Below are positions 1 to 57,325 of a stretch of DNA of 57,325 bases, piece by piece (position 1 is the stretch's first letter; each line of letters opens with the position of its first letter). The notes below the pieces were generated by a model, which saw only the letters and a program-made list of their open reading frames with translations, had not been told where the DNA came from and ran no database searches. A program made the translations under genes and the position numbers. This stretch comes from Acidocella aquatica (lineage in GTDB: Bacteria; Pseudomonadota; Alphaproteobacteria; Acetobacterales; Acetobacteraceae), in contig NZ_BSOS01000049.1 in NCBI RefSeq assembly GCF_030160635.1, positions 1 to 57,325 of the forward strand. The letters are read 5' to 3'.

Positions 1-334
1 CCGGAATGGTGAAGGGGCCGATCGCGGCGGGGGTGAGGTCGATGACTTTTTTGCCGTCGCGCTGCAACAGCGCGTTGTTGTGCACATGCGCGCCGGCCGA
101 GGTGGCATCGAAAACGACTTGAATGTCCTTGTAGTTTGGCAGTTTTAACAGACCCTCGATGCCCTCGTGCGTGACCGGCACGTTAAGGCGCGCGGCGCGG
201 GCCAAACCATCTGACTTCGCATCGATGCCAACCATCGCGCCCATCTCAAGGTTTTTCGAGGTCCGCATGATCTTGATCATCAGGTCGGTGCAGATATTGC
301 CCGAGCCGATGATGGCGCATTTGATTTTTGCCAT
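1..334 (-). CDS. mhpF: Acetaldehyde dehydrogenase (acylating), N-terminal part
   Basis: The first ~111 residues of a CoA-acylating acetaldehyde dehydrogenase; the C-terminus lies outside the window. The N-terminus [18 protein letters not shown] is the Rossmann GxGNIG loop that binds NAD, followed by the conserved GIDAKSDGL and FDATSAGAH segments of the MhpF/DmpF family. The enzyme converts acetaldehyde, released by the pathway aldolase, to acetyl-CoA. It starts 4 bases after the hydratase stop in a minus-strand meta-cleavage operon. The partner aldolase (MhpE/DmpG) would be expected just beyond the left edge. Confidence 0.93.
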
Positions 335-338
335 CGTG

Positions 339-1145
339 TTATTCCTTTGCAAAGGCGGCGCGGACGGAGCCAAGGCCCTCGATGCGCACGTCGAAAACAT
401 CGCCAGGCTGGACCGCGACCATTGGGCCGAGTGCGCCGGAGAGGATGGTGTCGCCAGCATGGAGCGGGTGGCCGGCGCGGGCCATCACCTGGGCGAGCCA
501 GAGGGCCGCGTTGAGAGGGGAGCCAAGGCAGGCGGCGCCGGCGCCGACCGAGACCGGCTCACCGGATTTTTCCATCACCATGCCGCATAAACGCGGGTCG
601 AAGGCGGAGAGTTTAACGGGGCGCGAACCCAGCACGTAGAGGCCGGAGGAGGCGTTGTCAGCGATTGTATCGGTGATCCGGATGTCCCAGTTTTGCACGC
701 GCGAACCGACGATTTCCACGGCGGGGACGGCGAACTCGATGGCGCGGAAGAGATCCGCCGCGGTGAGTTGCTCCTGCGGCAAATCACGCCCCAGCACGAA
801 GGCGATTTCTGCTTCGACCTTGGGTTGAAGTACATCGGCCAGCGATACGTCCTGCGCCTCACCGCGCGCCATGTCGGCAAAGAGCATGCCGTAGTCAGGC
901 TGGTTCACGCCCAGCTGCTTCTGCACGGCCAGCGAGGTGAGGCCGATTTTGCGGCCTACCAGGCGGCGGCCGGCGGCCAGAGCGCGTTGCGTGTTGATCT
1001 CCTGCACGGCGTAGGCGCCTGCGACATCACCCTCAGCCAGCAGGCTGCGTACGGGAGCGCAGGCGGCACCACTACGTGCCGCCTCGAACAAAAGATCGGC
1101 AGCGGTGCGGATCGCCTCCGCGGTTGATTTTGGAGATGTGGTCAT
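339..1145 (-). CDS. mhpD: 2-oxopent-4-enoate hydratase (MhpD-like)
   Basis: 268-residue member of the fumarylacetoacetate hydrolase-like hydratase/decarboxylase family. GRKIGLTS, the [11 protein letters not shown] block, VEAEIAF (metal-binding acidic residues) and the C-terminal [13 protein letters not shown] all match MhpD closely. It should hydrate 2-hydroxypenta-2,4-dienoate to 4-hydroxy-2-oxovalerate, the aldolase substrate. 4-Oxalocrotonate decarboxylase belongs to the same family and cannot be fully excluded. The ATG at 1145 is chosen because 20 further upstream codons overlap the preceding dehydrogenase gene and do not look like the family. Confidence 0.88.
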
Positions 1146-1161
1146 ATTTGCTGTTCCGATC

Positions 1162-2673
1162 TCAGAGTTTGACGCAGACGTTAGTGATTTCCGTGTAGAA
1201 TTCAAGCGAATGCACCCCGCCCTCGCGGCCGATGCCGGAGGCTTTGGCGCCGCCGAAGGCCGTGCGCAGGTCGCGCAGGAACCAGGAATTCACCCAGCAG
1301 ATGCCAACTTCCATTTTGGATGCCACGCGATGGGCGCGGGAGAGAGACTCCGTCCACACCGAGGCGGCGAGGCCGTAGGGAGTTGAATTGGCGAGACGGA
1401 TGGCTTCCGCCTCCGTATCAAAGGGGCGAATATGGCAGCAGGGGCCGAAGATTTCTTCATTCACCACCGCTGCGTCGTCGGGCAGGCCGGTCCAAATGGT
1501 CGGTTGCACCCAGGCGCCGGCCGCCAGCTCCGCCGGCATGTCGGGAACACCGCCGCCGGTGATGATGGTGGCGCCCTCCTCAACGGCTTTGGCGTAGTAG
1601 GAGAGCACTTTTTTGCGGTGCAGCTCGCTGACCAGCGGGCCAAGATTGGTTCCGGGGTCTTCGGGGCGGCCAAAACGCAATCCTTCGGCACCCTGTTTCA
1701 GGCGCGCGACGAATTCGTTGAAAATCGGGCGCTCGACATAAATCCGCTCGGTGCCGAGGCAGACCTGGCCGCAATTGGCGAAGGCCGAGCGCATGACGCC
1801 CTCTATCGCCTTGTCCATATCAGCATCGGCGAAGACCAGCGCTGGGTTTTTGCCGCCAAGTTCGAGCGAGACCGGACGCACGCCACGCGCTGCTTCGCGC
1901 ATTAACGCCTCGCCGCTACGGGTTGAGCCGGTAAAGGTGATGCCGTTGACGCCGGGGTGCTGCGTCAAAAATTCACCGGCGGAATTGCCGCCAAAGCCAT
2001 GCACGACGTTGTAAACACCCGCGGGTATGCCAACGGAATTCATTACCTCGCCAAGCAGCGTGGCGGTGAGCGGGGTTTGTTCGGAGGGTTTGACGACGAC
2101 TGTATTGCCTAGCGCCAGCGCCGGGCCGACCTTCCAGGTCATCAACAGCAGCGGCAGGTTCCACGGCGAGATAACAGCGATCACGCCGCGCGGGCGGCGC
2201 AGGCCGTAGTTCATGGCGCCGGCGCCATCGGGCGTTGGGGTGGTGAAGCATTCGGTGGAGACGGTTTTCGCGACATCGGTGAACATCGTGAAATTCGCGG
2301 CGCCGCGCGGAATGTCAATATGTGAGGCCAGGCTTGCGGGTTTTCCGGTGTCCAGGCATTCGGCCGCCAGAAACTCATCAAAACGGCGGTTGATTTCGGC
2401 GGCGACCTTGCCCAGCAGGACCGAGCGCTCGTTCAGCGACATCTGGCCCCAGGGGCCATCCAGCGCGGCGCGCGCGGCTTTTACGGCTGCATCAATCTCG
2501 GCCTTGCCGCCTTCGGGCACGGAGCCGATGCGCGAGCCGTCGACCGGGCAGATATTGTCGTAATATTTGCCGCTGGTGCCTTGCGTGAATGCGCCATTGA
2601 TAAAATGGGCAGCGTCACGGCGGGCACTGGACAGGCCCAGCGGGCGGGGGGCGTGCAGCGGTTGAACCGTCAT
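1162..2673 (-). CDS. dmpC: 2-hydroxymuconic semialdehyde dehydrogenase
   Basis: 503-residue aldehyde dehydrogenase superfamily enzyme. The general base Glu271 lies in ELGGKNP and the nucleophile Cys305 in [21 protein letters not shown] and FTGSTRSG form the NAD-binding region. The sequence and its place beside catechol 2,3-dioxygenase fit the XylG/DmpC type, which oxidises the ring-cleavage product 2-hydroxymuconate semialdehyde to 2-hydroxymuconate (the 4-oxalocrotonate branch). A strong Shine-Dalgarno (AAGGAGAA) sits just before the ATG. The symbol follows Pseudomonas usage. The tautomerase and decarboxylase of this branch are not seen in the window. Confidence 0.9.
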
Positions 2674-2828
2674 AGGTCTTCTCCTTGTGCGAAGATGGTG
2701 TCCGGCGATGCCGGCGTATTGTCTGTGTGTTGTGGCTTGAAGCCGATGGCGCCGCCGCCCGTATCCACCGCCGCCAGGGCTCCGTTGGCGGCAGCGATGT
2801 TGGCGATGGAACGGGAGGCTGGCTGCAT
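2670..2828 (-). CDS. Possible small ORF in the meta-cleavage operon
   Basis: A 52-codon frame filling the unusually wide 174-base gap between the dioxygenase stop and the semialdehyde dehydrogenase start. Its TGA overlaps the next gene's ATG (ATGA), as expected for translational coupling, and a weak purine stretch precedes its ATG. I do not recognise the product. It is Ala/Gly-rich with an AAVDTGGGAIGF stretch, and I see no signal peptide, membrane segment or metal motif. It could equally be non-coding sequence carrying the ribosome-binding site of the next gene. Confidence 0.3.
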   Translation of the reverse strand: MQPASRSIANIAAANGALAAVDTGGGAIGFKPQHTDNTPASPDTIFAQGEDL

Positions 2829-2847
2829 GAACCCGCCTGCGGCGCGT

Positions 2848-3831
2848 TTAGGTGACGACGGAGAGGAACGCTTCATTGAGGACGCGCTCGTAGTAGAAAA
2901 TGCTCTTGCCGATCTGCGTTTCATCCCAGATGCGGGTCGGGTTGTCAGGGTAATATGTGTAGCCGCCGGCGAAGACTTCATTGCGATTGCCTGAGGGGTC
3001 GAAGAAGTAGATCGTCTGGCCGCGGGTGATGCCGTGGCGGGTCGGGCCGATGTCGATTGAGATGTCGTAACGGGCGATGATATCGGCGGCGTTGCCGACG
3101 CTCTGCCAGTTTTCCAGGTCGAAGGAGACGTGGTGCAGCTTGCCCGGCTCGGGGTGTTTCACGAAGGCGATGTCATGCGCCTTCATGCCGCAGGTCAGCC
3201 AGATGGCCAATGTGCCGTCGGGGAGATTGATGCGCTCGGCGCATTTGAAGTCGAGCACCGTGGTGAAGAAATTGAGAACTTCCTCGAGATTCGGACCGTA
3301 GAACAAAGCATGGTCGAAACGGCGGGCGCACATGCCGTGCGGCTCCAGCTCCCAGATGTCCGGGTTTAGGGTGCGCGGCTTGGGGTCTGACTGGTCGGCA
3401 TGTGCGTAGAGCTCAATACGGTGGCCGGAGGGCACGGTAAAGCCGATGCGGCGGCCAAGACCGGGCTGTTCGCCGGCGGCGACATGGTCAACGGTGATCC
3501 GGCTCTGGTGCGCTTCGCGAACCAGATCGACGTCAGATGCCGCTTTGTGGTCCACGGCGATGCCGTATTCGGCAATGCGCTTCTCGAACATGTCGAGGTC
3601 GCTGTCGTCGCGCACCTTGAAGGCCATCATGTCGACCCCCGCGCTCTCGGCGCGGCGGAGAACGATGCTGTGATGGTCGAATTCATCAGCCGATTTCAGG
3701 TAGACGCGGCCGTCCTTGCCTTCGGTCACCTGATGCAGGCCGACGCGCTTGGTGTAGTGTTCAACCGCCGCTGGCATGTCCAGCACGCGCAGCTGAATGA
3801 AGCCGGGGCGTAATACGCCGGTGTGAGCCAT
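2848..3831 (-). CDS. xylE: Catechol 2,3-dioxygenase (extradiol)
   Basis: 327-residue type I extradiol dioxygenase of the vicinal oxygen chelate fold with two repeated domains. The catalytic domain has the Fe(II) ligands in order: His174 (RFDHALFYG), His233/234 (KLHHVSFDLENW) and Glu285 (NEVFAGGYTYYPD), the same motifs as XylE/DmpB. It cleaves catechol beside the diol to 2-hydroxymuconate semialdehyde. The gene follows a XylT-type ferredoxin gene (12-base gap), the usual arrangement for reactivating the oxidised iron. It is slightly longer than XylE (307 residues). Confidence 0.94.
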   Translation of the reverse strand: MAHTGVLRPGFIQLRVLDMPAAVEHYTKRVGLHQVTEGKDGRVYLKSADEFDHHSIVLRRAESAGVDMMAFKVRDDSDLDMFEKRIAEYGIAVDHKAASDVDLVREAHQSRITVDHVAAGEQPGLGRRIGFTVPSGHRIELYAHADQSDPKPRTLNPDIWELEPHGMCARRFDHALFYGPNLEEVLNFFTTVLDFKCAERINLPDGTLAIWLTCGMKAHDIAFVKHPEPGKLHHVSFDLENWQSVGNAADIIARYDISIDIGPTRHGITRGQTIYFFDPSGNRNEVFAGGYTYYPDNPTRIWDETQIGKSIFYYERVLNEAFLSVVT

Positions 3832-3842
3832 CTTCGTCTCTC

Positions 3843-4190
3843 CTATGTTATATTCGTTGGTTCGCTGATTGAATTTTTAAGTTGCGGCATCTCAAACCGG
3901 AGGTAGAGATTGGTGAGCGGGTAGATGGCGCAGGACAGGACGAGGCCCGCTGCTTCATCCGCCTCGGAGACGTGGGCGCGGCTCATCGGCTCGTGCCGGT
4001 ATTGGCCTTCAACCACGCGGGCGCGACAAACCCCGCAGCCCCCGCGGCGGCAACCGACTGGCAGTTTGCGCGGCAGACCTTTGAGCTTGCCTAAGCCCTG
4101 CGCACGCTCCAGCGCGACCAGGACGCGCTCGGCACCTGAGCAGGTTGCTGCGCCGGCCCCCTCAACCATGATTGTGTAAAGGGGGCTCAA
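3843..4190 (-). CDS. xylT: Chloroplast-type 2Fe-2S ferredoxin (XylT/DmpQ-like)
   Basis: 115 residues with the plant-type ferredoxin cysteine pattern CRRGGCGVC and a fourth Cys in VLSCAIYP. In catechol operons this ferredoxin re-reduces the active-site iron of catechol 2,3-dioxygenase after inactivation by substituted catechols. It is the first gene of the minus-strand operon and faces the divergent GntR gene across 245 bases up to that gene's leader ORF. The C-terminal tail past the fold (about 12 polar residues) is longer than usual. Confidence 0.9.
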   Translation of the reverse strand: MSPLYTIMVEGAGAATCSGAERVLVALERAQGLGKLKGLPRKLPVGCRRGGCGVCRARVVEGQYRHEPMSRAHVSEADEAAGLVLSCAIYPLTNLYLRFEMPQLKNSISEPTNIT

Positions 4191-4380
4191 ATAACATCTC
4201 CACCACGGGGCGGGTCAAAACGTGAGGCAGGGGGACGCACGGGCTGGATCATGTCTCTCTCCATGGCAGGAAGGTGATAGTGCCCCTTCCATTGTCGCTG
4301 CGTGCTTATCGGAGATCGGTGGGGTAGTGTCAACAATAATTTCGAGATTTTTTAAAAATTCGGTATAAATATTGTGTTGC

Positions 4381-4415
4381 GCTAGATGTAAAATTCTCGC
4401 TAGTTGTTAAAATTC
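4381..4415. promoter_or_regulatory. Tandem direct repeat, candidate operator
   Basis: Two near-identical 16-17-base units, GCTAGATGTAAAATTC at 4381 and GCTAGTTGTTAAAATTC at 4399, repeat with an 18-base period. They lie in the AT-rich divergent region between the catechol operon and the GntR gene. Position and repetition suggest a regulator-binding site, possibly for the GntR protein itself. No binding-site consensus was recognised. Confidence 0.4.
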
Positions 4416-4435
4416 AAGGAGTTTAAGGAGTTTTG

Positions 4436-4522
4436 GTGGTTCTGACCCTGTTGCCGCACGGCAGGTACGGCGGCATTGTCATGGGCACCCGCAACAAAAC
4501 GGCAGGAAAGCGGTTAGAATGA
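4436..4522 (+). CDS. Putative 28-codon leader ORF of the GntR gene
   Basis: A GTG codon 5 bases after a good Shine-Dalgarno (AAGGAG, 4425-4430) opens a 28-codon frame. Its TGA overlaps the ATG of the GntR gene in the arrangement AATGA. Placement and coupling suggest a translated leader feeding ribosomes to the regulator. The product has no recognisable motif and no run of a single regulatory amino acid. A chance frame is possible, since the GntR gene has its own AGGAAAG. Confidence 0.35.
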   Translation: MVLTLLPHGRYGGIVMGTRNKTAGKRLE

Positions 4523-5238
4523 ACATTGATGTTATGCCATCCGGCAATGCCAAAGCGCCGAAACATACTATGGCACGTAGCCTGGTCGAAGCTGCCTATG
4601 AGACAATCCGCCACGAAATTCTTAATGGCACGCTGCAGCCAGGGACCAAGCTGCGCTTTGAGATGCTGCGCAAACGCTTCGGCTTTGGCGCGAGCACCCT
4701 GCGCGAGGCGCTCACGCGGCTGGTCGGCGAGGCGTTGGTTACATCGGAGGAGCAACGGGGCTTTAAGGTGGCGCCGGTCTCGCTCGAAGACCTTGCCGAC
4801 CTTACGCGCACGCGTAAATTTGTCGAGCTTGAGGCGCTGCGCGAATCCATCCGTTTGGGCGATGATGCGTGGGAAGGGCGCGTGGTTGCTGCGTTTCACA
4901 GACTCTCCAAGACCGAGGCGCGGCTGAGCGCCCAGCCTGAGTTGATGCAAGATGAGTTCGAGCAGCGCAACCGTGAGTTCCATTTAGCCCTCATCAGCGC
5001 CTGCCCCTCGCGCTGGCTGCACCATCTGCACGGTATTCTCTACCAGCAATCCGAGCGCTACCGGCGTATCTCGCTGCTCAACCGGGTTGTTTCCCGTGAT
5101 GTCCATGCCGAGCATAAATCCGTGTTTGATGCCGCGATGGCGCGCGATGTCGATCTCGCTTGCCGGCTTGAGGGAGAGCATATCGACCGAACGCTGGCGG
5201 TTATGAGCAAGGTGCTCCCGCTGGAGGCCGCGATTTAA
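4519..5238 (+). CDS. GntR-family regulator (FadR/FCD subfamily)
   Basis: 239 residues. The N-terminal winged helix (about 19-90) carries the GntR signature YETIRHEILNGTLQPGTKL and the recognition helix STLREALTRLVGEALV. A C-terminal all-helical FCD ligand domain (about 95-235) has metal-site-like His residues in REFHLALI and AEHKSVFDA. It is divergent from the catechol meta-cleavage operon, so it probably represses that operon and responds to a pathway acid; this is inferred from context only. The ATG at 4519 has AGGAAAG 8 bases upstream. Confidence 0.88.
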   Translation: MNIDVMPSGNAKAPKHTMARSLVEAAYETIRHEILNGTLQPGTKLRFEMLRKRFGFGASTLREALTRLVGEALVTSEEQRGFKVAPVSLEDLADLTRTRKFVELEALRESIRLGDDAWEGRVVAAFHRLSKTEARLSAQPELMQDEFEQRNREFHLALISACPSRWLHHLHGILYQQSERYRRISLLNRVVSRDVHAEHKSVFDAAMARDVDLACRLEGEHIDRTLAVMSKVLPLEAAI

Positions 5239-5256
5239 AATCTGGCGATCAGGTAA

Positions 5257-5271
5257 GCCCCCCTCGGGGGC
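5257..5271. repeat. GC hairpin after the GntR gene
   Basis: GCCCCC-CTC-GGGGGC inverted repeat 18 bases after the GntR stop codon. It could help terminate or stabilise the transcript, but no T-run follows it. Confidence 0.35.
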
Positions 5272-5450
5272 GCGTTCCACCGGCAACGGCGGGGCGGATT
5301 TTTTGAGTTTGAATTTTTACGAGGCGATGGCAATCTAGCTTTTGAGTTGATCCTGCCGTTCCTCGCTGTTGCTTGTAAAATTTCGTGCAATGGTTTCGTG
5401 GAGGAAATCTGCGGTAGGTTGCCGAACCGTCAATATAGGCTGGCATCACG

Positions 5451-5579
5451 ATGAATGAGATTTTGGCAATAGGGCTGGATCTGGCAAAGAATGTTTTCCA
5501 GGCTCATGGCATGGCCGCACATCAAGCATTGCCCGAGACGCGAGAGTTGCTGGTTCCGTTAAGTCTCAACAGGCCCTAA
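5451..5579 (+). pseudogene. IS110-family transposase N-terminal remnant
   Basis: The 42-codon frame opens with MNEILAIGLDLAKNVFQAHG, the typical start of IS110/IS1111 transposases (the first Asp of the DEDD catalytic set lies in GLDLAKN). After about 20 residues the similarity appears to end, and a TAA follows. Intact members have 300-400 residues, so this is a dead 5' scrap. The preceding ~100 bases look like the leader of such an element. It lies between the catechol region and the beta-hydroxyacid dehydrogenase gene, marking an old rearrangement point. Confidence 0.75.
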
Positions 5580-5701
5580 AAGGACGTGACATTTACTTTG
5601 ATTTAGATAGATGGTAACTGTTGTTTATAAATTTTATTCGGGGCATGATAGGTAACGCATTTTGCCCCCCTGACTAAAAACAGAACAGAAGGGGGAGAAT
5701 G

Positions 5702-6592
5702 ATGGAGCGAGTTGGTTTCATAGGCGCCGGCCTGATGGGGGGAGCGATCGCCGCGCGGATGATCGAGAGGGGCGTTGACGTCCTCGCGTACGATACCAGC
5801 CCCGAAATGCTGATTAAAATGAAGGCGCATGGCGCTGGGATCGCGGCCTCGGTCAGAGAGGTCGTTGATCAGGCGGAAATCGTTTATGCCTGCCTGCCGA
5901 CCCCGGAAGTCTGCCGCGCTGTCGCACTTGGCCGGGACGGAGTGGCGGACGGTAAAAAGGTTAAGGTTTACGTTGAGACCTCGACGATCGGCGGCGCTGT
6001 TGCGGTCGAGCTTGCGGAAGCTCTCGCTGGGCGTGGAATTGCGTTGATTGACGCGCCGGTCGTTGGGGGGACCGTTGCGCTCACGGCGGGTACATTGGGT
6101 GTCGTGGCGTCAGGTCCAGGGCCCGCATTTGAGCGCGCCAGGCCCAGCCTGGAGACATTTTCTGGCCGGGTTTTTTATCTTGGGGACAAAGCCGGCATGG
6201 GGCAGGCCGGAAAGGTGGTCAACAATGCTGTAGGCTATGCCGCTTTTCTGGCGACCTGCGAAGCCGTTGCCGTTGCCATGAAGGCCGGCATCGACATGGA
6301 GACAGCCATTGCCATCATCAATCAAGGGAGTGGCGCGAATTTTTTCTCCCAATTCGTATTCCCACAGTTTATCCTTAAAGGAAAATATGAAGGAACGGGA
6401 GCGATCGAGGTAGGTGTGAAGGACGTGGCGCTTTTTCTGGAAGAGGCGAAGCGCCTGGATGTAAGCACGCCAATGGCCAGCTCGGTTTCGGCTTTGCAGA
6501 AGAGGATTGCGGCATCTGGACCGGCGGGCCGGGATACGATGACGGTCATGCATTTTTTTACCGATCTGGTTGGTCTGCCGCGGCAGGGGTGA
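5702..6592 (+). CDS. Beta-hydroxyacid dehydrogenase (3-hydroxyisobutyrate dehydrogenase family)
   Basis: 296 residues with the full family signature: N-terminal NAD(P) loop GFIGAGLMGG, substrate-binding IDAPVVGGT at 117-124, and catalytic Lys171 in GQAGKVVNNAVG. The second half is the all-helical 6-phosphogluconate dehydrogenase-like domain. It should oxidise a short beta-hydroxyacid (3-hydroxyisobutyrate, tartronate semialdehyde or similar); the substrate cannot be told. GGGGGAG precedes two ATGs (5699 and 5702), and the second has the better spacing. Its gene lies upstream of an acyl-CoA dehydrogenase-like gene. Confidence 0.85.
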   Translation: MERVGFIGAGLMGGAIAARMIERGVDVLAYDTSPEMLIKMKAHGAGIAASVREVVDQAEIVYACLPTPEVCRAVALGRDGVADGKKVKVYVETSTIGGAVAVELAEALAGRGIALIDAPVVGGTVALTAGTLGVVASGPGPAFERARPSLETFSGRVFYLGDKAGMGQAGKVVNNAVGYAAFLATCEAVAVAMKAGIDMETAIAIINQGSGANFFSQFVFPQFILKGKYEGTGAIEVGVKDVALFLEEAKRLDVSTPMASSVSALQKRIAASGPAGRDTMTVMHFFTDLVGLPRQG

Positions 6593-6620
6593 GTGCCGGC
6601 GATGTAGCCAGGACATTTTG

Positions 6621-6649
6621 TTGACAGTATGTAACACAACCTATTTTAT
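6621..6649 (+). promoter_or_regulatory. Candidate sigma-70 promoter for the acyl-CoA dehydrogenase-like gene
   Basis: A perfect TTGACA at 6621-6626 is followed by a T-rich -10 candidate (TATTTT at 6642 or TTTTAT at 6644, 15-17 base spacer). Transcription would begin near 6655, which disfavours the ATG at 6655 as start codon and favours the GTG at 6700. Confidence 0.45.
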
Positions 6650-6699
6650 GCCCAATGCGGAAAAATTTACCCGGGGGTTACCCGGAGGGGAGATTTGAC

Positions 6700-7854
6700 G
6701 TGGAATTAGGTGTTGAAGGCAGGGCGATCTTTCGTGAGGATCATAATCAATTCCGGAAGACAGTGCGGATTTTTTTTCGCCGTGAAATTGAACCGAACTT
6801 GAAGGAATGGGAAAAGGCGGGGATGTTTGATCCCGGCCTTTTCAAGAAGGCGGCGGAATATGGGATCTTGCAGGCGGGGATTCCGGTTGAATACGGCGGC
6901 ATGGGCGGAGATTTTCTGCATCACGCGATTCTGCATGAGGAGCATGGCTACAACGCTGCCGGTGCCAGCATGGGTGGTGGGCTTGGTATCGACGGTTCAT
7001 CTTATGTGATCTGGGCGGGTGGCACCGATGAACAGAAAAGGGAGTGGCTTCCGCGATATGCTTCAGGCGACTGCATTGCCGAGGCTTGCTTCACCGAGCC
7101 GCAGTCAGGCAGCGATGTGGCGGGATTCAGGACTTTCGCGAAACAAGATGGCGATGATTACATTGTGAACGGCAGCAAGGTGTGGACCACCAATGGCAGC
7201 ATGTGCACGATGTTGCCCACGGTTTTAAAGACTGAAATGGGTGACGGCACGGTTGGCATGTCGATTGTGCTGATTGATACCGATATGCCTGGCGTTCATG
7301 TGACGAAGGGCATCGAAACGCTGCATCGCGGCTGCGCGAACGAGGCGGAAGTGTTTTTTGAGGATGTGCGTGTCCCCAGGGAACGGCTGCTCGGCGGCCG
7401 TCCGGGGGGCGGTTTTAAGCAGGTTATGTCTGTGCTGAATGATATGCGGGTGGTTGAAGCGTCACGTTTTCTGGCAGCGGCTGAACTGGCGTTCTCACTG
7501 ACCGTTGCGTATGTGAAGGACCGAAAAGCCTTTGGGCAGCGGATTTTTGATTTTCAGAATACCCAGTTCCGGCTGGCGGATATCAAGACAGAGATTGCGG
7601 TTAATCGCGCCTTTGTTGATCAATGTCTCGTAAAAGCCATTGAGGGCAGTCTTACGTCCGTTGAGTCTTCGATGGCTAAACTGTCGGCGTCTGAGTTGGA
7701 ATTCCGCACTGTTGACCAGTGCCTCCAGCTGCATGGCGGCATGGGCTACGCGCACGCCATGCCGATCTCGCAGATTTGGACGCAGGCACGGGTGCACCGC
7801 ATTCTTCTCGGTACATCGGAAATTCATCGGCTGGCGATCGGGCGGAGTATTTAG
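6700..7854 (+). CDS. Acyl-CoA dehydrogenase family protein with atypical active site
   Basis: 384 residues with the complete fold: helical N-domain (FREDHNQFRKTVR), the FAD-binding CFTEPQSGSD and VNGSKVWTTNG segments, and a C-terminal LQLHGGMGYAHAMPISQIW. The catalytic Glu of most members sits in YEGT; here the segment reads ILLGTSEI, placing Leu370 there. The alternative Glu site of isovaleryl/long-chain enzymes aligns with Met249 (NDMRVVEAS). Oxidation activity is therefore uncertain. The GTG at 6700 is chosen for its AGGGGAG seven bases upstream; an in-frame ATG at 6655 lacks a ribosome-binding site. Neighbours are a beta-hydroxyacid dehydrogenase and an SDR. Confidence 0.85.
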   Translation: MELGVEGRAIFREDHNQFRKTVRIFFRREIEPNLKEWEKAGMFDPGLFKKAAEYGILQAGIPVEYGGMGGDFLHHAILHEEHGYNAAGASMGGGLGIDGSSYVIWAGGTDEQKREWLPRYASGDCIAEACFTEPQSGSDVAGFRTFAKQDGDDYIVNGSKVWTTNGSMCTMLPTVLKTEMGDGTVGMSIVLIDTDMPGVHVTKGIETLHRGCANEAEVFFEDVRVPRERLLGGRPGGGFKQVMSVLNDMRVVEASRFLAAAELAFSLTVAYVKDRKAFGQRIFDFQNTQFRLADIKTEIAVNRAFVDQCLVKAIEGSLTSVESSMAKLSASELEFRTVDQCLQLHGGMGYAHAMPISQIWTQARVHRILLGTSEIHRLAIGRSI

Positions 7855-8156
7855 CGAAATGGCGGTGGGGGTGGCCGGTGATGCCTTGGGAGGGTCATCC
7901 GGCGATTTCGCCGGCCATTTCCAGACCTCGGGCGAGCCGCATGACCATGGCTGGGAAGAACGCTGGGTGCGCGAGGAAGGATACCTAAAGCGGGCGCCCG
8001 AACCTGGTGCGGCGGGCCTACGCATAATCTTGACGGCACACCGCAGAACAACGCCGCTTGCGCCGGCATTTTTGGCCTTCTGGAAAAGCGATAGCCGGTG
8101 GATACCATTTTTATAAGCCGCGTATGCGGTATCATTTGTTGTGATAAGGATCTGAG
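7855..8156. other. 302-base gap without a recognised gene
   Basis: No frame here has a convincing start, ribosome-binding site or recognisable product. Short frames run through on both strands because of GC content. Only AAGGATCTGAG just before 8157 is interpretable, as the ribosome-binding site of the next gene. Confidence 0.5.
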
Positions 8157-9077
8157 ATGAGCGGGCTTCTGGAAGGCAGGGTTATTATCGTCACCGGTGG
8201 CGGGCGCGGTGTTGGGCGCGGTATTGCGCTGAACGCGGCATCACAAGGCGCCAGGGTGATTGTCAACGACATTGGCATCGGGCCGGGTGGCGAAGTTGAG
8301 GGCGGTACTGGGCCTGCCTGTGACGTGGTGGATGAAATCAAGGCGGCAGGTGGTGAGGCGGCAGCCTGTTATGATAGCGTTTCCACCTGGGCTTCGGCGC
8401 AGAAAATTATTCAGTCAGCGCTCGATAATTTCGGCCGGATCGACGGCGTGGTGAACAATGCGGGTATTTTGAAGGACACGATTTTTCATAAAATGCCGAT
8501 CGAGGATTTTGACCAGGTGATTGATGTTAACCTGAAGGGGGTCTTCTATGTCAGCCGCGCGGCTGCGCCCTATTTCAAGGAGCAGTCGTCCGGTGCTTTT
8601 GTTCACATGACCTCCACCTCGGCGCTGATCGGCAATTTTGGCCAGGTCAACTACATCGCCGCCAAGGCGGGCGTGGCGGGCATGTCGCGGGCGATTGCGC
8701 TCGATATGCAACGCTTTGGCGTAACATCGAACGCGATTGCGCCGTTTGCCTGGACGCGCATGGTCAACACCATTCCCACCGATACGCCGGAGCAGAAGAA
8801 GCGTGTCGAAGGGCTGAAGAAAATGATCCCGGAGAAGATTGCGCCTTTTGTGGTTGCTCTGCTTTCGGATGAGGGGCGCAAACGCGTCAACGGACAAATT
8901 TTTGGCGTGCGCAACAACGAGATTTTTTTCTTCTCACAAACACGCCCCATCCAGATCGCGCAAAATGGTGATGGCTGGACACCGGAAACGGTGATCGAGC
9001 GCGCCTTCCCGATGTTCGAACCGCACTTCTACCCGCTCGTGCGCTCGGGTGAGGTGTTTTCCTGGGATCCGTGCTGA
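8157..9077 (+). CDS. SDR oxidoreductase (MFE-2/17beta-HSD4-like 3-hydroxyacyl-CoA dehydrogenase type)
   Basis: 306 residues. The cofactor loop TGGGRGVGRGIAL, VNNAG at about residue 99, catalytic Ser in MTSTSALIGN and YIAAKAG (Tyr/Lys) make a complete classical SDR. Length and the ~50-residue C-terminal extension after the Rossmann core resemble the dehydrogenase part of type 2 multifunctional beta-oxidation enzymes. With the acyl-CoA dehydrogenase-like gene upstream it may act on hydroxyacyl-CoA thioesters. The substrate is not resolved by sequence. Confidence 0.82.
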   Translation: MSGLLEGRVIIVTGGGRGVGRGIALNAASQGARVIVNDIGIGPGGEVEGGTGPACDVVDEIKAAGGEAAACYDSVSTWASAQKIIQSALDNFGRIDGVVNNAGILKDTIFHKMPIEDFDQVIDVNLKGVFYVSRAAAPYFKEQSSGAFVHMTSTSALIGNFGQVNYIAAKAGVAGMSRAIALDMQRFGVTSNAIAPFAWTRMVNTIPTDTPEQKKRVEGLKKMIPEKIAPFVVALLSDEGRKRVNGQIFGVRNNEIFFFSQTRPIQIAQNGDGWTPETVIERAFPMFEPHFYPLVRSGEVFSWDPC

Positions 9078-9301
9078 GATGCCGTTTAATCCGGCATTGC
9101 GAGCGAACCATTCACAACATCCTGCGGTATAGAGGCGTAATCACGGGCGTGCCGGCACTCCCACATCTTATCCTCAGAAAAGCATAGACAGCCTGGCAAA
9201 ATGCCCGGGGTTTTGCCCCTCTTACCTCACGAAGGATTAACTCTTTGATAGTTCTGATGTTTTCAAGGTTTTGATGAGTGCCTTCATCCCTTTGCTGGAG
9301 T

Positions 9302-9398
9302 GCGATCGTTTGAGGTTTGCTCAACCGAGCGAGCCGAAAGCGTGAAACGCCCTCAGAAAAACGGCTAGAGCCTGATCGCACTTAAAGCGATCAGCCTG
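9302..9398 (+). repeat. Interspersed repeat, copy A (~95 bp)
   Basis: Matches 57164-57260 with only about 7-9 differences. It begins GCGATCGTTTGAG, has a conserved core CGAGCGAGCCGAAAGCGTG, and ends in the inverted repeat TGATCGC-ACTTAAA-GCGATCA (9373-9393). A second small hairpin, TTGAG-(5 nt)-CTCAA, lies near its start. Both copies are intergenic and in the same orientation. Frames through it are shadows. Confidence 0.85.
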
Positions 9399-9653
9399 CT
9401 AATGCACCAGACTTGGCACCATGTCGTTCTGAATGATGGCGGCGGCGGCCAGCGGCGCGTTGGAGGCGATGGCCATCGGGGTGCCGTCGGCGGCATGGAT
9501 GGCAAAGGCCGGGCCGTTTTCGGTCATCACCGGCTTCACAAAGGCAATCTCTTCCATCCCCAGGCCGGCCAGTTGCGCCGCCGATATGTGGTGAATGTCG
9601 AGCACGGTCCCGGGCACGAAGTTCGCCGTTCCGTCATGTGTCTTGATGTCCAT
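9399..9653 (-). CDS. DUF1150 family protein
   Basis: 84 residues from the ATG at 9653, which has GAAGGA 9 bases upstream. The conserved block AGLGMEEIAFVKPV plus FAIHAADGTPMAIA is the DUF1150 signature. This alphaproteobacterial family of unknown function is regularly encoded next to small heat-shock proteins, as here: the Hsp20 gene lies 102 bases upstream on the same strand. The two are probably co-transcribed and heat-induced. There is no membrane segment or signal peptide. Confidence 0.85.
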   Translation of the reverse strand: MDIKTHDGTANFVPGTVLDIHHISAAQLAGLGMEEIAFVKPVMTENGPAFAIHAADGTPMAIASNAPLAAAAIIQNDMVPSLVH

Positions 9654-9755
9654 GGAAAAATTCCTTCTCAAATGAGCCGGGTTAATCTTACGCCAAGCTG
9701 TGTTAGGTCAGTCTACTGATGGGTTGTGTCGTAATTAGGGAAGCCTTGGGGCTGT

Positions 9756-10229
9756 TCAGCCTTGAGAATCCCGCGAGTCTCCATCTACCACCCGAGTCGG
9801 CGCCACATTTGTTTTGCTCTGCCCGCGCGAGATGGGGATATTCTTCACCACCGGCTGCGGCACGGGCCTGATCAGGTCAACATGCAGTAATCCATTGTCT
9901 AGCCAGGCTCCTTTCACCTCAATTCCTTCCGCGATGACGAACGCCCGCTGGAACTGCCGCGCTGCGATCCCCCGGTGCAGGAACACCCGCCCGTGTCCAT
10001 CGTCAGTCTGGCGGCCGCGAATTACCAGCTGGTTATCTTCCAGGGTGATTTGCAGATCATCCATGGTGAAACCGGCCACAGCCAGGGTGATACGCAGCGA
10101 GACAGGGCTGAGCTGCTCGATATTATACGGCGGGTAGCCGTCGGAAGAGTTTTTCGCGGCGCGTTCGATCATCTGCTCCAGATGGTCGAAGCCCAGAAAC
10201 AACGGCGAGGTAAAAACGCGGGTATTCAT
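9756..10229 (-). CDS. ibpA: Small heat-shock protein Hsp20 (IbpA-like)
   Basis: 157 residues: a short N-terminal arm (MNTRVFTSPLFLGFDHLEQM, typical of IbpA), an alpha-crystallin domain (about 35-125, YNIEQLSPVSLRITLAVAGF to the GLLHVDL strand), and a C-terminal tail with the anchoring motif NIPI. It is an ATP-independent holdase that keeps unfolding proteins soluble. The ATG at 10229 is preferred over an upstream GTG because it gives the conserved N-terminus and follows a G-rich stretch. It is followed by the DUF1150 gene. Confidence 0.92.
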   Translation of the reverse strand: MNTRVFTSPLFLGFDHLEQMIERAAKNSSDGYPPYNIEQLSPVSLRITLAVAGFTMDDLQITLEDNQLVIRGRQTDDGHGRVFLHRGIAARQFQRAFVIAEGIEVKGAWLDNGLLHVDLIRPVPQPVVKNIPISRGQSKTNVAPTRVVDGDSRDSQG

Positions 10230-10290
10230 AACGATAGGCCCCCCCAAGTGTGAGCGAAGCAGGTTTCAGACCCCGAAGGCGTCTTGGCCC

Positions 10291-10319
10291 TATGTTGTCA
10301 TAATCGGGCCGGGATGCAA
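10291..10319 (-). promoter_or_regulatory. Candidate promoter of hsp20
   Basis: On the minus strand, TTGCAT (10314-10319) and AACATA (10291-10296) are 17 bases apart. This leaves a ~55-base 5' leader before the Hsp20 ATG. The leader can fold GAC-CC/GG-GTC (plus-strand 10269-10284) and ends in a run of seven G. It does not match the heat-shock sigma consensus well. Confidence 0.35.
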
Positions 10320-10362
10320 GAGCCTCGTTGCTCCGGCGGCAGGCAGGCTGTAAACTTGGCCA

Positions 10363-10923
10363 ATGTCAGCCACAGAAACCATTGCCCCGACCGCCCCGCT
10401 GCTGCCCATTCTCGTCGTTCCCGATCCGGTGCTGCGTAAACACGCCCGCGCCGTAACCCCGGCGGACTATGATGAGGTGCGCGCGCTTATCCCCTCCATG
10501 TTCGCCACCATGTATGCCGCTCCGGGCATTGGCCTTGCCGCCCCCCAGGTCGGCCGGCTGTTGCGGGTCATCGTGGTGGATGTGGCGCCCGACAAGGTTC
10601 CGGCGCCGCTCGCCCTGGTTAACCCGGAGGTCATCGCCACCTCGGAGGACAAATGCTCCCGCGAGGAGGGCTGTCTCTCCCTGCCGGACCAGTATGCCGA
10701 GGTCGTGCGCCCCTCATGGGTGAAAGTGCGCTACCAGGACGAAAACGGCGCCAAACACGAGATCGAGGCTGACGGCCTGCTCGCCACCTGTTTGCAACAC
10801 GAGATCGACCATCTCAACGGCGTGCAGTTCGTGGATTATCTCTCCCCGCTCAAGCGCAATATCCTGCTCCGCAAACTCGCCAAGGAGCTGAAGGAACAGA
10901 AGGAGCGGCGGGGGCGCAGATAA
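10363..10923 (+). CDS. def: Peptide deformylase
   Basis: 186 residues with the three deformylase motifs: GIGLAAPQV (55-63), EGCLSLP (metal ligand Cys104) and QHEIDHLNG (ligands His146 and His150, catalytic Glu147). It removes the N-formyl group from nascent proteins, using Fe(II). A charged C-terminal tail (KELKEQKERRGRR) is common in alphaproteobacterial forms. The stop codon overlaps the fmt start (TAATG), so the deformylase and the formyltransferase are made together. Confidence 0.97.
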   Translation: MSATETIAPTAPLLPILVVPDPVLRKHARAVTPADYDEVRALIPSMFATMYAAPGIGLAAPQVGRLLRVIVVDVAPDKVPAPLALVNPEVIATSEDKCSREEGCLSLPDQYAEVVRPSWVKVRYQDENGAKHEIEADGLLATCLQHEIDHLNGVQFVDYLSPLKRNILLRKLAKELKEQKERRGRR

Positions 10924-11861
10924 TGAAGCTCGCCTTCATGGGCTCGCCGGAGTTCTCCGTGCCGGCCCTGCGCGCGCTGGTTGCGGCTGGGCACGAGGTC
11001 GCCGTGGTGTATGCCCAGCCGCCAAAACCTGCCGGGCGCGGCCAGCGCGAAACGCCGTGCCCGGTGCATCAGGCGGCGCTGGAGCTTGGTCTGCCGGTGC
11101 GCACGCCCAGGCGCCTGAAAGGCAATGCCGAGGAGGCCGCGTTTTTCCGTGCCCTCGGCCTCGATGCCGCCATCGTCTCCGCCTACGGGCTCATCCTGCC
11201 GCCCGAAATTCTGCGCGCCTCGGTGCGCGGCTGCCTGAACATTCACGCCAGCCTGCTGCCCCGCTGGCGCGGCGCGGCGCCCATCCAGGCCGCTATTTTG
11301 GCCGGTGACCCCTTCACCGGCATCACCATCATGCAGATGGACGAGGGCTTGGATACCGGTGATATGCTGCGCCACCAGGCCACCGCCATCGGCCCGCGCG
11401 ACACGGCGGGCGATCTGCACGACCGTCTGGCGCAAATCGGCGCGGCTCTTATCCTGGAAGAACTCGCCAGCCCCAGCGAGCCGGTCAAGCAGCCGCCTGC
11501 CCCGGCCAATGACGAGGAAGGCGGCTACGCCCGCAAACGCACCCGCGAGGACGCCCGGCTGGATTTCACCCAACCCGCCGTTGCGCTGGAGCGCCAGATT
11601 CGCGCCAACAACCCCTGGCCAGGCTCGCTGGCGCTGTTGGGGGAAATCGTCCTCAAATTCCTCCGCGCCGAGGTTGTCGCGGCCCCGGGCCTCACCGATG
11701 ACACCCGCCCCGGCGATATTCTGGACGCCGCCATGACCATCGCCTGCGGCGGCGGCACCGCGCTGCGGCCTTTGGAAATCCAGCGTCCCGGCAAGGCCGC
11801 CATGCCCATCGCCGCGTTTCTGCGCGGCTTCACCCTGCCGGAAGGTGCCCGCTTCTTTTGA
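10923..11861 (+). CDS. fmt: Methionyl-tRNA formyltransferase
   Basis: 312 residues. The N-terminal formyltransferase domain has the catalytic LNIHASLLPRWRGAAPIQ segment (Asn/His) and the ITIMQMDEGLDTGDML block. The C-terminal OB-like tRNA-binding domain includes RKRTREDARLDF and the conserved IRANNPWPG. It formylates the initiator Met-tRNA with 10-formyl-THF. It overlaps def upstream and truA downstream. Confidence 0.97.
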   Translation: MKLAFMGSPEFSVPALRALVAAGHEVAVVYAQPPKPAGRGQRETPCPVHQAALELGLPVRTPRRLKGNAEEAAFFRALGLDAAIVSAYGLILPPEILRASVRGCLNIHASLLPRWRGAAPIQAAILAGDPFTGITIMQMDEGLDTGDMLRHQATAIGPRDTAGDLHDRLAQIGAALILEELASPSEPVKQPPAPANDEEGGYARKRTREDARLDFTQPAVALERQIRANNPWPGSLALLGEIVLKFLRAEVVAAPGLTDDTRPGDILDAAMTIACGGGTALRPLEIQRPGKAAMPIAAFLRGFTLPEGARFF

Positions 11862-12637
11862 TCCCCTGGGCGCTGGAAGTTGAATATGACGGCACCGGCT
11901 TCATGGGCTGGCAGCGCCAGAAACACGGGCTGGCGGTGCAGCAGGTGATGGAGGAGGCAGGCGCCAAGCTTTGCGGCGGCAGCATCCCCGCCGCGGTTGC
12001 CTCGGGCCGGACCGATGCCGGCGTGCATGCCCTGGGCCAGATCGTGCAGATGGACCTGCCGGATTTCTCCCCCCACCGCCTGCGCGAGGCGCTGAACTAC
12101 CACATGAAGCCCCACCCGGTGGTGGTGCTGCGCGCGGCCCCGGCCCCCGCTGGCTGGAGCGCGCGTTTTTCCGCCACCTGGCGCAGTTACCGCTATATCA
12201 TCTCCAACCGCCCGGCGTTCCCCGCGCTGGAGCTCAACCGTGTGTGGCATGTGCGCCAGCCGCTCGACGAGGCCGCCATGCACCGCGCCGCGCAGCAGCT
12301 GCTCGGCCATCATGATTTCTCCTCCTTCCGCGCCTCCGCCTGCCAGGCCAAGTCGCCGCTGCGCACGCTGGATGAGCTGAGTGTGACGCGCGAGGGCGAG
12401 CATCTCATCATCCACGCCAAGGCCCGCAGCTTTCTGCACCACCAGGTCCGCAACATGGTGGGCAGTTTGAAAATGGTGGGGGAGGGGGTCTGGCCGGAAT
12501 CGCGCGTGGCGGAGGTTTTGGCCGCGCAAAATCGCGCGGTGGCCGGCCCGACGGCGCCCGCCGGGGGGCTCTATTTCGTCAGCGTGGGGTATGAGGTTCC
12601 ATTGTTTGAAACATATAAAGCTGGTGAACAAAAATGA
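11858..12637 (+). CDS. truA: tRNA pseudouridine(38-40) synthase
   Basis: 259 residues with the TruA catalytic motif SGRTDAGVHALGQ and the RSFLHHQVRNMVGSL block. It modifies U38-U40 in the anticodon stem-loop. The start is a TTG at 11858 overlapping the fmt stop (TTTTGA); there is no other suitable start before the conserved EYDGTGF. The last ~12 codons (FETYKAGEQK) are AT-rich and extend past the usual family end (GGLYFVSVGYE). They appear to derive from the inserted sequence carrying the next gene. Confidence 0.95.
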   Translation: MIPWALEVEYDGTGFMGWQRQKHGLAVQQVMEEAGAKLCGGSIPAAVASGRTDAGVHALGQIVQMDLPDFSPHRLREALNYHMKPHPVVVLRAAPAPAGWSARFSATWRSYRYIISNRPAFPALELNRVWHVRQPLDEAAMHRAAQQLLGHHDFSSFRASACQAKSPLRTLDELSVTREGEHLIIHAKARSFLHHQVRNMVGSLKMVGEGVWPESRVAEVLAAQNRAVAGPTAPAGGLYFVSVGYEVPLFETYKAGEQK

Positions 12638-13329
12638 AGAAATTTAACATTGCAATTTCTAACGAAGACGGAAGTGTAACGCTGGCGCCGATGAAGGAAT
12701 GGCTTCGGAACAATCCCCAATATATTCCAGAAGGCCTGGATGGGTTGCACAGTACATCTCATGAGCTTCGTAACGGACTAAAGAAAAGAGGATGGTTAGT
12801 TCACGAGACTGACACAGAGGTGCATCTGGTGAAGCCGGGTAGTCAAATCGAGGTCGAAAACGTTTTAGGCGATTCGGAATCGGAGCTTAATGAACAGTCT
12901 CAGCTGGGAGTAGCTGCTTTTGAGCTAGAAGCTCATTTGCGTGATTTTCTCTCACACAATCTGGCCATGATTAACGTCGAGGGAAAACGGGTCCGACTTT
13001 ACGTTGATCCAACCGGAAGGGATGGCGTTGAGTATCCGACGGCTACTGGACCTATTGATATTCTTGCTGTCAGTGAACAGGGGGATTTCTACATTTTTGA
13101 ATTGAAGCGGGCACTATCTCCCAACAGCGCCATTGGTCAGCTTGCGCGCTATATGGGGTGGGTAAAGCAAACCATTGGCAAGGGCAAAAATGTTTTTGGG
13201 GTCATTGTTGCTAAAAGCATCAACGACAGGCTTCGTTATGCAATTTCCGTCGTGCCAAATGTCAGTTTATTTGAGTATGAGGTTCAATTCAGACTTAATC
13301 CAGCGAATGAATTTGATCGTAAGGGTTAG
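12634..13329 (+). CDS. NucS-like (DUF91) endonuclease-domain protein
   Basis: 231 residues. The C-terminal half carries a PD-(D/E)xK nuclease core like that of NucS/EndoMS: Asp142 (GPIDILAV), Glu156-x-Lys158 (YIFELKRA) and the QLARYMGWVK helix with Gln169/Tyr173. The N-terminal ~75 residues may form a winged helix (TSHELRNGLKKRGWLV). It is clearly more AT-rich than truA and dnaE on either side and is joined to truA by an ATGA overlap, which suggests transfer into a core operon. The role could be mismatch/branched-DNA cleavage or defence; only the nuclease fold is supported. Confidence 0.78.
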   Translation: MKKFNIAISNEDGSVTLAPMKEWLRNNPQYIPEGLDGLHSTSHELRNGLKKRGWLVHETDTEVHLVKPGSQIEVENVLGDSESELNEQSQLGVAAFELEAHLRDFLSHNLAMINVEGKRVRLYVDPTGRDGVEYPTATGPIDILAVSEQGDFYIFELKRALSPNSAIGQLARYMGWVKQTIGKGKNVFGVIVAKSINDRLRYAISVVPNVSLFEYEVQFRLNPANEFDRKG

Positions 13330-13395
13330 AAAGCCAGATTTGGAGCTTTTCCAGCGTGAATAGTTAGGCAACAATCCAGCGTTACCGGAGTCGCC

Positions 13396-16809
<3,414 letters not shown>

Positions 16810-16829
16810 ACATCAACGGAGAATCGCCA

Positions 16830-17780
16830 GTGCCGTCCAGCCATCTCATAGACCCTGAACTGCTGCCAGTGCTCAACGCCTATCCGCCGATGCCGGAATG
16901 GTCGGCCGAGGCCCTTGCGATGGTACGCGCGGGCCGGGCCGAACAGCTCGCCGCCCTCCCGCCGCCGCCGCCGCTGCCGGTCATCGTTGAGACCCTCAAC
17001 ATACCCGGCCCGGCGGGGCATGTGCGTGTCCTCGCCTATCGCCCGGCCGAGGCCACAGGCAGCTTGCCCGCTGTGCTGCACATCCACGGCGGCGGCTACA
17101 TTTTTGGCTTCCCCGAGATGATGGACGCGCCCAACCGCATCCTGGCGCATGAACTCGGTTGCGCCGTCTACTCGGTGGATTACCGCCTGGCGCCGGAAAC
17201 ACCCGCCCCCGGCGCGCTGGAGGATTGCTACGCCGTGCTGCGCTGGCTCAGCCGCAACGCGGGGGCGCAGAACATCAACCCCGCGCGCATCGGGGTGAAA
17301 GGCGAGAGTGCCGGCGGCGGCCTTGCCGCGGCGCTGGCCTTGCTGGCGCGCGATCGGGGCGAGGTCCAACTCGCCTTCCAGCACCTCATGTACCCGATGA
17401 TCGACGACCGCACCTGCACCGCCAGCCAGCCGCATCCTTTGACCGGCCAATACATCTGGCGCCATCAGGACAATCTGTTTGGCTGGACCTGCCTGCTCGG
17501 CCATGCCCCGGGCAAGCCGGATGTCTCTCCCTACGCGGCGGCGGCGCGCGCCGAAAACCTGGAAGGGCTGCCGCCCAGCTATATCGGCGCCGGCGCGCTG
17601 GATTTGTTTCTGGAGGAAAACCTCGACTACGCCCGCCGCCTCACCCGCGCCGGGGTGCCGGTGGAGCTGCATGTCTATCCAGGCGCGTTCCATGCGTTTG
17701 ATGTCATCGGCCCGAGCCGCCTCGCCGCCACGGCCCTGCGTGACAGCACCGAAGCCCTGCGCCGGGCGCTGCACGGCTGA
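16830..17780 (+). CDS. Alpha/beta hydrolase, HSL-family esterase
   Basis: 316 residues from the GTG at 16830, which has GGAGAA 6 bases upstream; a GTG at 16806 overlapping dnaE is also open. Hormone-sensitive-lipase signature: oxyanion loop HGGGYIFG (~85), nucleophile Ser160 in GESAGGG, Asp258 (GALDLF) and His288 (FHAFD). There is no signal peptide, so it is probably a cytoplasmic esterase for short acyl esters or lactones; the natural substrate is unknown. Confidence 0.87.
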   Translation: MPSSHLIDPELLPVLNAYPPMPEWSAEALAMVRAGRAEQLAALPPPPPLPVIVETLNIPGPAGHVRVLAYRPAEATGSLPAVLHIHGGGYIFGFPEMMDAPNRILAHELGCAVYSVDYRLAPETPAPGALEDCYAVLRWLSRNAGAQNINPARIGVKGESAGGGLAAALALLARDRGEVQLAFQHLMYPMIDDRTCTASQPHPLTGQYIWRHQDNLFGWTCLLGHAPGKPDVSPYAAAARAENLEGLPPSYIGAGALDLFLEENLDYARRLTRAGVPVELHVYPGAFHAFDVIGPSRLAATALRDSTEALRRALHG

Positions 17781-17841
17781 CCCCTCCTTGACCCGGGGCG
17801 GCATCCGGCGATGATGCCGCTGACGGACCTCAAGGATAACC

Positions 17842-20010
17842 ATGCCCCAGCTGACGCGCCGTACCCTGCTCGCCTCCACCGCCGCCGTGCTCGCCGCTCC
17901 CCGCCTGTCCTTCGCCGCCGCAAGCGGGCCACCTATCGCCCCGGTCCGGCCCGTGACCGAAGTTCTCTGGGGCGAGAAAATCACCGATCGTTACCGCTGG
18001 ATGGAATCCCAATCCCCCGAATGGGAAGCCTATGTCCGCGCCCAGGGCGCCTACGCCGCGCAAACACTGGCGAAAATCCCCGGCCGGAGCGCGCTCGCCG
18101 CGGCCATCGCGCATAATACCGGCGCGGTTGTCGCGGTTGTTTCCGTGCAGACCGGCGGGGGCAAGATTTTTGCCGAAATCCGCCCCGCCGGCGCGGCACT
18201 CTCGCAGCTTTTTGTCCGCGACTCGCTCACCGCGCCCAACCGCCTGCTCATCGACCCGCAAACCTTCGCCACTGCCGCCAGCCACGCGGCGCTGGACTGG
18301 TGGGCGCCCTCGCCGGACGGCTCCCATGTCGTCTTCGGCATCTCCACCGGCGGCTCCGAGCAATCCACATTGCGCATCCTGGTCACGGACACCGGCGCCT
18401 TGCTGCCCGAAGGCATCGACCGTACCGCGGAGGCATCCCCGAGCTGGCTGCCCGATGGCGCCGCTTTGTTCTATAACCGTTATCAGGACGTGCCGCCCCA
18501 AAGCCTGGCGTATGAGGAGAACAGCCTCTGCTGGCTGCACCGTCTCGGCACTGATCCGGCCAGCGATGTTAAAATCATGGGCCAGAGTCTCAGCCCATCG
18601 GTCAAGGTGCAGGAGATTGACTTCCCCACCGTCACCTCCACCCCCGGCTCGCCCGTGGTCATCGGCGCGCTGGCCTCGGGCGTACAGAACGAACTCTCCC
18701 TCTATGCCGCCCCCTTGGCCGCCGCCGCCAAGGGGCCGCCGCCCTGGGTGAACATTTGCGCCCCGGCGGATAATGTCACCGCGTTTGCCGTGCAGGGCGA
18801 GAGCATCTATCTGCTCACCCACCAGCACGCCCCGCGCTATAAAATTCTTAAAACCACCGCCGCCGCACCCGGCATCGCGCAGGCGGTGGAGGTGGTGGCG
18901 CAATCGGCCTCCGTCATCCGCGCCATCGCCGCCGCGCGTGACGCGCTTTATATTCTGGACCTCAACGCTGGCCTCGCCGGAATCCGCCGCCTCACCCCGG
19001 ACGGGAAAATCACCCTCATAAAGCTCCCCTTCGCCGGGGCCATCAGTGAGGGCAGTTTCTACGCCGCCGCAGGCCATGACGGCGCGTGGTTCATCCTCGA
19101 GGGCTGGGTACACCCGCCGGTGGTTTGCCACCTCGGGCCGGACGGCACGGTGACAACCACCAGTATTGCGCCGCCGCCGCCGATCGACCTTTCCCCCTAC
19201 ACTTCGGAAGAGATATTTGCCCCCGCGCGCGACGGCACCAAAATCCCGCTCTCCCTGGTCTACCGCAAGGGCCTGCAACGCAACGGCCGGGCGCCTTTGC
19301 TGCTGGAAGCCTACGGCGCCTACGGCATCACGCTTGACCCGGCCTTCCTCGCCCGCTGGCTTCCCTTCCTTGACCTTGGCGGCGTGTTCGCGGTGGCGCA
19401 TGTGCGCGGTGGCGGCGAACTGGGCGAGGACTGGCACATCGCCGGCCAGAAACTGAAGAAATTTCATAGTTGGGAAGATACGATCGACTGCGCGCGATAT
19501 CTCATCAACACGCGCTGGACCTCGCATAAACACCTCGCCGTCATCGGCGGCTCGGCGGGCGGCATCACGGTGGGGCGGTTGCTGACCGAGCGCCCTGACC
19601 TCGCCGCCGTGGTCGTCTCCGAAGTAGGTGTCTCAGATGCCTTGCGCAGCGAATTCTCCCCCAACGGTCCGCCGAACATCCCGGAATTCGGCAGCGTCAC
19701 GACTCAGGCGGGGTTTCTCGGCCTGTACGCCATGGATGCCTACCAGCATGTCCACGATCATGTGAAATACCCCGCCGTATTGCTCACCACCGGGCTGCAC
19801 GACCCGCGCGTCGCCCCCTGGGAGCCAACCAAAATGACCGCTCGTCTGCAGGCCGCCACCGCGTCGGGCAACCCGGTTTTGCTGCGTGTCGAGGATGACG
19901 CCGGCCACGGCATCGGCTCCACCCGCGCCCAGCGCGACGCGCAGACGGCTGATATCATCGCTTTCATCATGTGGCGCACCGGCGATCCGCGGTTCCAGCC
20001 GAAATCCTGA
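17842..20010 (+). CDS. Prolyl oligopeptidase family S9 serine peptidase, Tat-exported
   Basis: 722 residues. The N-terminus MPQLTRRTLLASTAAVLAAP is a twin-arginine signal ending near SFAAA. A beta-propeller domain (about 90-440) precedes an alpha/beta-hydrolase domain with Ser571 (GGSAGG), Asp654 (LHDPRVAP) and His689 (AGHGIGS). EVLWGEKITDRYRWME is the usual S9A start. It should cleave proline-containing or other short peptides in the periplasm. It lies 62 bases after the esterase gene and may be co-transcribed. Confidence 0.93.
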   Translation: MPQLTRRTLLASTAAVLAAPRLSFAAASGPPIAPVRPVTEVLWGEKITDRYRWMESQSPEWEAYVRAQGAYAAQTLAKIPGRSALAAAIAHNTGAVVAVVSVQTGGGKIFAEIRPAGAALSQLFVRDSLTAPNRLLIDPQTFATAASHAALDWWAPSPDGSHVVFGISTGGSEQSTLRILVTDTGALLPEGIDRTAEASPSWLPDGAALFYNRYQDVPPQSLAYEENSLCWLHRLGTDPASDVKIMGQSLSPSVKVQEIDFPTVTSTPGSPVVIGALASGVQNELSLYAAPLAAAAKGPPPWVNICAPADNVTAFAVQGESIYLLTHQHAPRYKILKTTAAAPGIAQAVEVVAQSASVIRAIAAARDALYILDLNAGLAGIRRLTPDGKITLIKLPFAGAISEGSFYAAAGHDGAWFILEGWVHPPVVCHLGPDGTVTTTSIAPPPPIDLSPYTSEEIFAPARDGTKIPLSLVYRKGLQRNGRAPLLLEAYGAYGITLDPAFLARWLPFLDLGGVFAVAHVRGGGELGEDWHIAGQKLKKFHSWEDTIDCARYLINTRWTSHKHLAVIGGSAGGITVGRLLTERPDLAAVVVSEVGVSDALRSEFSPNGPPNIPEFGSVTTQAGFLGLYAMDAYQHVHDHVKYPAVLLTTGLHDPRVAPWEPTKMTARLQAATASGNPVLLRVEDDAGHGIGSTRAQRDAQTADIIAFIMWRTGDPRFQPKS

Positions 20011-20072
20011 ACCGCCCGTTGCTGGGGTACTTGCCTCCAAAACGCAACACGGCTAAACACCGCCCCGGATAT

Positions 20073-20147
20073 GGGCGCGTAGCGCAGCGGTAGAGCACCA
20101 CCTTGACATGGTGGGGGTCACAGGTTCAATCCCTGTCGCGCCCACCA
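20073..20147 (+). tRNA. tRNA-Val (GAC)
   Basis: Cloverleaf of 75 bases including encoded CCA. The acceptor GGGCGCG pairs with CGCGCCC, the anticodon arm ACCACC-TTGACAT-GGTGG has anticodon GAC, and the T-arm contains GGTTCAATCCC. No prophage or integrase adjoins it. Confidence 0.96.
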
Positions 20148-20335
20148 CCAAAATCCTGAGATATCAATGACTTATAGAGCAATGTGGTTTGAAGCTGGAT
20201 CACGAGGTGATTCGATTGAGCCATGGAATGGCTCGAGAATTCTTGCCTCCGTGCGTTTGCGTGATCGGAAACCGGGCTGGTATTAACGGCCGCGTATCCT
20301 AAGTTACGGGGCGACAGTATGAAAGGCCGGCTCCC

Positions 20336-21046
20336 ATGATCGATGTACGTCCATTTTCCTCGCTCGGCGCGTTTCGCAATGAATGGCTGAACGCGCGGCA
20401 CCATTTCAGCTTTGGCGATTATCATGACCGCGCGCGGATGGGCTTTGGACGCCTGCGTGTGTGGAATGATGATGAAATCGCGCCGGGAACCGGGTTTGGC
20501 GCGCATCCGCACCGGGATATGGAAATTGTCACCTTTATCCGCCAGGGGGCGATCACGCATAAGGACAGCCTGGGCAATGTGGGTGCAACCCGTGCCGGGG
20601 ATGTGCAGGTGATGCACGCTGGGCAGGGGATTACGCATTCGGAGCATAATCTGGAGGAGGAGCTGACGCGGCTGTTCCAGATATGGATCATCCCGGACCG
20701 GATGGGCGTGGAGCCCGGCTGGGGCACCAAGGAGTTTCCGCGCGCCACCGGCCAGGGATTGAGCGTTTTGGCGAGCGGCCGGACGGCTGACGCCGATAGC
20801 GGGGCGTTGCCGCTATATGCCGATGCGGCTGTGTTGGCGGCGAGGATGGCGGCGGGGGAGCGCACGCCTTACCGGTTGTTGCCGGGGCGGGCGGCTTATC
20901 TGGTGGCGGCGAGCGGCGAGATAAGGGTGAACGGTGTATTGGCGAATGCGCGCGATGGGGTGGCATTGCGAGAGGAGCCGGAGGTGGAGATCGAGGCGGT
21001 GAGCGCGGCGGAGATTGTGCTGGTGGACGTTCGCGACGGAGCTTGA
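20336..21046 (+). CDS. Pirin-family bicupin (YhaK-like)
   Basis: 236 residues, the short pirin form. The N-terminal cupin has the metal ligands in GFGAHPHRDMEIVTF and a second pair in HAGQGITHSE (His and Glu). The C-terminal cupin (about 150-232) is degenerate. Family members bind Fe(II) or other metals, and some oxidise quercetin in vitro; the cellular role here is unknown. The nearest upstream gene is tRNA-Val, so the gene is probably monocistronic. Confidence 0.88.
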   Translation: MIDVRPFSSLGAFRNEWLNARHHFSFGDYHDRARMGFGRLRVWNDDEIAPGTGFGAHPHRDMEIVTFIRQGAITHKDSLGNVGATRAGDVQVMHAGQGITHSEHNLEEELTRLFQIWIIPDRMGVEPGWGTKEFPRATGQGLSVLASGRTADADSGALPLYADAAVLAARMAAGERTPYRLLPGRAAYLVAASGEIRVNGVLANARDGVALREEPEVEIEAVSAAEIVLVDVRDGA

Positions 21047-21220
21047 CGGCGGCTGGGTGAAGAATTGTAACCGCCGGGATGATTTTTCTGCGATTTTATT
21101 TGGCTGTGTCTTTTAAGTGACAATTGTTTCACCTCGAATGGCCTTATCGCCGCTCTGAAAACGTGCATTATCTATTGTTGCGAAGTGCTTAACACGACGA
21201 GGCCACAGGAGAGATATTTG

Positions 21221-22774
21221 TTGATACCTATAAAGATGAAGCGTGGCACGGCTCTGACGCTGGCGCTGCTTGGTGCGACGGCTCTGGCGGGCCTGGGTAG
21301 CGGCTATGCCAGGGCGGCAGCGCCCTCGCCTTTGGACGAAACGGCGGCGGTGCAGGCGAATTTCACGCCGGTTGGGGATTTTACCAATTTGGTGAAACGC
21401 GTGACCCCGGCGGTGGTTTCAATTGATGTGCATCTGAAACTGGACCAGACGGATAACCAGGATTCCGGCGGCGGCCAGGCGCAGAACGGCATGCCGCAGA
21501 TTCCGGGGTTTCCGCCCGGGTTTCCCTTTGGCGGGATGCCGGGGTTCCAGGCGCAGCCGCAGGTGGTCGAGGCCAAGGGCTCCGGGTTTATTATCGACTC
21601 CACCGGGATTGTGGTGACCAACAACCATGTGGTGAAGGACGCCAAAACGGTGAGCGTTGAGCTCTCCGACGGCAAGAGCTATCCGGCAAAGATTTTGGGC
21701 ACCGATCCGAAAACCGACCTTGCCGTATTGAAGATCGATGCCGGGCATCCGCTGCCGTTTGTCGAGCTGGGGGATTCCTCCGGCGTTGAGCCCGGCGAAT
21801 GGGTGGTGGCGATGGGCAACCCGTTTGGCCTGGGCGGCACGGTGACGGCGGGGATCGTCTCGGCGCTGGGGCGCGATATCGGCGATGGGCCGTATGACAA
21901 GTTCATCCAGATCGATGCGCCGATCAACGAAGGCAATTCGGGCGGGCCGCTGTTTAACCAGCACGGCCAGGTGATTGGGATTAATACCGCCATTTTGACT
22001 CCGACGGGCGGGTCGGTGGGGATCGGCTTTGCCATTCCCTCCGATATGATCAAGCGTGTGACCGGGCAGCTGATTGCTGGCGGCAAGGTGGTGCGCGGGT
22101 ATCTGGGCGTGGCGGCGCAGGAGATTTCGCCGCAGGTGGCGCAGGCGATGGGGCTGCCGACGGCGGACCCAACGCATGACGGCGCGCTGGTGGCGGCGAT
22201 TTCAGCCGGGAGTCCGGCGGCGAAGGCCGGGTTGCAGCCGGGTGATGTGATTATCAAGGTGGACGGCGCGGTGGTGACCAACCCGAGCGATCTGGCCGAC
22301 GATATCGCCAATGTGGTGCCTGGGCACAATACCGTGATCAGCTACATCCGCGATGGGAAGACGCATGATATCTCGGTGCCCGTGGCGGTGATGCCGGCCA
22401 ACCCTGATGCCGGTTTCCAGCAGGGCGGGAGCAGCCAGAGTGGCCCCGCGGCTACCCAGGGCGAGCTGGGGCTGACGCTGGCGCCGCTGACGCCGGATCT
22501 GCGCAGCCAGTTGAACCTGGCTGATAATGCTACAGGCGCGGTGGTAATGGCCGTTAAGCCGAATTCACTGGCGGACCAGGCCGGATTGCAGCAGGGCGAC
22601 CTGCTGGTTGGCGTGGGGCCGCAGAGCGTGACATCGCCCGACGATGCGGTGGCTGATATCCAGGCGGCGCGCAAAGCCGGGGCGCCCGCCGTGGCGCTGC
22701 GGATCATCCGGCAGGGACAGGCGCTGTTTGTTGGCATTCCGCTGAGCAAGAGCGGCGCCGCCAGCCAGAACTGA
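21221..22774 (+). CDS. degP: Do/HtrA-family periplasmic serine protease
   Basis: About 518 residues. A signal peptide (MKRGTALTLALLGATALAGL) is followed by a trypsin-like domain with His136 (TNNHVV), Asp166 (KTDLAVLK) and Ser240 (EGNSGGPLF), then two PDZ domains (about 275-380 and 410-505). It degrades or refolds misfolded envelope proteins. The start is uncertain: AGGAGAG at 21207 favours a TTG at 21218 or 21221, while the first ATG is at 21236 without a good site. A perfect terminator follows the stop. Confidence 0.93.
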   Translation: MIPIKMKRGTALTLALLGATALAGLGSGYARAAAPSPLDETAAVQANFTPVGDFTNLVKRVTPAVVSIDVHLKLDQTDNQDSGGGQAQNGMPQIPGFPPGFPFGGMPGFQAQPQVVEAKGSGFIIDSTGIVVTNNHVVKDAKTVSVELSDGKSYPAKILGTDPKTDLAVLKIDAGHPLPFVELGDSSGVEPGEWVVAMGNPFGLGGTVTAGIVSALGRDIGDGPYDKFIQIDAPINEGNSGGPLFNQHGQVIGINTAILTPTGGSVGIGFAIPSDMIKRVTGQLIAGGKVVRGYLGVAAQEISPQVAQAMGLPTADPTHDGALVAAISAGSPAAKAGLQPGDVIIKVDGAVVTNPSDLADDIANVVPGHNTVISYIRDGKTHDISVPVAVMPANPDAGFQQGGSSQSGPAATQGELGLTLAPLTPDLRSQLNLADNATGAVVMAVKPNSLADQAGLQQGDLLVGVGPQSVTSPDDAVADIQAARKAGAPAVALRIIRQGQALFVGIPLSKSGAASQN

Positions 22775-22803
22775 CGGGTTGAGCTGCAAGACCAAAGAGA
22801 GAG

Positions 22804-22834
22804 ATTGGCCGCCGGGATGCCGGCGGCCAATTTT
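22804..22834 (+). terminator. Rho-independent terminator after the HtrA gene
   Basis: Perfect 12-bp stem ATTGGCCGCCGG/CCGGCGGCCAAT with loop GATG (22804-22831), followed by TTTG. It lies 30 bases after the protease stop codon. Confidence 0.88.
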
Positions 22835-22897
22835 GTGGCAGCAGCCGGCGGGTAGTTGCGGCGAAGCCGGAGCTTCGATATAGCCAGCGTCACGGTC

Positions 22898-22972
<75 letters not shown>

Positions 22973-23047
22973 GTTTTTCCCTGGTTAAATCAACGCGGTA
23001 TTGGCTTTTATGCTGGGGTTTCCGTGTTTTGGATGGTTGCTCCAGGG

Positions 23048-24895
23048 TTAAGTTTTACCTGCCAAGGTTATGGCGGCCAGTACCGTGGCGCCGTAGCGGT
23101 CCAGTTTGGTTCTTCCCATGCCGGGGATTTCGCCGAGTGCCTCGAGCGTGGCCGGGCGCATCGCGGCGATTGCCGCAAGAGTGGTGTCGTGGAAGATGAT
23201 ATAGGCGGGGACGCCCTGCTCGCGCGCCAGCCGGGCGCGTTCGGCGCGCAGGGTTTCGTAGAGGGCGGAGGCCGCGGCATCGAGCATCTCGCCGCCGGTT
23301 TTTTTCTTCACCGCCGCGTTGGCGGCTCTGGGGCTGCGTTCGCGCCGCAGATGAACTTGTTCCTGCCCGCGCAGGACGGGCTCGGCCGCCGCCGCCATGC
23401 AGAGCGCGCCAAATGCATCGTGGTTTACCTCGATCAGCCCCCGGACGATCAGCTGGCGGAAAAGCGACCCCCAGCCCTTGCGGTCCAGCTCCGTACCGAC
23501 GCCAAAGGTCGGCAATTGGTCATGGTTGAAGCGCGTGATCTTGTCGGTTTTCACCCCGAGCAGCAGATCAACGAGGTGGCCCGTGCCGAAGGACTGGCCG
23601 GTGCGCAGAATGGCCGACAACGCCTTGCGCGCGGCGGTCGTGGCATCCCAGGTTTCAGCCGGTGTCAGGCAGGTGTCGCAATTGCCGCAGGGTTGCGCCA
23701 TCGTCTCGCCGAAATGCGCCAGGATTGCCTGGCGCCGGCAGGACGCTGTTTCGCAGACGCCGAGCAGCGCGTCGAGCTTGGCCCGTTCCACGCGCTTAAC
23801 GTCGGGAGGCGAGCCGCTCTGCTCAATCATCTGCCGCCGGAAGACCAGATCCTGCATGCCGTAGAGCAGCAGCGTCTCGGCGGGCATGCCATCGCGCCCG
23901 GCGCGGCCTGTCTCCTGGTAGAAAGCCTCCAGGCTGCCCGGGAGGTCGAGATGCACGACAAAACGCACATCCGGCTTGTCGATGCCCATGCCAAAGGCGA
24001 CGGTGGCAACCAGGATGAGACCTTCCTCGGCGAGAAACGCATCCTGATGCTTTGAGCGGAGCTCGGGGTCTAATTTGGCGTGGTAGGGAAGCGCGTTGAT
24101 GCCGGAGGCTTTCAGAAAGGCAGCGGTTTGTTCGACCGTAGCGCGGCTCAGGCAGTAGACGATGCCGCTCTCACCAGGATGAGCGCGCAAAAACGATAGA
24201 AGCTGGCGCTGTGGAGCTGCTTTTGGCACCACGGCATAGCGGATGTTCGGCCGATCAAAGCTCGCGAGGAACAGCTCCGCGTTGTCGAGGCAGAGCCGCC
24301 GCCGGATGTCCTCGCGCGATTGCATGTCTGCGGTGGCGGTGAGCGCGATGCGCGGCACGCGGGGGAAGCGTCTGGCCAGCTCCGCCAGCTGAAGGTATTC
24401 CGGGCGAAAATCATGGCCCCACTGGCTGACGCAATGCGCCTCGTCGATCGCGAACAGGGCGATCTGCGTCTCATCGAGCATTTCCAGAAAATCCGGCATC
24501 ATCAGCCGCTCAGGCGCCACATACAGCAGGTCAAGCTGGCCGGCCCTCAGGCTGGCGCGCACTTTCGCGCGTTCCGGGCCGCTCAGGCTTGAATTCAGCG
24601 CCGCCGCATTCAGGCCAAGCTGGTGCATGGCCGCGACCTGATTGCGCATCAGCGCGATCAACGGCGAGATGACGATTCCAACGCCTGGACGGCAGAGCGA
24701 GGGCAGCTGGTAACAAAGTGATTTCCCGCCGCCGGTGGGCATCAGCACAATCGCATCCCCCCCGGCGACAACCCGCTCCACCACCGCCGCCTGCTGCCCA
24801 CGGAAGCCGGGAAGCCCAAAGACGGTGCGCAATACGGTTTCGGGGTGGGGCGTTGCGGGTTGCGCTGCCGGGCGAAGCGGCCGGAGAATGTCCAT
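23048..24895 (-). CDS. recQ: ATP-dependent DNA helicase RecQ
   Basis: 615 residues with the superfamily 2 motifs: Walker A PTGGGKS, DEAH box ([16 protein letters not shown]) and motif [12 protein letters not shown]. The zinc-binding RQC region has the Cys cluster CGNCDTC, and a C-terminal HRDC domain spans about 530-605. It unwinds 3'-5' in RecF-pathway repair. The ATG at 24895 gives the usual family length. Confidence 0.96.
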
Positions 24896-24962
24896 GCCGC
24901 GTGGTTACAGCCTCATGCCGCGCTTAAGCAATCGCAGGCGGCGCGGTGGAGCGGGACAGGCG

Positions 24963-25640
24963 CTATAAATCCCCGGGAACCCCGTAGGCTGGCGCGCTGG
25001 CCGGGTTGAGCGCGCGGGTGACGTAATCCTGCATTTGCGGCTGCCAAAGCGCCCAAAGGGACGCGAGTTCCGCCAGCGGGGCTTCGTGCCAATCCACTCT
25101 TAGGTCAGCGATGGGCCAGGCGGCATCGCCGGTGAGAATGAGCCCGGCGGATTTGAGCGGCCCGGCCTCGCCGCCCGCTTCCAGCCCGGCCTGCAGGGCG
25201 GCGATGACGCGGGTGCCGAGTTCATCGGCCTGGGAGGTTGCCTCAAAGGCGCGCACCACGGCGGCGGGGACATTGGTGTTGGCCAGCAAATTTCCAGCCG
25301 AGACGCAATCCGCTCCTGGGGCCCAAGCGTGCAGCCCGAGCGTTTTTTGGCCCGAGTGCTGCGCGCCCTGGCCAGAACTGCCGATAAGGGTGATCTGGCG
25401 GTAGTCCGGGTAGGGGGCCTGGGCCATCGTGGCGGCGCATGCCTCTGCCGCGCTCATTCCCCGCGCGAGGAAATCCAGCGCCAGTGGCCCAAGCCGCGGG
25501 TCTGTGATGTTCTGGGTGGTGGCGGCGCCCACGCCGGCGCGCGCAAAGGCGCAACGCGCGGCCACGGCCGGCGAGGACGAGGTGACCGCTGCGGCGAACT
25601 GGCCGGTTCTCAGGCAGCGCGCGGCGAGGGAGAAGGTCAT
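24963..25640 (-). CDS. DUF1028 family protein (Ntn-hydrolase-like)
   Basis: 225 residues from the ATG at 25640. MTFSLAARC...AAVTSSSPAVAARC, QNITDPRLGP and GSSGQGAQHSGQ with CVSAGNLLAN are the conserved blocks of DUF1028, whose fold resembles N-terminal nucleophile hydrolases. An upstream in-frame extension overlaps the divergent regulator gene and is rejected. Family genes often sit with RidA, amidase and peptidase genes, as here. The divergent LysR gene starts 102 bases away and probably controls it. The reaction is unknown. Confidence 0.82.
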   Translation of the reverse strand: MTFSLAARCLRTGQFAAAVTSSSPAVAARCAFARAGVGAATTQNITDPRLGPLALDFLARGMSAAEACAATMAQAPYPDYRQITLIGSSGQGAQHSGQKTLGLHAWAPGADCVSAGNLLANTNVPAAVVRAFEATSQADELGTRVIAALQAGLEAGGEAGPLKSAGLILTGDAAWPIADLRVDWHEAPLAELASLWALWQPQMQDYVTRALNPASAPAYGVPGDL

Positions 25641-25693
25641 GGCGGAACTTTCATACAGAGCTGGCGCAGTATTCCCGTGCCGGCCTGGTTTTG

Positions 25694-25705
25694 TAAAATA
25701 TTTTA
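25694..25705. promoter_or_regulatory. Palindrome in the DUF1028/LysR divergent region
   Basis: TAAAATATTTTA is a perfect 12-bp palindrome between the two divergent starts. It is a candidate binding site for the adjacent LysR protein. It could also simply be AT-rich promoter DNA. Confidence 0.35.
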
Positions 25706-25742
25706 TTTTGACGGTTTGGCATAAAAAGGGCAAAGCAGAGAC

Positions 25743-26660
25743 ATGCGATTCACGCTGAGACAGATTGCATATTTTGTGGCGACGGCGGAGACCGGCAGCA
25801 TCACGCTGGCGGCGGAGCGGGTGAATATATCGCAGCCCTCCATCTCCTCGGCCATTACCGGGCTGGAGGAGGTGTTCGGGATTCAACTGTTCATCAGGCA
25901 CCATGCCCAGGGGCTCTCGCTCACCACCGAGGGGCAGCGGTTTTTGCTGGAGGCCAAGGGCCTGTTGATGCAGGCGGAAGAATTACAGAAAGCGGCTTCT
26001 GAGATTTCCTCGCGCGTGTCTGGACCATTGGAGATCGGTTGTTTATCGACACTGTTTCCCCTTGCAATACCTGAGCTTTTATCGGTATTCAAGAAGCGCT
26101 ATCCGGCGGTGCGCGTGAACCCGATTGCAGGACACCAGACAGAGATGTTTGAGAGTCTGCGCAGCGGCCAGATATCATTGCTGCTGACTTATGATATGAA
26201 CATTCCGGCGGATTTTGAATTTTCCCCGCTCGCTCCCTTGCCGCCTTATGCGTTTGTGGATGCGGGGCATGCCCTGGCGCAGCGAAAATCAGTGAAGTTG
26301 GAGGAGCTGGCGGGCGAAAATTTTATCCTGCTGGATCTGCCATTCAGCCGGGACTATTTTTTATCGCTGTTTCGCCAAGCGGGGGTGACGCCGCATATCA
26401 CCGGGCGGTTTCAGTATATCGATGTAATTCGTAGCCTGGTGGCGCGCGGGGAGGGCTATAGTCTCGCAAATGCGCGGCCGAAAAACCTCTCGACGCTGGA
26501 CGGACGCAAATTATCCTATTTAACGCTGGAGACTTCGCTGCAGCCGCTGGTGCATGGGATTGCGATGTTGCGGGGGTTGCGGCGCACGCCGGCCGCGGTG
26601 GCGTTTGCAAAAATCTGCGACGATGTTTTGCGTGATAAGCCGTTGCCCGGCACGGGCTAA
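25743..26660 (+). CDS. LysR-family transcriptional regulator
   Basis: 305 residues. The N-terminal HTH (MRFTLRQIAYFVATAETGSI, with NISQPSISSAITGLEE as recognition helix) is followed by a periplasmic-binding-like effector domain (about 90-295). The gene is divergent from DUF1028 and flanks the amine/amidase island, so it is the most likely local regulator of that island. Its stop overlaps that of the convergent M20 gene by 3 bases. The effector is unknown. Confidence 0.9.
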   Translation: MRFTLRQIAYFVATAETGSITLAAERVNISQPSISSAITGLEEVFGIQLFIRHHAQGLSLTTEGQRFLLEAKGLLMQAEELQKAASEISSRVSGPLEIGCLSTLFPLAIPELLSVFKKRYPAVRVNPIAGHQTEMFESLRSGQISLLLTYDMNIPADFEFSPLAPLPPYAFVDAGHALAQRKSVKLEELAGENFILLDLPFSRDYFLSLFRQAGVTPHITGRFQYIDVIRSLVARGEGYSLANARPKNLSTLDGRKLSYLTLETSLQPLVHGIAMLRGLRRTPAAVAFAKICDDVLRDKPLPGTG

Positions 26661-27796
26661 GTTTGCACCACGCGGCGGAGGAACCGGTCGCAGGCGTCTA
26701 ATTCCTCGCGTAGGATATATTCATTGGGTTTGTGTGCGCGGTCTATGGAGCCCGGGCCGCAAACAACGCATGGTAAACCCAGCGTTTTTGTAAACAGACC
26801 TGCCTCCGTGCCGAATGAAATCTTGATGGTTTCCGCATTGCCGGATGCCTGGGTTGCGCGTGTTGCGATGGGGGAATTCTCGGGTGTTTCCAGGCCCGGA
26901 TATTCATTGTCCACCCGCACCTCGATGCTGGCGCGGCGGCCGCTGCCGCGCACCGCTTGCGTGAGGGCAGCAGCCCGTGCGCGCAGGCGTTCGAGCAACA
27001 TTGCGGGATCGTCTCCAGGAAGATGACGGATTTCAAAATCCATATCGCAGCGCTCTGGAATAATATTGAGTACCGTGCCGCCTTTGATGGTGCCGATATG
27101 CACGCTGCTATGCGGGAATGCATAGGCGGAGTCATTCGCACCATTGTCCCTCAGCCAGGTTTGCAGTGCCTCGGTTTCCTGGATCATGGCGCTGGCGAGG
27201 TTGATGGCGTTGCAGCCAAGCGAGGGGTCGGCCGAGTGGGCGGATTCGCCGCGGCAGCAGATGCAGCCAGCAATTTTGCCTTTATGCCCGGTGGCGACCC
27301 GCAAGCCGGTGGGCTCACCGATAATACAGCCCGCCGCCTGAAAACCTTCGGCCTCCAGGCGCTGGAGCATGTGGCGTACGCCGACGCAGCCGATTTCCTC
27401 ATCGTAGGAAATGGCAAGATGCAGCGGGCGTGTGAGGGGGATGCTTTTGCTTTGCTCGGCAAGCGTTATCATGCTGGCGATAAAGCCCTTCATGTCGGAG
27501 GCGCCGCGCGCATAAAGCCGGTCTCCCCGCGCGCTCAGGTGGAACGGATCCGTGATCCAGCCAGGCTCGCTGGCCGGAACCACATCGCTATGTCCGGAGA
27601 GAATGATACCCTGGCCGGTGGTGGGGCCGAAGCTCGCGAACAGATTGCTCTTGCCGGGGATGTTGCCAGGTATCTCGCGCACATTGCCACCGGCGGCGGC
27701 GAGCCGGGCGGCTATGTAGGCGATTAGCTCATGGTTACTGTCGCGGCTGACGGTGGGAAAGGCCACGAGGCCGGCCAGTGTTGAAAGAGTGTCCAT
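26657..27796 (-). CDS. argE: M20-family deacylase (ArgE/acetylornithine deacetylase-like)
   Basis: 379 residues with the M20 di-zinc sites: His in LSGHSDVVP, Asp in GASDMKG, catalytic and ligand Glu pair in SYDEEIGC, a further ligand in IGEPTG, and a C-terminal His in AHKPNE. A dimerisation lid domain spans about 180-290. ArgE-type enzymes remove N-acetyl or N-formyl groups from amino acids. Its place in a catabolic island suggests deacylation of a pathway amide rather than arginine synthesis; the symbol marks the family only. Confidence 0.85.
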   Translation of the reverse strand: MDTLSTLAGLVAFPTVSRDSNHELIAYIAARLAAAGGNVREIPGNIPGKSNLFASFGPTTGQGIILSGHSDVVPASEPGWITDPFHLSARGDRLYARGASDMKGFIASMITLAEQSKSIPLTRPLHLAISYDEEIGCVGVRHMLQRLEAEGFQAAGCIIGEPTGLRVATGHKGKIAGCICCRGESAHSADPSLGCNAINLASAMIQETEALQTWLRDNGANDSAYAFPHSSVHIGTIKGGTVLNIIPERCDMDFEIRHLPGDDPAMLLERLRARAAALTQAVRGSGRRASIEVRVDNEYPGLETPENSPIATRATQASGNAETIKISFGTEAGLFTKTLGLPCVVCGPGSIDRAHKPNEYILREELDACDRFLRRVVQT

Positions 27797-28129
27797 TCAT
27801 CAAGACATAGCGCCGACCGCGATCGCTGCAAAGTCAGCATCAATGCACGAATATTAGGCGCCGAATGAGGCAGCTGCTACGGCGGCGTGCAAAACCTAAA
27901 ACAAACTTCGCTCATTGCTTTAATAAAATCGATGCAAAAAACGAGAAGGCATCGTGTAAGCTAAATCCAATAATTACGAAAATCTTGTTGGTGAGAGTGG
28001 AGTTATGGCGCGAAATCTCGTGATAATACCCGATTTATGTCCTTAAAACGCCGTGTTTTTTGTAAGACGGTGTGCCGTCGTCCTGACCGGCCTGGCTGCG
28101 CGCGGAAATTTTAAACCGAGGAAAAAACC
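27797..28129. promoter_or_regulatory. Divergent AT-rich region upstream of the amine-catabolism genes
   Basis: 333 bases between the M20 gene (leftward) and the NCS1 permease (rightward). It holds AT-rich stretches, a TTGC-(15)-GCAA inverted pair near 27915-27940, and a small stem GACGG-TGTG-CCGTC at 28066-28079. A 13-codon frame from 28004 has only a weak ribosome-binding site. The promoter of the ten-gene run must lie here, but I cannot place its boxes confidently. Confidence 0.4.
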
Positions 28130-29527
28130 GTGGAAACATTGAACGAAAATCCAACCAAAATTGAACAGCATACGATCTATCAGATACCAAGGGACCAGCG
28201 CCATGGGCGCTCGATGGATTTGTTCACCATCTGGTTTGGCTCCAACATCATGATGTTGACGATCGTAACAGGTGCGTTGGCCACAACGGTTTTCAAGCTC
28301 TCTTTCATGAGTGCCATTGCCTCGATTGCCGTGGGGAATCTGGTTGGCGCGATCTTCATGGCGCTGCACGCCGCGCAGGGGCCGCGGCTTGGTGTTCCGC
28401 AGATGGTGCAAACGCGCGGGCAGTTTGGCTCAATCGGCGCGGTTTTGGTGATTGGTATTGTGATCATCATGTATGTCGGCTTTCTGGCTTCAAATATTGT
28501 GCTGGGCGGGCAGTCGCTCAACACGATTATTCCGGGGATCAGCCAGAATGTGTTTCTCGTAATGATCGCGGTCATCAGTGTGGTGGCGACAATTTTTGGC
28601 CATGACCTGATCCACGCCTATGCGCGGGTGCTAACCTGGCTCTCCGGATTTGCGCTGCTTCTGTCTTTTGGCTGGATCATTTTCATTCATGGTTTGCCTG
28701 CGAATTTTATGACCATGAATAGCTACACCACGTCGGGATTTTTTAGCATGGTATCCGTGGGGGCGCTATGGCAGATCGCCTATGCGCCGTATGTCTCTGA
28801 CTATACGCGCTATATGCCACAGGATACGGGCGCTGTACCGGCGTTCTGGGCGTCCTATTGGGGCTGCACGCTGGGTTCTATTTTGCCGATGGTGCTCGGT
28901 GCGATGCTGGGGCTTCTGGCGAGCGATGGCAATGTGGTGGGAGGCTTGACCACCTTCACCGGCCCTGCAAGTTTCTTGATCGTGATCATCTTCTCAGTGG
29001 GGATCGCGGGAACAAACGCGATGAACCTATATTGCGGCGTGCTCTCGAGTATCACTCTCGTACAGACTTTTGCGCCGGACTGGAAAGCTGGGCCGGCAGC
29101 GCGGGTTGTGGTCGCGATTGCCATTACGGTTATAGGGTTATTCATCGCCATTTTCGCGGCGGCCAACTTCCTGACGAATTATACCAACTTCATCTTGCTG
29201 CTACTTTATGTACTGGTGCCTTGGACGGCAGTGAATTTGGTTGATTTCTATTTGGTTCGCCATGGCGATTATGATGTGGCGTCTTTCTTCACGCGGGATG
29301 GAGGGGTTTATGGAAAATTCAATAAATCCGCGATATTCTGTTATATTCTAGGAATCTTGATCCAATTGCCATTCGTGAATACCACTCTCTACACTGGGCC
29401 GGTCGCGAATATGCTGGATGGTGTTGATATTTCGTGGATCGTTGGTCTTTGTGTCGTGAGCCCTGTTTATTACTTTATGGCCCAGAAGGCGAGGGCACTG
29501 AATTTTGTGCCAAGTGGTCTGCAGTGA
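28130..29527 (+). CDS. NCS1-family permease (cytosine/purine/hydantoin type)
   Basis: 465 residues with about 12 hydrophobic helices. The N-terminus (HTIYQIPRDQRHGRSMDLFTIWFGSN) is typical of CodB-like NCS1 transporters, which import nucleobases, hydantoins and related N-heterocycles with a cation. It starts at a GTG preceded by GAGGAAAAAACC. It is the first of ten co-directional genes, and its stop overlaps the next start (GTGA). A cyclic nitrogen compound is a reasonable but unproven substrate. Confidence 0.88.
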   Translation: METLNENPTKIEQHTIYQIPRDQRHGRSMDLFTIWFGSNIMMLTIVTGALATTVFKLSFMSAIASIAVGNLVGAIFMALHAAQGPRLGVPQMVQTRGQFGSIGAVLVIGIVIIMYVGFLASNIVLGGQSLNTIIPGISQNVFLVMIAVISVVATIFGHDLIHAYARVLTWLSGFALLLSFGWIIFIHGLPANFMTMNSYTTSGFFSMVSVGALWQIAYAPYVSDYTRYMPQDTGAVPAFWASYWGCTLGSILPMVLGAMLGLLASDGNVVGGLTTFTGPASFLIVIIFSVGIAGTNAMNLYCGVLSSITLVQTFAPDWKAGPAARVVVAIAITVIGLFIAIFAAANFLTNYTNFILLLLYVLVPWTAVNLVDFYLVRHGDYDVASFFTRDGGVYGKFNKSAIFCYILGILIQLPFVNTTLYTGPVANMLDGVDISWIVGLCVVSPVYYFMAQKARALNFVPSGLQ

Positions 29528-30318
29528 AAATTGGAATTTGGCAAAGAATTGGTGCGCCGGGTGATAAGCAAGCCAATCTGGCGGCATTGGCGCAAAACGC
29601 CCGCGCCGCCAGCGCGGCTGGTGCCAAGCTTTTATTGTGTCCGGAGTGTTATCTCGCCGGCTATAATGTGGCGGATGACATAAAGGCACTGGCCGAACCC
29701 GTGGATGGTCCTGCTGCGCGGCAGATTTCCGAGATCGCGCGCCGCGAGAATATTGCTATTGTTTATGGATATGCAGAGCATGATTTAAAATCAAACGATA
29801 TATTCAACGCCGTGCAGGCCATTGGCCCAGGTGGCGCGGCATTAGGACATTATCGCAAGACGCATCTCTTTGGTGCCTTTGAGCACGCAATTTATAAGCC
29901 TGGAAATGGTTTTTCCGAACCGTTTATGCTGAACGGCTGGAAAATCGGCATGCTGATTTGTTACGATGTAGAGTTTCCAGAGGCTGTACGAAGCGTGGCG
30001 CTATCTGGTGCTGAGCTGATTCTGATTCCCACGGCATTGACCAAGGAATATAGCGCTGTTCCAGAGTATATTGTACCCGCACGAGCGGTCGAGAATCAGG
30101 TCTTTATTGCCTATTGTAACCATGCGGGAATGGAAAATAACATGAATTTTCTTGGGTTATCCAGGTTGGCTGGGCCCGATGGAAAAATCGATAAAGTAAC
30201 GGAAGATGGCGATACGCTTCTGATCGCGCAGATTAGCCATGAGAGATTGCAGGCTTGTGCGCAGATTTACCCCTACCGGCAGGATCGCCGCCGGGAATTA
30301 TATGGAAGACTGGTCTAA
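29524..30318 (+). CDS. Carbon-nitrogen hydrolase (nitrilase superfamily amidase)
   Basis: 264 residues from the GTG at 29524, overlapping the permease stop. The catalytic set is complete: Glu41 (LCPECYLAGYN), Lys112 (HYRKTHLFGAFE) and Cys146 (GMLICYDVEFPE), with Glu120 as a second structural Glu. Its length and motifs fit the amidase/N-carbamoyl hydrolase branch rather than true nitrilases. Tight coupling to an NCS1 permease suggests hydrolysis of an imported or pathway amide. An upstream in-frame ATG at 29434 lies inside the permease gene and is rejected. Confidence 0.88.
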   Translation: MKIGIWQRIGAPGDKQANLAALAQNARAASAAGAKLLLCPECYLAGYNVADDIKALAEPVDGPAARQISEIARRENIAIVYGYAEHDLKSNDIFNAVQAIGPGGAALGHYRKTHLFGAFEHAIYKPGNGFSEPFMLNGWKIGMLICYDVEFPEAVRSVALSGAELILIPTALTKEYSAVPEYIVPARAVENQVFIAYCNHAGMENNMNFLGLSRLAGPDGKIDKVTEDGDTLLIAQISHERLQACAQIYPYRQDRRRELYGRLV

Positions 30319-30346
30319 ACACGCAAATTAAAAAAGGAGATATGGG

Positions 30347-31759
30347 ATGACACATAAACTTCGTGAGGATGCTCTTTCCTTTTTTGAATCTCTGGTATTG
30401 GGCGTGGCTGGCTCTGGACCGGCCAATGCGATTTCTTTGGCGATGGGCTCGCTCATTGCGGCCGCCGGGCTGTTAAGTCCGTTGTATGTACTAATTTTTG
30501 CCGTGCCGATGCTTGGCATCGCGTTGGCCTACAAGGCGCTGAATAAACGCCTGACCCATGCCGGTGCCGCTTATAACTGGGTAGGTCAGGCATTTGGCAA
30601 GGTTAATGGCTTCATGGCGGGTTGGGCGTTGATTACCGCGCAAATGATTTTCATCATCTCCGGTGTGGTGCCACTCTCCACGGCGCTATTGAATTTCATT
30701 GCTCCAAGCATGGTGAATAATGTTGCTGTGATCACGATGCTTTCGACTTTATGGTTTTTGTTGATAACCGGCATCATTATGCTGGGAATAAAACTCACCA
30801 GCTATTTGCAAATTCTCATGCTATCATTCGAGATGGTCGTGTTGTTAGGCGTTGGCATTGCGGCGCTGGTAAAAGTGCATACCGTACCCTTCGCAAATGC
30901 ATTTTCATGGCATCTATATAGCCCAGGCTACTTGATCCACAATTTTTCAGCCGCGAGTTTTTCAGCCTCAGCCTTGGTCGTGGTCTTTTTATACTGGGGT
31001 TGGGATGTTACCGCGAATCTCGGGGAGGAAACCAAGAACGGTGAGCATGCCGCTGGAAACGGCGGGCTGTCGGGAGTGATTGTGACCATTGTCCTATATT
31101 CACTTTATGCCGGGGCGACGCTGGTACTATTCACTTTCGCGCAGACAGGAAATTTCAGCAGCAATCTGTTGTATGAAATCGCGATCGCCGCGGGACTCGG
31201 TAGAACGGGGGGACTGGTCGCATCAATCGCGGTCATTTTTTCCAGCGTGGCTACCGTGCAGACTGGCATGCTGCAGGTAACCCGGACACTCTTTGCCATG
31301 GGGCGCGATGGTGCCTTGCCGCATTATCTAGGTCAGGTAAGCCAGAAGACACAAACGCCGATGCCCGCGACTTATTGGCTGATTGGAACCGGGCTCGCGG
31401 GTATTCTCCTTACGGGATTCATGCCATCTGTCAGTGCGATTCTCAGCGACGGCGTGACGGCTTCAGGTTTGCAGGTCGCGTATTATTTTGGCATGGCGGG
31501 GCTGGTATCAGCCTGGGTGTTTCGGAAGACCTATCGGGAGTCTTGGTTGTATTGGCTGGCATTTTCAGTTTTCCCAGGTGTTAGCTCAGTATTTTTGATC
31601 GGCCTTGGGTTGTTCGCGATCACGACGTTTAATACGACCACAACTGTGGTGGGTGTGGGCACGCTATTGGCCGGGATCGTTTTATTCCGGCCTGCGCGAT
31701 ACAAGCTCAATGCGGATATTCCGCTAGGTGCGGTTGAGCAGGAAATATCCAGAGGATAG
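30347..31759 (+). CDS. APC-superfamily amino acid/amine permease
   Basis: 470 residues, ~12 transmembrane helices. The N-terminal GVAGSGPANAISLAMGSLIAAAG is the unwound helix-1 substrate motif of APC transporters, and YWGWDVTANLGEETKN in helix 6 is the conserved region of the amino acid/polyamine branch. AAGGAGATATGGG precedes the ATG. It is 6-9 bases from the aldehyde dehydrogenase gene, so it is part of the same operon. A biogenic amine or amino acid would be the expected cargo, judged from the dehydrogenases around it. Confidence 0.9.
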   Translation: MTHKLREDALSFFESLVLGVAGSGPANAISLAMGSLIAAAGLLSPLYVLIFAVPMLGIALAYKALNKRLTHAGAAYNWVGQAFGKVNGFMAGWALITAQMIFIISGVVPLSTALLNFIAPSMVNNVAVITMLSTLWFLLITGIIMLGIKLTSYLQILMLSFEMVVLLGVGIAALVKVHTVPFANAFSWHLYSPGYLIHNFSAASFSASALVVVFLYWGWDVTANLGEETKNGEHAAGNGGLSGVIVTIVLYSLYAGATLVLFTFAQTGNFSSNLLYEIAIAAGLGRTGGLVASIAVIFSSVATVQTGMLQVTRTLFAMGRDGALPHYLGQVSQKTQTPMPATYWLIGTGLAGILLTGFMPSVSAILSDGVTASGLQVAYYFGMAGLVSAWVFRKTYRESWLYWLAFSVFPGVSSVFLIGLGLFAITTFNTTTTVVGVGTLLAGIVLFRPARYKLNADIPLGAVEQEISRG

Positions 31760-31768
31760 GGTTATTTG

Positions 31769-33265
31769 ATGATGGCGCTTTCATATCAGGATTGGCGGAA
31801 ACGCTCATTGTCTATCATTCTGAAATCAGATCTTTTTATCGATGGTCAATTTGTGCCGGCACTGAGTGGGGCAACTTTTACCAAAATCAACCCAGCGACG
31901 GGCGCTGTTTTGGCACAAGTCGCAAAGGGAGACGCGGCGGATGTGGACCTGGCAGTGAAGGCTGCCAGGAGGGCATTTGAGGATCGGCGCTGGGTAGGAA
32001 AAACTCTGGCTGAGCGGCGTGCGGTGCTACTTCGTCTGGCAGACCTGATTGAGGAAAATGCCGTTGAACTGGCACTGACCGAGAGTCTGGATATGGGAAA
32101 ACCTGTGGCTGAAGCAGCCTCGATTGATATCCCAGGTGCTGCCGCCGTCTGGCGTTATTATGCTGAGGCGATGGATAAAATTTCCGATGAGGTCGCGCCG
32201 GTGGATGCGGGAAATCTCGCGCTGGTACGGCGCGTTCCCCTCGGCGTGGTGGGCGCGATCATCCCGTGGAATTTTCCGTTTGATATCGCGGCATGGAAGT
32301 GCGCGCCGGCGATTGCGGCGGGCAATTCGGTGGTGCTCAAGCCCTCCGAGCGGTCACCGTTTTCCGCATTGCGGCTTGCAGAACTGGCCAAGGCGGCGGG
32401 ACTGCCGGATGGCATCTTGAATGTAGTGACGGGACTTGGGCGTGGTGCAGGTGATGCGCTGGCCTTGAACAACGATGTTGATTGCCTGGTCTTTACGGGT
32501 TCGACCCATGTGGGCCGATCGTTGATGGGATATTCTGGACAGTCCAATTTAAAGCAGGTTTGGCTGGAACTTGGCGGCAAAAGTCCCAACCTCGTTTTTG
32601 CTGATACGAAAGACCTGGATTCAGCGGCGCAGATGGCTGCGTTTGGAATATTTTTTAACGCTGGGCAAGTGTGTTCAGCCAATGCGCGTCTACTGGTGGA
32701 GCGGCGTATCCATAACGAATTCGTGGAGCGGTTAGAAGTGCTGGCGCGGAATATGCAGCCGGGGGATCCGCTGGATCCTGAGAGCCGCATGGGTGCGCTG
32801 GTGGACAAGGCGCATCTGGCACATGTTATGGGGTATGTGGAGCGAGGTTGCAAAACGGCCCGGCTGGTGAGCGGTGGCGTGCCGGCGCAGGTGCATCCGG
32901 GAGGCGCTTTTATGCAGCCAACCATTTTTACCAACGTAAAATCTGATTCATTTTTGTTTCGAGAAGAGATTTTTGGACCGGTATTATCGGTAGTCGCGTT
33001 CGATTCCGAGGAAGAGGCGATCCGTCTTGCCAACGAGAGTGTTTATGGTCTGGCGGCCTCGGTGTGGACGGCAGATATCGACCGCGCGTTGCGTGTCTCG
33101 GAGCGGTTGCGGGCGGGCACGGTTTCAGTAAATACGGTGGATGCGCTGAGTCCGCAGACACCTTTTGGTGGTATCGGGCAATCAGGCTTTGGCAGGGATC
33201 TATCCTTGCATGCTCTGGAAAAATTCACAGCACTGAAAACCACTTGGATTAAATATGGAATGTAG
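31769..33265 (+). CDS. puuC: PuuC-like aldehyde dehydrogenase
   Basis: 498 residues. The nucleophile Cys is in FNAGQVCSANARL, the general base Glu in LELGGKSPNLV, and the NAD site in IPWNFPFDIAAWK. The N-terminus (YQDWRKRS...FIDGQFVPA) and overall sequence resemble gamma-glutamyl-gamma-aminobutyraldehyde dehydrogenase PuuC, which accepts various aminoaldehydes. Here it probably oxidises the aldehyde made by the amine dehydrogenase encoded downstream. The ATG at 31769 follows AGAGGATAGGG. No PuuA or PuuB is near. Confidence 0.86.
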   Translation: MMALSYQDWRKRSLSIILKSDLFIDGQFVPALSGATFTKINPATGAVLAQVAKGDAADVDLAVKAARRAFEDRRWVGKTLAERRAVLLRLADLIEENAVELALTESLDMGKPVAEAASIDIPGAAAVWRYYAEAMDKISDEVAPVDAGNLALVRRVPLGVVGAIIPWNFPFDIAAWKCAPAIAAGNSVVLKPSERSPFSALRLAELAKAAGLPDGILNVVTGLGRGAGDALALNNDVDCLVFTGSTHVGRSLMGYSGQSNLKQVWLELGGKSPNLVFADTKDLDSAAQMAAFGIFFNAGQVCSANARLLVERRIHNEFVERLEVLARNMQPGDPLDPESRMGALVDKAHLAHVMGYVERGCKTARLVSGGVPAQVHPGGAFMQPTIFTNVKSDSFLFREEIFGPVLSVVAFDSEEEAIRLANESVYGLAASVWTADIDRALRVSERLRAGTVSVNTVDALSPQTPFGGIGQSGFGRDLSLHALEKFTALKTTWIKYGM

Positions 33266-33361
33266 GCATGTTTGGTTTTGTTTTACTGAGGTAAAAATTT
33301 AATAGTATTGATTTTATCTTAGCTGCCTGATCTGGCATGTAGAGACGTGAGGAGAAAATCA

Positions 33362-33925
33362 ATGGCAAATCATGCAATTGTTCCAATATCGGATATTAAT
33401 GAAGATCGTGCAGCATCTAACAGAATGGCCTTTGTGGCGGCCATGCGTTGTGCCCCCACGGCTGTTAGCGTGGTGACCACAGACGGATCAGCCGGGCGCT
33501 TCGGGGTGACGGTGAGTGCCATTGCCTCGGTTTCAGCTGATCCGCCGATGTTGCTTGCGTGTATAAATCGCCGCAGTCCGGTGGGTGCCGCGGTGAAACA
33601 AAATCAGAAATTTACGGTTAACCTTTTATCGGAGCAGCAGACCAATATTGCGGATTGTTTCGCGGGACGATTTTCTGTGGATGGTGGCCCCGCATTTGAT
33701 TTTGGCCAGGCAGAATGGGCGGATGACGCTGCCGATTTGCCGCCTCGCCTGGAAGGCGCGTGCGCAAGTTTCCACTGTGACGTTGAGCAGATACATGATG
33801 CTGGGACGCATGTGATTCTGATCGGCCGGGTTGTCTTGGCGGTGAGCGGCAGTGAACCGCCGCTTGCCTATGTCCGTCAGAATTATGCGCGCGTGATGAA
33901 TTTCAAGCCTGGTCTCGCGGCTTGA
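33362..33925 (+). CDS. hpaC: Flavin reductase (HpaC-like)
   Basis: 187 residues of the flavin-reductase-like FMN-binding split barrel. FVAAMRCAPTAVSVVTTDG, GVTVSAIASVSADPPMLLACI (flavin phosphate site) and the C-terminal PPLAYVRQNYAR are typical of HpaC/RutF. It supplies free FADH2 or FMNH2 to the monooxygenase encoded next, 27 bases downstream. The ATG at 33362 has AGGAGAAAATC in front. Confidence 0.9.
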   Translation: MANHAIVPISDINEDRAASNRMAFVAAMRCAPTAVSVVTTDGSAGRFGVTVSAIASVSADPPMLLACINRRSPVGAAVKQNQKFTVNLLSEQQTNIADCFAGRFSVDGGPAFDFGQAEWADDAADLPPRLEGACASFHCDVEQIHDAGTHVILIGRVVLAVSGSEPPLAYVRQNYARVMNFKPGLAA

Positions 33926-33952
33926 GTGATTACAAACTAAAGGGGTTTTAAA

Positions 33953-35431
33953 ATGATTCGTACCGGACAGCAGTACAAGGACTCTATTCGCGATGGCCGC
34001 AGGGTTTGGATAAACGGTGAGATCGTTAAGGATGTAACTCTCCACCCAATGTTTAAGCCGCTCGTTGATATTCGCGCGCGGATTTATGATATGCAGCATG
34101 ATCCGAAGACAGCGCCGGTGATGTGCTATAAGGACGAATTGGGTAATAGTTCGGCAATCGGTCTTAAGTTGCCATTCACGAAGGAGGATTGGCACGCAAA
34201 GCGTGCTTCGACAGAAGCCGTGCTCAATGATGTTGGTGGGATTGTGACGCGCGTTGGGGATGAGACGATCGGTGAGATGTGGTCGCTCTTTGATGGGCAG
34301 GATGTTTTAAATGAGGTAAATCCACAGTTTTCTGAGAATATTCGGCGGCATATCGACAAGGCGGTGCGGGAGGATCCGTTTCATGTCTCGGCGAATACCG
34401 ATCCGAAGGGTGATCGCTCCAAACGGCCACAGGACCAAGATCCTGACATGCTGTTGCACGTGGTAAAGGAGACCGATGCCGGAATTATTGTGCGAGGCGC
34501 GAAATATGAAACCGCGGCAGCCTATTCCAACCAGGCATTCACGAAGCCGACAATTGCCAATTGGGGGAATGCTGAACTCTCCGATTATGCGGTCGGGTTT
34601 GTATGCGATCTGGGCTCACCAAATCTAAAATTTATCTGCCGCACGGGGTTTTCGGGACGTGCGCCCGCGGCGGATTATCCGCTTTCGAATAAATTCGATG
34701 AGGTGGATACGCTGGTGATTTTCGATAATGTGCTGATCCCTTGGGAGAATGTTCTGTTTTATAGACACACCAAGGCAGCAACGTTCATTCGTTCCACGTT
34801 GCATCGTTACAGCGCCTTTGCGTTTGTGCAACGTAATTTAAAACTCGCGGATATGATGATTGGCGCGGCCTTGTTCAACGCGCGGCAGACGGGGCTTGAT
34901 AAACAACAGGCAGTGCAGGAAAAACTCGCGCAGCTTGCTTGCTATCGCGAGGGAATCAATGCGCATCTCACGGCGGCTATTGCGACAGCGCAGAAAAGTC
35001 CTGGCGGACTGATGATGCCCAATCAGTCTTTGCTATACACAGGAAGGGTCTTGGCGTGTTCACAATTGCACCATATGATGCATATAGCTCGTGAGCTTTG
35101 TGGCGGACAGATTTGTGTGACGCCTGATTCGGCTTCCTTCGCGCATCCGGAGACCGGGCCATGGCTGGAGAAATTCTATACGATCAATGATCAGTGGCAA
35201 GCTGATGACCGGCGCAAGTTGCTAGCTTTTGCGCGGGATTTGCTGAACTCGGACTATGCCGGACACCGGCTGACCTTCCAGCTTTTCGCGCAATCACCAC
35301 CGTTTGCGCATTTGGCGTCGGTGTATAATAATTTTGATTGGGATGAGACGCTGCGGGTGGTGCATAAATCTGCTGGGTTGTCGGCGAATGTGCCTGGCGG
35401 CGCCGAGGCTGTGCGTCAAGCGGCGGAATAG
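33953..35431 (+). CDS. hpaB: FADH2-dependent monooxygenase (HpaB family)
   Basis: 492 residues, full length for the HpaB/TftD class. MIRTGQQYKDSIRDGRRVWINGE is the diagnostic N-terminus. The acyl-CoA-dehydrogenase-like fold follows, with the flavin region around VKETDAGIIVRGAKYETAAAYSN written in two family blocks, and ARELCGGQICVTPDSASF near the end. It uses reduced FAD and O2 to hydroxylate an aromatic or heteroaromatic ring. Family members include 4-hydroxyphenylacetate and pyrrole-2-carboxylate hydroxylases. The pathway context makes an arylacetate or imidazoleacetate plausible, but the substrate is unproven. Confidence 0.88.
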   Translation: MIRTGQQYKDSIRDGRRVWINGEIVKDVTLHPMFKPLVDIRARIYDMQHDPKTAPVMCYKDELGNSSAIGLKLPFTKEDWHAKRASTEAVLNDVGGIVTRVGDETIGEMWSLFDGQDVLNEVNPQFSENIRRHIDKAVREDPFHVSANTDPKGDRSKRPQDQDPDMLLHVVKETDAGIIVRGAKYETAAAYSNQAFTKPTIANWGNAELSDYAVGFVCDLGSPNLKFICRTGFSGRAPAADYPLSNKFDEVDTLVIFDNVLIPWENVLFYRHTKAATFIRSTLHRYSAFAFVQRNLKLADMMIGAALFNARQTGLDKQQAVQEKLAQLACYREGINAHLTAAIATAQKSPGGLMMPNQSLLYTGRVLACSQLHHMMHIARELCGGQICVTPDSASFAHPETGPWLEKFYTINDQWQADDRRKLLAFARDLLNSDYAGHRLTFQLFAQSPPFAHLASVYNNFDWDETLRVVHKSAGLSANVPGGAEAVRQAAE

Positions 35432-35442
35432 GAGTTGAGAGT

Positions 35443-35850
35443 ATGATCCATAAGCGTCTGCGGCGGTTCAACACCCGCGATACCTACCCGGAACAGAATC
35501 TTGATAATGATTTATGTCAGGCGGTAATTGCGGGAAAGACGATTTATCTGCGTGGCCAGGTGCCGCAGGATCTGGACACACGGGAGAATGTCGCGGTTGG
35601 AGATGCGGCGGGTCAGGCGGAGAAGGTGATGGAGAATATTGACCTATTGCTTCGCGAGTCTGGTGCTTCATTGGAGAATATCTGCAAGGTCACGGTCTAC
35701 CTGACGGATATCCGGCATCGCGAAGCAGTGTATCGGGTTGCGGGCAAGTGGCTGAAGGGCGTGTTCCCCGTGTTCACGGGGCTGGTTGTGGTGGCGTTGG
35801 CGCGGCCGGAATGGTTGGTGGAGATCGATGTAATTGCAGAATTATCCTGA
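35443..35850 (+). CDS. ridA: RidA/YjgF-family enamine/imine deaminase
   Basis: 135 residues. Chorismate-mutase-like trimer fold with LRGQVPQDLDT, QAEKVMENIDLLLRESG and ALARPEWLVEIDVIAE; the Arg in the last block is at the position that contacts the substrate carboxylate in RidA. Such proteins hydrolyse reactive imines or enamines. Operon-linked subgroups act in specific pathways (RutC, 2-aminomuconate deaminase). Here it follows a monooxygenase and precedes an amine dehydrogenase, both of which can give imines. AGGAG lies 8 bases before the ATG. Confidence 0.9.
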   Translation: MIHKRLRRFNTRDTYPEQNLDNDLCQAVIAGKTIYLRGQVPQDLDTRENVAVGDAAGQAEKVMENIDLLLRESGASLENICKVTVYLTDIRHREAVYRVAGKWLKGVFPVFTGLVVVALARPEWLVEIDVIAELS

Positions 35851-36038
35851 ATTCGACAGGTAATTAAAGAAATTTAGGGCGAAATTCAAGGGTTGTTCCA
35901 AATCTCATTGGATGAATCTGTTGTCGTGTATAATCGGCCAGCGTGATGGCGGCTGGCTCGCGGGCAGCACCGGATGCTGATGGTTTGGCCCTGCTCACGG
36001 TTGGAATGTTGGATAAATCTATATCCGCTGGAGAATTC

Positions 36039-38135
36039 ATGACGAATGATTCGCGCTACGATATTTTGTTCGAGCCCGTGCAAATTGGTCCTAAAACAGC
36101 GCGCAACCGCTTCTATCAGGTGCCGCATTGTAACGGCATGGGCTACCGCGACCCGACGGCGCTTGCTCACATGCGAGGCGTGAAGGCGGAGGGCGGATGG
36201 GCCGTGGTATGTAGCGAGCAGGTAGAGTTTCATTATTCCTCGGATATTACGCCATTCATTGAACTACGCCTGTGGGATGACCGGGATATTCCGGCACTTT
36301 CGCGGATGGTGGATAAAATTCATCAACATGGGAGTCTGGCGGGGATCGAACTGGCTTATAATGGTATGAATGGTCCCAATTTATATTCGCGGGAGGTACC
36401 GATGGGGCCGGCGCATTTGCCGGTTGCAACCTTCACCTATGACCCCGTGCAGGCACGGCGGATGGATTTGCAGGATATTCGCAATCTACGCCAATGGCAT
36501 TTGGCGGCGGTGCGGCGCGCCAGGCGCGCCGGGTTTGACCTGATTTATGTTTATGCTGCGCATTCACTTGGTTTTCTGCATCATTTTCTGTCCCGGCGGT
36601 TTAATGAACGAACCGATGAGTATGGCGGATCATTGGAGAACCGCATCCGGCTGTTGCGCGAGATCACCGAGGAGACGAAGGACGCGGTGGGGGATGTTTG
36701 CGCCATTCCGGTGCGAATATCTGTTGATGAATTGTTGGGTGAAGGGGGGCTGTATAAAGAGGAGGTTGAGGATATGATCGGCCTGATCGCTGACCTGCCG
36801 GACCTCTGGGACGTGACCCTGGCAGGTTGGGAGAATGATAGCCGGACTTCGCGTTTTTCGGAGGAAGGCGCACAGGAACCGTTTATTTCTGGTATAAAAC
36901 GTCTTACCTCAAAGCCAGTTGTGGGGGTTGGCCGGTATACCTCACCGGACAGAATGGTGAGCCTGGTAAAAAAAGGTATTGTGGATTTTATCGGCGCGGC
37001 GAGACCATCGATTGCTGACCCGTTTTTGCCGAATAAAATTCGTGAGGGGCGGTTTGACGATATCAGGGAGTGCATCGGCTGCAACATTTGTGTGTCGGGG
37101 GATTTCACGCAATCGCCGATCCGCTGTACGCAAAACCCATCCATGGGGGAGGAGTGGCGCAAAGGGTGGCATCCTGAGCGCGTGCAGCCCAAGGGCAAAA
37201 CCAGGTCTGTTTTGGTGGTGGGGGCTGGCCCGGCCGGGCTGGAGGCGGCGCATGTGTTGGGCAAGCGCGGTTACGATGTGACGCTGGCGGAAGCGGGAAC
37301 ACAGCTTGGCGGGCGGGTGATTGCCGAGGCTAAACTCCCAGGTCTTTCCGCTTGGAGCCGTGTGGCGGATTACCGGCGGATGCAGCTGCAAAAACTTAAA
37401 AATGTGGAGATTTTTTTTGATAGCCGGCTACAGGCCGCGGATGTATTGGAATTTGGTTGTCCCCGGGTTGTGCTGGCCACGGGAGCAAGGTGGCGCACTG
37501 ATGGCGCCGGCCATTTCCATACACGGTCAATCCCCATTGCTCAGGGGGCTTGCGTGTTATCGCCTTCCGAGATCATGGAAGGGCGCATGCCCGCGGGGCG
37601 CGAGGTGGTGGTGTGGGATGATGACCATTACTACATGGGCGGGGTGATTGCCGAATTGTTGGCGGAAAAAAATTATGAAGTCGCGTATCTTACGCCCGCC
37701 TCTGAAGCTTCAACATGGACTCGCAATACGATGGAGCAGCATTTCATTCAAAAGCGGATGCTTGAGAAGGGTATTGCCATCCATTCCTTTCAGGTACTGG
37801 AAAAAATTGAACTGGGTGTGGCGGTTGGCGCATGTGTTTTCACAGGACGGCAGACGCGCTTTATGGCTGATGCGGTGGTGTTGGTGACGGCGCGCCTGCC
37901 CAATGAACAATTGGCGCTGGATCTGTTGGCATGCCGCGAAGCATGGGCGGATGCCGGCATCGAGGATGTTACGGCAATCGGCGATGCGCTGGCGCCAGCG
38001 ACGATTGCTCATGCCACCTATGCTGGGCAGCGTTATGCGCGGATGCTCGATGAGGACCTCATGCCCGAGGGTGGGTTGCCCTTCCGCCGGGAGATTACTG
38101 AACTCTTGCCGATGATTGATTGGAAAAAAACATGA
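36039..38135 (+). CDS. Histamine/trimethylamine dehydrogenase-family amine dehydrogenase
   Basis: 698 residues: TIM-barrel FMN domain (1-335), 4Fe-4S site and two nucleotide-binding domains (390-690). Cys31 (QVPHC) matches the covalent 6-S-cysteinyl-FMN Cys30 of trimethylamine dehydrogenase. Cys345, 348, 351 (CIGCNIC) and Cys363 bind the cluster, and Asp267 of the catalytic set is kept. The substrate cage Tyr60/Trp264/Trp355 of the trimethylamine enzyme is Gln61/Trp264/Asp355 here; as I recall, histamine dehydrogenase has Gln/Trp/Asp. It should deaminate a primary amine to an aldehyde and pass electrons to ETF (no ETF gene here). The start is supported by GGAGA 5 bases before the ATG; an upstream frame lacks homology. 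Confidence 0.9.
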   Translation: MTNDSRYDILFEPVQIGPKTARNRFYQVPHCNGMGYRDPTALAHMRGVKAEGGWAVVCSEQVEFHYSSDITPFIELRLWDDRDIPALSRMVDKIHQHGSLAGIELAYNGMNGPNLYSREVPMGPAHLPVATFTYDPVQARRMDLQDIRNLRQWHLAAVRRARRAGFDLIYVYAAHSLGFLHHFLSRRFNERTDEYGGSLENRIRLLREITEETKDAVGDVCAIPVRISVDELLGEGGLYKEEVEDMIGLIADLPDLWDVTLAGWENDSRTSRFSEEGAQEPFISGIKRLTSKPVVGVGRYTSPDRMVSLVKKGIVDFIGAARPSIADPFLPNKIREGRFDDIRECIGCNICVSGDFTQSPIRCTQNPSMGEEWRKGWHPERVQPKGKTRSVLVVGAGPAGLEAAHVLGKRGYDVTLAEAGTQLGGRVIAEAKLPGLSAWSRVADYRRMQLQKLKNVEIFFDSRLQAADVLEFGCPRVVLATGARWRTDGAGHFHTRSIPIAQGACVLSPSEIMEGRMPAGREVVVWDDDHYYMGGVIAELLAEKNYEVAYLTPASEASTWTRNTMEQHFIQKRMLEKGIAIHSFQVLEKIELGVAVGACVFTGRQTRFMADAVVLVTARLPNEQLALDLLACREAWADAGIEDVTAIGDALAPATIAHATYAGQRYARMLDEDLMPEGGLPFRREITELLPMIDWKKT

Positions 38136-38500
38136 TGATTCCATTGATGCTGAATGCGGAGCGGGAGACGCTCGATGCCTGGGGCAGCCCGGAGGATATC
38201 GGCGCGGTGACGATTGTGGGGCCGATCGCCGTTTCGGGAAAGATTCTGATCGGGGGCGTGGATAAATCTGTATTCGGGGGATTATATGCCGCCACGCGTG
38301 GTATTTACCGTGTGGTTTATGGCTTTCATGAACATGCCACATTGTTGGATGGCGCGCTGAAAATGACGGATGAAAAATCCGGCCGGGAGGTTATTTATGG
38401 ACCGGGAGATTCCTGGATCATTGAAAAAGACACCTCGATGATATGGGAAATTCTCACACCATCGATTCGTAAGAGTTATATTGCAATTATCATGAATTGA
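38132..38500 (+). CDS. Cupin-domain protein (DUF861/EutQ-like)
   Basis: 122 residues overlapping the amine dehydrogenase stop (ATGATGA). The single cupin fold has HATLLDGALKMTDEKSGREV followed by IYGPGDSWIIEKDTSMIWE, the DUF861 pattern seen in EutQ and ureidoglycine aminohydrolase halves. It retains few of the usual metal His residues, so it may bind a ligand rather than catalyse. Translational coupling ties it to the amine dehydrogenase. Function is unknown. Confidence 0.75.
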   Translation: MMIPLMLNAERETLDAWGSPEDIGAVTIVGPIAVSGKILIGGVDKSVFGGLYAATRGIYRVVYGFHEHATLLDGALKMTDEKSGREVIYGPGDSWIIEKDTSMIWEILTPSIRKSYIAIIMN

Positions 38501-38542
38501 TGCTGCTCTCTGGCGCAAATGTGTTTTATTGGGAGGGGTACG

Positions 38543-38932
38543 ATGCCGGCCGGGAATGAGGTTATCCAGACCGCGCTTGATTTAATCGCGGCGTTTGCAA
38601 ACAATGACCGGGAAAAATATTTTTCATATTTTGCTCCGGATGCGAGTTTTATCTTCTATTCGGTTGATCGGCTTTTAGAGAGTCGCGCGGCCTATGAAGA
38701 AGAATGGGCCGGGTGGATTGAAAACATTGGATTCCATGTGGAAGAATGTGTTTCAATGAATCAGAAAGTCACAATATATGGAGATATTGCGGTTTTCCTT
38801 CATGAAACCAGAACGCGCGTTTCCACGAATGACGGCGAGCATGTTTACAATGAGAGAGAAACGATTATCTTTCATAAGATTGAAGGTAAATGGCTCGGTG
38901 TTCACGAGCATTTATCCCTGGTGCCGAGTTAG
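38543..38932 (+). CDS. SnoaL/NTF2-like protein (DUF4440 type)
   Basis: 129 residues from the ATG at 38543, which has GGGAGGGG 5 bases upstream. ALDLIAAFANNDREKYFSYF, then GDIAVFLHETRTR and a terminal GKWLGVHEHLS, form the cone-shaped NTF2/SnoaL fold common among small isomerases, hydrolases and ligand binders. It is last in the ten-gene run and, with the cupin, may handle an unstable intermediate. A specific reaction cannot be named. Confidence 0.75.
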   Translation: MPAGNEVIQTALDLIAAFANNDREKYFSYFAPDASFIFYSVDRLLESRAAYEEEWAGWIENIGFHVEECVSMNQKVTIYGDIAVFLHETRTRVSTNDGEHVYNERETIIFHKIEGKWLGVHEHLSLVPS

Positions 38933-39116
38933 GGCAATATGTGATTGGGTTGAACCGGATGGTTCACGATGATTGCGTGGATTGTTTGAAGGGCACTTGG
39001 TTGAGCAAGGCAAAAACGTGAATCGCCAGCAAAAAAGATGGCGGTGAATTTTGCTCATTCAGCGTGCATTATGCCATTCAAGGTGAGTCGCATATTTATC
39101 AGGTCTGGACCTTGCC

Positions 39117-39155
39117 AAAGCGCTCTGCCCGCCGGGTGGCGGGCGGAGCCCTTTG
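39117..39155 (-). terminator. Stem-loop after the acetoacetyl-CoA reductase gene
   Basis: The 12-bp stem GCTCTGCCCGCC/GGCGGGCGGAGC with loop GGGT (39122-39149) has one wobble pair. It starts about 14 bases past the minus-strand stop codon. The T-run is weak (CTTT), so termination may be partial. Confidence 0.6.
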
Positions 39156-39162
39156 CGCCCGT

Positions 39163-39885
39163 TCAATACATATGCTGGCCGCCGTTGATGGAGAGCGTGG
39201 AGCCGGTGATGAAATCAGCTTCGTCAGCGGTGACAAACACCACGCCGCGCGCGATGTCTTCCGCCTTGCCGAGCCGGCCGCGGGGGATTTTGGCGACGAT
39301 TTTCTCCAATACGTCAGGCGGGACGGCGCGCACCATGTCGGTATCAACATAGCCGGGGGCGATGGCGTTGGCGGTGATGGAATAACGGGCACCCTCCAGC
39401 GCCAGGGCCTTGGTGAAGCCGTGGATGCCTGATTTGGCGGCGGCGTAGTTAACCTGGCCGTATTGCCCGGCCTGGCCGTTGATGGAGCCGATGTTGACGA
39501 TACGGCCGAATTTGCGCGCCTTCATGCCGTCAAACGCGGCTTTGCAAAGATTGAAGCAGGAGCCAAGGTTGGTGTCGATCACTGCGTCCCACATGTCGCG
39601 CGTCATTTTGCTGATAACGGTGTCACGCGTGATGCCGGCGTTGTTGACGAGGATGTCCAAAGAGCCGTGCTTGGCGACGATGGCGTTTACCGCGTTGACG
39701 CACTGGTCATAGTCACCGACATCGAAGCGCATGGTCTCGATACCGGTTTCAGCGGAGAAAGCCTCGGCAGCGGCGGTGTTGCCTGCGTAGTTGGCAACGA
39801 CAGTTCGCCCAGCCTGTTTGAGCGCGATGCTGATGGCAGCCCCGATCCCACGAGTGCCGCCGGTAACTAATGAAATGCGTGCCAT
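39163..39885 (-). CDS. phaB: Acetoacetyl-CoA reductase (PhaB-type SDR)
   Basis: 240 residues. SDR cofactor loop TGGTRGIGAAI, VNNAGITRD, catalytic Ser in NIGSINGQAGQYGQVNYAAAK written across one block (Ser-Tyr-Lys), and the C-terminal TGSTLSINGGQHMY. GSINGQ...GQVNY and RGRLGKAEDIA match PhaB, which makes (R)-3-hydroxybutyryl-CoA for polyhydroxyalkanoate storage. FabG is the nearest alternative. No PHA synthase gene is in the window. Confidence 0.87.
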   Translation of the reverse strand: MARISLVTGGTRGIGAAISIALKQAGRTVVANYAGNTAAAEAFSAETGIETMRFDVGDYDQCVNAVNAIVAKHGSLDILVNNAGITRDTVISKMTRDMWDAVIDTNLGSCFNLCKAAFDGMKARKFGRIVNIGSINGQAGQYGQVNYAAAKSGIHGFTKALALEGARYSITANAIAPGYVDTDMVRAVPPDVLEKIVAKIPRGRLGKAEDIARGVVFVTADEADFITGSTLSINGGQHMY

Positions 39886-40121
39886 GTGTTTTCCCTCCGG
39901 TTTCCTTGAAGGCTAGACGATTTCCATATCTTCGGGAAGGTGGGAAAAGCGTTTGCTGTGCAGGTTAGACTGATAAATATATGCAATGGAATTTGATTTG
40001 CCCGCTTGACGAAGTCAAAAATCATGTTTTGGAGCGCAAATTGGTCTGGTTGTGCCTGAGCAGCGCGGGAGCGTCATTCAGGGCTGGTCTGGGCTGGGTG
40101 TTGGATATTGAATGAAACAAG

Positions 40122-40151
40122 AGTGGCCGCATTTGGGGCGCGGCCACTTTT
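40122..40151. terminator. Terminator-like hairpin after the iron alcohol dehydrogenase gene
   Basis: Perfect 9-bp stem AGTGGCCGC/GCGGCCACT with a 9-base loop (40122-40148), 17 bases past the minus-strand stop. TTTTG flanks it on the plus strand and a mixed T-rich stretch (CTTGTTTC) follows on the minus strand. Confidence 0.65.
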
Positions 40152-40164
40152 GCCGTGGTTTTAT

Positions 40165-41337
40165 CTACATGGCCGCGCGGAAGATGGCGATGACCTGATC
40201 CCGGTTCGCCTTGCGCGGGTTGGTGAGCATGCAGGCGTCTTTTTGTGCGTTATCCGCCATGACCGCATGGTCCTCGGCCTTCACGCCCAGCTCAGCCAGG
40301 CCGGCCGGTATGCCGATGGAGCTGGAAAGCTCGCGGATTGCCGCGATGGCGGATTTTGCTGCCTCGATGGTGGTCATACCCTGAGTGTTCACCCCGAGCA
40401 GGCGGCCGATCTCCGCGAAGCGGTCCGTGGCCGCGATCATGTTGAATTCACAGATATGCGGCAGCAATATCGCGTTGCAGACGCCGTGCGGCAGATTATA
40501 GAAGCCGCCGAGCTGGTGGGCCATGGCGTGGACGTAACCGAGGGAGGCGTTGTTGAACGCCATGCCCGCGAGGTATTGCGCATAGCACATCGCAGTCCGG
40601 CCTTCGATATTTTCGCCGTTTGCCACGACCTGCGGTAGCCATTGGCCGATCAGGCGGATGGCTTTCTCGGCGCAGGCGTCGGTGATGGGGGTTGCGGCGG
40701 TGGAGACGTAGGCTTCCACGGCGTGGGTCAGGGCGTCCATGCCGGTGGCGGCGGTCAGCGGTCCTGGTTTTGCCACCATCAGCCGGGGGTCGTCGATGGC
40801 CATCAAGGGGGTGCAGCGCCAGTCGACGATGGCCATCTTCACATGGGTGGAGGAGTTGGTGATAATGCAGAAGCGGGTCATTTCCGCGGCCGTGCCGGCG
40901 GTGGTGTTGATCGAGATTAGCGGGGTCATCGGCACTTTGCTGCGGTCGACGCCCTCATAGTCGCGGATGTGACCGCCACCGGCGGTGACCAGGCCGATGC
41001 CCTTGGCGCAGTCATGCGAAGAGCCGCCGCCAAGAGAGACGATGAAGTCGCAGTGATTGTCCTGGTAGACCTTAACGCCCTCATGCACGTTTATGTCGGT
41101 AGGGTTGGGTTCTGCACCGGGGAAGATGATGGCTTCGATTCCGGCTTCGCGGATGTAGCCCGCGATGGTATCGGCCAGTCCCATTTTATGCAGGCCGGCA
41201 TCGGTGACGATCAGCGCCTTGCGGCCGCCAAGCGATTTGGCGCGGGTTCCGGCCTCCCTGGCACAGCCAGGGCCGATAAGGGTGACGCAGGGGATAAAGA
41301 AGCTGTTGGTTTGGTCGGCAATCTGCTGATAGGCCAT
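40165..41337 (-). CDS. Iron-containing alcohol dehydrogenase (group III)
   Basis: 390 residues from the ATG at 41337; an upstream open extension of 54 codons lacks homology. NAD loop SLGGGSSHDCAKGIGL and the metal-binding HAMAHQLGGFYNLPHGVCNA (two His) with Asp/His in DALTHAVEAY are the group III signature. Relatives include 1,3-propanediol and ethanol dehydrogenases (AdhB). It reduces aldehydes or oxidises primary alcohols with NAD. The gene is monocistronic with its own downstream hairpin; the substrate is open. Confidence 0.93.
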   Translation of the reverse strand: MAYQQIADQTNSFFIPCVTLIGPGCAREAGTRAKSLGGRKALIVTDAGLHKMGLADTIAGYIREAGIEAIIFPGAEPNPTDINVHEGVKVYQDNHCDFIVSLGGGSSHDCAKGIGLVTAGGGHIRDYEGVDRSKVPMTPLISINTTAGTAAEMTRFCIITNSSTHVKMAIVDWRCTPLMAIDDPRLMVAKPGPLTAATGMDALTHAVEAYVSTAATPITDACAEKAIRLIGQWLPQVVANGENIEGRTAMCYAQYLAGMAFNNASLGYVHAMAHQLGGFYNLPHGVCNAILLPHICEFNMIAATDRFAEIGRLLGVNTQGMTTIEAAKSAIAAIRELSSSIGIPAGLAELGVKAEDHAVMADNAQKDACMLTNPRKANRDQVIAIFRAAM

Positions 41338-41745
41338 TTTGTTTCCTAAGATATTATTGGTTTGGTAGGGGGCTGCTTCGGGGAGCGCCGCAACAATCTC
41401 AGCAAATTTCGTGCCATGCTGTGCGCGGGGCGCGGGGCGGCATGTTTTGGGCAAAGCATGATGCCCTTGATGGATAATTAACGGGGGAGGCTGTTCCAAT
41501 TCAGCGCAACTGATTTTACCGCTGGTACAAAACGTGACAGTTTCGAGAATGGGAGTTGAAGCGTGGCTGGCTCGAATGTTTCAAGGTGCCGGAGTTTGAT
41601 GATTTTAAGTTGCCACGGGAGGTTCCTGAAGCCTGATGCGCCGTCTAACCGCGTTATTGTCCTGGCTCTGTTTTTTGGCCGGATGCCCTGAACTGGAATC
41701 TCGCGCTGAACAACGTTATACCCGGATGAATGTTAGAAATATGCC
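41338..41745. other. 408-base gap with a possible gene remnant
   Basis: Mostly featureless. From 41541 to 41636 on the plus strand a protein-like frame of 31 codons (FREWELKRGWLECF... LPREVPEA) runs to a TGA. A stop precedes it and there is no ATG, so it looks like the tail of a decayed gene of unknown family. The DUF202 gene begins 110 bases later without a clear ribosome-binding site. Confidence 0.4.
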
Positions 41746-42126
41746 ATGACAATTAAAAGCTTTACAGACCACGCGGCCAACGAGCGCACGTTTCTGGCCT
41801 GGGTGCGGACCGGCATCGCGATCATGGCATTCGGTTTTCTTGTTGAACGCTTTGATATTTTTCTAAAAATCGCGGCATCCACGCTGGGTCAGCGGGTTCA
41901 TATGGCTGCCAGTCAGGCGTTTGGTAATATTGCCGGTCTTTGTTTGATCGTTGCCGGCGCCGCACTGATTTTTTTATCCGGGCTGCGTTTCAAGACAATA
42001 GCGAAAGCAATCGAAAGCCCCGAAATGCAGCCCAGCCCAGGCAGAAAGATGGATTTCACACTTAGCGGGATGCTGGTTATCCTCGGCATCGCGCTGGTGA
42101 TTTATCTGACAAACGCACTTAGCTGA
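41746..42126 (+). CDS. DUF202 membrane protein (YidH-like)
   Basis: 126 residues. HAANERTFLAWVRTGIAIMAFGF is the DUF202 hallmark. Three hydrophobic helices (about 20-38, 62-82 and 105-123) indicate an inner-membrane protein. Function is unknown in this family. It stands alone between the remnant-bearing gap and a convergent GST gene. Confidence 0.85.
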   Translation: MTIKSFTDHAANERTFLAWVRTGIAIMAFGFLVERFDIFLKIAASTLGQRVHMAASQAFGNIAGLCLIVAGAALIFLSGLRFKTIAKAIESPEMQPSPGRKMDFTLSGMLVILGIALVIYLTNALS

Positions 42127-42186
42127 TGAGAGCCGGCATCTGGCGGGGGCGCCGCGCCACGTGCGGCCGTTAAAAAAGGCAGCAGG

Positions 42187-42858
42187 TTACGCCGGTGCGC
42201 CAAATTGCCGCGAGGGTGCTGCCTTCATGAAGGCTTCATGGGTTTCGCATGCCGCGAAAATCCGGTCCACCATTGGCGTGTCCGGCACCTCGATCTTGAA
42301 GATGGGCAGCACGATCTTGATGCTTGCCAGGCAGATATCCGCGATGGTGATGCGATCGCCGTGACAGAATGTGCCGGTTTCCGCCTCCGTGGCCAGGCGT
42401 TGTTCAAACGCCTGCAAGCCGGTTGCAAGCCAGTTGGCGCGCCATGCACGGGTGGCATCAGCATCAAAATGGGCCGTATCGGTGAGGTATTTTATCACGC
42501 GTGGCGTGATCAGCGGATGGGTGTCGGCCACCAGCATTGAGGCCAGCGAGCGAACCCGCGCGCGGCCATGCGGCGTATGCGGCAGCAGCGGTGTTTGCGG
42601 GTGGATGTCTTCGAGGAATTCCAGAATGGCCAGCGATTGGGTGATCGGCGGCGCCGGCTGAGCCTCACGGTCTATGAGTGCGGGAATCGCGCCCAGCGGG
42701 TTAATCCGCAAAAACGCCTCGCTGCGTTGCTCACCCGTCTCAAGGTTCACGAAGCGCTCGTCCGCGGTAAGTCCCTTGAGGTTGAGCGCCACACGCACCC
42801 GGTAGGTGGCAGAAGTGCGCCAATATGCAAACAACTCGAAACGGGATTTATCATTCAT
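42187..42858 (-). CDS. maiA: Zeta-class glutathione S-transferase / maleylacetoacetate isomerase
   Basis: 223 residues. The N-terminal thioredoxin-like domain has FAYWRTSATYRVRVALNLKG (the zeta S-x-x-x-x-R-V-R motif region) and IPALIDREA with QSLAILEFLED for glutathione binding. The helical C-domain carries GDRITIADICLA. It probably isomerises maleylacetoacetate or maleylpyruvate with glutathione. No homogentisate genes are nearby to confirm this. The start at 42858 is taken because the 79-codon upstream extension lacks similarity. Confidence 0.85.
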   Translation of the reverse strand: MNDKSRFELFAYWRTSATYRVRVALNLKGLTADERFVNLETGEQRSEAFLRINPLGAIPALIDREAQPAPPITQSLAILEFLEDIHPQTPLLPHTPHGRARVRSLASMLVADTHPLITPRVIKYLTDTAHFDADATRAWRANWLATGLQAFEQRLATEAETGTFCHGDRITIADICLASIKIVLPIFKIEVPDTPMVDRIFAACETHEAFMKAAPSRQFGAPA

Positions 42859-43051
42859 GATGCGCGACCCTCTTTCCGGGCGGATTTGGGAATTGTTTAG
42901 TCCATGACAGGTGGTATGTCCATTGGAGTAAATGAGATAAGCGGTTACACGGTGCGCTCCTTGCGCTATAAGTGGCCCTTGCGGGCTGAATGGCCTGGCG
43001 CTGGCGTACGCGAATGCGTGGCGTAAGGTTTTAATAACCCCGGAGATTAAA

Positions 43052-43327
43052 ATGCGGTCATTGTTTATGGCTTGCTTATTCATGGTTGCCAGCATTACAG
43101 CGTCGGTGGCTCAGGACTGTCATCATGATGCAGTGAGCACCTCGCCCGGCTTGCTGCTGTTTTTGTCCTCCGGGCAGGAGTTTAAGGTCTTTCCGACCAG
43201 CAACCGGATTGCACGGGCGTGGTTACCGCGCGATAGGCTGATCGTCTGCCGTAAGAGCGGGAACGCCTATGAGATTACGAACCTGGACCGTAAGGGTGAG
43301 CATATCGAGGCTTTGTATATGAACTAA
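43052..43327 (+). CDS. Small secreted protein of unknown function
   Basis: 91 residues. MRSLFMACLFMVASITASVAQ is a classical signal peptide with cleavage after SVA. The mature ~70 residues contain two Cys (CHHD near the start, VCRKSG in the middle) that could form a disulfide. GGAGATTAAA lies in front of the ATG. I do not recognise a family; the mature part looks like a small beta-rich periplasmic protein. Confidence 0.65.
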   Translation: MRSLFMACLFMVASITASVAQDCHHDAVSTSPGLLLFLSSGQEFKVFPTSNRIARAWLPRDRLIVCRKSGNAYEITNLDRKGEHIEALYMN

Positions 43328-43406
43328 GCATATGATCCGGCGGCATTAAGCTGGCGCGGTGGCCGGATGGTCATGGCCGGGACGCGCCAGGGTGTGTGCG
43401 GCCGCG

Positions 43407-44303
43407 CTATCGGGGCGGTGCCTGGTTGCCAAGCAACGCGATGAATTGCCGTACTGCCGGAGAGGCCTCGGCGTGACGGGTCGCAAGGACCAGATCGGAG
43501 CTGAGGTCGAGGCCGCGCACCGGGCGCAGCACCGTGCCGGGGATTCGCAGATTGCCCACGGAAACCGGCACCAGCCCAAAGCCCAGCCCGGCGGCGACAA
43601 TGGTGATGACGGTGAGGAAGTCACGTACCGGCTCCATGATGACCGGCCTGAACCCGCCTGCGCGGCCCAACTCCTGAATGCGGGTGAGAAATCCGGCCTC
43701 TTCGCCGAAATGGGGCACCAGCAGGGGAATGCCCGCGAGATCAGCCGGGGACAATGCTTTTTTGCGCGCCAGGGGGTGATCGGCCTGCAGGGCGATCAGC
43801 AGGGGGTCGCGTTTAAGGTGGAACACCTTGATCTCGACCGGGTAGTGCATGCGCGCGCGGATGAAACCGATGTCCAGCCGGCCGGTGGCGATTTCCTCGA
43901 TCTGGCGGGGGGTTTCCAGCTCGCGCAGATGCACATCCACGCCCGGCGCCACCGCGCGGTAGCGGCGCACGAAGTCTGACACGGTGCCGGCCAGCGCCGC
44001 CGAGGCAACGTAGCCGATTTCAATCCGGCCGATTTCGCCGCGCCCGGCGCGCTTGCCCACCATCTCGCCGCGCTCTGCCTGGCGCAGGATCAGCCTGGCC
44101 TCGGGCAGAAACAGCGCGCCGGTGGTGGTGAGCGTAACACTGGAGCGCTTGCTGCGGTTGAAGAGGCGGGCGCCGAGCAGGGCCTCCAGCGCCATGACAG
44201 TGCGGCTGACGGCGGATTGGGTCATGCCCAGGCGGTCTGCCGCGCGGGCGAAATGCAGCTCTTCGGCGACCATCTCGAAGCAGCGCAGTTGATGCAGTTC
44301 CAC
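43407..44303 (-). CDS. LysR-family regulator of the glutarate/amine operon
   Basis: 298 residues. The HTH is MELHQLRCFEMVAEELHFARAA with MTQSAVSRTVMALEALLG, followed by a CbnR/BenM-like effector domain (DIGFIRARM, GAGLGFGLVP type region near 240). The gene is divergent from glutaryl-CoA dehydrogenase over 140 bases that hold a palindrome near its own start, the usual arrangement for a LysR activator with autorepression. Glutarate or a precursor is the likely inducer; this is inference. Confidence 0.9.
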   Translation of the reverse strand: MELHQLRCFEMVAEELHFARAADRLGMTQSAVSRTVMALEALLGARLFNRSKRSSVTLTTTGALFLPEARLILRQAERGEMVGKRAGRGEIGRIEIGYVASAALAGTVSDFVRRYRAVAPGVDVHLRELETPRQIEEIATGRLDIGFIRARMHYPVEIKVFHLKRDPLLIALQADHPLARKKALSPADLAGIPLLVPHFGEEAGFLTRIQELGRAGGFRPVIMEPVRDFLTVITIVAAGLGFGLVPVSVGNLRIPGTVLRPVRGLDLSSDLVLATRHAEASPAVRQFIALLGNQAPPR

Positions 44304-44325
44304 GGGCCACCTCCGGCATCTGGCA

Positions 44326-44348
44326 TTTAATGTAAATTTTGCATTAAA
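44326..44348. promoter_or_regulatory. Palindromic LysR-type operator
   Basis: TTTAATG-(9 nt)-CATTAAA, arms perfect, contains the T-N11-A core pattern expected for a LysR box. It is 23 bases from the LysR start and about 95 bases upstream of the glutaryl-CoA dehydrogenase start. Confidence 0.6.
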
Positions 44349-44443
44349 GTTGTATTTTAATTCCTTTGCGCCGGTTTTGAAGTTGCGGCAAGAGTATCGC
44401 CGCCACCCCGGGGAGCCGGGCGTTTTTTAGCAAGGGATTCACC

Positions 44444-45640
44444 ATGACGCAGCCGCAAACCACCAAAGGGAAAATGGGTCCGTTCGACTGGAGCGATCCC
44501 TTGTTGCTTGAGGGCCTGTTGACCGAGGAAGAGCGCGCCATCCGTGATGCCGCGCATGAATATTGCCAGGACAAATTGCAGCCGCGCGTGCTGAAGGGTT
44601 TCCGCGAGGAGCATTTCGACCGCACGATCATGAATGAGCTGGGCGAGCTGGGGTTTCTCGGCGCGACACTGAGCACCCATGGCTGCGCGGATGTCAGCTA
44701 TGTGGCCTACGGGCTGATCTCGCGCGAGGTGGAGCGCGTGGATAGCGGCTACCGTTCCGCCTTCTCGGTGCAGTCCTCGCTGGTGATGTACCCGATCTAT
44801 GCGTTCGGCTCGCAGGCGCAGAAGGATAAGTATCTGCCCAAGCTGCGCATGGGTGAATTTGTCGGCTGTTTTGGCCTGACCGAGCCGGATGCCGGGTCTG
44901 ACCCCGCCTCGATGCGCACCAAGGCGGTGAAGGTGGATGGCGGTTATGTGCTCAACGGCTCGAAAACCTGGATCACCAATTCACCGCTCGCCGATGTGCT
45001 GCTGGTGTGGGCTAAGGACGATGCGGGCGATATTCGCGGTTTCCTCATCGAGCGCGGCGCCGCGGGGCTGAGCACGCCCAAGATCGAGGGTAAGGTGAGC
45101 CTGCGCGCCTCCACCACCGGCATGATCATGATGCAGGATGTGTTTGTGCCCGAGGAGGCGCTGCTGCCCGGTGTGAAAGGCCTGCGGGGCCCGTTCTCCT
45201 GCCTCAACAACGCCCGTTATGGCATCGCCTGGGGCGCGCTGGGGGCGGCGGAGTTTTGCTGGCACGCCGCGCGCGAATATACGCTGGGGCGCAAGATGTT
45301 CGGCCGCCCGCTCGCCGCGACGCAGCTTGTGCAGAAAAAACTGGCCGATATGCAGACCGAGATCACGCTGGGGCTGCACAGTGTGTTGCAGCTGGGCCGC
45401 CTGCTCGATGCGGGCCAGGCCGCGCCGGAGATGATCTCGCTGCTCAAGCGTAACAACTGCGGCAAGTCGCTCGATATCGCCCGCGTTGCGCGCGACATGC
45501 ACGGCGGCAACGGCATTTCCGATGAGTATCATGTGATCCGCCACATGGTGAACCTGGAGACCGTGAACACCTATGAGGGCGCGCATGATGTGCATGCGCT
45601 CATCCTGGGCCGCGCGATAACGGGCATCGCGGCGTTTTAG
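44444..45640 (+). CDS. gcdH: Glutaryl-CoA dehydrogenase
   Basis: 398 residues. FAD sites [13 protein letters not shown] and [10 protein letters not shown], substrate-region Arg in [10 protein letters not shown], and catalytic Glu378 in [14 protein letters not shown]. The last motif is specific to glutaryl-CoA dehydrogenases, which oxidise and decarboxylate glutaryl-CoA to crotonyl-CoA. AAGGGATTCACC precedes the ATG. It is first in a five-gene plus-strand run. Confidence 0.95.
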
Positions 45641-45652
45641 GAGCTCCTGAAC

Positions 45653-46867
45653 ATGCCCGGCCCGCTTCATGGCGTTCGCGTCCTCGACCTCAGCCGCATT
45701 CTGGCCGGCCCCTGGGCGGGGCAGTTGCTGGCTGATCTGGGGGCCGAGGTTATCAAGGTCGAACGGCCCGAGGTGGGCGACGACACGCGCAGCTGGGGGC
45801 CGCCGTTTTTGCCGCCCGCGGGGGGGGGCGCGGCGCGCGGCGAGAGCGCCTATTTCCTCTGCGCCAACCGGGGCAAAAAATCGGTGACGATCGATTTCGC
45901 CAGGCCCGAGGGGCAGGCGCTGGTGAAGCGGCTGGCCGCGCAGAGCGACATTTTACTGGAAAATTTCAAGGTTGATGGCTTGGCCAGGCTGGGGCTCGGC
46001 CCCGAGGATATGGCAAAGGTCAACCCAAGGCTGATTTATTGCTCGATCACCGGGTTTGGCCAGACCGGCCCTTACCGCGCCCACCCCGGCTATGATTTTT
46101 TGATGCAGGGCATGGGCGGGCTGATGAGCGTGACCGGGGAGCCGGACGGGGAGCCGATGAAGGTGGGCGTGGCGGTGACCGATGTGTTCACCGGCATGTA
46201 TGCCGCCACTTCGGTGCTGGCGGCGCTGGCCGAGCGTGAGCGCAGCGGGCTGGGGCAGCATGTTGATATCGCGCTGTTTGACGTGCAGATCGCCACGCTG
46301 GCCAACCAGATCATGAGTTATCTAGTGTCGGGGCAGCAGCCGCCGCGGCTGGGCAACGCGCATCCGAGCATCGTGCCTTATCAGGTGTTCCCGACCCTGG
46401 ATGGCCATGCGATTCTGGCCATCGGCAACGACGAGCAGTTCAGGCGGTTCACCCAGCTCGCCGGCGCGCCGGAGCTGGCGCTCGATGAGCGCTTTGCCAC
46501 CAACCCGGCGCGGGTGACCAACCGGGCGGTGCTGATACCGCTGCTGGAGGCGTTGATGCGGCAGCGGCCGACCCAGGGCTGGATCTCCGCGCTGGAGACA
46601 ATCGGCGTGCCCTGCGGCCCGATCAACAATTTCGCCGATCTGGAGGCACATGAGCAGGTGCGGGCGCGCGGCATCTTCAAGACCGTGCCGCACCCCTCCG
46701 CCGGTTCCATGCGCAGCGTCGCCAACCCGATGCGCTTCTCGCGTACCCAGGTGGAGGATGAGCGCGCATCCCCGCTGCTGGGCGCGGATACGCAGGATGT
46801 ACTGGGTGGCATGCTTGGTCTCTCCGGCGAGGAGCTGGGCGCGCTGCGGCTGGCCGGCGTTGTGTGA
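45653..46867 (+). CDS. Family III CoA-transferase (CaiB/BaiF), probably glutarate-specific
   Basis: 404 residues. The N-terminus GVRVLDLSRILAGPWAGQLL and LGAEVIKVERPEVGDDTR are the family signature, and the catalytic Asp lies in the HPGYDFLMQGMGG region. Directly behind gcdH (12-base gap, AGGAG present), this type is the succinyl-CoA:glutarate CoA-transferase that activates glutarate. The pairing gcdH-CaiB is common in proteobacteria, which supports the substrate call. Confidence 0.88.
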   Translation: MPGPLHGVRVLDLSRILAGPWAGQLLADLGAEVIKVERPEVGDDTRSWGPPFLPPAGGGAARGESAYFLCANRGKKSVTIDFARPEGQALVKRLAAQSDILLENFKVDGLARLGLGPEDMAKVNPRLIYCSITGFGQTGPYRAHPGYDFLMQGMGGLMSVTGEPDGEPMKVGVAVTDVFTGMYAATSVLAALAERERSGLGQHVDIALFDVQIATLANQIMSYLVSGQQPPRLGNAHPSIVPYQVFPTLDGHAILAIGNDEQFRRFTQLAGAPELALDERFATNPARVTNRAVLIPLLEALMRQRPTQGWISALETIGVPCGPINNFADLEAHEQVRARGIFKTVPHPSAGSMRSVANPMRFSRTQVEDERASPLLGADTQDVLGGMLGLSGEELGALRLAGVV

Positions 46868-46925
46868 GCGGCCGGGTTTTTCATGTGATGAACGATATAA
46901 AAAACCAATGCTCCGAGGTTGATAA

Positions 46926-47675
46926 ATGAAAACGACACGCCGGCCCGTCGTGGGCGTTATCACTGACATGCGCGATCTGGGCGGCATGGCGTATCAACTT
47001 ATCGGCGATAAATATGTGCAGGCGGTGTCGCAATTTGCCGATTGCCTGCCGATCGCGCTGCTGAGCGAACAGGGGCGCGGCGGCGCGGATGATCTGCTGG
47101 CGCTGTGCGATGGGTTTCTCTTCACCGGCAGCCCCTCGAACATCCGGCCCTGGCGCTACGGCGATGCGGCGGCGGGGGATGGGCCGTTCGACGATGAGCG
47201 CGATGCGCTGTCGCTCATGCTGATCCCCGCGATCCTGCGCGCGCGGGTTCCGGCACTTTTCATCTGCCGTGGTTTGCAGGAGCTGAATGTCGCGCAGGGG
47301 GGCACGCTGCAGACCAAAATTCCCGCGCAGGACCCGGCGGTTGCACATCATGCCCCCGAAGACGCCAGTTACGAGGACCGTTACGCGCCGCTGCACCAGG
47401 TGAGCCTGATCGAAGCCTCGCCGCTGGCCGATGTGTTCGGTGCGCCGTCTTTCGCGGTGAATTCGCTGCATTATCAGGCTTTGGCGAAAATCGGCGACGG
47501 CCTCACCGTGCATGGCTATGCCGAGGATGGCATTCCCGAGATCGCCGCCGCCGATGGTCATCCCTTCGCTATCGGCGTACAATGGCATCCGGAATACCGG
47601 CCCGAGCTGAGCGCGCCCAACCGCGCGCTGTTTGAGCATTTTGGCCAGGCCGTGCGCGCCCGGCGGGATGCATGA
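46926..47675 (+). CDS. puuD: Gamma-glutamyl-GABA hydrolase (PuuD-like class I amidotransferase)
   Basis: 249 residues. Class I glutamine-amidotransferase-like fold with nucleophile Cys114 (FICRGLQELNV) and catalytic His221 in QWHPEY. GFLFTGSPSNIRPWRYG matches PuuD and separates it from GuaA-type domains. It releases glutamate from gamma-glutamylated amino acids such as gamma-glutamyl-GABA or possibly gamma-glutamyl-5-aminovalerate. It lies among gcdH and aminotransferase genes. No gamma-glutamylpolyamine synthetase (PuuA) is in the window. Confidence 0.88.
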   Translation: MKTTRRPVVGVITDMRDLGGMAYQLIGDKYVQAVSQFADCLPIALLSEQGRGGADDLLALCDGFLFTGSPSNIRPWRYGDAAAGDGPFDDERDALSLMLIPAILRARVPALFICRGLQELNVAQGGTLQTKIPAQDPAVAHHAPEDASYEDRYAPLHQVSLIEASPLADVFGAPSFAVNSLHYQALAKIGDGLTVHGYAEDGIPEIAAADGHPFAIGVQWHPEYRPELSAPNRALFEHFGQAVRARRDA

Positions 47676-47711
47676 AACCGGCGTTTTCAGATTTTTTCAT
47701 AAGGAATAACA

Positions 47712-49145
47712 ATGATGTCACATGAGCGGCAGTTTTATATCAATGGCGAATGGGTTGACCCGGTTACGCCGCGCACGATGGATGTGATCAACCCCGCGAC
47801 CGAAGAGGCGTTCACGCAGATCTCGCTGGGCTCGAAAGCCGATGTGGACCTCGCCGTGGCCGCCGCCCGCAAGGCGTTCGAGACATTCAGCCAGACGACG
47901 CGCGCGGAGCGGCTCGATCTGCTCAAGCGGATTCTCGCGGCCTTCCAGGCCCGCTATGAGGATATCGCCAACGCGATCACGCTGGAACTCGGCGCGCCGG
48001 TGACGCTGGCGCATAAATCGCAGGCGGCCATCGGTGTTGGGCATCTGACCCAGATGATCTCGGTGCTGGAGACTTTCGAGTTCGAGCACATGCAGGGCAC
48101 GACGCTGATCGCCAAGGAGCCGATCGGCGTGGTCGGCATGATCACGCCATGGAACTGGCCGATCAACCAGATCACCTGCAAGGTTTGCCCGGCGATTGCC
48201 GCCGGTTGCACCATGGTGCTCAAACCATCCGAGATCGCGCCGCTGGATGCCATCATCTTCGCCGAGGTGATGCACGCGGCGGGGGTTCCGCCCGGCGTGT
48301 TCAATCTGGTCAACGGCGATGGCCCCGGCGTGGGCACCGCGATGTCCGAGCATCCTGATATCGACATGATCTCCTTCACCGGCTCCACGCGCGCGGGGAT
48401 TCTCATCGCCAAGGCAGGTGCCGATACGATCAAACGCATGCACCAGGAGCTGGGTGGAAAATCCGCCAATATTCTGCTCGACGATGTGGATATCGAAGCC
48501 GCGGTGACTACCGGCGTGGTGGATTGTTTCCAGAACACCGGCCAGTCCTGCAACGCGCCGACGCGCATGTTTGTCCCCGCACAGTTCCGCGACGTGGCGG
48601 TGGGCGCTGCCCGGCGGGCGGCGGAGTCAATCAAGGTCGGGGCGCCGTCGGACCCGGAGGTTTATATGGGCCCGGTGATCAGCCAGCTGCAATATGACAA
48701 GATACAGGCAATGATCCAGGCCGGGATCGACGAGGGCGCCACACTCGTGACAGGCGGCACAGGCCGGCCGGACGGGCTGAACCGGGGCTATTATGTCCGC
48801 CCCACAGTGTTTGCCGATGTGACGCCGGATATGCGCATCGCGCGGGAAGAGATTTTTGGCCCCGTGCTCTCGATCCTCACCTATGAGACCCCGGCGCAGG
48901 TGATCGCGCTGGCGAATGATACTGTGTATGGTCTGGCCGCCTATGTGCAATCGGGCAACCGCGAACGGGCGCAGGAAATCTCACGCAAGATGCGCAGCGG
49001 CAATGTCTACATCAACTATCCGAAGGGTGATCTGAACGCCCCCTTCGGCGGCTACAAACAGTCAGGCAATGGCCGCGAATGGGGCCAGTGGGGGCTCGAA
49101 GAGTTCCTCGAAATTAAAGGCGTTGTCGGTTACGCCGCAGGGTAA
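47712..49145 (+). CDS. Aldehyde dehydrogenase (semialdehyde type)
   Basis: 477 residues. Nucleophile Cys in NTGQSCNAPTR, general base Glu in HQELGGKSANI, NAD site TPWNWPINQITCK. ARKAFETFSQTTRAERLDLL and the length place it in the betaine-aldehyde/succinate-semialdehyde part of the family. Between puuD and an omega-aminotransferase, it should oxidise the semialdehyde that the aminotransferase makes (glutarate or succinate semialdehyde). AAGGAATAACA precedes the ATG. The exact substrate is not readable. Confidence 0.9.
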   Translation: MMSHERQFYINGEWVDPVTPRTMDVINPATEEAFTQISLGSKADVDLAVAAARKAFETFSQTTRAERLDLLKRILAAFQARYEDIANAITLELGAPVTLAHKSQAAIGVGHLTQMISVLETFEFEHMQGTTLIAKEPIGVVGMITPWNWPINQITCKVCPAIAAGCTMVLKPSEIAPLDAIIFAEVMHAAGVPPGVFNLVNGDGPGVGTAMSEHPDIDMISFTGSTRAGILIAKAGADTIKRMHQELGGKSANILLDDVDIEAAVTTGVVDCFQNTGQSCNAPTRMFVPAQFRDVAVGAARRAAESIKVGAPSDPEVYMGPVISQLQYDKIQAMIQAGIDEGATLVTGGTGRPDGLNRGYYVRPTVFADVTPDMRIAREEIFGPVLSILTYETPAQVIALANDTVYGLAAYVQSGNRERAQEISRKMRSGNVYINYPKGDLNAPFGGYKQSGNGREWGQWGLEEFLEIKGVVGYAAG

Positions 49146-49195
49146 GGGCGGGACTTTCACCAGAGCCACTTTCACCAGAACCAAGGAAATATCTC

Positions 49196-50497
49196 ATGTT
49201 GAATGCAGCTTCCAAACCAGACACCACCCAGAGCAACGCCGCGTGGGACGCACGGCGCCAGGCCGCGACACCGCGCGGCGTGAGCGTGCTGGAAAACTTC
49301 TACGCCGAGCGGGCGCTCAATGCCGAACTATGGGACATCGAGGGCAACCGCTATATCGATTTCGCGGGCGGCATCGCGGTGCTCAACACCGGCCATTGCC
49401 ACCCCCGCGTGATCGCGGCGGTTAGCGAACAGCTCGGCCGCTTCAGCCATACCGCGTATCAGGTGGTGCCCTATGCGGGGTATGTCTCGCTCGCCGAGCA
49501 GATGAACCGCCGCGCGCCGGGGGCCGGGGCCAAGAAGACCATACTGGTGACCACCGGCGCCGAGGCGGTGGAAAATGCCGTTAAGATCGCCCGCGCGGCG
49601 ACCGGGCGCTCGGGCATCATCGCGTTCGACGGCGCCTTCCATGGCCGCACGCTGCTCGGCATGGCGCTGACCGGCAAGGTGGCTCCCTACAAGACCGGCT
49701 TTGGCGCGATGCCTGGCGATGTCTTCCACGCGCCCTTCCCCAATCCGTTGCATGGCGTCAGCATCGAGGATTCGCTGGCCCATGTCCGCCGGTTGTTCAA
49801 GAGCGATATCGACCCCAAGCGCGTCGCCGCGTTCATCTACGAGCCGGTGCAGGGCGAAGGCGGGTTCTACCCGGCGCCGGTGGCGTTTATTCGCGGCCTG
49901 CGCCAGATTGCCGATGAGCACGGTATTCTGCTGATCGCCGATGAAATCCAGTGCGGCGCGGCCCGCACCGGGACGTTCTTCGCCTCCGCGCAGCATGATG
50001 TCACCATCGACCTGCTTACCTTCGCCAAGAGCATCGCCGCCGGCCTGCCGCTGGCCGGTGTGGTCGGCCGGGCGGAGCTGATGGATGCGGCGGCTCCCGG
50101 CGGGCTGGGCGGCACCTATGCCGGCAATCCGCTGGCCGTTGCCGCGGCCCATGCGGTGCTGGAGATCATCGAGGATGAGAAACTGGAGCACCGCGCCACC
50201 GTGTTGGGCGAACGGCTGAAAGCCCGGCTGAACACGCTGCGCGAGGCGGTGCCGTTCATCGCCGATGTGCGCGGGCCGGGCAGCATGGTGGCGGCCGAGT
50301 TCATCAACCCCAAGGATGGCGAGCCGCAGGCGGAGTTCGTGAAAAAGGTTCAGGCCATCGCGCAGCAGCGCGGGCTGATTTTGCTGATCTGCGGCGTTTA
50401 CAGCAATGTCATCCGCTTCCTCTACCCGCTGACAATCCAGGACAGCGTGTTCGCCGAGGCGCTCGATACGCTGGAATACGCGCTGCGCCACGCCTGA
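49196..50497 (+). CDS. gabT: 4-aminobutyrate/5-aminovalerate aminotransferase
   Basis: 433 residues of PLP fold type I, class III. YIDFAGGIAVLNTGHCHPRV, VTTGAEAVENAVKIARA, LLIADEIQCGAARTG and the PLP Lys278 in TFAKSIAAGLPLAG match GabT/DavT. It moves the amino group of GABA or 5-aminovalerate to 2-oxoglutarate, giving the semialdehyde for the adjacent dehydrogenase. The downstream glutaryl-CoA genes favour 5-aminovalerate. AAGGAAATATCTC precedes the ATG; a long hairpin follows the gene. Confidence 0.93.
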   Translation: MLNAASKPDTTQSNAAWDARRQAATPRGVSVLENFYAERALNAELWDIEGNRYIDFAGGIAVLNTGHCHPRVIAAVSEQLGRFSHTAYQVVPYAGYVSLAEQMNRRAPGAGAKKTILVTTGAEAVENAVKIARAATGRSGIIAFDGAFHGRTLLGMALTGKVAPYKTGFGAMPGDVFHAPFPNPLHGVSIEDSLAHVRRLFKSDIDPKRVAAFIYEPVQGEGGFYPAPVAFIRGLRQIADEHGILLIADEIQCGAARTGTFFASAQHDVTIDLLTFAKSIAAGLPLAGVVGRAELMDAAAPGGLGGTYAGNPLAVAAAHAVLEIIEDEKLEHRATVLGERLKARLNTLREAVPFIADVRGPGSMVAAEFINPKDGEPQAEFVKKVQAIAQQRGLILLICGVYSNVIRFLYPLTIQDSVFAEALDTLEYALRHA

Positions 50498-50508
50498 GCG
50501 AAGCCTGT

Positions 50509-50543
50509 TTGAGAGTATTCAGCCAATAGCTGAATACTCTCAA
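50509..50543. terminator. 15-bp perfect hairpin between convergent gabT and RND genes
   Basis: TTGAGAGTATTCAGC/GCTGAATACTCTCAA with loop CAATA, a flawless 15-bp stem 12 bases after gabT. No strong T-run follows on either strand. Its place between convergent operons suggests a shared two-way terminator or transcript-stabilising stem. Confidence 0.7.
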
Positions 50544-50582
50544 CTTATGTTTGATGTTTGAGCGCGCAACCTTACCCGGCGC

Positions 50583-53500
50583 TTATTTGCCGCGGTAGCG
50601 AATGTATAATGCCGGGATCAGGTTGGTGCTGAGCAGCGCGCTCCAGACGATGCCGCCCGCGATGACGATGGCCAGCCCCTGTTCCGGCGCGGCGCCTGCG
50701 CCAAACCCCAGAGCGGTGGGCAGCATGCCCAGCACGGCGACAATGGTGGTGAGGAAAATCGGGCGAAACCGCACATTCAGCGCCTCCTCCATGGCTTGTG
50801 CTGGGTCCAGCCCGGCGTTCTCGTTTTGCTGGGCGCGGTCAAGCAGGACAATGCCGTGGTTCAGGCTGACCCCCACCAGGGTGAGGAAGCCGACAAGGCC
50901 GATCCCGTTCAGCCCCAGCCCGCTTGCCGCCAGGGCCAGCGCGCCGCCGGTCATCGCCAGGGGGATCTGCATCATCAGCAACCCCGGCGCACGCCTGCCG
51001 CCAAAGCGCAGCACCAGCACGCCGGCCATGAGGATGACAGCGGCGAGTGCGGCAATCCCCAGGCCGAGGGCGGCGGCCTCCAACATGGGGTAGAGCCCGC
51101 CAAAGGCGATGCGGTAATCAGGCGGCAGCTTCAGGCTGGCCAGCGCCCTTTTGGCGGCGGTGATGGCAGCCCCCGGCGCGGTGGTGGGGGTCGCCAGAAT
51201 ATCGAAGGCGCGCGCCCCGTCGATATGGTGAAACTGATTCGGGCTGGTGACGAGGCTGATGCTGGCGAGCTGGCCGAGCGGCGTGGCGCTCTGGTTGCCG
51301 ACAGGCAGGGCTGCCAGGTCATCGAGGGAAAACGCGGCCGGATCAGGCAGGCGGAGATAAACCGGCAGCGCGAGATTGCCGTCGGGCACCTGGGTCACCA
51401 CCTGCCCGGCCAGCAGGGTGGAGAGCTCATTGCTCAATTGCGCCGGGCTGAGACCAGCCGCCGCCAGCGCGGCGGGGCGCGGCTGCACGTTGATCTGCGT
51501 CTCAGGATAGCCGTCGTTATTGAACACGCCGGAGAGGCCCTTGACGGTTGCGAGGCGGCTGGTGATCGCATCCGCCAGGGTGCTCATCGCCGGGAATTGC
51601 GTGCCGTAGAGCTGGATTTCAAAGGGCTGCGGCAGGCCCGAGAGGCTCTCGCCCAGGCGCTCCACGGTTGGGGTATCGATACCGAGTTGCACCGCGGGCG
51701 TCTGGCTTGCGGCGAGAATCCGGGCGGCAATCGCATCCAGGCTGTTCGCCCCGGCACCGGGCTTCAGCAAAATCTCGATTTCCCCGGCATAGGCTGGCTC
51801 GGTGTAGTTGCTGCCCGCGGATGAGCCGATACGCGCCAGGCTGTGGGCCACCGCGGGGTCGGCGTTGATGCGGGTGACGATTGAATTGACCGCCGCCTGC
51901 GTGTCCAGCAGCGCGGTGCCGGGCGGCAGCGTGAAGGACTCCAGCAGCACGCCTTCATTCGGCAAGGGGAGAATATTCACCGAGACCAGGCTCATCGCGG
52001 CCAGGCTTAACAACAGCAGCAGGAAACAGCCGCCGATGCTCCAGCGCGGATGCGCCAGCACGAAGTTGAACAGGCGGCGGTTGTGGCGCCGCAGCGCGGC
52101 CAGGAGCTGCTCGCTGCGCCGCGAGGGCTGCGGGATCGCCCCGCCATGGCGCACGAGGCTGAGGCCGAGCGGGATGAGCGTGAGCGATACCAGCAGGGAG
52201 GCCAGCAGGGAGAACACCATGCCCAAGGCGAAGGGGATGAAAAACAGCCCGGCCAGCCCGCCGGTGAACAACAAGGGGACGAACACCAGGATAGTGGTCA
52301 GCGTGCCGATGATATCCGGCGCCGCGATGTCACGCAGGCCGCGCAAAACACCGGCGGCGGGGGCGTCGCCCACCTCCCAGCGGTGGCAGATGCTCTCCAG
52401 CACGATGATCGCGTCATCGGCCACCAGCCCCAGCGCCACGGTGATCGCGCCCAGGGTCATTAAATTGAGGCTCTGCCCGGCGGCATACAGCCCGGCGATG
52501 CCGAGCAGCAGCGAGACCGGGATGCTCAACGCCAACAGCCACGCGCCGCTGCGCGCACCCAGCACGAAGAGCATCACCGCAATCGCCAGCACGCCGCCGA
52601 TGATGAGGTTGCGCCGCAGATCAGCCCCCACGGCATGCACGAGATGCCCTTGGTCATAAATACGGATAAACCGCACGCCGGGCGGCAACTGGCTGCTCAA
52701 CGCCGCCAGTTTCTGGGCGATGGCCTGCGTCACCGGCAGGGTGGAGGCGCCTTGCTGTTTGAAAATCGTCAGCGCAATGCTTGGCTGGCCATCCAGCAAT
52801 TCGCGCTGGTGGGTGGGCAGTGTGGTGCGGATAATGCGCGCCAGACTCCCAAGCGCCACCGGCCCATCTGGCCCGGCGACCGGCGTTGCGTTTAAATCAG
52901 CAATGTGCGTCGGCAGGTTATGCAGCTCAATCAGCGAATCCTGATGCCCGAGCGTGAGATATCCGCCGGGCGCCAGGCTCACCTGCCCGGCCAGCGCCGC
53001 GGTGAGCGCGCTCACCGGAATATGCGCCTGGCGCAGGGCGCCGAGGTTTGGCTGCACCCAGAGGGCGGCATCGCCGATGCCAGCGCTGTTGACCAGTTGC
53101 ACGCCGGAGATGCCGCGCAAGGCGGGGATGATGGTGGCGGCGACCGTGCGGGAAACCTCCTCGCGCGGTACCCCGGCGGGGATTTGTAGCGCGTAGTCGG
53201 CCACCTCGTTGATCGCGTTGCCCATGATCTCGGATAAAGGCTGGGCAGCGGGCGGCAGGCTGGCGCGCACCCGGTCAATAGCGCCGTTGACCGCTTGCAG
53301 GTCAGCGTTCGGGTCCGTGCCCTCACGGAATCGCAGATCGGTTTCAACCAGCCCATCGCCGATGGTGGAGCGCACCTCGGTCACATCCGGCAGGCCGAGC
53401 AACTGGCCCTCAAGCGGCGTGGCGACCAGAGTTTCCATGGTGGTGGCGGTGGTGCCCGGCAGATGCGTGATGACGCTGACCGCCGGAAAATTGAACGCCG

Positions 53501-53615
53501 GCAGAACCTCGACCGGAATGTTCACCAGCGCGTAAATGCCGTAGCCGATCATTGCGCCGTAAAGCAAAATCCACAGCGCGGGCCGCAGCAAAACGCGGCT
53601 GAGTGCGTTCATCAT
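50583..53615 (-). CDS. RND-family efflux transporter, inner-membrane pump
   Basis: About 1010 residues from the ATG at 53615. AcrB/CzcA-type protein with TM1 near the N-terminus (LLRPALWILLYGAMIGYGIY), two large periplasmic loops and 12 helices. The proton-relay Asp pair is in LGLVADDAIIVLESICHRWE. It is closer to the Mdt/HAE-type and unclassified AcrB group than to heavy-metal pumps. It follows its adaptor gene by 10 bases. No TolC-like outer-membrane gene is present, so one is presumably elsewhere. The substrate is unknown. Confidence 0.93.
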   Translation of the reverse strand: MMNALSRVLLRPALWILLYGAMIGYGIYALVNIPVEVLPAFNFPAVSVITHLPGTTATTMETLVATPLEGQLLGLPDVTEVRSTIGDGLVETDLRFREGTDPNADLQAVNGAIDRVRASLPPAAQPLSEIMGNAINEVADYALQIPAGVPREEVSRTVAATIIPALRGISGVQLVNSAGIGDAALWVQPNLGALRQAHIPVSALTAALAGQVSLAPGGYLTLGHQDSLIELHNLPTHIADLNATPVAGPDGPVALGSLARIIRTTLPTHQRELLDGQPSIALTIFKQQGASTLPVTQAIAQKLAALSSQLPPGVRFIRIYDQGHLVHAVGADLRRNLIIGGVLAIAVMLFVLGARSGAWLLALSIPVSLLLGIAGLYAAGQSLNLMTLGAITVALGLVADDAIIVLESICHRWEVGDAPAAGVLRGLRDIAAPDIIGTLTTILVFVPLLFTGGLAGLFFIPFALGMVFSLLASLLVSLTLIPLGLSLVRHGGAIPQPSRRSEQLLAALRRHNRRLFNFVLAHPRWSIGGCFLLLLLSLAAMSLVSVNILPLPNEGVLLESFTLPPGTALLDTQAAVNSIVTRINADPAVAHSLARIGSSAGSNYTEPAYAGEIEILLKPGAGANSLDAIAARILAASQTPAVQLGIDTPTVERLGESLSGLPQPFEIQLYGTQFPAMSTLADAITSRLATVKGLSGVFNNDGYPETQINVQPRPAALAAAGLSPAQLSNELSTLLAGQVVTQVPDGNLALPVYLRLPDPAAFSLDDLAALPVGNQSATPLGQLASISLVTSPNQFHHIDGARAFDILATPTTAPGAAITAAKRALASLKLPPDYRIAFGGLYPMLEAAALGLGIAALAAVILMAGVLVLRFGGRRAPGLLMMQIPLAMTGGALALAASGLGLNGIGLVGFLTLVGVSLNHGIVLLDRAQQNENAGLDPAQAMEEALNVRFRPIFLTTIVAVLGMLPTALGFGAGAAPEQGLAIVIAGGIVWSALLSTNLIPALYIRYRGK

Positions 53616-53625
53616 GGGCGCCCGG

Positions 53626-54672
53626 CTAATCAGGCGGCTGATACAAGGCCGCGATGCCGCGGTGGTAAAGCAGATACGCATTCACCACGACCACATCCTC
53701 GCCCGGCTTCAGGCCGGATTTTATCACCGTGTCATCGCCTTGCGCCGGGCCCGGCACGACCGCGGCCGGATGATCGCCCTGCGCCGTGTGCAGCATCACC
53801 CACCATTGGCCTTTGTCGAGAATCAAGGCATCGGCCGGCACGATCGTCTCCGCCCGCGCCGGCAGGGTAAGCGTGACCGTGCCAAAAATGCCCGGCGCGA
53901 GGGGGGCGCCCGGTATTAAAGCCACCGGCAGGCCGCCGTCCGGCTGCACCGCGCCAAGCGCGCCACGCACGCTCACCGGCACCGGATCACCGCCATTGCC
54001 GGGCGTGAACAGGCCCGTGGTGCCGGGGGCAATATCGGCGGCGGCGGCGTTATAGAACACGGCGCGCAGCCAGGTGCCCGAGGCGGGCTGTATGGTGGCG
54101 GCAGCCTGACCGGCCGCCAGCAGATCACCGTTGGCGGTCTGCACACTCTGCACCACCCCTGCCAGCGGGCTGCGCAGGATAACGTCTTCCCGCAGCGCGG
54201 CTAAATTGGCCGCCGCCGTGGCGCTCCGTGCCATGGCGGCGGCCAGCGCGGCCTTGGCCTGCGCAACGAGTTGCAGGGTGGAGAGATGCTGCCGCAGTTT
54301 CTGCTGCTCTGCCGTCAGGGATATTTCCGCCGCATGCTGCGCGGCTTTTGCGTCCAGGACCACGCCTTGCGCCTGAACCATGGCGGCGGTGATCTGCGGA
54401 CCGCCAAGCCGGGCAATTTTCTGCCCCGCCGCAACCGCCTGTCCGGGTAGAACATCAAGCGTGGCAACAATCCCGGACTGAGCGGAAGCCACGGTAACGA
54501 GGCCGCCCGGCTGCTCACTTGCGAAACCCGAAATCCGTGGAGTCTGCATGACCGCAACGGCCGCCACCCAGCCCACCGCCGGGGCCGCCTGCGCGCCATT
54601 GCCCGCGAACACGGCCAACCCGGCACAAAGAACACACCAGCGCAACAGATGCAGTCTCACATTTTCACTCAT
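53626..54672 (-). CDS. RND efflux periplasmic adaptor (membrane fusion protein)
   Basis: 348 residues. An N-terminal signal/anchor segment (LRWCVLCAGLAVFAGNGAQA) is followed by a lipoyl-like half (GIVATLDVLPGQAVAAGQKI), a short Ala-rich coiled coil (about 105-160), the second lipoyl half (RSPLAGVVQSVQTANGD) and beta-barrel/proximal domains. It bridges the pump to an outer-membrane channel. It is first in the two-gene minus-strand operon, divergent from the ArsR-methyltransferase gene. Confidence 0.9.
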   Translation of the reverse strand: MSENVRLHLLRWCVLCAGLAVFAGNGAQAAPAVGWVAAVAVMQTPRISGFASEQPGGLVTVASAQSGIVATLDVLPGQAVAAGQKIARLGGPQITAAMVQAQGVVLDAKAAQHAAEISLTAEQQKLRQHLSTLQLVAQAKAALAAAMARSATAAANLAALREDVILRSPLAGVVQSVQTANGDLLAAGQAAATIQPASGTWLRAVFYNAAAADIAPGTTGLFTPGNGGDPVPVSVRGALGAVQPDGGLPVALIPGAPLAPGIFGTVTLTLPARAETIVPADALILDKGQWWVMLHTAQGDHPAAVVPGPAQGDDTVIKSGLKPGEDVVVVNAYLLYHRGIAALYQPPD

Positions 54673-54795
54673 GCCGGTTCGTCACGCCAATCCGCCCTTC
54701 ACGATCCCACTGACAGAATTTGTAAGCCTATAAATCCGGCATGGCCAGAGACGCGGGGGCGGGGGTTTATTCTGGCCGCCGCATTTATAAAAGCG

Positions 54796-54825
54796 TTGAC
54801 AGTGATATAAACATATCCTTATATC
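54796..54825 (+). promoter_or_regulatory. Promoter with overlapping palindromic operator for the ArsR-metF operon
   Basis: A perfect -35 TTGACA (54796-54801) is followed at 17-18 bases by TTATATC. The palindrome GATATAA-ACATATCC-TTATATC (54804-54825, perfect 7-base arms) fills the spacer and -10. A repressor bound here would block RNA polymerase. Transcription should begin near 54832, only a few bases before the ATG at 54836, so the mRNA is nearly leaderless. Confidence 0.72.
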
Positions 54826-54835
54826 TGTAATTCAT

Positions 54836-55798
54836 ATGAATGACGCACTTGAAGTCTTCCGCGCCCTCGCCGACCCAACCCGGTTGCGGATTCTCGCGCT
54901 GCTGCGGGCGATGGAGCTTTCCATCGGCGAACTCGCGCAGGTGCTGGGGCAGAGTCAGCCGCGTGTCTCGCGCCATGTAAAAATCCTCGCCGATGCCGGG
55001 ATCGCGCAGCGCCGCAAGGAGGGGAGCTGGGTTTTCCTCGGCCTGGGCGATAAAGCGCGGATGGCGCCATTGCTGGCCGCCATCGATGCCTGGAGCGGTA
55101 AGGAACAAGGCGACTATTGGGCGGTGGCGGATATGGCCCGTCTCGCCGCCGTGCGAGGCGACCGTGCCCGCGCCGCGGAGGAATATTTTAACGCCCACGC
55201 CGCTGAATGGGACGAAATGCGCTCCCTGCATGTGGCGGAGAGCCAGGTTGAAGCCGCGATCCGCGCCAGCCTGGGTGCCGCGCCCATCGGCCGGCTGGTT
55301 GATATCGGCACCGGCACCGGGCGGATGATCGAGCTTTTCGGGGAGAGGGCGCTCAGCGTGATCGGGATAGACCGCAGCCCCGAGATGCTGCGCCTCGCCC
55401 GCGCCAAGCTGGCCCGCGCCGGGCTGGAGCATGTGGAACTGCGCCAGGGGGATTTCCACGCGCTGGAGCTACCGAACGCCTCCGCCGATACCGTGATTGT
55501 CCACCAGGTGTTGCACTATGCCCAGCAGCCCGAAATGGCGATTGCCGAGGCGGCGCGCCTGCTCACCCCCGGCGGCAGGCTGCTGGTCGTGGATTTTGGT
55601 CCGCACGAAAAAGAGGAGCTGCGCACACGCCATGCGCACACGAGACTTGGCTTCACCGATGAGCAGATCGCCGGCTGGTTCGCCAGCGCGGGACTCGAGA
55701 GCAAGCCGCCGCAGCCGCTCGAGGGCGGTGAATTAACCGTGAAACTTTGGCTGGGCCAGCGCCCCGCCGTGGCTGACATGAAAGACATTGCCGCATGA
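54836..55798 (+). CDS. ArsR-family regulator fused to SAM-dependent methyltransferase domain (SahR-like)
   Basis: 320 residues. The N-terminal ArsR winged helix (1-90: LADPTRLRILALLRAMELSI, QSQPRVSRHVKILADAG) lacks the metal-binding ELCVCDL motif. The C-terminal class I methyltransferase fold (about 120-305) has VDIGTGTGRM and VHQVLHYAQQPE. This architecture beside metF matches SahR-type regulators, which sense S-adenosylhomocysteine and repress methionine-cycle genes; that role here is inferred. No Shine-Dalgarno is visible. The stop overlaps the metF ATG (ATGA). Confidence 0.88.
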   Translation: MNDALEVFRALADPTRLRILALLRAMELSIGELAQVLGQSQPRVSRHVKILADAGIAQRRKEGSWVFLGLGDKARMAPLLAAIDAWSGKEQGDYWAVADMARLAAVRGDRARAAEEYFNAHAAEWDEMRSLHVAESQVEAAIRASLGAAPIGRLVDIGTGTGRMIELFGERALSVIGIDRSPEMLRLARAKLARAGLEHVELRQGDFHALELPNASADTVIVHQVLHYAQQPEMAIAEAARLLTPGGRLLVVDFGPHEKEELRTRHAHTRLGFTDEQIAGWFASAGLESKPPQPLEGGELTVKLWLGQRPAVADMKDIAA

Positions 55799-56751
55799 AC
55801 TCGCTCTCTCCGGCCCGGCAAGGCGCCCCGATTTTCGCGGACGCCGCAGGGGATATCGAAGTTTCATTCGAGTTTTTTCCGCCAAAAACTGATAAAATGG
55901 ACGCCGCGTTGTGGGACACCGTGAGGAGCCTGGCGCCGCTGGCTCCGCGTTTTGTCTCCGTGACCTACGGCGCGGACGGCTCCACGCGCGAGCGCACCCA
56001 TGCCACGGTCACCCGCATCGCCCGCGAAACCGCCATGCCGGCGGCGGCGCATCTCACCTGCGTTGGCGCCAGTAAACGTGAAATACTGGATATCGCGGAA
56101 AGTTATTGGACGGCAGGCATCCGCCATATCGTTGCTCTGCGCGGCGATCCGCCGCAGGCCGGCCAGCGTTTCACTCCGCATCCGGATGGCTTTGCCAATG
56201 CCACGGAGCTGACCGCGGGGCTGAAAGCGGTTGCGCCGTTTGAAATCTCGGTCGCGGCCTATCCTGAATGCCACCCCGATTCCCCCAGCATCAAAGCTGA
56301 TCTGGATAATCTCAAGGCCAAAATTGACGCCGGGGCGGATCGCGCCATCACCCAGTTCTTCTTTTCACCCGAGACGTTCCTGCGCCTGCGTGATCGCGCC
56401 GCCGCCGCCGGAATCAACGCCGAGATTGTCCCCGGCATTCTTCCGGTCTCGAATGTCGCGCAGACGAGGAAATTCGCTGCCCAGTGCGGGGCGGCGATTC
56501 CGCCCTGGATGGACCGGCTGTTCGAGGGGCTGGATGAACAGCCCGAGACGCGCCAGCTTGTGGCCGCCACCATCGCGGCTGAGATGTGCATGAGACTTTA
56601 TGATGGCGGCGTTCGTCACTTCCATTTCTATACGCTCAACCGCGCGGCACTATGCTATTCAATCTGCCATATGCTGGGCAAAAGACCCGCCGGCGGCGCG
56701 GATACCCATCCGGCGGCGGACGCCCGGCTGGTGGCGGCAACCGGCATGTAA
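55795..56751 (+). CDS. metF: Methylenetetrahydrofolate reductase
   Basis: 318 residues of FAD-binding TIM-barrel. FEFFPPKTDKMDAAL (the Glu is catalytic), HLTCVGASKREI and VALRGDPPQ are MetF motifs, and ITQFFFSPE supplies a flavin/folate contact. It reduces 5,10-methylene-THF to 5-methyl-THF for methionine synthesis. Translational coupling to the ArsR-methyltransferase gene puts it under that regulator. No methionine synthase gene follows in the window. Confidence 0.95.
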   Translation: MNSLSPARQGAPIFADAAGDIEVSFEFFPPKTDKMDAALWDTVRSLAPLAPRFVSVTYGADGSTRERTHATVTRIARETAMPAAAHLTCVGASKREILDIAESYWTAGIRHIVALRGDPPQAGQRFTPHPDGFANATELTAGLKAVAPFEISVAAYPECHPDSPSIKADLDNLKAKIDAGADRAITQFFFSPETFLRLRDRAAAAGINAEIVPGILPVSNVAQTRKFAAQCGAAIPPWMDRLFEGLDEQPETRQLVAATIAAEMCMRLYDGGVRHFHFYTLNRAALCYSICHMLGKRPAGGADTHPAADARLVAATGM

Positions 56752-56925
56752 GGCCGGTTGCGCCGCACGCCCTTTTTCCCGGTATCGCGGCCGGGCATTT
56801 CATGATTATATAGCAATCAACCATTTAACCATGTAGCTGCCACAGTTATCCGGCTGCCGCTGCATTCTCGCGCGCCGCGGCGGCGCCGCCTCAAAGATCG
56901 TCAAACCAGAATGAGGATTTATGCC

Positions 56926-57129
56926 ATGGATCTGAATGAAACCCTGGAAGCAGACTGGATCAAGATACGCGCGATCCTCAAAGAGCAAGTTAAAAATCTC
57001 GCGCAAGGGCAGCAACTCTCGGTTCCAGGGCTGAGTGCGGAAGCCGCGCATGCCGAGGCGCTGGCGCGCGCTCACAGACTCATCGCTGAATGCGAATCCG
57101 TCATAGTGATCTACTCCCGGAAAGCTTAG
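56926..57129 (+). CDS. Small acidic-helical protein of unknown function
   Basis: 67 residues from the ATG at 56926, with GAGGA 8 bases upstream; an ATG at 56911 overlaps that site and is less likely. It has two predicted amphipathic helices (DWIKIRAILKEQVKNLA and SAEAAHAEALARAHRLIAEC) and a hydrophobic VIVIYS end. No signal peptide or known domain. It stands alone, 34 bases before repeat copy B. Confidence 0.5.
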   Translation: MDLNETLEADWIKIRAILKEQVKNLAQGQQLSVPGLSAEAAHAEALARAHRLIAECESVIVIYSRKA

Positions 57130-57163
57130 CGCGGCATTGCGTTTAGAGCGGCCAAATCCAAGC

Positions 57164-57260
57164 GCGATCGTTTGAGATTCGCTCAACCGAGCGAGCCGAA
57201 AGCGTGAATCGCCCTCAGAAAAATGGCCAGAGCGTGATCGCACCTAAAGCGATCAGTCTC
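57164..57260 (+). repeat. Interspersed repeat, copy B (~95 bp)
   Basis: Second copy of the element at 9302-9398, same strand. The terminal inverted repeat is TGATCGC-ACCTAAA-GCGATCA and the 5' hairpin TTGAG-(ATTCG)-CTCAA is kept although its loop differs. It lies between the small unknown ORF and the right edge. Confidence 0.85.
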
Positions 57261-57325
57261 TAGCCCGGATTATGCAGGACTGCTGGCGAGCATAGCGTAA
57301 ACCGTTGATTTGATGTAAGAATTGG

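Follow-up and report, generated by a model that had tools for sequence, protein, structure and literature searches.

A locus of Acidocella aquatica, contained in the 57,325-nucleotide stretch analysed here (the window), appears to serve the catabolism of histamine and imidazoleacetate in the manner of the Pseudomonas hin pathway, a reading to which we give about two chances in three. The place of the FAD monooxygenase HinF is occupied in this locus by an unrelated HpaB-type monooxygenase together with a flavin reductase, and replacement of the oxygenase seems to have been repeated in bacteria. The histamine branch of the original prediction is supported in outline by a HinK-like regulator, by histamine-dehydrogenase residues and by shared hin-type partners, as a variant of a known pathway with the oxygenase swapped. 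The basis is gene families, recurrent linkage, the exchange of HpaB and HinF among common partners, and residue signatures; the reactions, the substrate, the sequence of the hydrolytic steps and the regulation are all inferred from these.

Gene organization and the putative amine-oxidizing enzyme

The ten same-strand open reading frames expected between 28130 and 38932 are all present and have family matches (Table 1). Their tight spacing was also borne out, with the NCS1 stop overlapping the nitrilase start at 29524 and the OYE stop overlapping the cupin start at 38132, and the largest gap in the run (188 bp) preceding the likely OYE start, ATG 36039. The M20 enzyme, which had been given a possible part in the predicted route, is not one of the ten and lies outside this run on the opposite strand, and the adjacent DUF1028 and LysR genes had been overlooked. 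GC content over the island is 0.49-0.56 in 2-kb windows, most other windows being at 0.59-0.68, so that the lower GC noted before holds for the island, although values of 0.55-0.60 occur at ca. 4-9 kb and 39-43 kb too. A promoter/terminator scan of 24900-40200 rendered no excess of promoter-like matches over shuffled sequences.

Table 1. Features of the Acidocella aquatica locus, with positions in the window
Feature	Position	Strand	Basis or remark
DUF1028 protein, 225 aa	24963..25640	-	PF06267 E 2.9e-59; ATG start inferred
LysR regulator, HinK-like	25743..26660	+	6m5f (HinK) and 3fzv top PDB matches
ArgE-type M20 hydrolase	26657..27796	-	Above cut-off for TIGR01892 and NF005710
Divergent intergenic region, 333 bp, presumed promoters	27797..28129	.	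Sequence
NCS1-family permease	28130..29527	+	PF02133 E 2.3e-55
Nitrilase-superfamily hydrolase	29524..30318	+	PF00795 E 1.2e-49; GTG start
APC-family amino acid/amine permease	30347..31759	+	PF13520 E 3.4e-27
Aldehyde dehydrogenase, PuuC-like	31766..33265	+	PF00171 E 4.2e-166
Flavin reductase, RutF/HpaC-like	33347..33925	+	PF01613 E 1.2e-35; under NCBIfam cut-offs
HpaB-type monooxygenase	33953..35431	+	PF11794/PF03241
Rid protein lacking the catalytic Arg	35443..35850	+	PF01042 E 2.7e-22
OYE-family flavoenzyme, histamine dehydrogenase-like	36039..38135	+	Start inferred; ORF opens at 35943
EutQ-like cupin	38132..38500	+	PF05899 E 2.1e-12
SnoaL-like protein	38519..38932	+	PF13474 E 6.2e-14

The OYE-family flavoenzyme is, as judged from its sequence, a candidate histamine dehydrogenase. 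Its closest PDB entries are the two histamine dehydrogenases of Nocardioides simplex (3k30, 935 bits) and Rhizobium sp. (6de6, 905 bits), followed by 6l6j (710 bits) and TMADH (563 bits). It has in common with the first two the cysteine of the 6-S-Cys-FMN (Cys63) and the four cysteines of the 4Fe-4S cluster (Cys377/380/383/395, in the numbering of the 730-residue ORF), as well as seven of the eight histamine-binding residues of 3k30 listed in PMC10180351, but it differs from them in bearing Leu in place of Tyr181. At the Asp270 column, which is Cys in 20 of 33 aligned rows, the window enzyme has Asp. The window genome also encodes ETF-beta (64%) and an aspartase/fumarase-like protein, the only one found, which is 40% identical.

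The LysR protein scored 219 bits to both 3fzv and 6m5f, the next PDB match being at 76 bits, and the same two entries, to which it is 33-38% identical, were also the top matches by fold in Foldseek, as corresponds to a HinK-type regulator of the hin pathway; 6m5f, at 36-38% identity in the Foldseek matches, is titled HinK of Pseudomonas aeruginosa. HinK is reported to respond to imidazole-4-acetate.

These assignments bear on the possibility that the locus is devoted instead to agmatine, diamine or polyamine catabolism, with the OYE enzyme oxidizing a diamine, the PuuC-like aldehyde dehydrogenase producing an amino acid, and the nitrilase acting as the amidase. According to PMC10180351, known histamine dehydrogenases do use agmatine and 1,3-diaminopropane, the Rhizobium enzyme at ca. 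10% and 13%, respectively, of the rate with histamine, and the Nocardioides enzyme has a similar Km for agmatine and histamine. The aldehyde dehydrogenase is moreover nearest to PuuC, its top NCBIfam match, at 608 bits under a cut-off of 850. This scheme, however, would leave HpaB, RidA, DUF1028 and the HinK-like regulator without a role, is at odds with the conservation of the histamine site, and demands an AguB-type function from a nitrilase that reaches no NCBIfam cut-off and scores 112 bits against 410 required for AguB. We consider it improbable.

Recurrence of the unit and exchange of the oxygenase

Members of the HpaB clade were found in 334 genome stretches, of which 80 (L011-L090) were examined by means of neighbour tables obtained by direct tblastn. 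The set of ten genes, whose co-occurrence had been expected to be conserved, is not conserved as such among these 80 relatives: even the nearest one carries nine of the ten, its top aldehyde dehydrogenase match being only 36% identical, and the SnoaL-like gene was found in one of the 80. The recurring unit is HpaB, RidA (74/80), DUF1028 (69/80) and LysR (58/80), often with a flavin reductase (52/80, at ≥34% identity) and M20 (38/80). An OYE dehydrogenase was present in only 12 loci and an aldehyde dehydrogenase in three (both at ≥50% identity), and it is possible therefore that the usual substrate of HpaB arrives by another route. Aspartase and HutD genes were nearby in six and seven of these loci, respectively, and the L095 cluster has aspartase and ETF genes beside it.

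The same partners accompany HinF. Among 40 HinF-clade loci, RidA was found in 36, DUF1028 in 35, and M20 and LysR in 31 each, RidA, DUF1028 and M20 thus being common to these loci and to the window locus; the contiguous order HinF-RidA-DUF1028-M20, which is that of the published hinF-L-H-G, was found in 20. An NCS1 gene adjoins HinF in seven of the 40 and aspartase in none. In the window genome, HinF gave no match at E≤1e-130. A survey starting from DUF1028 located 40 places in 289 genomes of the class to which the window belongs; the 39 outside the window included 16 with HpaB (≥55% identity), three with HinF, none with both and 20 with neither, these last comprising several with more distant DUF1028 proteins or close to contig ends, and some that still pair RidA with DUF1028.

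Some loci are similar in layout and differ in the oxygenase, such as L060 and L205, or those of Komagataeibacter (L036/L042) and Acetobacter (L100), the latter with an extra aldehyde dehydrogenase and another gene order. The labels HpaB and HinF cluster on the trees of the partner proteins more than in shuffles, and the minimum number of switches is nine for DUF1028 (126 labelled rows), eight for M20 (79) and three for OYE (28). These trees are quick searches and, since many forks of the DUF1028 tree have weak support and some of its branches are long, nine is a minimum on that tree and not a proven number. Short or duplicate stretches (L001-L010, L099, L131, L146-L183 and L229-L231) and rows under the coverage or identity limits of the script were used neither in the label counts nor in the alignments or trees. 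Merging of identical rows was confined to the trees, and some copies of the same genome are counted among the 110 HpaB rows, the 155 Rid rows and the 179 labelled loci.

The two gene groups of the island could be unrelated chance neighbours in a low-GC region, as its composition and the patchy distribution of close HpaB proteins (4 of 36 genomes of the same genus) might suggest. The same groups nevertheless recur jointly in distant lineages, including Ideonella (L102), in which one plasmid carries cupin-OYE-ALDH, with the same pairing of cupin and OYE dehydrogenase, ca. 9 kb from HinF-RidA-DUF1028-argE, making mere chance very unlikely.

The HpaB clade could also act on a different azole acid, such as a methylated form of imidazoleacetate or some other imidazole acid, with the product handled by the same RidA, DUF1028 and M20 proteins and the histamine dehydrogenase feeding a mixed pathway. 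HinF and HpaB occur together in five of the 179 labelled loci, some of these being copies of one genome, with plasmids of Parasedimentitalea and Pseudohalocynthiibacter among the five, so that the two oxygenases may not be equivalent; in addition, an OYE dehydrogenase (50% identity) is missing from the stretch analysed in 68 of the 80 HpaB loci, and transporters vary among the annotated loci. On the other hand, the window cluster, where HpaB lies beside a histamine-type dehydrogenase, yielded no ring monooxygenase other than HpaB, and layouts otherwise agree with those of HinF loci. We regard a different azole substrate as unlikely, though deserving more weight than the other alternatives.

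Residue signatures of the oxygenase and the predicted hydrolases

A second branch of the original prediction was a route from tyramine through 4-hydroxyphenylacetate to homoprotocatechuate, in keeping with the membership of the two proteins in the HpaB and HpaC families and with the reported activity of histamine dehydrogenases on tyramine. The substrate triad for 4-hydroxyphenylacetate is R100-Y104-H142 according to PMC10816480. All 110 aligned rows of the HpaB clade keep R100 but have E104 and S146 where the triad has Tyr and His, and lack two of the three binding residues. Moreover, the window HpaB scores under both HpaB equivalog cut-offs and, as had been anticipated, no family of ring-cleavage dioxygenases was matched among the scanned cluster proteins. 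The tyramine route was dropped on the residue evidence, and is the least probable of all the alternatives.

We propose that HpaB and the flavin reductase are a two-component imidazoleacetate monooxygenase acting in place of HinF. No such enzyme appeared among the matches listed in a literature search that covered papers outside subscription, and the main text of one review on two-component FAD monooxygenases mentions neither imidazole nor histamine.

Hydrolysis of an imine or enamine by RidA, as had been predicted, is doubtful because the essential catalytic arginine is missing: the position of Arg105 is Phe in the window protein and, in the 155 Rid rows, Ser (131), Phe (17), Cys (6) or Gly (1), never Arg. 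This Arg-less protein is the probable counterpart of HinL. Regarding amide hydrolysis, the nitrilase is not the recurring amidase, whereas DUF1028 and ArgE-M20 do recur; from gene order and annotation, they are probably the counterparts of HinH and HinG, respectively, the latter as an N-formylaspartate deformylase. Among L011-L090, all 66 DUF1028 stretches carry Thr2, which in an Ntn hydrolase would be the nucleophile. Its structural model (pLDDT 93) matches 2imh, also a DUF1028 protein, and beyond it only weakly proteasome subunits and Anbu (E≥2.6e-4, TM ca. 0.4-0.5), a likeness to Ntn hydrolases that suggests a predicted amidase of this type. The literature search with DUF1028 as a term found no paper.

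Proposed route and comparison with known systems

Histamine would be taken up by the APC or the NCS1 permease and converted by the OYE-type dehydrogenase, with electrons probably passing to ETF, into imidazole acetaldehyde, which the aldehyde dehydrogenase would oxidize to imidazole-4-acetate, also the putative activator of the HinK-like LysR protein. The HpaB-type oxygenase, with reduced flavin supplied by the reductase, would then hydroxylate the ring in the stead of HinF. Ring opening and loss of the imine nitrogen may be due to the DUF1028 hydrolase together with the Arg-less Rid protein, and ArgE-M20 would deformylate N-formylaspartate to aspartate.

The odds are even, in our estimation, that this clade of the phenol-hydroxylating HpaB family is a two-component imidazoleacetate monooxygenase that has repeatedly displaced HinF or been displaced by it, and that the hydrolases which open the ring and deaminate are, in both versions, DUF1028 and the Arg-less Rid protein. 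Were this so, a function would be gained for the DUF1028 domain family and for a group of Rid proteins that are not imine hydrolases, both becoming directly testable, and an HpaB-family enzyme would have a non-phenolic heterocycle as substrate. The known reach of bacterial histamine breakdown would widen from the Pseudomonas enzymes to acidophiles, acetic acid bacteria, rhizobia, marine bacteria and some actinomycetes, in a clear case of unrelated enzymes recurrently exchanged among conserved pathway partners.

The HpaB/HpaC system of Thermus (2yyk) shares with the window proteins the family, Arg100 and a separate flavin reductase, but departs from them in the Tyr104 and His142 that are here Glu and Ser, the gene context being non-phenolic in the window. 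The Rut pyrimidine pathway likewise places a flavin reductase (RutF) and a Rid protein (RutC) beside an oxygenase, RutA, which is of the luciferase type; the window Rid protein, however, falls well short of RutC, scoring 42 bits where the cut-off is 169.

It had been stated that no characterised cluster was known to have this exact set of genes, which holds as far as the oxygenase and the oxidation of the amine are concerned but not for the partners, since these resemble published hin. In that pathway, hinF-L-H-G encode an FAD monooxygenase, an enamine deaminase, an amidase and an EC 3.5.1.8 hydrolase. In common with the hin genes of Pseudomonas putida U and P. aeruginosa (hinABCD, hinFLHG and hinK), the window has a HinK-like LysR protein, an aldehyde dehydrogenase and an APC permease, besides RidA, DUF1028 and ArgE-M20 as probable HinL, HinH and HinG. 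Unlike in hin, the genes of the window are all in one locus, an OYE-type histamine dehydrogenase stands where hin has the histamine-pyruvate aminotransferase HinC, of which none was found among the scanned cluster proteins, and HpaB with its flavin reductase stands where hin has HinF.

Conserved gene unit around HpaB

As the original prediction stated, the ten genes at 28130-38932 are co-directional, with tight or overlapping junctions, and have a lower GC content than most of their flanks. The M20 hydrolase, for which that prediction saw a possible part in its route, is encoded outside this interval, on the opposite strand. A contig scan with the window HpaB protein rendered 334 stretches that encode a relative, of which the best 80, 76-94% identical to the query, were kept. 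At these 80 loci, many of which are cut by contig ends and to which the script's identity limits apply, the core neighbours were RidA (74), DUF1028 (69) and LysR (58), as well as flavin reductase (52), M20 (38), the histamine dehydrogenase-like OYE (12), HutD (7), aspartase (6) and ALDH at ≥50% identity (3). The conserved unit is HpaB, RidA, DUF1028 and LysR, often also with flavin reductase and M20; from these counts, therefore, the ten genes of the original prediction are not that unit. RidA was absent beside four remote HpaB homologues (L007-L010), a weak control with flanks of at most 1.5 kb.

Coordinates of features in the window
Feature	Position	Strand	Remark
tRNA-Val(gac)	20073-20147		upstream of cluster
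tRNA-Thr(cgt)	22898-22972		upstream of cluster
DUF1028 gene	24963-25640	minus	adjoins M20/LysR
LysR gene	25743-26660		adjoins M20 gene
HpaB	33953-35431

Another region where GC drops (0.55-0.59) and GC skew rises lies at about 3000-10000. The closest HpaB relatives in named records are 94% (a proteobacterial MAG), 87% (Acidiphilium iwatense) and 85-87% (Acidocella MAGs) identical, so that the host is probably an acidophilic member of the Acetobacteraceae. The high identity of HpaB across the 80 loci reaches Actinomycetota (77%), whereas the adjacent LysR, M20 and DUF1028 are mostly 40-65% identical, which suggests unusual constraint or recent transfer. A Bacillus badius plasmid (Bacillota) encodes a 56%-identical HpaB with RidA, DUF1028, a class II histone-deacetylase-like protein, two permeases, an aminotransferase and ALDH; this locus may be a variant that handles acetylated amines.

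Exchange of the oxygenase

Annotated plasmids carry RidA-DUF1028 and argE alongside an oxidoreductase other than HpaB, NAD(P)/FAD-dependent and ca. 420-450 aa long, whose nearest family is TIGR04046, with a score below cut-off. Among 397 sampled genomes of the window's phylum, 40 encode this clade (E≤1e-130) and 9, the window genome among them, encode the HpaB clade; 2 have both. We fetched 41 stretches around the oxidoreductase (one more place was already within stretch L124), and 40 carry the clade at ≥55% identity. Its partners there were RidA (36), DUF1028 (35), M20 (31), LysR (31), ALDH (14) and OYE (10); a nitrilase at ≥45% identity was beside one, and aspartase beside none of the 40. 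The four genes oxidoreductase-RidA-DUF1028-M20 are contiguous, in the order F-L-H-G, in 20 of the 40. From these counts, this order and annotation, they are taken as the probable HinF, HinL, HinH and HinG, respectively. An excerpt of PMC6467879 describes HinF as an FAD monooxygenase (EC 1.14.13.5), HinL as an enamine deaminase, HinH as an amidase, HinG as EC 3.5.1.8 and HinI as an aspartase.

HpaB and HinF loci match apart from the oxygenase. Locus L060 carries HpaB, flavin reductase, RidA, DUF1028, ALDH, LysR and OYE, and L205 carries HinF, RidA, DUF1028, ALDH, LysR, M20 and OYE; Komagataeibacter L036/L042 (HpaB) and Acetobacter L100 (HinF) share a GMC oxidoreductase, NCS1, M20, LysR, RidA and DUF1028, L100 having an extra ALDH and a different gene order. 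The HpaB/HinF label changes at least nine times on the DUF1028 tree (84 HpaB and 42 HinF rows), at least eight on that of M20 (42 and 37) and at least three on that of OYE (13 and 15), the labels still being more clustered than shuffles, as expected of linked genes.

We read the cluster in the window as a probable hin-type histamine catabolic locus, with HpaB replacing HinF (probability of about two in three, from sequence comparison). That the true substrate of HpaB is a related azole acid is unlikely, but it stays a serious rival because both oxygenases occur together in 5 of the 179 labelled loci, the amine dehydrogenase was not found in the fetched stretch of 68 of the best 80 of 334 HpaB loci, and neither oxygenase was found in 20 of 39 DUF1028 stretches.

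Proteins of both clades occur in L080, L084, L094, L095 and L204. The next relatives of HinF in a plasmid search are MSMEG_0569 family proteins (ca. 34-41% identical), which are frequent on Klebsiella plasmids, where they adjoin genes for AMP-binding proteins. Stretches L104, L092 and L226-L228 hold a sub-module of type II dehydroquinase-like and GhrA-like genes with RidA, DUF1028 and argE, accompanied on annotated plasmids by GST and quinone oxidoreductase; HinF and HpaB are both absent from the fetched stretch of Pantoea (L104).

Predicted route and known systems

The window LysR matched PDB entries 3fzv and 6m5f at 219 bits (next sequence, 76 bits), and Foldseek with its predicted model (pLDDT 89, 22 sequences) again placed both on top; the title of 6m5f is HinK of P. 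aeruginosa. Excerpts of PMC8231116 give imidazole-4-acetate as the signal of HinK and hinDAC and hinFLHG as its targets, and report conversion of histamine to aspartate by P. putida U. The amine dehydrogenase scored 935 and 905 bits against the histamine dehydrogenases 3k30 and 6de6, and less against 6l6j (710) and trimethylamine dehydrogenase (563). Its cofactor cysteines are conserved, as are seven of the eight histamine-binding residues that an excerpt of PMC10180351 gives for 3k30 (Tyr181 is Leu); trimethylamine dehydrogenase differs in having Tyr at Gln65 and Trp near the Asp358 position.

The predicted DUF1028 model (pLDDT 93) best matched the DUF1028 structure 2imh, then, weakly, proteasome and Anbu subunits; Thr2 is invariant (66/66), which we take to fit an N-terminal threonine nucleophile. 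In the Arg100/Tyr104/His142 triad, crucial for substrate binding according to an excerpt of PMC10816480, the HpaB clade conserves Arg100 and has Glu for Tyr104 and Ser for His142 in 110/110 rows (positions set by alignment). The arginine essential for imine hydrolysis in Rid proteins (PMC4433059, in part) is missing in all 155 aligned rows.

Histamine would be imported and then oxidised to the aldehyde. Electrons may pass to ETF: ETF genes lie beside the L095 cluster, and the window genome (4.03 Mb) encodes an ETF-beta. The aldehyde would yield imidazoleacetate, whose ring HpaB would hydroxylate with reduced flavin; Rid and DUF1028 may then open the ring and remove the imine, and M20 would deformylate the product to aspartate and formate. 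For any further use of aspartate, the window genome offers just a 40%-identical aspartase/fumarase-like gene; a HutH is also encoded. No role in this route is assigned to the nitrilase, cupin or SnoaL proteins.

Among the literature matches listed, from papers outside subscription, no HpaB-type imidazoleacetate monooxygenase was described, and the term DUF1028 was not used in the papers so searched. The hin pathway itself is known, and we rate the predicted HpaB-type version as a new form of it.
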